A DNA stretch of 64,000 nucleotides from the NCBI RefSeq assembly GCF_023343835.1, contig NC_064447.1, positions 10,932,501 through 10,996,500 of the forward strand, written 5' to 3'. The position numbers were made by a program, and so were the translations under genes. The first letter of the stretch is position 1. The number at the start of each line of letters is the position of its first letter. Below the pieces are notes generated by a model that saw only the letters and a program-made list of their open reading frames with translations, was not told the origin of the DNA and ran no database searches. Positions 1-64,000 of the stretch are shown piece by piece. This stretch comes from Lagopus muta (taxonomy: Eukaryota > Chordata > Aves > Galliformes > Phasianidae).

Positions 1-104
1 CTGCTAGCAAAACTCAAACTAGGGCTGCGCCCCAGAAACTGATGCTAGAGATTGAAAAGGAATCACTGCAAGCAGTTCCCACCAGCGCAGCAGTAGGAGC
101 ATAC

Positions 105-10820
<10,716 letters not shown>

Positions 10821-13047
10821 TCCGAGTTAATTCCTATGTTGGAAAAGTTGGGGGGGGGGGGAAAACTGAAAGGTGTGAAAATGACAACAAAACACTTCCA
10901 AGTTCAGTGGTTGTTAAAACAAATCAGTCCTCAACATCTACAAAGGCTGCTCCAGCTCAGCATGACAATTTATTCAGACAGTGACAGATGCTCAGCAGGT
11001 TACGACCTTTTCCCCTGTGCCCCAACATCTTTGGTAGGTCAATGAATTTTGACTGTCCTGCTCACTACAGCTAATTGCAATTGCTCTAAAAGGTTTATGC
11101 TCTTGTTTCTTACTGTATCCTCATATGAGGAAACACTGTTATGAAATCTAACACCTAACACTTTAACTGTGGAATTAGAATACTTAAACAAGAAACTTAG
11201 TGACAGCTCAGTGAATTGATTTGAAATTCTGGTGTGTACTGAGGCTCACTGCACTACAATGAAATCTTTTTTTCCATCTATCGGGAGGCTAAACTGATGT
11301 GCACAGATATGTAACTGTAATCTGCTGATGTATCATTTGATGTAACTGTTTGTAAGTATCCTAGGGAAAAACCCCTAACATCAGTAATGAACTAAGTACT
11401 AATTTCTTCAAGTTAATCCTAACACTTACCTGCTTTATGGCTTTCATGCTTGTGAGATTCAAACAGTGGAAGAACAAACTGAATTCTTTGGGTTTGTGAA
11501 TACTTTTCTTACAAGGCTAGACACTGAGTTTTTCTTCTAACTTACTGCTGAACGTTTGCAGGTGATTGAAAGCTCTTTAAAATATCAGATCATACCTCTG
11601 TGTCCTGTGTTAATCAAGGACAGTATAAATGGATGGCAGGTAGCACTGTAACAACTCAAGGTCACCTGTAAGAGCTGAAATGTGCACAGCTCAGCACACA
11701 CCACTGGGATTTCTTCATGTCTTCCTCCTTTCACGTATTCCACATGTTTTGTAGCAATTTATCCTCGGCTGATAGCAGTGTCTGCCTGCCCCTCCACGTA
11801 CATCTAACAAGCACCATCTCTGTGATGTCACTCCAAGACATCCACACCCATTGCAGCCTGAAATTACAACATAGCCAAGTATGGCCATGTTAGCAGAGGG
11901 TGGAGACTTCAGGACAAGGTAGGAATTTGGAAGCAAACAGGAAATGAATGGCGGTCCCACAGAAACTCAGGAGTGAATGAGAGCTGAGTAACCCCTTTCA
12001 GAGCCGAGCAACTGTAGCAGCCCACTAGTTCAAGAAGTATCTCTCCTCAGGACTCTGTGCATGACACAGTACTTCACCAATGCAAATAATTGGACAGATT
12101 TTTTCTTTAAAAAATCAAGCCCTGTTGTTATAAAGAGACACGATTTGCAGTTTCATTAAATGTACTTAAAATAGAAACTTGGGCTAAATAAGCTTTAAGT
12201 CCAGTTCATAATTTTAACTGCCATAATTTTCTTAGTTCTTCTAGTAATCTTATCCTAAAGATCAAATAAAGCCACTACATGCGTGCAGCCCTAAGAAAAA
12301 CAATTACTTATTTTTACTGATGTGAGAACATTGACACAATCCAAGTTACCTTTGACCTTGGACAGCTATGGTTTGAGATTCCATGTGTTAACATAAGCAA
12401 AACATGACTGCAAATTGCTTTGTCCAGTCTTGCTTTAGTGCATGCCAACAGTTCAGTAGCAGTGCATTTCCATATACAGGAAAAGCTGAAGAGCTCTACT
12501 ACCAACAGGGAACGCTCAGCCTTTTTGACTCTTTCCAAATAAAATGTGAAACTATCCAATCTCTGCTGCCCAAGGAACGCAGCTATTTCCGAACACTTTC
12601 TAACACAGTCCTCATGCTCTCTCCACAGGTTGGCACTCTGCAGAGCACTGCTGTCCCATCCTAACAACTCCTAGTTCAGAGATTTTTGCTCACTACCCTA
12701 CAGGCTTTTCCCAAAGCTTGCATCTGCACAAGGGACGTGATGCGTTCTCATCTGCTGAGCTTCTCAAGTGCCACAACTGGCAGCAAGCAGCTGGCTTGGG
12801 TTTGGTAATGCTCATTAAGAAACAAGTGATGACAATCTCAAAAAGCACAAATATTTCTCATCTGATCACTGCAATGTTATTTCCTTTGGGGAGATAAATA
12901 TTGTTTGTAAGATCTTATTAAGATTTATTCCTTCTCAGAGACCAGCTGAATGACTTGATACAACCACTGCATTGTAACCCGTCAGCATTCTCCTGTCTGC
13001 CAACCTCAGCACCTCACATAGGAAAGGCACTGTTGTGATAACTGTTA

Positions 13048-13486
13048 CAGAATCACAGAATGGCCAGGGTTGGAAGGGACCTCAAGGCTCACGAATCTCC
13101 AATCCCCTTCCACATGCAGGGCCACCAACCTCCACATTTAGGACCCAGGGCCCCATCCAACCTGGCCTTGAACACATTCAGGGATGGGGCATCCACAGTC
13201 TCTCTGGGCAGCTGTTCCAGCACCTCACCACTCTCTTTGTAAAGAATTTCCCCCTGACATCCAACCTAAATCTGCCTCCCTCAACTTCAAACCATTTCCC
13301 CTTGTCCTGCAGTTATCAGCACTTTCAAAGAGTTGATTCCCCTCCTGTTTGTAGGCTCCCCTTAGGTACTGAAAGGCTGCAATGAGGTCACCCCACAGCC
13401 TTCTTTTCTCCAGGCTGAACAAGCACAGCTCCCTCAGCCTGTCCTCATAGGGGAGGTCTCCAGCCTCCTGATCATCTTCGTGGCTC
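13048..13486 (-). mobile_element. CR1 LINE, 5'-truncated 3' end, minus orientation
   Basis: The sequence reads AATCACAGAATGGCCAGGG, TTGGAAGGGACCTCAAGG and onward to GAGGTCTCCAGCC. That is the reverse complement of the well-known 3' end of chicken repeat 1 (tail ends in ATTCTGTGATT). About 440 bp are kept. CR1 abundance is a main clue to avian or reptilian origin. Confidence 0.93.
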
Positions 13487-13658
13487 TTTCCTTTATTTTT
13501 CTTTCAAATGCAAACTAACTGTCCTTGAGCTTCGAAATACAACTTCAGGGCTGGGTGAAAAAAGGACTCCAGCGCGCTCAGCCCGAGCTTTCAGAGCACA
13601 TCTACAGCAAACACCCCTGAGCTGCTGTCACCTCTCGAGAAGCACGAGGCCACCCAGG

Positions 13659-13864
13659 ATGAACAGCGAGGAGATGCGTCCGAATCAGAGACAGCGAGTG
13701 AGGGCGAGAGCCGCCGTTAATCTCTGCCTATCTCCACACCCCGTGGAGCAGCCGGCTGAGCGCCGCCTCCCATCGCTGTCATCCCCTCCGGACCCCCAGC
13801 GCTCCGTTCCGTCGGGGCGGCGGCAGCTCGGCACGAAGCGGGCGGTGCCGGCCGGCCCGCACAG
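13659..13864 (+). other. Possible divergent transcript first exon
   Basis: On the plus strand a good donor (CACAG then GTGAGC) follows 13864 within the CpG island. Divergent noncoding transcripts are common at such promoters. There is no recognisable protein, and the start shown is only the first upstream ATG. Inference only. Confidence 0.2.
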
Positions 13865-14500
13865 GTGAGCGCTGCCTGAAGGACGGAGCCGCCCCGCCCG
13901 CTGAGCCGAGCGCAGGGCCGGGCGAGGGGCCCGCAGGCCGCGGTCGAGAGCCGGGGAGCCGCCATCCCTTCAGCACCTGGGCCTGCGGGTGGGCGGATGG
14001 CCGCTCCTCGGGGCCGGGACTCACCTGAGGCGGCGGGGGCGGAGCGGGGCTCGCGGACTCTGGGCAGTCGACGCGACTCCGCTCCGGGCGGCGGCGGCGT
14101 AGGGGAGGGGTGGGGGGGGCGGCCCGGCACTGACAAGGGAGCCAGGAAACGCGCACTGCGCCTGCGCGCCGCCCGCCGGCCAGCCTCCCGCCGCGGGTTA
14201 CGCATGCGCCGTGCTGCGGGGGCGGGAGGACGCTCTGCGCCTGCGCGGAAGGAGGGAGGGCGGGAGGGAGGAATGTGGGGTGCGCGCGCGCCGTGCCCGC
14301 GCCTCACACAAAGGAAGCGGTTGGGCGGGAGGCGCGTGCGCGGTGAGGGGTTGGCGGAGTCACGTGGCGCCGGGGTGTTGGGCGTGGGAGAGCGTTGTGT
14401 GTGCGGGGCTTCGACGGTGTGCGAGGGGAAGCGATGGAAGCTGCTGTGCCTCGGGGGCAGCTGTGGAGGAGCTGCTCCTGAGCGTGCTGAGCCATGCTGG
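13780..14500. promoter_or_regulatory. ARPC1A: CpG island, ARPC1A promoter
   Basis: Very GC- and CpG-rich, in contrast to the AT-rich flanks, with no TATA box. Three NRF1-like palindromic motifs occur at 14156-14170, 14201-14210 (CGCATGCGCC) and 14234-14248, and a CACGTG E-box at 14361-14366. This fits a housekeeping promoter that may fire in both directions. Long open frames here on both strands come from GC content. Confidence 0.9.
14025..14150 (-). other. ARPC1A: ARPC1A noncoding exon 1 (5' UTR, approximate start)
   Basis: On the minus strand a strong donor (CCTCAG then GTGAGT) ends at 14025 inside the CpG island. The next acceptor that leads into the coding start is at 10834. I infer a short untranslated first exon here. 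The right-hand boundary is a guess placed near the NRF1-like motifs. Confidence 0.6.
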
Positions 14501-17500
14501 CCTTGGGAGGTGTTCAGCTGGGGGCTGTAAGGCAGGAGCTGCTGTCTGTTGGCTGAGTGAAGGGCCTTCCTGAGCTGCACCGAGTGCTGCCCCTTCCCTC
14601 CTGCTGCATGGGGAGCCTTGCCCTGCTCCTCATCCCTGTGAGGACCTCTTGGGGTCTTGTGCTTTGGCTCCTGTAACACTCAGCTTATAAACTTTACTGG
14701 CCACGAGGCTTCGTGAGCTGAAGCATGCCAAGTCAGGCATGTGTCTCATGGGGAGATGAGCTTTGAGGTACGGCTCTGCTGCTCCTCGTTGTGAGTTTAA
14801 TTTCTGGTCTGAAAAAAATCTGTAAGCAACTGCAGGGGAAAAAGGTGAGCTGTGTCCAGGATGGCTTTGTAGTGAATGAATGGAGCTAATCCCATCTCCG
14901 TCTCTGGCAGTGTAACAGCTTGCAGATAAGGATAAGGCAACGTGTGTCATATGCCTTGATTTTTAGTGGAACTTCTGATGTTGTTTTGCGGGATTTTCTA
15001 ATAATAAACTGAAAAACCAGTCTACGTGATACTGCTTTAGCAGGGTTGCAGATCTAGTTGTGGAAAAATGTACTTGGTATCAGCACTTGTCTGGGGAACT
15101 ACCTTCAGTCCATTACTCATCCACAACGAAACAGGCCTTGTAATTACTGTGTTTGAAGATGAGGTCAAGTTTGAGCTTGTATGAATGCACTGCCAGAGAA
15201 CTGGAATGCAAAACGGGGAGCTCTATGGATAAAAGTAACAGGTGTAGTACTGTATACTTCATAATTGTGGAGCTGATTGTATTGCAGGAAAGGATGGAGG
15301 GGCTGCTGTGGGCTGTAAGCTGAATGAGTATCAACGGCTTGCTGTTGGAGAGGTGAATGCCATGAAGGTCTCTGTGAGTAAGAAAACTGCTAATAAGGCA
15401 CAGGCATCCTGCTATGCTGAGCTGTGCTACAACAGTGTGTCCAGTACTGGGCTCCACGTGAGAGAAATTTGTATGATTTAGAGAAAGAGGTAGAAGTAAC
15501 GATCCGTCTTTGAACACATGACTTTTACAGAGCCAGAGAGAACAGAAAGCCGCAGACGTGGTTAGTCTTCAAATAGATGAAAGGATGCTGCCATGAAGAA
15601 AGGGACAGTTTGTTCTCTCGTGTCCACTGGGGGTAGGGTGAGGAGCCATAAGCTAAAATAACAGCAAGGCAGATCTAGGTTACAGTGAAAAAATGTTCCG
15701 TGATTCTTCTGAACCAGTCGAGCAGTGTTAGACTGACTAGGCAAGGTATGGGCTGTTCTTAGAGGTTTTAAGAATAGATCAGACAAATATTTCTCACGGT
15801 GGGTGAAGTACAGTATAAGAGCTTGCATTCAGGAAGGAGACTTTGCTTAATGGGCTCCTAACCCAGTGTTACTGTGGTTCTGTAGCCCTGAGATATGTAA
15901 TCGTTGCAGCCCTTGTTGGCTTAACGATAAAACTAGTTCAGCTGCACAGATTAAAGATGCTCAGCTGGGCCAAGTGACATTACGTAACGGGAATGAAATG
16001 GCGTTTAAGCATGGCTTTATGTTTTCAAAATGATTTTCACCAGATGGGGTGAAAGTATCTAAATGAGGAGCTCTGCAGAGCTTTTAAGCATTAAAGGCTA
16101 AGGCCTCATCTTCAGCATAGCTTTCCAGAGAGTGTCCCACCTTTGTTCCTGTGGTATGGCTGATGCAATTAAACTCTGGTAATCCAGAAAGGATGCCAGT
16201 GTTTTTGAGATTTAAGGCCTTGCAAGCCAAATCAAAATGATTTTAATAAAAGTAGTTTAGGTCAATACGACCTTAAGATATATCTGGGGGGAACAAAAAA
16301 AAAAAAGAGCTGGGACATTGTTTTCATTCTTTTTTTTAACAGCAAGGGCACACAGTTGGTAACAGCTGCTCAAAAAGTGGGTTGCAATATATACAAAGAG
16401 GTATTTGCAGATCATAGTGCTTAGTTTGAGAAGCCTTCTAGAAGTGTGTTATTCACCCCAGTATCTGAAAGCAGCAATTTCTGGCACTGAATGTTATATT
16501 GCATCTGATGCTTAACAGGGGGATGAGAAAGGCCATTTTTTCCTAATTGAATGCTCTGCCTTTCTAGACCTGCCATTTAGATCACAGTTTATCAAGATCG
16601 ATTTTTATCAGGAATACTCTTGAATTATGAGGAGTGCTTTCCTTTAGGTCAAATGGAGTCACCAACTGAAATAACTGCAAATTCGGCAATTTTAAGCTTG
16701 AAAAGTCAATGTATCTGATTGTCCTATTTTGTTTTTGTTGTGTTTTTTTTTGGGGGGGTTGTTTGTTTGTTTGTTGCAACTTAATACAATGTTATGTGTG
16801 ACAACTGTTAGAACTTCACATAATTTGTGCAACTGTTGTAATACAAAATAAGAAGGAAGGCAGACTGCTTGCATATTGATCAGACTCACTGAGTGGTCTT
16901 CTTGCATACTGGCTTTCTAGATGATGATAAGCTCAATGCTAACTGCTTTCTGCTCCTTGTGTTGGGAGCCTCCATGCTCAAGCTGGTAGGTCTGGGGCTC
17001 CAAGTGCCCACCTTTAGAGCTAAGTGTCCAGGTGTGCAATGCTCAGCTGTGCCTGCCCTGCTGTTAGCCTGCCTTCCAGAGATTCTATGCTTGAATGCAC
17101 TTGTTGCAGTTGTCCAAGCAGTGCTGGTGAATAACAGCAATGATGGTGATGGTGTTTGGATGGTGGTAGTGTTTTACGCTGGCTGCTGCAGAAAATTGGC
17201 TCCACTAGAAAAGAAATAGTGGCAGTATTTGTTGCTTTTTCTTTTTAGGTTGACAGTGAAATTGTACACAGGTGTTTTAAACACTCTCATTCGAGACATT
17301 CACTAGGAGCCAGTCCTGCTATTTCCTGAGCATGTCTTCACAACCAGCAAAATCTCACGTCCTGCAGCCTGTGCTCTGCTGCCACAGGAGCTGTGCCCAC
17401 CTCCCAGGCTGTCAGTTTGCTTCTGTGCTTCTCCATCATCCTGTTGCAGCACCTCCTGACATCAGGTTTGAGCACCATCCTGGTACACTGTTTTGCTGTC

Positions 17501-18050
17501 ACACTGTGAACAATCTCAATATTTTTTTTTTCTGTACAATAACCTTTATTAAGACTTTGCATTGCAACTATTATCAAGAGGAATTATTTTCAAGAGAGAG
17601 CCCAGATCCCACTTTCTATCTTACAGTCCCAGACCTGTCAGTGCAGGTATTTCTCAAGTACTGATGGTGTCTTCTGTCACTCAGGGTATACTTGAGAACC
17701 ATACTTTCAGTTGCTGAGATCTCATACAGATAGTTCTTCCATCTGCATGTTGTTGCGTGCTTTCTGTCCTCTAGTTTCTTTCCTGTGTAGCCGTCTTTGT
17801 TATCTCAAGCCTGTTAGTGCAGTTTTGCTATGTACCATGCCCCCCAGATTAGATAGGCTTTTCCTTAAGAGAGATTCTTCCTGTACAATTGTGGTGCCCT
17901 TGAGAAGATGCCCTTATTGATCATCCCTTTTGGAAGCATTAGGGTGCTGCTTATTAGCCCTTTCTGTTTTACATTGGTGGAAACCCCCCTGTAGCAACCA
18001 ATTGCCATTTCAGAATTTATCTCCGTGTACAAACAGGTTTGTGGAGTACC
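14500..18050. other. Intergenic between ARPC1A and the myosin remnant
   Basis: No gene, exon or named repeat recognised; short homopolymers occur at about 16,300 and 16,741-16,760. In synteny terms this should hold the last MYH16 exon and 3' UTR, but I cannot see them. Confidence 0.7.
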
Positions 18051-18054
18051 TACG

Positions 18055-18160
18055 TTGAGAACACACCTGTTTTCCTCATCTCTTTTCCACACCCTTTTCT
18101 GCTCTAGTAAGTTCATGGCAGATGGCTTCAAACACGAGCTTCAACTTCCGTAGCTGTTCC
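18055..18160 (-). pseudogene. MYH16: Possible MYH16 remnant exon: C-terminal rod (tentative)
   Basis: One frame reads EQLRKLKLVFEAICHELTRAEKGVEKR before a stop, and an overlapping frame reads NLLEQKRVWKRDEENRCVL. Either could be the last light-meromyosin segment (VHELDDAEERA or ERRLKELVFQTEED). Position fits, but the alignment is ambiguous. Confidence 0.4.
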
Positions 18161-18404
18161 TGAGCCACTGACATGGTGGAAGAGAAGTTTGGCACTTGGG
18201 TATCTCTCCAGAAGCGAGCCCTTTGCTGGCTGAGGATTCCTGGTGTGCAGTTAGAGCTGATTTGGCCGTTCCACCCCTTTCTTCTGCCATCTAGTTTGTG
18301 TATGGTCTTCCTGTACTTGGACAGGCTTTGGTCATCCTCCTATTCCTGGACCAGCAAATATTTAACAAGAGAAATGTTTGCACTGGAAAAAAGTGTCTTA
18401 GGAT

Positions 18405-18539
18405 ATGTCTGATGTGATCCTTCAGCAGATTCACAAGATACAGTTATGTGATGAAGCATTGAGCAGGAGATATAAACAGCTGCTTCAATTCTCAATGTTT
18501 TCAGTTCTGCAGCTTCTCCAGCCGTTCTAGTTCTGCACA
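18405..18539 (-). pseudogene. MYH16: Probable MYH16 remnant exon: distal rod
   Basis: Acceptor CCAACCAG, then CAELERLEKLQN and a stop; after a shift ELKTLRIEA and later AEGSHQT. Compatible with IKELETELDGEQ, KTLRKNERR and TEEDHKT. Heavily decayed. Confidence 0.55.
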
Positions 18540-19179
18540 CTGGTTGGTTTTGTTGTCATCTTTTATGGAAGATCACCTCCTTTAGAGGCTTCTTGTGCAG
18601 ACTGAAAATTCTGCAGAAGAACGTCGTGTTTCTATTTGGAGGATAGCTCTGTATCCATTACTTAATCTGAAAAGGAACAGCAGGATACACAATCACAGAA
18701 GGGATTTGAAATGTTGATATGAGGATCAGAAAAAGAAATAGGAAGATGGTATCTACCCCAGGAGTTTGGAGATGCTCATGCTCTTGAGTTTTGTTGCAAC
18801 ACAAAAATAAAGGGTAAGTCCTGCCACTGCTGATAGTTCACTTTGCAAGTTCTCCTTTGTGGGTGTAGATCAGCTGCTGATACCAGTAGCTTGTTACTGC
18901 TGTATTCAAGCACCGTGAGGGTTGATTGATATGTTTTGCTCAGGGTGCAGAGAGCTGGAATTCCCTTGTGCTCCAGTGGACTGGGAGCATCCTACAAGCA
19001 TCTTTTCTGCCCAGTCTGGTTTTCCTCAAGTTAGTACATTTCTTTTGGTACATGTTAACTGTTATCTGAAATGGGATGTTTTCATTTAGTTTTGTTGAAT
19101 GTGGAAGATCAGGTGCAGGAAGGAGTTTTGTAGTTGCACAAGTCTACTAGAAAGCTCATTCCAACCAAGCACGTTTTTT

Positions 19180-19343
19180 CTTATCCTGGAGTTTCATGGT
19201 AGTTTTTTGTCTTTCCAGGGCTGACTACTCAGCCTATTCAATTTTGATTTACAGATCTTTACAATTTACTATTTCCTTAATATTTGCCAGGTGCGTGTTG
19301 TGGTTCTGCTCCTGACGCAGCTCTTTTGCCACGCAGGAGGCTT
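19180..19343 (-). pseudogene. MYH16: MYH16 remnant exon with three in-frame nonsense codons
   Basis: Acceptor CTTCCTCAG, then ASCVAKELRQEQNHNTHLAN, IKEIVNCKDL, stop, IKIE, stop, AE, stop, SALERQKTTMKLQDK. It aligns without gaps to the MAEELRQEQDH..IKDLQ..MEEAEQLALKGGKRTIMKLEA segment. Each stop replaces a Gln or Glu codon by one substitution. Confidence 0.93.
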
Positions 19344-20900
19344 CTGAGGAAGGTATGGAACAGATTGACAGTGCAGCTATTTGTACAGGGTATTGAAAAG
19401 TAGGATGTGTAGACCTGGATGCTGCCCTCTGAGAAAATTTGCCTTATCTTTAATGTTTCTTTATCATTGGCTGCCTTTCTAAAGATTGGATCCAAACTGA
19501 TGGAGGTAATCCCAGCTGACTTGGGCAGCGCTAGGTCAGACCATAAACCAGGTGGTGGTGTGCTTGCTTAATACTTTCAGAATACTCAAAGGTATTATCC
19601 CTATCTGTTAAGTCAATAACTTTGTTCTAGTAACATTTCAGGCTTTGATGTCCACCCTTCAGTGGAAAAATGTGACTTGGGGGCGTGCAGTGGATGGAAG
19701 GTGAAGATATTGTCTGAAGGTGAGGTAGCCTTAAACAGAAAGGCAGGACACTTATCCTTACTTGAGGAGGAAATGCTATGCATTAAACCCACATCTAGCT
19801 TTGATACTTGAAGTGTCAGCTGTCAGCACAGTGCCAATGGAGCAATCTGCTCAGTACTGGCAACTTTTCTCTCCTCTGTGCCAATGACGAATGTCATTGA
19901 CTATCTAGAGAGGGAAACTAGCCTCCTCTTGTGTTGGAGACCTGGTAAGTGTGATGGGTGGAGCTGTGGGATAAGTGGAAGAAAGGGTAAAGAGAGAGGA
20001 AATGGAGGAATTCCTCAGGGTGCCATCTGTCGTGTAAATTACCAAAGAGACAGAGGGAAAGTAGATTCCTTCTTCTGTGGATTAATTTTGCCAGACTGCA
20101 GTCGGTGAGCTAACAAGCATGCTGCTTTTCAGGATTGTAAAAAGCAAAGCAAGTGCTAACATGTTATTAACAGTGTTCTTCCAATAGATGCAGGAGGGAA
20201 ATGCTGGAAGCCTTAGGGTGTATTTTCCATTTACCAATATAAAGGGCAGAAGGGTGGAGAGGTAACTTGGATCAGCCACAACTTTCTTTCCTTTCTCATC
20301 AGCGTTTCAGTGCTCAGGGATGATTTCCTCATGCTTGTTAGTAGTGTGGTAAAAATCAAGGCAGATTCTTTCTAGAAAATAAAGGAGTCCTGGATTCCCA
20401 GAATGTTAAATGCTCACCTCTGGGGCTTCTGTTTGTCTCATTAAGTGATTTGTGGATTAATTTTCAGTAGCTTATTTTTCTCTATAAAATTGTGCACTAC
20501 TAAGTCAACTGGGATTCACCCCCACTGTATCTGTGTTGTGGAACATTAGGACCTCTGTATTTACCTTAATGCTAAATGAAAGCTAAAATGATGATGCACC
20601 TCTGAGGCAGAAATAGACCCTGTTGTTTACAAAGTCCTCGAGTCCGAGTCTGTTTTGCTGGATATCTGTGTACATGGATTTGAGTATATAAACCAATATT
20701 ATTTATTTCAAAGTTAAGCTGCAGTAGCAGCAGCTGGCTTTAGACCTGACTGAAAATGTGTTTGATTGCAATCTCAACAAACAAATATAGTCTCTGCTCC
20801 AGAATTTACAATGTGTGTCTTTTTATCTCATGGAAAGTGTGAGCTCCATGGCTTGTTTAGTGCTTACTGATATGAATCACTGGAGGACTCTTGTTGCTGT

Positions 20901-20938
20901 AAAAAAAAAAAAAATAATAATAATAATAATAAAAAATA
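20901..20938 (+). repeat. A-run with (TAA)n microsatellite
   Basis: Fourteen A followed by about six TAA/ATA units and another A-run. Likely an old retroposon tail or simple repeat within the pseudogene's intronic space. Confidence 0.9.
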
Positions 20939-21854
20939 AGCCCCACTCTAAGGAAGAAGAACTACAAGGGCTTTAATAGGAAGACTGCATTCTAACAGCA
21001 CACTGCTCTTCAGCAGGACATCAACTAAATGTACTGTTGTGTTCTACAATGCTGCATAACTTCTGTGCTATATAGGTTTTGTATTAACAAAGCTTAAAAC
21101 TCCAAATTTGGTATGGAGGTTGCAGTTTACCTGCTAAAAATGCATCTTTAGTCACCAGTCAGTTGCAGGTAAATGTATTGTTTGAGTTTCTAACCTATTT
21201 GAATAACAGCTGCGTTTATGACTCAGTTCTTGTAACTGATGTCCCAGAATTGCAGCTGAGAAATGCTTCTCGTGGTGCCAGTCCATTCCAGAACTCGTAT
21301 TCTTTTCCTTGCAGATGTTTGTATGTGTGGTCTATCCTTCATGGAAATGAACTGCAGACTGTGGTGAATTAACATAAACAGCTCCTTAGGTCTGTGCACG
21401 GAATGAAATGGCAGCTATGATATTTCATACAACGCAAAGATGCCTAAAATTTCACTGAAGTAGATGTGGCTGTGGGCTGCATTCCATGGAGAAGTCCCAG
21501 CACCATGGAAACAACTGACAAAACTATAGTTTCAGTGCAGGCAGAATTTAATACTGCACTTTTTAAGGCAGGTTTTCAGGAGTGCTCAGCACTGTCTTAC
21601 GTCTTCCACCAAATCTGCTAGGCCTTGCTAGGAGCAAAGCTGAGCCAAGATAGTCCAGACTTTGTTTAAAATAGATAAAAGTCTTGCCATCCATCAGTAT
21701 AATTATTCTAACGACTGAGCCCTTCAGGTTCCACAGAATTTCCTTATAGAGCAGTGTTACATTTGTCCATTATTGGCCTAATCCTGCCCTTCCTACTCAA
21801 AGTTAAGGTTGAGTGTTAAACCACCTGCATGTAAACTGTCACAATAGCTCTTGC

Positions 21855-22040
21855 ATAAATAACCTCTGTGCATAGCCATTGTTTTCACTATGTCTCTCCA
21901 CTCTGCAGGAGTTTGGGAAAGCACCCACTGCTCTCTGGGCATTCTGTGCTCCTTCCAGTTCTGTCAGTAGTGTTCTGAGGAGTTGTTCCTGCAGCTTTGC
22001 TCATGCTGGTAAGCATCTTCATCCATTTGAATCCAAACAT
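21855..22040 (-). pseudogene. MYH16: MYH16 remnant exon: rod
   Basis: Reads VWIQMDEDAYQHEQS, then after a shift KLQEQLLRTLLTELEG, and later ERHSENNGYAQRL. These fit DLQVQMDEDARQHEE, LLQTELEE and ERHNEVNIQNQSL in order. The frame is broken at least once. Confidence 0.8.
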
Positions 22041-22750
22041 CTCAAAAGCAGGTGAAAGAGAAAATAATGAGCAGAGAAGAAGCTGAAAGATGTAGGAGGT
22101 CTCTTTGCAAGGCTTTTCTTTCAGGTGTTGCCAGATTAAAACAAAACAAAAAACAGAACAGAAAAACAGTGCTTTATCCAGCTATCATTTGTGCCTGTGT
22201 GCAGTCATTGTAGCCACGTGCTCTGTGAGAGGCTCTCCTGACTGAGACAGATGTAACAGAGGACAGTTAGGCTGGTGTATGTGTATGCACACACGAGGGG
22301 GGAGAGTCTTGTTATTCTTTCAGTTACTGAAATTGTATTTTTGGCAGCAATGTATTACTGTTCCAGCAGAGTTTAGCTTTGTCACTCTTTTTCTGAGTTT
22401 TCCCTTCTGGAAGAAGTGCCAAAGGAAGCTCTGTGCTTTTACTCTCAGTGAGGTCCTGGTCAGTTTTGTGGCTGTGCTGATGCAAACAGCCCTTGTATGT
22501 GATCAGAACAAAAATGTGATTCTAATTTGAGAAAAGCTGATAGTAATGCTTATCTTGTGTAAGGTTTGTTGGAACTGCTGCAGATTGAAATTGGTGTGAG
22601 TGGGAGAGCTGGGACTAATGAATATAAATTCTCAATTTATTCAAGTTGTCTAAACAAGAGTGCATAATTTATTACTTTGTTGCTTAAGGTGTAGGATAGA
22701 ACTGGCACGCTTTTTTATTCAGGGTCCTGCTTGCACCTTCTGCAGTTTAG

Positions 22751-22935
22751 CTTGACATTCTGTTGCAGTTGATTCAGCATCTTGACAAGCTCATTATTGT
22801 CACTGTTGGCACAATCCCCTCAGATTTCCATTTTGTCTGAGTCTGTTTCACCTCAAGCTTGGGAGTTTCAGCATGTCCTGTTGATTCAGTTTCCAGACTC
22901 ACCTGTGGAGACTCAATTGCATGCTGGTGATTTTC
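22751..22935 (-). pseudogene. MYH16: MYH16 remnant exon: rod
   Basis: Acceptor CACTCTGCAG, then ENHQHAIESPQVSLETEST and GHAETPKLEVKQTQ; after a shift DKMEI, stop, then ANSDNNELVKMLNQLQQNVK. Matches NHQRAIESLQASLEAEAKGRAE and HANKNNSELVKTL. The donor after AAG reads CTAAAC where GTAAAC is expected. Confidence 0.92.
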
Positions 22936-23339
22936 CTGCAGAGTGCAGTGAAGCATATGGCACAACATTCTGTTATGTTGAATCTAATCCAGCCTTTGTA
23001 TCAAATTATTGCTCACCAAGTAATAAAAACAGTCAATTTCTAAGCCTGTTTTAAACTGAGGTACTAAGATTTTGCACCAAACTATGACTACTTTATTGTA
23101 AAACATAGGGCTAGGAGAGCTTTCAAGAAGTCATCTTAAAAATCTATTTAAAGTGGGGGTTATCTCTGTTAAACCAGGGCGTGTTACCAGACTGTACTTA
23201 ACTTCCAGTAATGGAGGCTTCATGATCTCCAGACCATCTTGTCCCAGGAGTGATTCCCCCTACAATTGAAAACTTACCAAGTGTTTACCTTAAATCTTGC
23301 TGCAGTTTTGGCGTATAACTTAATGTCATATTGCTACAC

Positions 23340-23420
23340 CTGATTATTTCAGATTCTTCCTTCTTCTGATCTCTATCTAGTTTCAGCTCTAACCTGAAGC
23401 AGTTCAAGCTGAGTGCAAAC
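23340..23420 (-). pseudogene. MYH16: MYH16 remnant exon: rod
   Basis: Acceptor CTCCTTACAG, then VCTQLELLQVRAE; after a shift LDRDQKKEESEIIR. Corresponds to IRIQLELAQVKADIDRR and the following EEEFEATR. A GTGTAG donor is present. Confidence 0.85.
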
Positions 23421-23561
23421 CTGTAAGGAGAGGTGCAGCAGAAGAACAAACAAAGGTGCTCTGTGGGATTTAAAGCACAGAATCTACCCGGTGCAATGTG
23501 GGCAAGCAGGCATCAGGCCTGCATGCAGCACTCACATCTGTGGCACTGGTGCTTCTAGGGA

Positions 23562-23686
23562 AGGCCGTTTCCTCCAGTGCCACCTGCAGTTCATCCTGAT
23601 CAGTCTTCAATCTTCTTCTGCAGCTCGTGAACGCGGTGCCCTCTGTTCCTCAGCTGATTGATTAGATCCTTAATTTCCTCCAGGGA
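23562..23686 (-). pseudogene. MYH16: MYH16 remnant exon: rod
   Basis: Reads SLEEIKDLINQLRNRGHRVH then ELQKKIED and a stop; after a shift DQDELQVALEETA. This matches EEIKELIDQLGEGGRSVHELQ and EELQVALEEAE. One frameshift interrupts the exon. Confidence 0.92.
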
Positions 23687-24324
23687 AGAAAACGGATATT
23701 TCATGTGGTAGGTTTATTTCAGGACTGTGAACTTTACCGAGTGTGCCAAACAAATTCTTTGAATAGGAATGGTGTGAAATGGCTCCATTCACTTCACATT
23801 AGCTGCCCTTTTTCTCACTGCTAAATATTATCCTGGATTTCTGAATGAGCCCTGCTGGCTCTATGTGATCATGGAGGCAGAAGAGTGAAGCCCATTAAAT
23901 CACGAGAAATTTTTTCCAGTTTTTAGCCTAGTCTTTTCCTCTCCTATTTTCAGATGGTTGCTCATACAAAATGAAAATAGGATTCCACATTGTCTCTATG
24001 CAACAGAATGAGGCACTTTGCCAGGTGATGTAGGCCAGAGTAAAGGGCTGGGGGAGACAGCCCAGGAAGTGCTGGGTCTCTGCCAGGGACTCCATCACCA
24101 TTTTCTCTTGGCTGCAGGGACAGCAGATTCTAAATCTGCATCTTCTAAATATTGACAGTGTCATCTTTCAGCCTCTTGGAGGAGATCAATTTTTACAATT
24201 TACAGAATATTTTTATTTATTAAAAAAAAAAAAAGCCAAGGCAGCTTGTCTCCCTGTATAGCAAGTAAGGGAGACTCAGGGAGTTCAAGTGACATCCTTG
24301 CAACTGATGCCTGGAGATGCCTCA

Positions 24325-24440
24325 TTCAGTCATGTACACTGCTTCTGGAAATATTCACTTCCACCTGTAGCTCTTTTCGTGTTGCCATTCTGCCAGCATC
24401 TTCTCAAAGGCTCTCTCCTTCTTCCAGAAGCAGCATTGGC
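24325..24440 (-). pseudogene. MYH16: MYH16 remnant exon: rod
   Basis: Acceptor TATCTTTCCAG, then ANAAS, then after a shift WKKERAFEKMLAEWQHEK, then after another shift ELQVEVNISR and finally YMTE. These are signature pieces of the DKKQRVFDKMLAEWQ, ELQVEVDSSQ and YMTES segment. Confidence 0.9.
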
Positions 24441-25354
24441 CTGGAAAGATAAAGCCAAGCATTCAGTGGACACAAGTTTTCTTTACACTTCACTTCTCTG
24501 TGTCCTGCCAGCTAGTCACAGTTAAATTGGCACCCACTGTAGTGACTGGCAGAGTTTCTCTTGGTTGCTCTGAATGGGTGATTAAAATGTTTACAAGGCT
24601 TTCTTTCCTCACCATTAGGAATTTAACAAGCTCCCCCAGTTCCCATCAGTGTGATAGTCCTCCTTGCTCCTGCTGTTATAATGATGCTGCTGTGGAGCAC
24701 ATGTTTTCCACTTCAGATATTCGTGGTGCAGATGTGCTGTTAGTAATTGCCTGGGTTGATTAGTGTGACTTTCTGCTTCAAAGAAGATTCAGTTAGAAAC
24801 AAGATGTTATTCAAGGCTATTCCAGACTGTTTAATGGCTTGTCATGAAGGGAACGAAGGAACATTTTTTCTTTCCTGGGAGCTTTTAATCACAAATATTC
24901 TACGTATTTTTATGATCAGTACATGCAGTCAGGTACCATGGTGATAAGCACGCCACAAACTGAAGAGTAAAGAGCTGCTTCATTAAAGGCAGTGATGGTG
25001 AAACAACCCACTGGTACTGCAACGCTGGAGAGTTCAAAGCAGGATCTCATTATCCTTAAAAAGACAATGAATACCTTGCCTTGCTGCTGAGGAGGGCTTT
25101 TACTTCAGTTGCACTATTGTTTCTGGAAGACAGCTAATGAGTTTGAGGAGCATGCTGCGTGCTCCTAAGAATTAGCTGTGGCTCAGCTTTGCCTGTCTTC
25201 TCTTGGTCATACAGATTACAGTGACATTTGATAGAGAGTCTTAAAGTATTGAGAAATAAGGGATCAGCCCATAGCTGGCTCCTGGGGCTTCCACCACCAA
25301 GTCTTGCTGCTCAGGCTTGTGGTAGATGTGTTCTTGAATGGCTGAATTTCTTGC

Positions 25355-25478
25355 CTTTCCAGGTCAAGAGTGAGGTGCTTCACTTTGGTCTGAAGCCTCT
25401 GCTTAGAGCTGCCTGTGCAGACTTGGACTGATTCAGCTGTCTGCTTCGCTTCTTGGAACCTCCCAGCCAACTTTGTCC
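25355..25478 (-). pseudogene. MYH16: MYH16 remnant exon: rod
   Basis: Acceptor ATTCCTTAG, then TKLAGRFQEAKQTAESVQVC and SKQRLQTKVKHLTLDLER, matching KLAxRLQEAEETAEAAQ and KQRLQAEVEDLTIDLEK. The donor is GCAAGA (GT to GC). The frame is open for 124 nt, close to the usual exon size. Confidence 0.9.
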
Positions 25479-26287
25479 CTAAGGAATGGGGGCAGGAATA
25501 ACCCAGTAGTTCATGGAGTGAGGAGTTCTGGGAGTCAGCAGCAGTCATCTCCTTGAGCACTATTGCTGTTTTCACCAGTAATCCCGAAAGCAATCTCAGA
25601 AAAGTGACTGTAAAATCATGACTAGGATGTGGCTGGCTCTTCCCCTCCCCAGATACAAACACCGTTCTGGACTGCAGCTCAGTTCCTCATTGCTGGGTTG
25701 TTACCTGGTGTTAGACCCTTCCACTTTCTGTTTAGGAATCTCCAGGACAGCGATAATGTCAGTGTAGCTCCACTCCCTGTGACTGACTATGGGACTCAGG
25801 CAGAGATAGAACAGCTTATTTTGTCTCGACTTGTTTCAGGCACATGGTTAAAGCCCTCCAGGTGCCTTAACTTCTCTTTCTGCTATGTGAAAGCACCTCT
25901 GTTAGCTCTGCTAGAAAGATAATGTTAAAAGACTGCCTTAACTTCTTGCCCACACCAGATCTCAAGGAGCAGATTTCAAGGGGTTTTAATCTGATTCGGG
26001 TGCATTCTTTTTTCTCAGGAAATGCTAGTGGCTTTTGTAAGGCTGCTGGAAGAGTAAAGTTCCTGTTGGAGTAAGGAAAGGCTGTCCAACTTCAAGCCTT
26101 TACTGGAAAGGTGCAGCATTGGTTTGCTGTTGCCAGCATAAAAGAGTTAGGTCTCAGTAGTCCCTATTATTGCAGGTGTTCTTCTTGGTGGGAGTATTCT
26201 CTTTTCTTTGTCTTACAAAAATGAGTCTTAACAGATCACATCTACAAACTGTGATCCAGCAGCCAAAATGAATAACAGAGTACCCTA

Positions 26288-26420
26288 AGTCTTCTCCCTG
26301 AAAGCTGTGATTTCAGTACTGAGTTCAGACCAGACGCCAAACTTCAATTTTGTTCTCTTCCTCCTCTTCCAACTGCTCTTTCATCACCTCCAAATGATTC
26401 CTGGTGTTAGCCAGTCTTAC
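26288..26420 (-). pseudogene. MYH16: MYH16 remnant exon: rod
   Basis: Reads VRLANTRNHLEVMKEQLEEE and then EENKIEVWRLV before a stop. After a shift it reads EITAFREKT, corresponding to the LANTKHDLDLVKEQLEEE and TEVTTWRTKYE parts of MYH16. The LANT motif is an MYH16-type marker. Confidence 0.85.
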
Positions 26421-26984
26421 CCCAGCAGCAGTACAGATGAATTTGATTGATGTGGATGAATGGTAATGGCTGCACTGTTCTCCTGTTGGAAGTATGAAGG
26501 CACTGACCTCACTCCCCCAAGCTGCAGTGCTCCTCTTGAGCAACTTAGCTCTGGACTAGCTAGAAACATTTCAGAATGTCTTCCTGGTCAGGAGCCAAGT
26601 GCCTGCTCTCCTTACCTGTTTTGCTGCTGGGTTGTTTTGTTTTGTTGTTTTTTTTGCTGTACTGCAGTGAATTGAATTGAGCTCATATAACTGAAAGCAG
26701 AACTTGGCTTGTCATCATCACTGTTTTCTCTGAAAGTGTTTCAAAAGAATTACAGCAGTAAACCCATTTTGTGATTGCTCTGAACGTGGAGAATTCTTGC
26801 CAGGCTTTTGATATGCAGGTGCAGCTCTAGAATTATTCTTTGGAGATAAGAAAAATTTCCAGGACAGGCATGTCAGACAGAGACATGAAATGCTGATACA
26901 TTTTGAGTCAGACATGTGTGACCTATGCAAATAAACTGCAGTGCAATCCACTGAGCAGTGGACTGAGAATGAGGAGGTGTACAC

Positions 26985-27030
26985 ACCTCTGCTCTTTGCT
27001 TCTGGCTCATGAGAGGTTATCTTCGTATCC
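26985..27030 (-). pseudogene. MYH16: Possible MYH16 remnant exon (tentative)
   Basis: Reads DTKITSHEPEAKSRG, spaced like the conserved ENSELSREYEESQSR segment that should follow the upstream exon. Only about 15 residues support it. Confidence 0.4.
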
Positions 27031-27527
27031 TCCATAAGAATCTCATGATGCTCACGCCCTGTGTGCCCTTACCAAGATTAGCTGGTAACAACCCAGAGAT
27101 TTAGATGAGGAAAACTTTCCCTTGTGAGAGCTGAAAGAATAAGAGATTTGTTGAAGTGGACAGTGAGCAAAGAGCAGGCAGAGCATATCCTACTCCAGCA
27201 GCAAGCTGTGAAGGTGCTTAGTGGTCCCCAGTACCCTTAACTTTTCATCTACTTGCCTCTTGGGGTCATATACTTCATGTGGACAACCTAATTAATCTCC
27301 ATCAGACCTTGTGCTCTGTGCTCAGCTGGCTGCTTTCAGCTGCAGGAGAAAAAGTGCACAGAGAGGCAGGAGAGGAACTAATTCCACCTGATTGAAGAAA
27401 GAAGAGAAGACTAGAAGGATTGGGCAGTATTGGTAAAGGAGGCAGAGCTGCCAGAGTTCTGTGGAACACAGGGGAAGAGAAGGATCAGAGGGCTGGTGAT
27501 GTTGCATGCAGCTATCAGGGAATTTAC

Positions 27528-27639
27528 CTTGGAGCCCAATGGCATTCATTTCAGCTGGGCTTTTCTCCACCTCAACCAGCTGGGCATTGGCTTCAGACAG
27601 GTTATCTTCCAGCTCGTGAGCATAAGCAACGGAGTTCAA
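27528..27639 (-). pseudogene. MYH16: MYH16 remnant exon: rod, open with both splice sites intact
   Basis: 112 nt with a CTAAC branch-like motif, TCTAACAG acceptor and GTAAAT donor, all consensus. It reads LNSVAYAHELEDNLSEAN then AQLVEVEKSPAEMNAIGLQ, residue-for-residue like MYH16's SLSEANAKVAELER region. It appears to lack two codons near its end. Confidence 0.92.
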
Positions 27640-27829
27640 CTGTTAGAATGGTTAGTCATAGGATGCTGAGTAAGGCTTGAAGTGCTACAGTATCCTCCCT
27701 CCCCTGCACACTGAGTTTATTCCCGTTGGTTGTAGGTATAATGAGATGACTGTAGCAGGCAGGGACAGTGCAAATTGTTCTGATCTATAGAGAGGAGAGA
27801 TGCCTGTTTCATTAGCTACTGTGGGCAGT

Positions 27830-27905
27830 GTTTGGCATCAGCCTGCAAATGGCTGCTCTGCGGTATCAGCTGGCTCACATCTGCCTGGTGCTGTGGATCT
27901 TGGTG
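27830..27905 (-). pseudogene. MYH16: Probable MYH16 remnant exon: rod
   Basis: Acceptor CTTATAAAG, then HQDPQHQADVSQLIPQSSHL, comparable with the KKHxDSMAELTE segment. The exon boundary after KK is where myosin genes place one. Moderate support because the match is short. Confidence 0.5.
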
Positions 27906-28394
27906 CTTTATAAGAAAGGCTTCTGCAAGGCTTTTATTTAGCCTTCTAGGCTCTTTATCTGACTCATATCCATCTTTGGTGCTACTGTGCTGCAGGGTTA
28001 GCATCTTTCAGAACAGTTAACCGTCTCCACACCTCATTGCTAAAACTCACAGTTGTTCTTTGGACTGAAGATCATGTATTTCCCTTGCAAAACAGCAGAA
28101 AATAGACTGAACAGTTCTGCTTTATTTTTAACTGTCTGTGTCTGAATTGGCAACTTTCTAACAAACCTCTGATCAGTTCTGCTCAACCTTAGAGGAATGG
28201 CAGAGCCCCCAGCCGATTCGTGGAGCCTTGTGGGTTTCGTGTTTTTGTTGTTTTGGTTTGTTATTTATTTATTTTTAACTCCTTCCAAGGTCCACAGCGT
28301 GAGGGGAAGATTGGGTCAGGTCTGCCCTGCTTAGGAGCCTAGAGAAGCTGCTGAAGAAACTTCTATGGAGAGTCCCAGTGATGCCTCATTCTCT

Positions 28395-28525
28395 GAAGAA
28401 AGAACCAAGATGTTCAGGTGTAGCTGAAGGTCTCTGGCCTGGGTGCAGCTGTTGTAACACCGGTGTCTTTCCAAGGAGTCGAGATCCATAAGATCACGAG
28501 GCAGATCCCTTCCCTGATTCTCCAC
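28395..28525 (-). pseudogene. MYH16: MYH16 remnant exon: rod
   Basis: Perfect acceptor CTCTTTCCCACTAG, then VENQGRDLPRDLMDLDSLE, which parallels VEKNRSDLSRDLEDLSDRLE. After a shift it reads DTGVTTAA, matching the conserved EEAGGATSAQ. Frame is lost afterwards. Confidence 0.85.
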
Positions 28526-29049
28526 CTAGTGGGAAAGAGGGAAAGAAATTCTTATTCCCTATGAGGAGCCCGTGAGTGCTTTAAGGAGCACTGCTACTTC
28601 TTGTCACTCTAGCTGTTTTCCTGGCTGCATGAGGTGTCCAACACTGACCTAGCTCCTGATGTGGTTGAGAATTGGCTAGCTAGCATTTGTAGACTGAAAT
28701 GGAAATGTTAGTTATTATTAAATTATATTAGTCATTAGATTGCGTTCAGAGCATTCTATTAAAATATTAACTTTTTGGATCTCAATTACCTTCAGGACTT
28801 CCCGTTGTTAAAAGATCAGATTATATACCTAACATCCGCATCCCGGCAATTTGCAGAGGATTTATTAGAGTAAATCTACCACCGTAGAACTGGACCAGTG
28901 GGTGGGGTGGCCTAATGGGTGAAACACAGAGGGCTGCCAGCTCTCACCAGCCTGCTGCACCCTGGCTCTGCATAGGGCTGCCCCTATGGCTGCTTCTGAG
29001 GTTTCTGTGAAAGGAGCAGCGCTCCCAGTTTGTAGCACTAAGTCTGCAT

Positions 29050-29150
29050 GGGCTGAAACTAGAGCTCGAGTGTCTATCTTCCAACTCTTCCATGGGGAGT
29101 TTTGTTTTTCATTAGCAGTTGAACGCCTTTAGGTCTTTTCAGAAGTAAAA
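29050..29150 (-). pseudogene. MYH16: Possible MYH16 remnant exon (tentative)
   Basis: A weak match KTKLPMEELED followed after a shift by TRALVSAHA could be the IEELEEELEAERAMRAK region, which is expected exactly between its neighbours. It is too short and damaged to be sure. Confidence 0.35.
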
Positions 29151-30842
29151 TCACTCCCCAGAGAAGCTCTTTGTTTCTTAGAAAGACTCTGTTATCTGTG
29201 CTCTCACAGCATTCCTAGCTTCTATCTTTCCTTCCAGCCCTTCAGTATAAGGGCCTGGAGGGTGCAGCAGAAACACAGCAGTGTCTCTGACTGAGAGATG
29301 CAGGATAAACTTGTGTGGATACAAACGAGCCTCTATTTCTTCACTCCCTCCTACGTGCTTGCCAGGTCTACAGGATTATTTTTTCCTGGGAAAGGCCTAC
29401 AGCTGGGAATACTTAGCCAAGGAAACAGGAAAGGTGTGGCCATGTGTCTCAGTAGTCAACTGGTGTTATGTGCAGCATCAGTAGCTTGCTCTGTTGTGTT
29501 GGAATCTGGCAGTTGGGGAAATAATGAAGCTGATTTGGTTACTTGAGGGAAATAGGTGCTTGTTCATAGAAACAGCTGCAGACCCAGGTTTGTGGGTCAT
29601 GATGTTGTTGTAGAAATACTGAGGCTTTGATTAAGTATTCAGGCACCGAAATATGCCAGCTGAAAAACATTTGCTTTCAGAATGGCAGCACTTTGAGCTG
29701 TGCTCCCATTTTTGGTTTTATTTACCACCTTCCCTTCTGTGGTGAGTGGAGCAGTACCTTGCAGGAGCTGCTATAGGGGGAGACAAAAAGGCCAAGTTCT
29801 ACATAGGGAAAGACAAATCCCATATCTCAACTGGTTCTGTTGCTTAAAAGTGTAAAGAGAGATTGGCTCCAGAATCCATTTTATCAGGGTAGGTTTAAAA
29901 GGTCTGCGTTGTTCTTCTATGCACCTCAATCTTATCAAAAGATAAAGCTGCATGAGCAGGCTGCTGTGTGTTAAGGAAAGGAAAGTTACCTGACGTGTTG
30001 CCTCTCTGTAGCAAACTGGTTAATCTTTGTTCAGAGCAAAGCAGAACCTGGTGTCCTGTCTCTGGCCCTAGAATCCATTTGCCCTTTGTTGGAGCTCTTT
30101 GTTGCCCCATCATCAGCTTGTCTGTAAGTAGAGGTGCTGGCACCCCGAGGAGCTGGATGGTCTGAAGCACAAACATCAGCACTTCATGCTTTTGTTTCTA
30201 TCTGTGTTTAAGACTTCCAATGGCTCTGCTCTAAAGCACAGGTAACCTGTACTCACTAAAAGCTTCCTGTTAGGATTTGTGTTAGCAAATCATGCCAGTG
30301 TTTATTCATGGTTTTACATGTTGTGTTAGGCAACCAGATAGATCAGCAGTTTGGATAATATAGAGCTGTAAATATGTATTCTGCAAGGCTTATTTCTATG
30401 GGGAGGTTTGTCAGAAGTGCTGGCAGACCCATCACAAAAGTAATTGATGATGACACTAAAATAAATTTAATTTGTGATAATATTCTGCATTTCTAAAGCA
30501 GTTTTTATCTGAGGATCATAAGGCCTTGCATAAACACAGAATCAGTTAATCCTCATCACTTCCCAGTGATCATACACGCTTTATACGTGGGTGACTGTGG
30601 AAGATGAGTGACAAATATCAGACAATGAGTCAGAGAAAAACTTGGGAACAGAACCATGTATTTCTGATTTGGTTTACCTGAGCAGCTGAACTGCACTTGT
30701 GCTTGTCATTGTGTTACTCCTGACAAGGCCAAGGCATGACTGTGGATTTTCCTTTGTGATTTCTAGTTCAGCAACTTTACAGGTGTAGCTGATGCTGTCA
30801 GAGCTGTGATGTAGCACAACTGCCCTCAGTAGGATTCTGTAC

Positions 30843-31011
30843 CCTGGAGAATTCCCTTAATGTTGCCACTTCTTTGCAGTGCCTGCCAAGATCAGTTTGG
30901 TTCCATCTCATGGAGGTCATCAATTGTAATTTTGGGGTCATCTCTGCTTTATGACAACGCTTCTCTGCCTTACCATGGATGTTTTCTCATTCCCAGTTGC
31001 CCTCCAGCTAA
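30843..31011 (-). pseudogene. MYH16: MYH16 remnant exon: S2
   Basis: Acceptor CTTTTCAG. Reads LEGNWE, stop, ENIHGKAEKRCHKAE, then after a shift DDPKITIDDLHEME, then after another shift NQTDLGRHCKEVATLREFS. This follows MYH16's WEQEKK and DLKMTIDNL segments. There is one stop before the first frameshift, and a plausible GTACAG donor. Confidence 0.82.
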
Positions 31012-31623
31012 CTGAAAAGCGTGGAATCAATGTTATCAATAACTCTGAAGCACACAAATCAGCAGTGGGTGTCAGAAGGGCCTGAAGTTTCAAAAGCAGA
31101 CTGCATGGGACCATTGAAGAAACAGTCAGTTGTAAATACACCCCATGTGTGGTAAGTTTGCTGCTGTTCCTGGCAGTGTGGTTTACCGCCTCTTCCTTCC
31201 CTTGCAGTTTTCTAGGAGGGGAGACACCAAGGCTGGTGCATAGAAGTGGATAAGAAACCAACACTGTCCTTAATAAACTGAAAATGAACAGAAAAATACA
31301 TTCATCTGAGGTGCCTCCTGAAAGCAACGCGAGCTTTGAATGTGCATTTTTCAATAGATCTCAGGGGACTGAGTCCAACACGGAGTGTTTCAGAAGAATG
31401 TAGCTCACTCTCAGCAATTCACATCGCTCTCTGGGCAGGGGTACAAATTGGCAGCACTTCACTGTGCTGCCATAAGTTAATACCTAGAAAAACACAGCCG
31501 CCTTCCTGTTTGTGGAGCAAACTGTAGTCTCGCAGTATCTAAGCAAGCAGACAATGATTTTTTTCTTTCTCCCAGACTGGGAGAATGGGAGAGAGCAAAG
31601 AAAAATGGAGTAGTTATTTCTGC

Positions 31624-31728
31624 CTGATGAACTTCCTCCAAAGCTCTCCTTTCCTTTTGGAGTTGAGGGACTGAGTCATTCTGAGCAGAGAGATCTGAAG
31701 TCAGAGTTTGAACTCTGTGGTCTAATGC
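31624..31728 (-). pseudogene. MYH16: MYH16 remnant exon: S2, fully open
   Basis: 105 nt, intact frame: ALDHRVQTLTSDLSAQND then SVPQLQKERRALEEVHQ. The acceptor is excellent (TTTCCTGTCTGCAG). The donor is GCAGAA where GT is expected. Phase 0 follows the KTEKEKQ exon directly. Confidence 0.92.
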
Positions 31729-32376
31729 CTGCAGACAGGAAAGCAAACATCACACAAGTTCTATGGATCACACAACCAGTTTGCAGCATCAGGACAAAAT
31801 GTCAGTGGCAACGTCTGTTACTTTAGAGAGAATCTGAGATTCAGTTAATAAATTCTAAAATCTGTGAGTTTGATATCCTGTGGATGTTAATGCTGACTTT
31901 AGGAAAGCAGCAGGCAGCCATGTGGCTGCTACAGCGCAGATTGAAAACTTCTCTAGTTACGTTAAATAAAAACCTGCTTAAGTGCAGGAGAGGGAGAAGC
32001 ATTCCTCAGAGCTGGATGGAGAGGAGCTGTGTAGCTGTAGAGGAGGCATTTTGTAAGTAGACCTATCAGTATTGCCATGTAGCGGTGGGTGTAATTAATA
32101 AAGAATTAATAAAGAGGTGTTGCTGTCTTTACGTAGAGGGATCCCTAGAAATTACTGTGAAATTAATATTACTGCCAGGGTAGAAATAAAAAAGTGAAGC
32201 ATAGAATTAAATCCACCTCAGGTTGTATCAAATATTGGAAAACAGTATCAGAAAGTGGAGAAATGAACTGAGTGAATCTGAGCATCCCAAAGGGTGCTCT
32301 GGCAGGAGCTGTAATGGTTGTCAGGGCTCGTTTCCTTGGAGAATGAGTAAGAAAGAACTTCTGTCGTGCCTCATAT

Positions 32377-32544
32377 CTGCTTTTCTTTCTCAGTTTTAGG
32401 CAAAGGTGGTCTCCAGCCCTTTCAAGCAGAATTTCAAGTTGCTGAGCTCGTCCTCCAACACCCCTTGGCACTGCTCAGGGCAATGCTTCCATCACCAGGC
32501 TCTGGCTCAGTAGAACTGTCCATCTTTGCTCTCATCATTTGGCC
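32377..32544 (-). pseudogene. MYH16: MYH16 remnant exon: S2
   Basis: Reads GQMMRAKMDSST, then SSAKG, then after a shift VLEDELSNLKFCLKGLETTF and after another shift KTEKEKQ. The order and content match S2 of MYH16. The donor after CAG is ATATGA, which is a GT to AT change at 32376-32375. Confidence 0.87.
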
Positions 32545-32690
32545 TGGGCACAGCTCAGCACCCAGCAAGTTCTCTCATTCCTACTGAAGAGATGGGAATC
32601 CAGTGTTCATCCTGCATACCTGCTACACCTTCTGCCTCTGGGAGCAGCAGGCCTCCATTTGCAAGAAGTGGGTTTGCTGCTTTTGTGCAG

Positions 32691-32750
32691 TTTATTAAAG
32701 ATTTGGGGTTGGATTAAAGATTTATTAAAGATTTATTAAAGATTTGGGGG
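32691..32750 (+). repeat. Short tandem repeat, TTTATTAAAGA units
   Basis: An 11-12 bp unit (TTTATTAAAGA) recurs about four times, interrupted by TTTGGGGTTGG. It lies directly before the CR1 tail. Confidence 0.8.
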
Positions 32751-32812
32751 CTTGGAGATTCATGATCCTTGAGCTCCCTTCCAACCTCGGCCATTCAGTG
32801 ATTCTGTGATTT
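32745..32812 (+). mobile_element. CR1 LINE tail fragment
   Basis: Reads CTTGGAGATTCATGATCC and TCCCTTCCAACC, then ATTCTGTGATT, which is the terminal part of a CR1 3' end in plus orientation. It is about 70 bp long and sits between two myosin remnant exons. Confidence 0.85.
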
Positions 32813-33224
32813 CTTTAATAAAACTGTTGTTGTAATTGATCTGAATCTCCAGGTCACCCAATGTTAAGTCTCCAGCCTCCCAGTGTTAAGCACAAAGCAG
32901 TGAGTTTTGTTTAGATACACATACATCTCCTTACCATAAGAACTCACTCTTCAGCAAGTTGACACCTGATTTGCATTACTCCTAGCTGGGCATCAGTGGT
33001 TGACCAGAAAGAGAGCTCAGGACTCATGAGAGCAGCTCTGCTTCTTTAGCCATGGAGCCTCTCATTCTCCTGTGTTCTAAGAACTTAACTGCATTTAAGG
33101 GAGTCAGGCTGCCTGTGAATCTTATGCATCATCCCCATATGCTCTTTTTGCTTTCCAAATGAGGCTCTTATGAAACCTGATGCTCTGCCTAACTCAGTGC
33201 TAAGCCTTTAACCATCCGCTGTTT

Positions 33225-33393
33225 GTAGCTGTCAGCGTGCAGCTGGATGGTGAGGTCATTCTCCTGGGTGAGGATGCCTGTCAGCTCCTCTGCTCTTTGA
33301 TGTGTTCTTTGCACCCCTGACTCTGTGGCATGATGTTACTTAGCTCTTCAATTGCAGCTCTTTCTGCTGGGCCACATTCAGCAAAGATTTCAC
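33225..33393 (-). pseudogene. MYH16: MYH16 remnant exon: head-rod junction and start of S2
   Basis: After acceptor ACTTCCAG it reads VKSLLNVAQQKELQLKS and a stop, matching the VKPLLNVARQEEEM-type start of S2. After a shift it reads IEELSNIMPQSQGCKEHIKE, then in another frame AEELTGILTQENDLTIQLHA. At least two frameshifts are present. The lower boundary is approximate. Confidence 0.88.
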
Positions 33394-34403
33394 CTGGAAG
33401 TAAGGAGTTCAAGCAGTGAGGTTCCTAAAACAAGCTTTTCCTGCTGTGATGCTCCACAAAAGCTGAAGGTGTGCCTTTTCTTTCCAGATTCTAATATTTT
33501 TTTGCACACCAGTGAGTGGTGTTGTGGCATTTCCTGAAATGCCTCTTTAGAACAGAGGATTTCATATCTATAGTGTGAGTCAAGAACTGGGAAAGGTTAT
33601 TTTGGTGCATCGTAGGAGATCTGAGTGCCAGCATAGAAACTGGGACTGTATTCCAGATTCTGAGCTGATATAGATGTAGCATCATTCTCAGAACATTCTA
33701 GATTCAGAAGTTCTAATCCCATTTGAACCAGTATGAAAGTTCTTCTAATGTATGGGAGTTCATTTGGTTTGCTCTGGAGCTGGAAAGATGTGTCCCCAGG
33801 TAAAAAGGCAGAACTTACGTGTGGAAAATTGCCTTCAACATGAATTTATTTCCCTTAAACTTGAGCCTCTTGGTCAACACTTCCTTTCCTCTCAGCAGAA
33901 ACCCATCTGAATTACTCATCCTGGGATTCAGTGAGGAGAGGCAGAGCTGGAACTGCTCCTTCATACTGGCAGTGTGGATCTGCTCCATACAAGTGAACCA
34001 ATGGCTCTGTTTCAGCTTTTAAAAGTCAATGAATAGCATAGGGTTGTATTCCCATGCTCACAACATCACCATCTCTTTCTGTGTTGTTTTAGAAGTGGGA
34101 AGTCCAGCTCCTGAATTCCTAAGTTGTTCCTTTTCCGCTCCCCAAGGCTCAGATTTCAGGGCTTTCTCCATTTACTCATTTATTTATTTCTGCATTGATT
34201 TGGAGAGAAATCATTCAGCCCTCCTGCCCTGTTAATAATTCACAAGGAATCCGCTGTCTGCCAATGTCTTTACTCAAGTGAACGTGGCCATTGGTTTTCT
34301 CCCACTGCTTATCTTCCCTACCCAGTAATCCCAAGTTTCTCACTCTCTGTAATGGCCACTGTTTAATTCTGCAGAACCAGACAACCTGAGATATTTTCCT
34401 CAC

Positions 34404-34499
34404 CTTACTGCACAATTTCCACCTGCCTCGGAAATGCAGCTGCAGAAACTTCTGGACATTCCTCTGGCTTGCCAGAATATGCATGCCTTGCAAACAGCT
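34404..34499 (-). pseudogene. MYH16: MYH16 remnant exon: IQ/neck
   Basis: 96 nt, open in phase 0 throughout, with acceptor GGAAACAG and an intact GTGAGG donor. It reads SCLQGMHILASQRNVQKFL and then a W-containing end KLCSK, like the second light-chain-binding segment (QRNVRKFL type) before the rod. The next exon begins in phase with it. Confidence 0.85.
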
Positions 34500-35184
34500 C
34501 TGTTTCCAGGCAGTGTGTGAGAGGAGCTCCGTGTCCATCCCTAATCATGCACTACAGCACGCTGCAGTCAGCGTAGTCTAAATAAAAGGGAGTTGGCTCT
34601 GATGCCCCTCTGTTCTTTGGCCATGCAGGAGTCACTGCAGTTTGTGGACATAGGGAAAGGGATGGCAGAACTGAAGCTGTGCTGCTGTGAATGTAGAAAT
34701 GGAGATTTTCATGCACTGGAAGAAGCAGCTACTGCTGACAAAGAGGAAACTGGTGGAAAAGGTGCTTTTTTGCACCCCACTGTCAAGCTGTGGCATTGCT
34801 CTGCTGCAGGGACCCACGGTGTGAAAGCAGGGAAGATTCGTGCCTTGCTATTTACTGGAATGGAGAACTGGGAAGTCCTGGTTTCATTTCATGGTTCTTG
34901 CTAGTCAATGAATGCCACGAGTGCTTGGTCTGTAATACTGCTGTAGTTTCACAGAATAGGCTCTGATTTATTCCACAGGAATGCCTTCTTTCCAGCATCC
35001 TTTTTCTCCTCAGTGCTCATCAGGAAACCATAGGAATGACTTACAGTGTGGCCATGACCTTTTCTTGGGGATCATCTCTTGTGTCTTCCAGCATGGCCAG
35101 CTTACCAGCACGGAACATTGCCTTGGCTGACAGCACTCTGCATACATTTACAAACAGGATACATTCTGGGGAGGATAAGGGAGC

Positions 35185-35496
35185 GTATAGACAGGAGGGG
35201 GAATGGCTGTTTGTGAGGGTGGATAGTGATAAGACAAGGGGGAATGGTTTTAAGTTGAGACAGGGGAGCTTTAGGTTGGATATGAGGAGGAAGTTTTTCA
35301 CACAGGGTGCTGAGGCACTGGCACAGGTTGCCCAAGGAGGCTGTGGATGCCCCATCCCTGCAGGCATTCAGGGCCAGGCTGGATGTGGCTCTGGGCAGCC
35401 TGGGCTGCTGGTTGGCGACCTGCACACAGCAGGGAGTTGGAACTGATGAGCATTGTGCTCCTTTTCAACCCAGGCCGTTCTGTGATTCTATGATTT
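35185..35496 (+). mobile_element. CR1 LINE, 5'-truncated 3' end, plus orientation
   Basis: Contains GACAAGGGGGAATGGTTTT, TTTAGGTTGGATATGAGG, GGAGGCTGTGGATGCCCC and ends in TTCTGTGATTCTATGATTT. These are classic CR1 3'-end landmarks in forward order. Confidence 0.95.
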
Positions 35497-38400
35497 AGGA
35501 GTTGGATTGGGCCTTTTCTGTTCCCAAACTTTCTAGCTATGAAAAAATACCAGTGGTTAGATGATAAGAGCAAGCCAGCATCCAGCAAAGCAGGACCAGT
35601 GACCTTTTTGGTGATGAAACCCAAATACACCTTGTGCTCTGTTGTGGCAGGAAACATGCTGGTTTCAGTAGTGATGGGAAAAAAGCAACCTGGTGGCTGC
35701 TTAAGAATAAGATGAGGGGTTGTCTGTCCCACTTTAATCTCAATTTGTAAGTTAAAAGTTAGGGATGAAACAGTCTGAAGGCGTGATGGATATTGCATAA
35801 TAATTGTAGAACACAGGAAATGCCGATTTCAGGTCCTTTCAAAGAGCAGGATGCTTCCTTTGCTGGCTGTTGCAATAGATATTCTCATTATGTTGTGACA
35901 AAAGCATATGTGCAAATTGGTGATATATGCTGCTAACATCAGACAGCTCCAGCAATCTCTCCCCATTTTCCTTTCCAGTCTTAAATTGGATCAGTGATCA
36001 GTTAGTGGGATTTTTGCCTGACTAAGGAATAGGAAAGAGCAAGTGAGATTCATCACATAGCTCAAGGTGCACTTCATTTGCACTATATTAGCTGTACTGT
36101 CTGATTAAAAGCCAGGGTTGGGAACACGTGTAAGAGAGAGCATCGTATGCATGAGGAAGCGGGTTGCTGTAGAAACTCTTAACTCGGCAGCTCTGCACCA
36201 AAGACGTGCTGAATCATAACTGCCAGCAATTTGCTTGGCCCTGTCTGATAGGAGCGAATGGTGTCGTGTCCAGTTCTGTGCTCCTTCTGCCCCGGGTCAG
36301 CAGAGCCAAGCAGCAGCCCTGATGGCTTTTACTGCTCACCGACCCCACAGGGGTTATGCTGGGATTCAATCTCTGACATCTAAAATGAGAACAAGGGGTA
36401 CGAAGATGAAGGAGCTGCAGTTAGCAGCGGCCCAGAGGGGCATTTTGGGTCTCACAGGCACCCAAGGGTGTTTACAATGATGCCAGTGACATCAGGTGGT
36501 GAAGTTTCGATCAGAGCACAGCACCCTTCAGTCAGTTCTGTAGTGCTGAGCTCGGGCAGCAGCACCAGCCAGCCCTGGGGGCTGTGGGAAGCCGGGCAGG
36601 CAGAGCTGCTGCTGGCTGTGGGACACTGGGGGCAGGGTGCATGCAAAGGATGGATGGTTGCTAACCCTGCACGAGTTGGAGGTGGTCACAGAGAGGATCC
36701 CATCTCTTGCTGCCAGCAGCTAAAATCAGTTCCATCCCACAGAAGATGGGAGGGAGGCTCCTGAAGAGGAGTCACACTGCAGCGGTGTGCTGCAGCCTCC
36801 AACATCCGTCTGTCTCATTGGACTTATGTTAGCAGCCCAGTCCTGCCCAGGCAAACTGCTCAGCCAGCAACAACCATGCATCATTTCACTTGCATCCTGC
36901 TTGGAATCTGAGGTTGGTTGGTTGTTTTTTAGGAAATTCTCAAAGCAGAATTGAACTCACTCCTTGGAAAATATAACAGGAGAGAAGAGCAGCTGCATTC
37001 ACAGCCATGTGTTGGCACACACAGGTTTTGTGCTGAGCCCACCTCCTTGCTGGGAAGCTGGTGCTGCTTTCTGCATTTCGAACGGACTGAGATGGAGATG
37101 TGCAAAGTAGGAATGGGATCTGACCGTATCTCTTTGATGGCTTTCTCCTACACCGTTTCCTATTCACCTTCCAACCACAGAGCCCTGAGTTGAGCTGATG
37201 GCAATCCTCATAAGCAGTAGGTTTTTTTTCAGGCTGGTGGAAAGTTGACATTTTTCTGGGCAGCAAACGGACACTGACTGCCGGGGGTGATGCAGCTTGT
37301 TGCTAAGCCAGGACGGCACTCTGCTCCCATCTGTGCACACAGGTCTCTGCAGCAGCACTTGGTGGAGCCTTCACTGAGCCAAGCGAGCGGCGTGCCTTCC
37401 TTTGTGCTGGAGGGGCACGTTTGCAAGGACAGGGCTGGAAGCACACACAGGCTGTGAGCTGGGCATGAGCAGCGTCACACTGACAGCCTCACGCCTTGGG
37501 ACCTTTGCCCCAAGAGAGGGATTGTCAGAGGAAGGAATGTCACAAGATTCTGTTTTCACCTTTTAGGCTCAGGCTTTGGTACTCTGACAGGGGACAACAT
37601 GGCTTATAAGCTGGTGCAACCAAGTGCAATCAGGGTGTGCCAGCATAACAACACTTTCCAAAACCTGCTTGGAAGCAGGAGAAAATAGCTGCTAAGTGTA
37701 AAAAAGATAGAGCAAAGGGCCACGATCCATGCTCCGATCGCGCTCTGTGTGTCTGTGCAGTGGAGTGGTATGAATAGCTGGTGGAGATTGATAATATGCT
37801 TAAATACTGCTCCTGCTGCTGGGCATTAGCATGGCTGCTTGGCAGCACGGCAGAGGCAAGTCATGCACACTGGGTAAGGCTCGACAGGCCATGGGGAGCT
37901 GCAGGGCTCTGGCTCCTCCAGCAATGTGTCAGCAGCAGAAGCAAAAACGCATTTAATCCTTTGGCTGCTGTGCCTTTGGGGGAGTTTTCCTGCGGCTTTG
38001 TGTTACAGGAAACAAGCTGTGGCTTGAGTCTGGGGGGTTTTGTTCCTTTTCAGGCTATCTGGAAGGATTATATTTTTAACAAAGGCGGTGGTAGTGCTGA
38101 GGAGTCACGAAGCTGCCTCGCTGTTCTTTGTACATTCAAATGCCCAACAGTTGTGTCACCATCAGGCGATTTGACAATCAGTGTTTTCTGTTGATTGTTA
38201 CTGAAAAGGATCTCTGAGATGCACATTTCTGGGCGGCAGAGCCAACCTCTGGCTGTGCTGCTTCCTTAAGGCACAGAGATACATCCATCTGCAGCAGGGA
38301 AGCACTGCTCCCAGCACCACTGCAGGTGTGAGGGGCTTTGGGTCTCAGCTCTGTCCGGCCCAACCAGCTGTGATGGCAGCTCTGCCTCTCCAAAGCACAT

Positions 38401-40043
38401 CTGTTAGTCTTGTGTTGTTTAAGGTCATTTTATATTCCCTGGAAACAGTCTGGTTTTAGCAGCCTCTGCATTCCTAGCGAAGTGGCTTTGTGCTGGGTTG
38501 CCATCAGCAGTGTGAGAGCACAGCTCCCTTCCTGATGTCCACCTCCAGCTGCTCCTCTCTTGGCTTCAGCTGAAACTTCATAGCACCAAGGAGCCCCATA
38601 TCCCCAGCAGCTCATAAGCACAGAGCTTCTCATTGGGCTCCAGCCCAATACACCAGGGGGTGCCTGGCAGAAGGACATGGTTCCGCACAGGGGAATTCCT
38701 CACCTGCTCCATAAGCTGGAGCCAGTCCATCGTGCTACACATCTAAAGCCATTTTCCAGCCCACTGCGATTTGATGGGCTGACATGGGACAGAGCACCTT
38801 AGATGCAGTGCAAACCAGCACTGATTTCTGCCAGCCAAGGGCTGTGCGCTCTGACAGCAGTTGTCCCAAGCGTCCCCATGGCAGCACAGGGAAAACGTGC
38901 CCTGAGAAGGGAGCATCCAGAGGGGAGCAGTGCCTGCAGACAGCGTGATGCTCACCAGCCACAAGTTGGGACTGCCTGTGGCGGTGGCTGTGCAAGTCAG
39001 AGCTGCTGGTGTGCAAGGAGCAGATCGCAGGAGCTGCACAATACCGACAGCTGCTGAAAGGGCACTGTGAGTTCAGCAGCTGGAGAGTGTTTGATCTTTC
39101 TGCAGCTCGAGTCCTGCTTACAATAACCGTCTCAGGAGCCAGCAGATATTCCCCATAAGCCCTTTTCGGTAACAGATACTCTTCAAAATGATATTAAAAA
39201 GGAAAATGTGCATCATACTCAGACAAAGGGTCGGGTCTTCCTCTTTCAAAAGCTCCTCCTGGAGATACAGCTGTCTGTGGGACGAGCAGGCTCCAACCTA
39301 CATCACTGCTGCAGCTTTTGCTAAAGCACTGCAGCCGCTCTGTCTGAAACCACACACAGCCTTGGCCAGTGGCTGTTAATCAGAAATGCCAATGCCACAC
39401 TCAGGAGCTGTGCAGAGCATATTCACATCTAGCCTTCAGCTTTCAGAGGGCAGAATGCATCTCTGGGTTATCTGGGCTTTGGCTGAGGCTGGGAGCTCTT
39501 AGGGGCTTGTGTTCCTGAGCAGGTTTGGACAGTGTTCCTTTGGGTTGAGTTGCTCAGGATGCCTGTAAGATTTTGACACAGCAGCTGCACTGAAGCAAAT
39601 GGGATTGAGCACTCAAACCTTCTCATCGTGTATTGCAGAAGTTGTCCTGGCTGTCTTCCCTGCCTGGGGGAGATGTAGGCAATGGGCGTGAGGCAGCTCA
39701 CCATTGCTGTCTGAAAATGATCTGTGTTATTTTAGTGGCAGTGCTGCCAGATCGAGTGGGACCTCAGTGAGCACTGAGCGGGATATGGGAAGACAGCTTT
39801 CTTCTCCCCGAGCTGCCTACAGAGAAGCTGCTGGTCATACTCCCCAGATAAAAAGCAATGACCCCCTGTTGCACATAACCTATCCCAACCCCTGGCCCAG
39901 GACAGCTCCAGTGAGCAGGCTTCTTATTCTAGAAAGAGAGGATGGAGCAGGGCAGCAGCATCATCAGAGGGAGTGAGTAACTACGAGTGCCGTATCAGTA
40001 AGGTCAGGTTTCTTCTTGGAGAGGATCTGGTAGAAGATTATAG

Positions 40044-40275
40044 GATCAGCAGAATCACAGAATCACTGGAAAAGCCATCTCAGATCCCCAGGTCCAACCC
40101 CTGCCCTTCCCCACCGTGGCACCAAACCACATCCCTCAGTGCCACATCCCCATGGTTCTGGAACACCTCCAGGGCCAGTGACCCCACCAGGAACCTCTCC
40201 GGGCATAAAGACATGAGAACCTCTTTCATCTGCTTGCTGAGAAATGACCTGACTTCTCTAGCTCTATGGGAGAAA
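40044..40275 (-). mobile_element. CR1-like LINE fragment, minus orientation
   Basis: Starts AGAATCACAGAATCACTGG, then GGTCCAACCCCTGCCC, GGAACACCTCCAGGGCCAG and on. This is the reverse complement of a CR1 subfamily 3' end, and is more diverged than the 13-kb copy. Confidence 0.78.
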
Positions 40276-41394
40276 TGCACCCAGGTGTAAGCACAGTGCA
40301 GCCTTGTGTCGGTGGGAAGCAGGTTGGAAGCAGCCCAGCTGCTGCCCACAGCCTGCAGCTTGCCTTGGCCCTCCATCCACAGAGGCAAAGCCACCATATG
40401 GCCGCTTGGTGGGATGCAAATCTGGGATGAGTTGAAAGTAGGAGGGATGCAGACAACCCCACATTAAAGAATAACCGATCCGTATGTTTCCTCTCTGCTC
40501 TTTCTGCAGGCTCAGAGGTCAGGAAACACAAGCAGTCTTTTTGCCTCTGGAGCTGGGACTCGAGGTTCTCCACTGGGCTTTGGGTGCATGTGTGCAAACA
40601 AAGAGCAGCGCCCACTCCCTGATCAGCTGTTCTTAGGATCCTGATTGGAAGACAATCACAGTGTTGTGCTGATGGATGTGAGTAATGGTTGCATGATAAT
40701 CGTAGAAGGAAAAGCCTGCAGATTTTGGAGGAGGTGGTTATGTGCTCCCAAAGAGCCTCAGAGGCAGCTACAGAAAGAAGAAACACATTTGTCCTCCTCT
40801 AAAGTAGTGACTGCGTGTGGAAGTGGGGCCAGACTTTGGTTCCATCCACAGCAATGCAGATCCCTTTGATGAACAAATCAGCTTCAGCTTTTCACGTGCC
40901 CAACATCACCAGAACAGGGCTCATCTGACACCAAATGTGAGGAGTTCTGTGGCTCCCTCCTTTCTGGGTGCCAGCCCTGGGTGGGAAGAGCAAAGGGAGC
41001 CTGGCAATAGGATTGCAGTACCTGTAGGAAAACAAGCCATGGCTGGGAGGCTCTTTGGGAACAGACAGCAGTGCCTGTAGGGGTGAATTTGCAAGTCAGG
41101 GAGAGGAAATTTCATCTTTTCAAAGATCAGATCTGTGAAAAAACCCTCTTTCTTCCTGGATTCTGTGTTAGAGCTTAGAGAAGTCTGCCTTTCTCTGTAG
41201 CATATGGCAGCAGGATGGAGCACACAGAGGAATGAGGCTGTGGTGTTTTCCATTTTCACTGTCCATTTCATCATTAGAAATAATGATCTGAAGAGAATAT
41301 AAAATAAAAATCAAGGCATTGTGAGTCTTTGCAGAGGTAAGATACTGAAAGGGCACCAATTTGGGGTTAGTAGAACTGTTTTATTTTCTTCTGT

Positions 41395-41460
41395 TGTAGA
41401 AGGGATCTTTAAAGACCATCTGGTCCCATTCTATGCACTGAACAGGGAGGTCTGCAGGTG
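41395..41460 (-). mobile_element. Short CR1-like fragment (low confidence)
   Basis: GTAGAAGGGATCTTTAAAGACCATCTGGTCCC resembles, in reverse, the CR1 3' segment. Only about 65 bp remain, directly before the AGGGA array. Confidence 0.45.
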
Positions 41461-41518
41461 TTCAGAGCCCCCCAGCCAGACTGCAGGGAGACCCTGGGGA
41501 AAAGGAAAGGGAAAAAGG

Positions 41519-41643
41519 GAGGGGAAGGGAAGGGAAGGGAAGGGAAGGGAAGGGAAGGGAAGGGAAGGGAAGGGAAGGGAAGGGAAGGGAAGGGAAGGGA
41601 AGGGAAGGGAAGGGAAGAGAAGGGAAGGGAAGGGAAGGGAAGG
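41519..41643 (+). repeat. (AGGGA)n pentanucleotide microsatellite
   Basis: About 24 near-perfect AGGGA units (equal to AAGGG in another register) with a single interruption (AGAGA) near 41,616. The array is entirely purine on the plus strand. It creates long meaningless open frames in several registers (GKGREGKGREG and FPSLPFPSLP patterns). Confidence 0.98.
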
Positions 41644-42695
41644 TTTCCATGAAGCTTTCCATCAGTTTGGTTGACAGTGCCATGGACAAGGAAACATGTC
41701 ACTGATGATGGGTGACAACACACTGTGGCCCTTGGTCCAAGTGCTGTGTCCCTGCAGGGTGATGGGCTGGCACCTGGAGGAAGGCAACCTGCCTTAGAGG
41801 TGGCTCGATTTGCTCACAAATACATGGAAATTTGGCTCTGTTTGATAAAGACCAACTGTGCCATGGGCACCAGCTGCGCCATGGGACATCTCAGCCTGAT
41901 GTTTTCCTTGGGTGAGCAAATACAGTGTTCACATCTGACACCACCATGACCAAAACATTGGTCATTGCAGGGGGTGCTTCCCAAGGCAAAGGGCACTCAG
42001 CAAATACAGCTGTGGATGTCCAGAAGAAGCAGATGCCTCAGCAAACCAGCACGGCCCCGGAGGCTGGAACTGCACTCCGGGCTGAAGGCAAGGGAACTAA
42101 TTTTAACTGCTGAGCAGCATCCTTCCTGCCAACCACGGAGGGATTAGAGTAACAGTTCTTGAAATTATTTAAAAATAACATCAGACTTAATCATAGCTAT
42201 TTATTATTAAATCCATTATCCTCTGTCAGCTAGGGGACACTGATTGATTCAGCTGTGGAAGTTCTTAAACCTCTTATGGCCAAAAATCTTACGGCACTTT
42301 TTTTTCCTAATGGGGTCCCAATAGCCATTATTCCTTCAGCCCCTGAATCTGTAACTGCAGGAATTGAGACAGAAAATCTGACAGTGAATATGGGGGTGGG
42401 GAACGACGGAGCAATGGAGAAACATATGTACCCAAGTTCTGCATGCTGCTCCAGGTGGGCAGGATATCTGCACGCCGCTTCTTTGCCCCATTTCCTGAGG
42501 CTCTATGGTAAGAAAGGAAAGGAGGAGAGGTGGAATCTCAGAGCTTCCTATTGCCCCACTATGGGTGTTCCAGCAGATTGTCCTCCGGACACACAGAGGG
42601 ATAAATGCCTGCAGACAATGGAGCTGCTGACTGCCCATGCCCAGACCTTCCTCCTCTGGGGCCTTTCTGCAAGTGGGGGCTGATCCAGCCTAGAG

Positions 42696-42855
42696 TTATA
42701 GGATCACAGGATCATAGCATTGTGAAGGCTGGAGAAGACCACTAAGCCCAACCTAAGCACTGCTGCACGTTGCACACCAGAGCACAGGGCAGTGCCCACG
42801 AGTGAATCAATGCATCCCATGACCGTCTCTAAGAGAACTGCTGGCAATCCTCACT
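42696..42855 (-). mobile_element. CR1-like LINE fragment, minus orientation
   Basis: TATAGGATCACAGGATCATAG, then GGCTGGAGAAGACCACTAAG and CCCAACC follow the reversed 3' end of a diverged CR1 copy. Confidence 0.65.
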
Positions 42856-43390
42856 CCCAGATGCAAGGCTTGCAGTAATTGCTTACAAAAGCCCCAAACC
42901 ACAACGTGCTGTGGATGCTCTGCTTCCAAATGAATTCCCTGCATTTCTGTTTTGTTTTGTTTTTTTTTCTTTTCCCCCATTCATTAAACAGAAGGGGATA
43001 TTGATCTGTGGCTGCCACAAATCTGCCCTCACACAGAGCTCAGGGGGCCTGCAGGTGCTCTGGAAACTGCAATAAATAGTGGTGGGAGGATTACTGGCGG
43101 CGGTTGCAGAGAGCACAGTGATTCTCAGAGAACAGTGCAGCCACCCGGGGACCTTCAGCCAGGTGGGGTTTCCCAGCACAGTGCTTCCTGCCAGCTGCAA
43201 AACCAACACAGAGCAGGACGTGCTTCATCTGAGCAAAGCGAGTTGTCCAAGTAACAAGAGAGGTACATGCATCCATAGGCAGGGAGGGAAAGCCTGTCTT
43301 TTTTTCACTATAGCAATATTTGCTGTAGAAAGGAGCCTTCTGTGCTGCTTCAGCACACACAGACATTGCAGCTTCTAGGGCTGAAAGCAA

Positions 43391-43476
43391 CAGTCCCCTT
43401 TCCCTCCCATTCCCTCCCCACCCCTGCCTTCCCTTCCCCTTCCTTTCGCTTCCCTTCCCTCTCCTCCCCTCCCCAA
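43391..43476 (+). repeat. Homopyrimidine (C/T-rich) tract
   Basis: About 85 bp composed almost wholly of C and T (CCCTTTCCCTCCCATTCCC and onward to CTCCCCTCCCC), with triplex or G-quadruplex potential on the other strand. Confidence 0.85.
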
Positions 43477-44766
43477 ACCCAGCTGCAGTGCTCAGCTCTG
43501 TCATAGCTCAGCAGCAAGGCAGGGATAACAATAAATCCCTTCTCCCACCTTCTTGCTGCATGTCCCCATCAGGCAGACCGTAACGGACAGGGGCTGTCAC
43601 TTATTATGTGCTCACTTTGTGCTGAACACAACGCAGCTCTGATCGCAGCTCCGATGGGGGCTGCAATGAATCCCCAGGGCTGCAGTGGGGATGATGGTAC
43701 CGGCATGCAGGGATGGGTGTGGGCTGTGCCAGAAGGGCTCATCCCAACCCACCCAGAGAATTTCCAGCCTCTATCCTACACGAGGCCCTGGGCATGGCGT
43801 GCACGGATTCACTGGATTCACATGGATGCAGGGATGCCAGTGCTGGCTTCTTTCCAACCTCAGGGCTAGGCTTATTAAAGAGACATGACAATAACACACG
43901 AAAAGTCAGTCCTTTTTGGGGGGGGGCTTCAAAGAGCTGCCACTGGTTGCCATCCCATTGCTGTGCAGTGTTACACTGGGAGCAACTGGGCAAAGGCTTG
44001 CGGGCTGCGAAGGAGCAGCAAAGCTCTGTGCCAGAACCACAGCTTCCCTACCTGTCACCACGTGGATTTTCAGCCTGAGCACACACAGCTGAGTTCAGGG
44101 GACACTGTCGTGCCGATTTAGGGTTTTATCTCCTTTCCTCTCCATTAGCTCTGATACCCTCTTATTATGCTGCAGAGAGAACCGTTTTCTCCTCCAGCGG
44201 TTGTCCCCTTTCCCACTCGGCAAATATTGATCTGCCCGTGTCCTCAGCATGGGGTGAGCTCAGCACAGCCGTGTCACCTTGCATGCCATCACCCATGGGG
44301 CCAAGGATGGAGAGGAAAGGACAGCAAGTGATTGCCATGTATTTTTCTCCCCCGTCCTCTCTCTCCGTACAGCAGCAGTGCATGGGGCTGGGAGCTGCAA
44401 ATGCAAACCAGCTCTGGGGTGAGGCTGCTGGGGACTGGTAATGGAATGATTTCAGCCCCAGCTCAAATCTGAGGGACTTGGGAAAACTGTAGGACCCAGC
44501 TGGGTTCTCCATGCTGCCCCAGCCCAGACAGTGTAAGAATATCCCCAGAAAGTCCACTGTAATAATGCCAAAGTGGGCAAAGTGCAGTGCATGGAGAAGA
44601 TGGAAGATATAGAGGTGATGATGGAGGGGAGAGGAGGAGTTGGAGGAGGTGTCAGGGTGGCCCAGGTAGGAAAGCAACTCAGAGAACGAAGAATGACTGC
44701 TGCTCCAGGTGCACCCAAATTGCAGTGGCAGGAGCAGCTGGGGCTAATGAGGAGGTGTGGGGAGAG

Positions 44767-44858
44767 CCAATGGTTGGGACCAGGCTGGGATGTGTGGCTC
44801 CACTGGGGCAATAAATAGGCAGCTGAGGGTTCTGGGAGCAAGAGAGGGAGGGTTGGGG
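44767..44858 (+). promoter_or_regulatory. KPNA7: Putative KPNA7 promoter and noncoding first exon
   Basis: GCCAATGG (CCAAT box) at about 44766-44773 is followed 40 bp later by ATAAATAG (44811-44818, TATA-like). A GTAAGT donor then starts at 44859, giving a short candidate untranslated exon that could splice to the acceptor at 45609. There is no CpG island, which suits a tissue-restricted gene. Inference from motif spacing only. Confidence 0.4.
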
Positions 44859-45654
44859 GTAAGTGGTTTTTTTCCTGTTATGGGTGGTGGGGTTCTGTTG
44901 TATGTGTTTCAATGTGTGCTCTTAGGGGTATGTGGCTACTGTGGAAGTATTCTGGGTGAAGTCATGCTTTGCTGCCTGCTTGGAGGGCTGCCTTGGTCTC
45001 ATTTGGGTGCATGTTTTATGTGTGCCTATGGGGTTGGTTTTTTTTGGTTGTTTATGTTATGATGAACTTAGGAGCAATGTTGCCTGTCTTGCTTATGCCT
45101 CTCACCTGGGGTTATATTAGATGTGTTTGAAGGGGGTCTGTTTCAGCTTGGTCACACTGTCAGCGCATGACCTGATGCCTCTGCTATGGGGATCTCTGGG
45201 CTGTGAGGTGGGATTTGGGCTGGGATGTGACTGCCTCCCTTCAGATGGGGCCTGAGCTGATGCTTCTAGGAGCCCTTGGTGGCCCTGCCAGGCTTAGGCT
45301 GTCTAAATCAGTTGGACCTGGAGCTGGGGGAAGGTGTTCTTATCTCCACAAGGAGAGGCATGCCCTGCTTTCTCATGGGGTCATAGCTGCAGCTGTGACT
45401 TTCCCAGCCTGGTATTAAGTGGTGGTTTGTGCCCTTACTTAGTTTAGAGGCTGAGGTGTGTGTGGATCTGTCTGAGCTCTGCTGAGGGCAGAGGAGTTGA
45501 CATCCCTTCTCTGGGGGCAGCAGATGTGTGGGGCTGTTGTGGGGTCCCAGATGCTCAGGGGTGGAGGTAGTGTGGCTGTGAAGCTCACTCTGCCCTGTGC
45601 TGCCCCCAGAGCACGTGGAAGCTTTCAGCTGGCAGAAATCCTTGACCTGCCAAG

Positions 45655-45720
45655 ATGCCAGTCGTGCACAAGCATGGTGAGAGGATGAAGAGTTTCAAGA
45701 ACAAGGGCAAGGACACTGCA
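45655..45720 (+). CDS. KPNA7: KPNA7 coding exon 1 (exon begins 45610)
   Basis: Acceptor TGCCCCCAG, 45 nt of 5' UTR, then [20 protein letters not shown] and TA, donor GTAAGT. Start of the importin-beta-binding domain. Confidence 0.93.
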
Positions 45721-48700
45721 GTAAGTACAAACCTCACTATCTGTGGCACCTCCTTCAAGAAACAGTGGAGCCAGCTGGAGCTTATGTGAGGGCTTCTGAA
45801 TGCTATTTACCCACAGATCTTAGTACAGACTGTCAGGGGTGCTTCCATAGCTTCAGAGATATGGTGTGGAGCTGCTGGGATGTGGTAGGAGTGGGATACA
45901 GGCTTTGGGTGAGTGGCTCTGGGCTGTCACTTCTGGCAGCATCCTTGGGGAGAGTGGACAGAGATGCTTTGTTGTTGCCCTCCTGGCCGTGGCAAGGAGC
46001 TGGCTCTACTGCCTGTAGTAATCCTGGGGTTGCAGAGTTGGATCTGGCATGGGGATGAGCTGTTGGGGGGGAGCTGGGCAGTGCTGACGTGGTGTCCTGT
46101 GCCCCCAGGCCCTGCGCAGGCAGCGGGTGGAGGTGAACATTGAGCTGCGGAAGGCCAAGAAGGATGAGCAGATCCTGAAGCGCAGGAACATTTCCATTGT
46201 GTCTCTGGAGAAGAGCCCCTCACCAGGAGAAGAGAAAAACGTGGTGAGTGCTGGGTGTTTGCTCCTGGGTGGGTCAGTGCTGCAGCACATGGCTGATGCA
46301 GAGCATTCCATCTGCTTTGGGACTTGGGCCACCACCACATCCAGCTCCAGTGACCTGGGTTAACAGCCAGGGCTGAATGCAGGGACTGGGGAGGGATTTG
46401 GGTGCTGCCCAGCCCTCCTCTGTGCTTTTTTGCATGGAAATGTGTATTGCAGCTTCCCTTGATGGCAGGTAGAACTGGGTGCAGCTCCAGGCACTGGAGC
46501 AGGGTAATTACTGTGCTCATGGCCCCATTATGGTGCCAGGGACTCCCCTGTATTTGATTACAAGGCTCAGCTGCCTGGAAGGCATTTGTGGGATTCTCTT
46601 CCTCTGTCTCATCCTGAAACTACATTGCATAAAGAGCAGACAGCACCTTAGATATGGAGCATTGATTGCCTTGGGTCTAGACAGCTGATTGAGTGTGAGA
46701 TTACACCTGAGGGAGTCCTGGCTTGGAGTTCTGACTTGCTATCTGACTCTGAATCATCCCAACACAGATTGTTCCACTGTCTCTGGAGGAAATAGTGGAA
46801 GCTGTGAATGGGAGCAATACTTCGCTCCAGCTGCAGGCAACACAGGCAGCCAGGTATGCTGCTTGATGGGAGGGATGGGACTGCTGTGGGGTTTGGGGGC
46901 CAGATGGCATCGTTCCTGCTTGGGGGGCACTGAAAGCACAATAAGCTGCAATGGGGAAGGAGCCTCCTAGGCCAGGGGACTGGGGTCCTACAGAGTGCCA
47001 TGCTGGGCTTGGGCAAAGCCAACTGAAGGGTTGGTGGTGCCTTCTGGGCTGTGCTGGTTGCAGACACCTGAGGTGGATGGGAAGGAACCAGGTGTTGGAG
47101 GCTGGGTCAGAGGAAGGGCTGCTCTACAGCGGGACGTGGCTGAGCAGGGCTGTCCCCATGTGAATCACCATCAGCAGGGATCTATCCCCAGGGTCCAGGA
47201 GAGGCTGCATTGCAGCTGGGGCTTTCCTGGGATCCCTGCTTTGCAGTACAGCTGGCTTTCTGCTTGCTCCAGCTGAGCCTGCCCGTGCCTGGGATGGCAT
47301 GGCAGCACCCTGAGCTTGCACCATGGTGAGATCTGGTGGCAGCACAACTCTAAACCATGGATTCCCTCCTCTGCCAGCACAGGTGTTGTGGCTGGAATTC
47401 AGATCTGGCTGGAAGTGCTCCCTCTTCTAGCTGTTCTTGGCTAGATGAGGACCTTGATAGTATCTTATGCAGGTGGAGCCCAATGGCTATAAAGGTGCTG
47501 TGCCCTCTTGCAGGAGGATCCTGTCCAGGCAGAAGGACCCCCCTCTCAATCAAATCATCGAGCTGGGGATCATCCCTAGGCTGGTTGAGTTCCTGTCCCG
47601 TACTGACAATGCTGCTCTGCAGTTTGAAGCAGCCTGGGCACTGACCAACATCGCGTCCGGCACCTCGGAGCACACCAGGGCGGTGGTGGAGGGGGGGGCC
47701 ATCCCTGCCTTCATCTCCCTCCTGTCCTCCCCCCACATGCACATCAGTGAGCAGTCCGTGTGGGCGCTGGGCAACATCGCAGGTGAGTGGGGTCCCCGGG
47801 CAGAGCTGGGTTAGGATGTGGTCACTGTCCCAGCTGTGATAAACAGTGCTGGTCCTTGATGGGCCCATCTCCCTGCAGCTCTGCCTCCATTCTGTGATTC
47901 TCATGGCCTGGCAGGCTTTCTGTCCCTGTTGGTCCTGCAGGAGGGTTTTGTCCAAAGCCAAACGCAGGAGTGCATCTTGCTAAAGACCAGTGTCATTTAA
48001 GGGGGGTCTCTGGCTGCTGTTGGTTGTTGCCTGTCTTGTGACTTAAATACATATCATAAATAACCCTTTTTATCTGTGCAGGTGATGGTCCTCTGTACAG
48101 AGATGCTCTTATCAATTGCAATGTGATTCCTCCCTTGCTGGCTCTGGTGTCTCCTGTAACTCCAGTAAATAACTTTCTTGCTCTTGACTTGGCACTCCCA
48201 ATCACTTGGGTAATGGGTGAATGGTGATGTGATTCTCAAAACAGCTGGATGGGACCCTTGTCTGAACTGCTTTTAATGAACCTAACCCTCAACAAGATGC
48301 CAGGCAGATGCATTTCAAGTCAATGCAAAGATCTGGTCGAAGCTTTCCCATCCAGCTTTGACCATCTCAAGCTAGGAGTACGTTGCAATTGGCGTGCAGC
48401 AGACCTGCATATGCGTGCAGAGGGCAGAACTTGTCCTTCCTGCTTTCTCCTGCTGTGCCCTGCCTTTCTGCAGCAATGCCTGCCCCACAGCTTTCAGGAG
48501 AAGAGGGACCTTTTCAGAGTGGTGTGAGGTAGGCTGCAGCTCTGAGAGATCCAGCAGTGGGATGGATGCACCCAGGTGTCCCACCCTGTGTGTGTGCTCT
48601 CTGTAGGCAGAAATTCAGCCTTTCAGGGTAGGGCTGAGGAAAAATGCCCTCTGGGCCTTATTTGAATTTATATTGCAAAATCTGTAGAAGAATTCTCTGG

Positions 48701-51700
48701 CCACTCCTGACTCAGCTTTGTCTCTTCTTGGGGAGCACTGTGAAATGTCACAAAATGATGGTCCCATCCCCTGCACACCTTGGTGGCTGTGATGCTGTGC
48801 ATGAAGCTCTACTGCTCTCCTGACTGGGATGAGAAAATTCAAACCCTCCTCTATGATGATGGGCTGCTAATATTGAAGTAACACACCCTTGATCTTGTCC
48901 AAAGAATGCTCTGTAATTTGTTCTGGGGACCTGGCAGTGAGCTGTTTGGTGCCTTTGTTAGTCATAGTGGCTTGTCATCCCACCGGATCTGAGGTTATTG
49001 GAACTTAATATTGGAGAAGGAGGAGGGGAGGTCTGCTCTTTCATCTCCCTGCTTCAAACAAGCCTCAGCCCTTATTAAAGAGGTTCCTCCTGGCTGATAA
49101 CATCTGCTGCTGTGGAGCAGTGCTGGTTGCACCAGAGGGCTCTGCAAGGAGGATCTCACAGCTCCCTTGTCTTCCAGGTTGGGTTCCTGAGGAACATCAC
49201 ATGGACTCTGTCAAACCTGTGCAGGAATAAGAACCCATACCCACCTCTGGAGGCCGTGAGGCAACTGCTGCCTGTCATCACCTGCCTGCTGCAGCATGAG
49301 GACAAGGATATCGTCTCTGACTCCTGCTGGGCTGTGTCCTACCTGACCGATGGCTCCAATGACCGCATCCAGATTGTGGTGGATACGGGGATTCTGCCAC
49401 GGCTGGTGGAGCTCATGAGCAGCCCTGAGATGATCGTCATGGTAGGGAACAACTGATTGATCCTGGCCTCTGGCCCTTTAATATAGGGGCATGTGGGGAG
49501 AGGGAAGGAGCAGCTCCTTGCTGTCTGTGGTCTGCTGTCACCTCACTCTGCAGTTCTACTTGTTGCTGGTCAAGCCAGTGCTCTGTTCCTTCTTGCTGTG
49601 GCTGGGAAGAGCCTGTAAAGCTGCTTAGATCAGAACAGGAGGCTGGTAGGTAGGTCTGTAACCACAGCAGTAATAGTCCATGGGACTTCGTTTGAAGGAT
49701 CAGGCACTTAGTGAGGGCTCTTGCTGGTCTTTCTGGTGTGTATCCCTTCAGATAAGATTTCTCATCTCCATCTGCTCTAATCTCTGTCTAGACTCCAGCT
49801 CTGCGTGCCATTGGGAATGTGGTTACAGGGACTGATGAGCAGACCCAGGCAGCTATTGATGCTGGTGTCCTGGCTGTCCTGCCCCTTCTGCTGCGACACA
49901 CGAAGCCAGCTATACAGAAGGAGGCAGCATGGGCACTCAGCAACATTGCAGCCGGGCCGTGCCAGCAGATCCAGCAGCTGATCACCTGTGGACTGTTGCC
50001 ACCTCTGGTGGAGCTGCTCGATAAGGTAAGGGGATGGGGACAGCTCTGTGCACATGGGGCAGTGCTCAGCTTCCGTCTGTGCTGCTTTGTTATGAGGTGC
50101 TGTGCCCAAGAGCCACCTGATCAGTGTTCTGTGAAGCTGCTGGTTCAGAGGAACAGTGTGAGCACTGTACTTAGTACATCTGTGTGGGGAAAAAAATCAG
50201 CTTGGAGCTGGTCTTGACTGCCCTGCCTTGTGTCCATCCAGTGTGAGGAAAGCAGGCCGGTCCAAATTGCGTGCAGAGACTGGCTGTTCCCACCTGGCAT
50301 CTCAGTCTGCTCTGAGGGATGCTGAAGTCTGGGAATGTGTTTTCTGTGCTGCTTTTCCAGGGGGATTTCAAGGCCCAGAAGGAGGCGGTGTGGGCAGTGG
50401 CCAACCTGACAACTGGCGGCACTGTGGAGCAGGTGGTGGAGCTCGTCCAGTCTGGGGTCCTCAAGCCTCTGCTCAACCTGCTTTTGTCCAAAGACAGCAA
50501 AACTATCCTGGTCATCCTGGATTCCATTTCGAATCTCTTCCTGGTAAGATCTTTTGTTGTATCCCCTCACCAAAGGAGCAGTGAGGTGTGAGAGATGCTT
50601 GCATGGTGCAGCTGGAACAGATCCTCCCCAGCAGTTAGTCTTGCAGGAGTGAGACTTCATGCCTGCCTTGTTCTTGGGTCCTTCTGGGTTGCCCAAAAGG
50701 CTTAGCATGATGAAGTTCCTGAGTGTTTCTCCTTCTGGAAAGGAGAGGATGCAGTATGCTAATCACTAAGCCATATAGAAATGAAGGTCTTGGAGAAGTC
50801 AGATGGTCCTGGAATCTTCCAAGGGTCCAGGAGCTGTTTCAGTTGGCAGCAAAACCACAGCACAGTGACCCCAGAGGAGCAGTTCAAAATATACTGCAGC
50901 CATATTCCGACATCTCTCCTGAACGCAATGCAGACCCTTGCGTTTCTACTGCAGTCACTTGATCCTTAGGTTCAGGGCCCTGCAGCACAGACCACCTTGG
51001 CCCTATTTCTGACGTGGATTATACTTGCCTCCTTTGTTTGCAGGCAGCTGAGAAGCTGGGAGAAACAGAGAGGCTGTGCCTGTTGGTGGAAGAACTTGAT
51101 GGTCTGGAGAAAATTGAAGCCTTGCAAACCCACGAGAACAACATGGTCTACCGAGCTGCTCTGAATATCATAGAGAAGTACTTCTCTGGTGAGGTATGTG
51201 AGCTCTTGTTGCTGCGTATTTGAAAATGAGCTGCTGTGTGCTGAAGTGAAGCACATCCTCTAAAGATGCTGAGATAAGGCCTTAGGTCTCTGCTTGAATG
51301 GGGTAGTTCTTATAGCTTACTCCCTTTACCTTCCAAAGTTCTGTAGCTTTGGAGGAGAACCCCAATCTGTCAGCTGACTGTTGTGCAATAGAGATGTTTT
51401 GATAGCATCTTGCTGCTCAAATTTCCAATGGCATCAGCTAGCATCACTGCAGTTGCTGATATGCATTCCAAATGTGGGGAGGCTTCCTCTTTCCTGCCTG
51501 GCTTGTTGCTAGGAAGGGCAGCCTCCTACTCACTGATAACTGTGCTCAGGTTCCTTCTGGATTACTTGACTCTTCTCATGTTAAGCTTGTGGAAAAAGTA
51601 CAGGACCTCAGCTAGGAGTCACAAGGGAATTCCATAACTGTCACAGGTCCATATTTGGATCCAGCCTTGTTATCACAGATTGGGGAACACCAGAGTAGAA

Positions 51701-51891
51701 GCTTACAGTGGTGTGGGAGACCTCAGAGCTGAGGTCTGAGCTTCGCCTGCAGTGTTTTAAACAAGTAAAGATGCAGACTCATTAACTGATGGCTGCTAAC
51801 TTCCTCTTAGGAGACTTCTGATCTGCAGCCTGGGACCGATGAGGAGGGGCTGTATAACTTCTCAGTGGAGAAGCAAGACTTCAACTTCTGA
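45655..51891 (+). CDS. KPNA7: KPNA7, importin subunit alpha-8 (karyopherin alpha 7)
   Basis: Complete gene of ten coding exons that join in frame to 1551 nt (516 residues plus stop), the normal importin-alpha length. Importin alpha carries classical NLS cargo to importin beta and through the nuclear pore; KPNA7 is the oocyte and early-embryo form in mammals. Residues 8-55 form the importin-beta-binding domain, rich in Lys/Arg ([20 protein letters not shown]). About ten Armadillo repeats follow. NLS-groove Trp/Asn pairs are seen at W137/N141, W179/N183 and W222/N226, and further on as WALSNIAAG and WAVANLTTG. The C-terminus ([17 protein letters not shown]) is the CAS-binding region. ATG has A at -3. 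Flanking genes ARPC1A and SMURF1 identify it as KPNA7 rather than KPNA2. All splice sites are consensus, so it looks functional. Confidence 0.96.
46109..46243 (+). CDS. KPNA7: KPNA7 coding exon 2
   Basis: Acceptor GCCCCCAG, donor GTGAGT, 45 codons. Encodes [20 protein letters not shown] and QILKRRNI, the core of the importin-beta-binding domain, then an acidic/serine linker. Confidence 0.95.
46768..46853 (+). CDS. KPNA7: KPNA7 coding exon 3
   Basis: Acceptor CAACACAG, donor GTATGC. Encodes [19 protein letters not shown] and QLQATQAA, the helix pair entering Armadillo repeat 1. Shares an AGG codon with the next exon. Confidence 0.95.
47514..47782 (+). CDS. KPNA7: KPNA7 coding exon 4
   Basis: Acceptor CTCTTGCAG, donor GTGAGT, 269 nt. 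Encodes Armadillo repeats 1 to 3 with [20 protein letters not shown] and WALGNIAG, part of the major NLS-binding groove. Confidence 0.97.
48082..48164 (+). CDS. KPNA7: KPNA7 coding exon 5
   Basis: Acceptor TCTGTGCAG, donor GTAAAT, 83 nt. Encodes [20 protein letters not shown] and LVSPVTP. Confidence 0.95.
49178..49441 (+). CDS. KPNA7: KPNA7 coding exon 6
   Basis: Acceptor GTCTTCCAG, donor GTAGGG, 88 codons. Begins [20 protein letters not shown] and includes [14 protein letters not shown]; the central Armadillo repeats. Confidence 0.97.
49792..50025 (+). CDS. KPNA7: KPNA7 coding exon 7
   Basis: Acceptor CTCTGTCTAG, donor GTAAGG, 78 codons. Encodes [20 protein letters not shown] and [14 protein letters not shown], Armadillo repeats 6 to 8 with the minor NLS groove. 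Confidence 0.97.
50361..50543 (+). CDS. KPNA7: KPNA7 coding exon 8
   Basis: Acceptor CTTTTCCAG, donor GTAAGA, 61 codons. Encodes [20 protein letters not shown] and the following repeat. Confidence 0.96.
51044..51193 (+). CDS. KPNA7: KPNA7 coding exon 9
   Basis: Acceptor GTTTGCAG, donor GTATGT, 50 codons. Encodes [20 protein letters not shown] and the NIIEKYF helix, the last Armadillo repeat used for CAS/CSE1L export. Confidence 0.96.
51811..51891 (+). CDS. KPNA7: KPNA7 coding exon 10 (terminal)
   Basis: Acceptor CCTCTTAG. Encodes an acidic tail beginning [13 protein letters not shown] and ending SVEKQDFNF before TGA at 51889-51891. The FNF end resembles the KPNA2 terminus as I remember it. 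Confidence 0.95.
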   Translation, partial: ETSDLQPGTDEEGLYNFSVEKQDFNF

Positions 51892-51989
51892 AGACGAAGC
51901 ATTGCACAGCTCTGACTTGGTGGGTGGAGGCTGGGTGTCCTGACCAAGAGGAGCAGAGGTGTACAGTCCTTTTACATTTGAAACTTAAC

Positions 51990-51995
51990 AATAAA
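51990..51995 (+). promoter_or_regulatory. KPNA7: KPNA7 poly(A) signal
   Basis: Consensus AATAAA about 100 nt after the stop codon, followed by a T/G-rich stretch near 52,005-52,040 suitable for cleavage. This gives a short 3' UTR of about 120 nt. Confidence 0.85.
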
Positions 51996-52015
51996 TTGCA
52001 CTTGTGAATTTGTAC

Positions 52016-53820
52016 TTATTGCCTCTATTCTTCTTGTCCCTCATACTCTGAGATCATAGCTCTCTGGGCCTTAAACATATGGCAGAATATGTATTGGAGT
52101 TCTTGGATGTGTTTTGTTTTTCATGTGAGACATTGCCTGCCTGCAGGAGCACAAGGTGTGTAACTTATTAACTGTTTGAGCCAAAAAAATGCTAATAAGC
52201 AGAGTGTACCACCAAACCCTGCTTGGCCTTTATGTTTGTGCTGTGGCTCCTGGGCCTCCCTGCAGGATACAGGGCATTTCTCCTCCAGGCTGCCTAGAAA
52301 GAAGGAAGCAGAGCCTGTGCTCTGTACAAGGTAACAGCCCTAAGCTTGCAGGGTGTAGCTGATTGAAGTGCTGGAGTTGCTGAACTGTGGAGCGATGCCA
52401 GGATTTATTTCCTGGATCTGACATTATGAAGTGAAAATCAGAATAGCACAAAACCTTGATGTGCTCTGGAGGTGAGTGCTTGTGTGGATCCTTCCTTTGC
52501 CCTGTGGGTTTGCACAAAGGGCTCTGCTGCCAGCACCACCTTGCAGTGTGCTGCTGATGCAGCATCTGGAACTGATTGGATTTCGGTGGGTAAAAGGAGC
52601 CTGAGGTACATGCTTCCTCAGTGTAAATGGAGCTGTGGACCGGAGCTGGCCTCTTGCTGCTGCCCTGCTCTTCCTGTGCTTGGACGCAGGGCTGCTGTGT
52701 GCTGATGCTCTGCTACTTATAGCAAGCTAAAAAGGGGAAGGTCAGAGCTTTGGGGCTCCTCTCCTGCTCACCTGTGTGGCTGCTGTAGATAAGTTGCATG
52801 CTTTCACCTTTGCAACACAAGATTGAAAGAGATGTGTCCATGGATGTGATGCTGGGTTCATGATGCTCCATTTTCCAAATCCAGAGCATTGAGATGAACT
52901 AAAAAAAAAAAAAAAGTATTGCTGTTTGGAGCTCAGTGATAACTGCTGTACTGGAGATGTGGGAAAGATGCTGCTGGAGCTCATGTAGGCTTGTGTGTAC
53001 TGCATTAGGATCTGATTAGGGAGAAGGAGTTTGTAGAGGGAAAGCAGGTTCTCTTCTAAAGCTTTACTCTTTGTTTCGCACTGCCAGAGGAGCACCCAGG
53101 AACTTCTCCAGCACTGTGCAGCTGTGTTCTGCAGGTCTGGCCTTACAGGAGAAGTCAAAGGGGGGTTTTGGTGGAGGGGAGCGGTGTGGCCCTCTGCTTT
53201 CAGGGCTAAAGGGTGAGCGCTGGCTACCTGGCAGCATTTGCTGCCCTGTCTGGCTCCGTGTGCCCTGCAGAGTCCTGCCATGGACAGGGTTGGCTCATGG
53301 CTTTGCCTCGTGCTGAGTTCAGAGGCTGCTCTATGTTTGGTGGGGTGCAGATTTAATGGGGTTTGGCCTTTGGTGGTTTCATTTCTGGTAGCAAACCAGG
53401 AAGGGTGGCTTATGGGATGCTTTTGGGCTTACGCTTTTGTGGCTTATAAATAAAGCGGTGGGCTGGTTCACATCTTATTGTACCCCATTTCCCTCCATTG
53501 ACTTCCATGCTGCTGTGCATCTGCGTCCACTGCACCACATCCATGTCCTCCTAAATCCCCCCTGTACCCAACAAAGGCTATTCTTTACTTTGCTTCCTCA
53601 GCAAACAAACTTTCGCAGGCAAGAATACAGGAAATGAGATAATTCTGGAGACATCCATGTCAGTGAATGTCACTTAAAGCAGCTGTGCATTAATTTGGCA
53701 TATTTTCAGATCGGTAGGTGGGAAAAGTGTACAGAGAAGCCACATTCGTATATTTTATCCAAAGTAATCCACGGGAGGAGTCCCGGATTTCAGTGAGGTG
53801 AAGGTTAAAACGGCGATGTT
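52016..53820. other. KPNA7-SMURF1 intergenic region
   Basis: Nothing gene-like. A 15-A run near 52,900 makes part of a 179-codon minus-strand open frame (poly-Phe) that I regard as spurious. Confidence 0.8.
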
Positions 53821-53829
53821 TTCAGCGCG

Positions 53830-54420
53830 AGGTTAACGCGCTGCGTGGTCTGCGGGGTCGCGGTCCTCCCGCACGCCAGGGGGCGCCGCACTCCTCCCTC
53901 AGAGCCGACCTCCTCAAGATGGCGGCGCCGCGCCGCCTCTCCGCCCGCGCGCTGACGTCACGCCCCGAGACGCGGGGCGGGGCCGAGGCGGAGCGGAGGC
54001 GCTGTCCGGGCCGGGTCGGGCTGGCGGCGGCGGCTGAAGCGGGCGGGCGGCGGCGGGTCCGACCGCGGGCGGAACGCGGAGAGAGCGGCCGGAGGTTGAG
54101 CGGGCCCGCATGGGGTTGCGCGGGGCCGCGGGTTGATCTCGCCGCGGGGCGCGATGTCGAATCCCGGGACGCGTCGGAACGGCTCCAGCATCAAGATCCG
54201 CCTCACAGGTAATAGCGGGGCCCGCCGCTCACGGGCGCTCCTCGGGGCGGAGGGGCCGGAGGGGGGAGGGGCCGCGGGCCGCTGCGTGCCGCCGTGCCGG
54301 GCCGTGTGCCGCCGTGTGCCGGGCCGTGGCGGCAGCGCGGTGAGGCCGGGCCGTGGCGGCGGGCCCAGCCGTTACCGCTGCTGCTCTCCGTGCCCCCGCT
54401 CCCAGCCCGGCGTGCTGCTG
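53830..54420 (+). promoter_or_regulatory. SMURF1: CpG island, SMURF1 promoter
   Basis: Dense CpG and GC with no TATA box. AAGATGGCGGC (YY1 consensus) lies at 53916-53926 and a palindromic CRE (TGACGTCA) at 53953-53960, about 200 bp before the start codon. The island spans the first coding exon. Confidence 0.92.
54154..54208 (+). CDS. SMURF1: SMURF1 first coding exon (rest off window)
   Basis: ATG at 54154 encodes MSNPGTRRNGSSIKIRLT and ends in a GTAATA donor inside the next codon. This is the exact N-terminus I recall for vertebrate SMURF1, a C2-WW-WW-HECT E3 ubiquitin ligase that targets SMAD1/5, RhoA and others at membranes and in the cytoplasm. The residues shown lead into the C2 domain, whose remaining exons lie beyond the window. 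A G at -3 supports initiation here. An alternative upstream ATG at 53919 is in another frame. Confidence 0.95.
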
Positions 54421-55400
54421 CGTTTCCGAGTTATTTCCGTTTATTTCCCTTATTTATTGTTATTGTTTATTTCTCCTCGCTGCCCACCCCGCCGTTCCCT
54501 CGGGTTCCCCCTTCGCTGCCGGCAGACTGTGAACGAGCCCTGAGCTCCTGAGCTCGTCTCGTTTGCCTGATGGACTCCATCAGCTTTGTTGAGAGCCCCG
54601 TTGTGCTCTGTGCGTCTCGTTGCTCCGAGTGCTTTCGCTGTGGGTTGGTTGTTTTGTTTCGTGTTTTTGCTTTGTTTCCCTTTTTGCTCTCCTCCTCGCT
54701 TGCTTCCTCCCCCAAACCCAACTTCTGCAGTCTTTGCCCTGAGCCAGATGAGCTCCGTGTCTCCTCACGAGGTCTGCGTGCACGCATGGACAAACCAATT
54801 TATGTTGCAACCTCCGAGGTCTGCATTAGATCTTCTGAAGGCTGCTCTGGCTGATGCTGAGCTGCACTTCCAATGGGAAGAAGTGCAAGTTCTGCTTCTC
54901 GAAGCTGTGGGGTGAATTGTTAATAAATAAGGCCCCGTCCGACCTTTCAAAGGCAACAGGTGGATGCTTGGAAATCTCGGTGCTGTGGTTCATTCAGACC
55001 CAGGCGCTGGCATTGATCTCTACGGAGCTGCGGCTGTGGGAGGGTGAGATATTGCCAAACAATGAGACAAATGGCACGAGGTAATCTTCAGTTCCAGGTT
55101 AGCTTGCTCCTGGCGTGTGCTGCGATCAGTCAGAAGCCACTCTTCAAAAAAACCCGGTTTGCTTTTAATCCTTTCTTGATCCCGTGCTGCTCGTGCGTTG
55201 CAAGGCTGCAGTTGGCGAGGAAAATGTCAGTCTGGAAATCCTTTCGGACACGAGAAGGCTGGAAATATTTGTAGGGCATATAGATGATGTTTGATCTGAA
55301 ATTAGTTTTGTGGTGCCGTGTGCTAAATGTCAGATCAGTCACTGATGTGCCTTGTTTTTATGCTAGCCAGTCAATAAAACGCTGGGAGTTGAGTAACTCG

Positions 55401-55468
55401 TGCCGTGGCTGTAGCCCTGCCGTGGCTGTAGCCCTGCCGTGGTTGTAGCCCTGCCGTGGTTGTAGCCC
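55401..55468 (+). repeat. 17-bp tandem repeat, four copies
   Basis: TGCCGTGGCTGTAGCCC occurs four times head to tail; copies 3 and 4 share a C to T change (GGTTG). A minisatellite in SMURF1 intron 1. Confidence 0.97.
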
Positions 55469-55992
55469 TCCAGAGCGGGCGGGGGTCATTTCAATAACAG
55501 ATAGAAGCTGTTGGTTTTAGTTTTAAGGAGTGAATGCAGCATCAAAGTGCTTTTTGCCTTTTAGCACGCACTATTCCCTCCTAGCTGAGAGCATTTTGTG
55601 CAAGAGGCTGAAGTTTCAGTTTATTGAGCAACTTGGTGGATTTTCTCACTCATCTTTTTTTTTTTTTTTAATTAATTAATTGTATTGGAGAACTCTGCTT
55701 GCTCAAACACATTTTTGGTTTTTACAAGCACGCAACCTGGGTGGTATGACAAAAATTGCTGCATTTAATCAAAAATAAATTGCTCTGGGAGAGGTTTCCC
55801 TTTGGAGTTGTTAGGAAATGCTGTATCCTCAGCGTGGCTGGGGATTGCTGGCCTGCCTTACCTGCTCCAAAGCACTGCAGCTAGCGTGGCTGCTGTTTCC
55901 TCCTCTGTTCTGCTGCCCAGAGAACGTCTTCTGTTACGATTTACTACCTGCATTGTGTTTCCTGTGATTAGAGACCATTTCTGTTTTGCACC

Positions 55993-56150
55993 CCCAAGGA
56001 GGCTGTGGATGCCCCATCCCTGCAGGCATTCAAGGCCAGGCTGCATGTGGCTCTGGGCAGCCTGGGCTGCTGGTTGGTGACCCTGCACACAGCAGGGGGT
56101 TGAACTGGATGAGCATTGTGGGCCTTTGCAACCCGGGCCATTCTGTAAAA
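55993..56150 (+). mobile_element. CR1 LINE tail fragment
   Basis: CCAAGGAGGCTGTGGATGCC, GCATTCAAGGCCAGGC, GGGCAGCCTGGGCTGC and GGCCATTCTGT are CR1 3'-end landmarks in forward order. It belongs to the same subfamily style as the 35.2-35.5 kb copy. Confidence 0.92.
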
Positions 56151-59100
56151 TGCCACTTAGTCTGAAGATGACTGCTAGGAAGCAAATGGTGGTTGAATCT
56201 TTCTGCTTTTTTGTAAAGGCATCTTTTTTCCTTTTTCCTTGTTTATTGGCACGGTGTTTGTATGAGAAATGCACTGAAAGTATTTTACTTACGTGAACGT
56301 ATTAGAAACTGTCATCCAGCTCCTGCAGAGTGGTGTCAGTCCTGTCCCAATGCAAATTGCAATGAAGTAACACGTTCTGCTCAGGGATGAAAAAACAAAC
56401 CGACACCTGCAACTGCACGTAACTTGGATGATGGATTAAAATGGCTGCGGCCTCAAACGCGCTCATCTCTCCTTGTACCTCCATAAGTATGAGCTGAGCT
56501 CCTTTTGGAGCTTTCCCCACTGCTGGTGATGCAGCAGCCAAGGGTGTTTGTGGCCTTGTCTCTCTGCAGTCCTGGGCAAAGTAAGGTAGAACTTGTCACT
56601 CTGTGGTCTCTTTGCGTTGGCGCTGTCAGCAGGGCAGCGCAGCCGTGTCAGATGTCTCAAAACAGGGATGGGAATAATGAAATGGCATTGTGAGTGCTTG
56701 GGAGTCTGCTCGGGATCTTCTGGGTCAGGGAGGAATGGTCCAAAGTCAAAGGGGCCTTTGTGGAGCATGGCCCTTTTTTTAGCTGCTGTCCTCCTCTGAA
56801 ACCTTTGTTTGCTGCTGCACCCGCTGCTCCCTGGGGGAAGTTCCAAAGGGTTTATCAACTCCAAAGCTTACAGGCTTCTTCCTCATACTGTTCTATCACC
56901 CAGAAGTACACGTGAAAACTGCAGTCTCATTGTGCTGGATCTCAGAGATACTCTTGTTCCAGGTAACTTGTGTGTGGAATTGGGAAGGTTGTGGAGAAGT
57001 GGCCTAAGAGTGCAGTTTTCCTAGCAGAAAACCTCGCCGTTGTGTTCTGACTTCACCAGTACGGCTTTTTCATCAGCCTCGCAGCAGAGGTGCTCACAGC
57101 AGTCTGGCTTCTGGTGCCGGAGAGGAGCTGAGAAAAGATGGGGAAGGAAAAAGCATTCGTTCAAATGTTACAGATTGCTTCGGAGTGGGAGCAGGAAGGG
57201 GAGAGGACCTCGTGTGGAAGTTCAGCCCAGGGAAATGAGTAGGTGACAAAAGCAGTTCATTTAGCAGGGGAGCCGCAGTTGGCATCGCAGGAGAGCGCAG
57301 TCATCCCTCAGTTTAAAAGGGCATTCCTCCTTGGCAGTTTGTTATTGTATGTGTGGAGGTCTTAAACCGAGGGCGAGAGGAAGGAGAGCTCGGTGTCAGA
57401 AATGCCGAGGAGGAATGAGGAAGGTGATGAGGAGGTGGCCGGTTTGTGTGAGGTGAGCGCATTCACAGGCAGTGTTTGATGGCTGTAGGAAGCGTTGTGC
57501 TTAGCAGAGGCAAAGGGCACAGAGGTGGTTTCATTTCCCTGTCCTCAGAGCAGCTTAGGGAAGTCCCATCTGCAAAGTGCTTGTAAATGGCCGGCTTGGG
57601 CTCGTTTTGCAGCCATTCACTGGTAATTTAAGGAAAGCATGAAAGGATACAATGGCTTCAAGTACCAAGTAAAATGCTACTTTCTTTAAAAGCAATACGC
57701 TTCAGCTTGTTATGAAGGCATACGTTAGGAAGTGTCACAAACGCTTCCCTTTCATGACTAATGTAGTATTGATCGAGTCAGCAGAGTTAACCGACTGATC
57801 AATAGCAGCGCTAATATCGGCCACCCAGACAGTTTTACGTCCTGCGCTCAGAAACAATGCCTGTCTGTGCAGGGATCTCTATACCAAAAAGTAGCGAATA
57901 CCTGGTGGGCTGTTTGTCGTTTGATGTTTTTACGTTAGAAACTGAGTCCTGGCTGCAGTCTGATGGTGCGAGAGGCGGCTAGGCTGGCCGGCCGGCCATT
58001 TTAGTCTGCCCTCACATTTGTGGCTGCTCGGGGGCTCGTTGATGGGAATGGCATGGAGCAAGGGAAACTTCATATAAAAATGTAAAAAAATCTCGCTTTC
58101 GTGGGGAGAGCAGCCTCTGCAACGGGCAGCTGGCGTCCTGCAGCCGCTGGGGTGGGAACACAGCAGACGGGTGGGCTGCGAGCCGCTGCCTTTGTCCCTC
58201 CCAGTGCGCCCAGGCCGTGCCAGCACCATTGTCCCGATGGAGGCAAATTGTCTCCAAAACGTTCCCTCAGGCAGCGAAAGTAGAAACAATAACTACTTTA
58301 TTCCCAACTCGAAACTTCCCTTTCTCAAACCGGGCGCCTTGCTATGAAGGAACGTAATTTGGAATGTTGTCGTGGAGCTGCTTAATGATTTCTTATTTAA
58401 TTCCTTACGGCGTTCTCACCCTCTTCCCTAAAAGGCTTTGTCGCGTTGTAACGTTCTGTAGCATTACGCCGTGCTGTCAAACGGAGCCTGCCATCTCGCA
58501 GCGAGGAGCTGAGCATCGCGCCGGGCTGCTGGCTGCTGCTCCCGAGCCCAGGGCAGCCGCCGGTGCCCTGCAGGTAGAGGAGGGGCTGCGCTGCCCCCGG
58601 TTCCTGCTGCCGGCCCTGGCGCTGTGTGTGCTGGAGGTTTGTCTGGATCGCCGCCCGACTTTAAGCAAGTCCAGTTGACATGTTTAAAGTTGGATTAGTC
58701 TGGTTAGATTACTTGCTGCTATTTATGGTCCCAGACTTAAATACTCGCTCGGCTGCCCTGTTCGTTTGGTTGAAATAGCGTGATAGGGGAGATTGGTGTG
58801 AAAAGATAAGGTTAGATCAGAATGTTTGTGAAGCTGAGGTGTGTATGCTTCAGAGGAACCCGTTTAAGGTTTGAGTGCAGGGAATATTAAAGAAGGTTTT
58901 AAAAAAAGAGGCTGCTCTCTGTGCCAGTGTTTTCTGTGGGTGAGCAGGGAGACCTTTTGATGGTTTTTTCCATCTCCCAAACCGATACAAATGGGACTGT
59001 GAAAAGGACCAGATTCTGCAATATCACGGAAAGCTTTTATCTGTATTACTGCCTTGATAATTTGCATTTGGGAGCCAAACACTGATGCTGATTTATGCTC

Positions 59101-62100
59101 TCAAAGTGAAACAAAGCTGTATTGCCACGATATGAAAACGCTTTGTTCTTTCCTGCACCGTGAGTTGGTTTGGGTGGGCAACCAGGAGTTGGTTTGGGAA
59201 TGAGTCAGTGAGATGTGAAGTCTCAGGATGTTTGCAGACCCACTGTGTCCTTTCTCCTGCTGTGACCTGTTTCACCATCATGGTACGTGCTGAGGACTCA
59301 AGCGCAGCCCTCACTGCTCCGGCCAACAGCAGGGCATCAGTGATGAGAGCAGCACTACAGCTGATTGACTGCCAGCAGTTTTACCTCAATTCCATCTCCC
59401 CTTCCTTAGCATGCACATTAGAAAGCCTGCAGTTGGCCATGCAGCTGGTTAATGCAAGCACTCGTGTTACTGCTGGTCACGGGGAAGTTGTGCTGCTTTC
59501 AGATAATGATGTTTCAGGTGCTTACAGATGAGTTCCTGCAGGCACTGCTGCAGTAACTTAAGATGTTATCTCCTTGCTTGTCTGCTGACCCCCCTTTGCC
59601 AGGAATTTGTCACTCACTGCAGGGAACTGGTGGAGGAAAACCCGGAGATGAATTATGAGCACATCTGTGCAACTTCAGCTGCTGAAATTGAGTCTTTATC
59701 AAGAGTTTAAACGGAGAGGCTGGGCTTTGAGAAGCTGGGGTATGAGCGTGTTTGTCTTCTGTTGGGAGGGGGTGAGTTTGGAAAAGAAAAACAGAAGAAA
59801 GAGAGCAGTGAGCCCTGCAGCAGGCTTTGCTGGAGGTATTTATTGGTATATATCCATTTGTAAATGATTTATCTAAGTATTTGTGATGGCAGGAGGAACC
59901 TGCCTGTTGGTTGGCAAAAGGTGAGCCAGTGGGTGACAGGTTAAGATGTTACGCTGCTTATAAACATTGTTGCACGTCCCTTGGAAAGGAATGGTGCCGT
60001 TTTTGAAGGGGATCCCAGGCATGTTCCTCTCCCATTGCCATCCGTCATCCTTGTGGAAGCTGTAAAGTGCAAGGAGAGGATGGTGGGAAAGTGTTGGAAG
60101 TTTTTCTTTCGATCAGTCTCATGAACTGGCAACTACACTGGGAATATCAGGGGATCCTGGAGCTGGGTGATAAATGTGACGATGCTCTAGTTGAATTGGC
60201 AGAATAAGCTCGCATGCTGTTTGAGAAAGAATCTCTCCACGGGGCTGTAATAGCTTGATGCCTTCCTCTTCACTAAGTCATTTTTGTCAAGTGAAAGGCC
60301 AAAATTCAAACTGGCTTGTTGTCAAGGACACTAAGCACAGCAGGCAGAAATCCCCAAGGCTACCCAGTTCATGGCGCAGAGAGGCAGAGCCGGCAGAGCA
60401 CCATTTGCTCACTCTCCCCTCCCCCATGAAAAATCCTTTATTATTTTTTTTTTTCCCCTTTTTTTTTTTGCAGGATATGGACACTGTTATGCATACTAAT
60501 AGAACGCAATGGCGAGTATTTAAATGGGGAGTTTGTTCATCTCTCTGGGGGTGAAACAATGTTGGATTGTTGGGGAGCTGCGTTGTGGTGACCGCGCCGC
60601 TCGCCCCGCCGGCTGTGCGCACCTCCTGCAGCTGCACCTTGCCTCTGTGCACCTCGCTCCGGGAGGCTCCTAATCTCAAACTGTGCCATTAAAGCTGTAA
60701 GAAATGCTGGGAAGCCCTGGGGAATCAGGTGTGCCTTACAGCTTTCTGTTTCGTGCTTTGTTTCCTTATTGTCACTTCAGAATACGCAGCTACGTGTTGG
60801 GCGGCGTTAAACCACGTGATTCCCTACTGGTGTTGGTGACCACAGGGATGCTTCAGGAAGGAGCGTTCAGGTTCAGGTTTAGCCATGATTGTTATTTCCT
60901 TTCAAACAGTAGATGCTTCTTTCCCAGGAGGTCAAGAGGAAGCCCCACATGAAGCTGATGAGGTGGCTCTATTGCAGAGATGCCCTGACGTTTCTGATCT
61001 TGCAGTCATCTTCACTTCTGCATTAACTCCTAGTGGATAGTGATATTTTTGAAGAAGTTGCAGTTCTTTTCCTTCAAGTTGATGAAGTCTGCCTCAGTAC
61101 ATTTTAGTATTTGGAAGAAAATAGCATTTCTTAATGAGTGAATTAGAAGGAATAGCATTTTCTTTGTCCTTTCTATATGTTTGCGTTTCAGCCTTCCATA
61201 AAAATCTGCTTATTTCCTCTAATCATTGGACTACAATAAAATACATCTCTTCTTATCAATTCAAAGTTTCCCTTTCTTGTTTATTTTGCAAAATTAAATT
61301 TGGGTGTGTTAAAGAAAACCAGTTCTTCTAATTAACCTCCTTCATTTCCAAGACACTCCATCAAAAGCTCTCCATTGTGATTTTTCTCTTCAAAAGCCAG
61401 AAGTCCTTTAAGACAGTTGTCTTTCCCTTTATTTTGACTTGAAGACAACTGCTAGCATCACTCTGATCGCATTTCCTCCAGCCCCAACTGCAGGCAGTGT
61501 CGCAACTCCAGCATGGGATGGACCTCAGTGCCTCGATCTGTGTGCTCAGTGGATGCATCCTTTAAATGTGTGTGCTCCATTTAGTGCAGAGCATGAACAG
61601 TCAGAAAAGTCACTGACTGTATGGGTAGTGCTGTTGCTTGTTTGTTTTTTTGCTTATACTAAGTGCAGTATTAAGAAGAGTGGAGTTTCAATCTGATTTT
61701 GCAGTGGTTGATATACTTCCAGTGGACGCTTTGTTCTTTATTCTTGCAGCTGATGTGTTTGGGGTTTTCCCATGTATTTTTGTAAAAGTGTGGGAACTTG
61801 GATTTAAACTGAGGAGCAAAAGGCATAGATATTGTACTGAGCAAGTGTGAGCCTGGTGAATGGATACGGCGTTGTGGAACGAGGCTTCTTGGAACTTCTA
61901 GCATGAGTGGCAGAGAAGCCATCAGAATTGGGAATCTCAGAGTTGAGCAGCTCAGTGTAAGCTGGAGGTGTGCTGTCAGCCTTTGAAAGAAGAACTTGGC
62001 CGATATCTTGAGATGATATTTACCTCCATATTATTATAACAGTAGAAATTACAGGCAGTTTCTTTTACAGCTTTCTTAAAAGTAACTGCAGAGAGGAACG

Positions 62101-64000
62101 TGTCAAGGTGTGATGAGCACCTTGCATCTCGTATGTGTGTAAATACCCTGTTAGCAGCAGGTCAGAGGGAACAGAAACGGTTTGGTGGCCAAACCAAACC
62201 AAAAAGCCTGCAGTGCTGGGGATTTTGAAAATCTGACTTTCAGAAAACCGATTTTTCATCTCTTCTCTTTTTTATATGGCCAGTTCTAATGCTGTAGGGG
62301 CTGTGATGTGTTTAACCAATTCCTGAAATATTTTGAGCAGAGAGGAAAATTGTCCATTTGTGTTCCCACCATCGTACAGATGAGCACTGAAGCACGCTGT
62401 GGTTCAGCTGCAGGAGGATCCATGGAGCTGGCAGGGAGCAGAGGGGTCTGAGGCACAAAAGGTGCGACTGCAAAGCGTCATGGCTTTGCTCAGCTTGGTG
62501 CTCGTGTGATGCAACCAAGGTAAATTTGGTTTTAACAGGGTGCTCGCAATTCATCACAGACCGTAACGTTCATCTTTCCAATGTTTTTAGGGGACAGAAC
62601 GCTAACAGACTTTTTTCCCAATGCATATCAATGAGAAGCAGCTGTTACAGGTCATTAGCACAGTGCAGGTAGGCAGCCGGCCCTGACTGCTGCACAGCGA
62701 GCACAGAGCATCACAGCAGTGCTGCTGCCACCAGCTGCCTTAGCAGTGCTTTTCCCTGGGCCAGGACAAGGCTCAGACAGACAAAAGGAACGTGTACATG
62801 GGTGTTCTGCATGTGTCACGTTCTTCAGTCTAAAATTAACTACCTTCTCGGAATTAGACAAGTCTGTTTGCTAACAGAATAAATAATTCTTCTGTGCAAT
62901 CCAACAGCGTGGCTTCAGCTCGGGCACAAGTGATCTTTTTGCTGCCGTTCAATCACAGAGGTAATTTGACTTGTCTGCAAATACTGTTTTGATAAACTTC
63001 CATAGGAATTAGCGCAGCGCCCATCAAATGGGGTTTATAAAAAGTTGCTTGGGAAAATGTGCCGTAAGTAGTCTGCAATTCGAGGCATTTCCTTCGCGGG
63101 ATGCTTATCAAGTCTGCGTGTGCTACTTCCAAACTGAACTAGGGCATAGATGAGAGCTATTTTTGATGGAAGGGGGGAGAAAAGGAAATAAAGCTGAGCT
63201 GAGAAATAGTAGCGGCTTTCCCTTTTTTTTCTGATCGTCGCCTCGGGATGTAAATCGTACACATGTGCAGAGGGAAAACAGACTTTGAAACAGCAGAAGG
63301 AATCAGAGTAATCTGCGATGCTCGAGATGATGCTGGCAGCGTAAACGTGACTGAAATAGTCATCGTAGAGCTGGTGGGTAAATATGTTAGAAGCCTTGGG
63401 ATAAAGTGGCTTCTCTCACATAGCCGCTATAGCAAGGAAAACCAAAACGCCCTGTTTGTTCCTGGGCTGCTTCTGTGCTGCAGAGCAGCTGCCGGTTGTT
63501 CAGACAGCCGTGCTTCCAGATGCCTCTGTGGAGCTGTAAAGCTCTTCTTTTTTTTCTTTTATTTAATGATAGCAGCAAAGAATCGTAGCATAGATGAAAA
63601 TAGATGAAAAGGACGCAGGAAAAATTTCTGTGGGGATTTCTTCTGGATGAGAAGGCTGATACTGCTCTGTTTCCTAAGCGGTTGGTGGTTCCTTAATTCA
63701 GCAGTGAAACCTGGCACGCCGAGCTGCCCGTGCATCTCAGAGCCAGGGCACTGCTGCCTCCTCCATCAGGCTGATGAATGAAATGAAGGGACAAGCTTAA
63801 GCTTCTTTCCATCCTGGAAGAGGTATAACGAGGCTGCAGAGGGCATCGCACCTGCCAGTGTCCTCTAAATGAGTTTTGGTACTTTATTTGAAGATCTGGA
63901 GGGAGTCAGCAGGAGTGGGAGAGCAGCTTTGGGGTGGGACAGGAGGGACGTGTGTGTATCCAATCCACCACTTTTCTCCAGTAAGTTTATCTTCATTCAT

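What the first reader, a model, noticed from the sequence alone, without database searches (positions are those of the whole stretch)
18055..34499. A bird MYH16 unitary pseudogene preserved exon by exon between ARPC1A and KPNA7
Seen: some fifteen minus-strand segments translate to successive pieces of a MYH16-type rod in correct order, most at good acceptors, and many with frameshifts or stops. Known: MYH16 is the jaw-muscle myosin, located between ARPC1A and KPNA7 in mammals and inactivated in humans by a different lesion. Inference: this bird lineage lost MYH16 independently, perhaps with the change of jaw musculature that came with the beak. I do not know of a published description for this locus.
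Basis: partly seen in the sequence, partly recalled or inferred. Interest (0 to 1): 0.88.

Follow-up and report, generated by a model that had tools for sequence, protein, structure and literature searches.

The report
Ancient wreck of bird jaw myosin
In what is probably a grouse, the gene for the powerful jaw-muscle myosin MYH16 survives only as a long-dead wreck at its expected place in the genome, so a motor protein that crocodiles and many mammals use to bite was lost in this bird's lineage, probably very long ago.

Summary
A frameshift- and stop-tolerant spliced alignment to a sarcomeric myosin profile scores 338.6 on the minus strand between ARPC1A and KPNA7; ten shuffles average 46.0 (max 57.2), the plus strand gives 66.4. 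Read the same way, four sarcomeric paralogues give 0 stops and 1 frameshift; the more distant MYH11 gives 1 and 6 in 1686 codons. A CR1-like repeat (name recalled) splits a motor exon. Identity is alike to all sarcomeric paralogues tested; two well-supported introns are absent from them; pieces of it (185 aa) hit nothing else below E 0.05 in the genome. Best reading: a unitary MYH16 pseudogene, probably of Lagopus muta. Decay resembles 0.25-0.40 neutral substitutions per site, about 65-200 My, so the loss probably predates Galliformes. The beak link is untested. I saw no bird MYH16 pseudogene described, in listings and passages only.

The parts
105..10820 (-). ARPC1A exons (flank, downstream of the pseudogene, same strand)
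   Evidence: tblastn with recalled human ARPC1A: 8 pieces, seven at 81-100% and one at 66% identity; 179 aa joined from them match ARPC1A best in PDB, 401.5 bits vs 326.9 for ARPC1B
46112..51193 (+). KPNA7 (importin alpha of the KPNA2/7 type), flank, head-to-head with the pseudogene
   Evidence: tblastn with recalled human KPNA2; designed armadillo proteins and importin alpha in PDB; the KPNA2 gene proper lies on C21 at 92% identity, this gene has 71% over the same 92 aa
40213..40261 (-). motor exon piece, MYH7 residues 268-284, one frameshift
   Evidence: acceptor just upstream p 0.030
40050..40189 (-). interspersed repeat, CR1-like 3' tail ending in ATTCTGTG repeats (CR1 name recalled), inserted in the motor exon between residues 284 and 285
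   Evidence: 2282 first-look candidates in the own genome, 40 scored: the window itself and 39 others at 78-85% identity; tail motif 8 times in the window vs 0.39 expected
39976..40038 (-). motor exon piece, residues 285-305
   Evidence: 59% identity over 22 aa
38522..38649 (-). motor exon, residues 339-381, one frameshift
   Evidence: acceptor p 0.029
36266..36369 (-). converter exon, residues 725-760, one frameshift
   Evidence: acceptor p 0.017
34984..35124 (-). neck (light-chain binding) exon, residues 762-808, two frameshifts
   Evidence: no good acceptor at its start, p 0.45
33225..33402 (-). S2 rod pieces, residues 833-850 and 871-898, one frameshift
   Evidence: sub-region 39.2 vs 20 shuffles 18.3 sd 3.4, max 27.5
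31624..32458 (-). S2 rod pieces, residues 943-968 (one frameshift) and 970-1004
29199..29260 (-). rod exon, residues 1111-1130, one frameshift; conserved acceptor at 1112 (p 0.005); the place expected for the extra intron's donor reads CAG|AT
28444..28525 (-). rod exon, residues 1132-1159, one frameshift, starting at an extra acceptor absent from the sarcomeric paralogues
   Evidence: acceptor score 12.5, per-position p 0.0003; four paralogues uninterrupted over 1113-1242
27547..27633 (-). rod piece, residues 1199-1226; possible further extra intron near 1196
   Evidence: acceptor weak, donor-like site only nearby
26291..26390 (-). rod piece, residues 1341-1374, one frameshift
25340..25473 (-). 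LMM exon, residues 1392-1438, one frameshift; conserved acceptor p 0.009
24342..24440 (-). LMM exon from an extra acceptor at 24440 (about residue 1435) to residue 1472, two frameshifts
   Evidence: acceptor score 11.8, per-position p 0.0004; MYH7B- and MYH15-like genes uninterrupted over 1391-1506, the other two split at 1451 only
23339..23680 (-). LMM exons, residues 1507-1546 and 1562-1587, one frameshift each; first starts at a conserved acceptor (p 0.014), second ends at a conserved donor (p 0.035)
   Evidence: a 92-aa reading matches striated myosins in PDB, best E 2.4e-11
22751..22932 (-). LMM exon, residues 1589-1604 and 1619-1651, one stop; conserved acceptor p 0.006
20271..20330 (-). 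LMM piece, residues 1742-1761, one stop
19203..19332 (-). LMM exon, residues 1765-1810, three stops and one frameshift; conserved acceptor p 0.021
18258..18339 (-). C-terminal rod exon, residues 1887-1915, one frameshift
   Evidence: sub-region 30.3 vs 20 shuffles 16.0 sd 1.9, max 19.9

Best explanation
The stretch is the remains of MYH16, the ancient jaw-closing (masticatory) sarcomeric myosin heavy chain gene, in its ancestral place and orientation between ARPC1A and KPNA7 of a galliform bird (probably Lagopus muta). It no longer works as a protein gene: frameshifts, stops, a repeat inserted in a motor exon, and exons beyond recognition leave no open path for a heavy chain. How it came about: constraint on the gene ended in an ancestor, after which substitutions, indels and an insertion accumulated at about the neutral pace, over roughly 65-200 million years by simulation. 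Shown: collinear exons, lesions, neighbours, no second copy found in this assembly. Inferred: orthology with mammalian MYH16, the age, the species, and that this bird's jaw closers use other myosins.
For: Collinear score far above shuffles and control stretches. 22 segments in order with 17 frameshifts and 5 stops in 650 codons, 17 of the 22 segments hit, about 1 lesion per 30 codons. Controls read by the same method: four sarcomeric genes of this bird 0 stops and 1 frameshift (these genes are in the profile), a simulated undecayed gene at 62% identity 0 and 1 in 1899 codons, MYH11 at 45% identity 1 and 6 in 1686 codons, about 1 per 240. Introns kept; 8 of 14 conserved acceptors recognisable. 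ARPC1A and KPNA7 flank it, and HECT exons on the same contig at 11020556-11023839 fit SMURF1 beyond KPNA7 (name and mammalian order recalled). Identity 45-48% to MYH7 and four own sarcomeric genes, 33% to MYH11. Two well-supported extra introns; MYH16 is said to have five (PMC6402096 section 14). A genome search with 185 aa of its pieces finds only this locus below E 0.05; the best outside hit is a known MYH locus at E 0.0565.
Against: No genuine MYH16 sequence was on hand. The tree does not place it firmly: it falls beside MYH11 with 43% support. The positions of mammalian MYH16's extra introns could not be compared. The reading was guided by a profile made of the same paralogues it is compared with, so identities and retention are biased upward. 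The method makes some false lesions in a distant intact gene (MYH11). Donor sites are not enriched, 1 of 12. Residues 1-267 and 382-724 are not detectable. The two Pfam searches of the genome list no match in the window (47 tail, 115 head matches), and I did not assign every listed myosin locus to a named gene. PMC6402096 says in general terms that orthologues of the three ancient myosins were found in species including chickens (passage); it details this for MYH7B and MYH15, not for MYH16.
Confidence: 0.92

Rival explanations
1. A decayed duplicate of another sarcomeric MYH (fast, MYH7B, MYH15 or cardiac) that landed here, not the MYH16 orthologue.
For: The tree does not exclude a relation to MYH7B/MYH15; identity to the MYH15-like gene is nominally highest, 239 of 498.
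Against: Identity to MYH7 and the four own sarcomeric genes is 225-239 of 498, no clear excess for one. A gene duplicate would carry its parent's introns, but two well-supported introns here are in none of the four. The place and strand are those of MYH16 (recalled).
Confidence: 0.05
2. The loss is recent and confined to grouse or Galliformes, so other birds keep a working MYH16.
For: Only one bird genome could be examined; fast local mutation or large deletions would mimic age.
Against: Score and retention at invariant residues (0.63) match simulated neutral decay of 0.25-0.40 substitutions per site; at 2e-9 to 3.9e-9 per site per year (quoted in PMC2946954, passage) that is about 65-200 My. 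The repeat in the motor exon is 15-22% diverged from the 39 other copies scored.
Confidence: 0.25
3. The locus has been taken up for another task, such as a non-coding RNA or an enhancer of a neighbour.
For: None seen; transcription and conservation across birds were not testable here.
Against: No Rfam match in the window at gathering thresholds, which says little about lncRNAs or enhancers.
Confidence: 0.03
4. Chance coiled-coil-like translations, no gene relic.
For: Rod sequence is low in complexity.
Against: Motor and neck exons also match, order is strict, and none of 10 shuffles, the opposite strand or the control stretches comes near.
Confidence: 0.002

Closest known systems
Human MYH16 pseudogene
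   Same: Loss of the masticatory myosin gene in its ancestral place
   Different: Human copy is young, inactivated by a two-base deletion in exon 18 (PMC6402096 section 14); this one has lesions in 17 of 22 segments, an inserted repeat and exons beyond recognition
MYH16 pseudogenes of pangolins, anteaters, armadillos and echidna (PMC12906968, passages seen)
   Same: Loss with many inactivating mutations, linked by the authors to reduced chewing
   Different: Mammals; for echidna dated to about 20 My; MYH16 of birds not mentioned in the passages seen
Tooth gene loss in birds (mentioned in a passage of PMC12906968; start of the abstract of PMC3562159 in a listing)
   Same: Decay of feeding-related genes in the bird lineage
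   Different: Tooth genes, not a muscle motor

Membership tests
MYH16 orthologue (masticatory myosin heavy chain) | Sarcomeric class II myosin heavy chain, motor plus long rod | tested here: met
   Collinear motor, neck and rod exons; 45-48% to sarcomeric, 33% to smooth-muscle-type MYH11
MYH16 orthologue (masticatory myosin heavy chain) | Place between KPNA7 and ARPC1A, same strand as ARPC1A (mammalian order recalled) | tested here: met
MYH16 orthologue (masticatory myosin heavy chain) | Branches outside all other vertebrate sarcomeric MYH | tested here: inconclusive
   Nearly equal identity to all sarcomeric genes tested, but tree support 43%
MYH16 orthologue (masticatory myosin heavy chain) | Five introns that other vertebrate sarcomeric MYH lack | tested here: inconclusive
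   Two well supported at 1131/1132 and about 1435, one weak near 1196; mammalian positions not available. A fourth candidate at 284/285 proved to be a repeat insertion
MYH16 orthologue (masticatory myosin heavy chain) | Expressed in jaw-closing muscle | not testable with these tools
   No RNA data
Unitary pseudogene | Unprocessed: introns kept | tested here: met
   Segments spread over 22 kb, 8 of 14 conserved acceptors recognisable
Unitary pseudogene | Disabling lesions | tested here: met
   17 frameshifts, 5 stops, one repeat insertion; controls far lower per codon
Unitary pseudogene | No working copy elsewhere in the genome | tested here: met
   Search with 185 aa of its pieces finds only the window below E 0.05; one assembly only, 31 candidates scored
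Unitary pseudogene | Working orthologue in relatives | not tested
   Masticatory myosin protein reported in crocodile and lizard jaw muscle (PMC11050549; PMC7542809; passages); no reptile genome held

The most novel reading that the evidence does not exclude
MYH16 died before the radiation of living birds, in Cretaceous or earlier bird ancestors, so that all living birds close their beaks without the masticatory myosin that crocodiles, lizards and carnivorous mammals use; the wreck is a dateable molecular mark of the rebuilding of the avian jaw.
Probability: 0.5. Interest if true: 0.68.

Novelty: new member of a known kind. Interest (0 to 1): 0.52.

Why it matters
MYH16 loss has been debated in humans and described in several mammals. 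A bird case, probably old enough to predate Galliformes, would extend the story to archosaurs, where crocodiles are reported to keep the protein. It makes the timing of bird jaw-muscle change testable: shared lesions across birds would date the loss against tooth loss and the beak.

Tried and rejected
An apparent extra intron at residues 284/285 was rejected: it is an interspersed repeat in the exon.

A special likeness to invertebrate striated myosins, seen for one exon (tarantula E 2.4e-11, Myosin-4 E 4.5e-7), did not hold over the whole: Myosin-4 134.9 and Myosin-7 124.0 bits against 79.3 for the best invertebrate chain, much the same proportion as in the MYH7B-like control (641.9 against 345.4). 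That comparison leans to vertebrates because the reading was guided by a vertebrate profile.

Loss of the partner light chain MYL5: 17 matches, at C3 (two neighbouring genes), C19, C20, C23 and one distant hit on C1, none assignable to MYL5; other light chains were not told apart, so inconclusive.

Further motor exons: residues 1-267 and 382-724 not above shuffles. Exact-position splice tests gave 2 of 17 donors and 4 of 19 acceptors, not significant (unsplit borders were included); the test with a splice matrix and a tolerance of 4 bases, at segment ends only, is (14 acceptors, 12 donors).

Rows dropped: in the lesion count 22 of 34 traced segments were kept; 11 were shorter than 15 codons and one lay at 12254-12210, outside the gene's span. 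One search kept 23 of 34 because it still held that stray one.

Simulations fit the score but not everything: at like scores they show more recognised codons and more invariant positions (310 or more, against 228 observed), as if whole exons had been deleted here; that would make the age estimate too high.
Full report
What is there. The window is C18:10932501-10996500 of a genome of 1,026,658,476 bases in 165 contigs. The rock ptarmigan assembly has 165 scaffolds and 1,026,771,810 bp (PMC10320755, passages), and a lysozyme exon scores best, narrowly, with turkey (118.9 bits against 117.1 for the next). So the bird is probably Lagopus muta; this is an inference and the totals are not identical. 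ARPC1A lies at 105-10820 on the minus strand. An importin alpha lies at 46112-51193 on the plus strand; as KPNA2 proper lies on C21 at 92% identity and this gene has 71%, it is taken as KPNA7. HECT exons at C18:11020556-11023839 fit SMURF1 beyond it (the gene name and the mammalian order are recalled).

Is it real. tblastn with human MYH7 from memory already shows 11 hits in order on the minus strand, of 13 in all. I built a profile from MYH7 and five own-genome MYH genes and a spliced alignment that allows stops and frameshifts. On 10900-46000 minus it scores 338.6; plus 66.4, reversed 59.3 and 64.8, ten shuffles 46.0 sd 4.1, max 57.2 (intron penalty 16; penalties 11 and 20 agree). Twelve stretches scored alone show the signal only in 18000-36000 minus (265.8) and 36000-46000 minus (90.3); the other ten give 31.5-54.6 (profile refined).

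Anatomy. Of 34 traced segments, 22 of at least 15 codons lie within the gene's span, in order: 650 codons, 17 frameshifts, 5 stops. They cover MYH7 residues 268-305, 339-381 and 725-808 of motor and neck, and pieces of the rod to 1915. Residues 1-267, 382-724, 1005-1110 and 1661-1741 do not exceed shuffles. The same method on four sarcomeric genes of this bird gives 35-40 pieces each, 0 stops and 1 frameshift in all; on the more distant MYH11 it gives 1 stop and 6 frameshifts in 1686 codons. So some false lesions occur, at about 1 per 240 codons, against 1 per 30 in the relic. A stretch at 40189-40050, one of 2282 first-look candidates genome-wide (40 scored), splits a motor exon between residues 284 and 285; its tail repeats look like CR1 (recalled).

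Which myosin. Over 498 shared positions identity is 233 to MYH7, 234 fast, 225 the C23 cardiac-type gene, 236 C19 (MYH7B-like), 239 C1 (MYH15-like) and 166 MYH11 (paralogue names rest on place and recall). It is sarcomeric and not clearly nearer to any one member. A tree leaves its exact place open (43%). The four sarcomeric genes have no intron within residues 1113-1242; within 1391-1506 two have none and two have one at 1451. Yet the relic resumes at strong acceptors at residue 1132 (28525, p 0.0003) and about residue 1435 (24440, p 0.0004). MYH16 is described as having five extra introns (PMC6402096 section 14). With place and strand this makes MYH16 much the best reading. A genome search with 185 aa of its pieces finds only this locus below E 0.05, so no second copy is seen in this assembly. 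Two Pfam searches of the genome list no match in the window at all: the relic is too decayed for them.

Age. Random MYH16-like genes (55-68% identity to MYH7) were decayed in silico and read with the same method: 8 runs and 20. The observed score of 351 falls among runs at 0.30-0.40 substitutions per site, and the retention of 0.63 at invariant residues among runs at 0.25-0.35. With 2-3.9e-9 per site per year for chicken and turkey introns (quoted in PMC2946954, passage) this is about 65-200 My. Weak points: unknown starting identity, assumed indel ratio, one lineage rate, and no large deletions in the model; the runs recognise more codons and invariant positions than the relic does at like score, which hints at such deletions, and these would make the relic look older than it is.

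What it means. Masticatory myosin is reported in shark, crocodile and many mammals (PMC11050549, passages) and in lizard jaw muscle by antibody (PMC7542809, passages), so loss on the bird side after the split from crocodiles is the simplest history. Whether all birds share it, and whether the beak has to do with it, cannot be told from one genome.

Print check. Searches listed all their papers (17, 17, 3); searches listed only the top 20 of 667, 20 of 1,562, 10 of 17, 5 of 3,494 and 40 of 89. No listed title treats MYH16 in birds. Passages seen of PMC6402096, PMC11050549, PMC12906968, PMC10300182 and PMC6558913 do not tell of its loss in birds; PMC6402096 says in general that orthologues of the three ancient myosins occur in species including chickens, with details for MYH7B and MYH15 only. 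Two papers on genes missing from birds, PMC4290089 and PMC12954441, hold no word beginning with MYH or myosin in the main text. Most subscription papers are not held, so this is no proof that it is unpublished.

Noticed in passing
G000:C19:9096979-9381520 (outside the window): HECT-domain exons repeated mostly every 10.4-10.7 kb: 26 listed places for the last part of the profile, in a truncated list. It looks like a long tandem array of HECT-domain genes.
   Followed up: no
window 40050-40189: CR1-like repeat tail inside a former motor exon; seven further, weaker tail-motif matches in the window.
   Followed up: partly
G000:C3, C19, C20, C23: Genes like regulatory myosin light chains found with a recalled MYL5 query; no clear MYL5, the masticatory light chain. 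Inconclusive.
   Followed up: partly
window 18258-40261: Former acceptor sites are still recognisable (8 of 14) while donor sites are not (1 of 12); it may be an effect of poorly extended exon ends.
   Followed up: no
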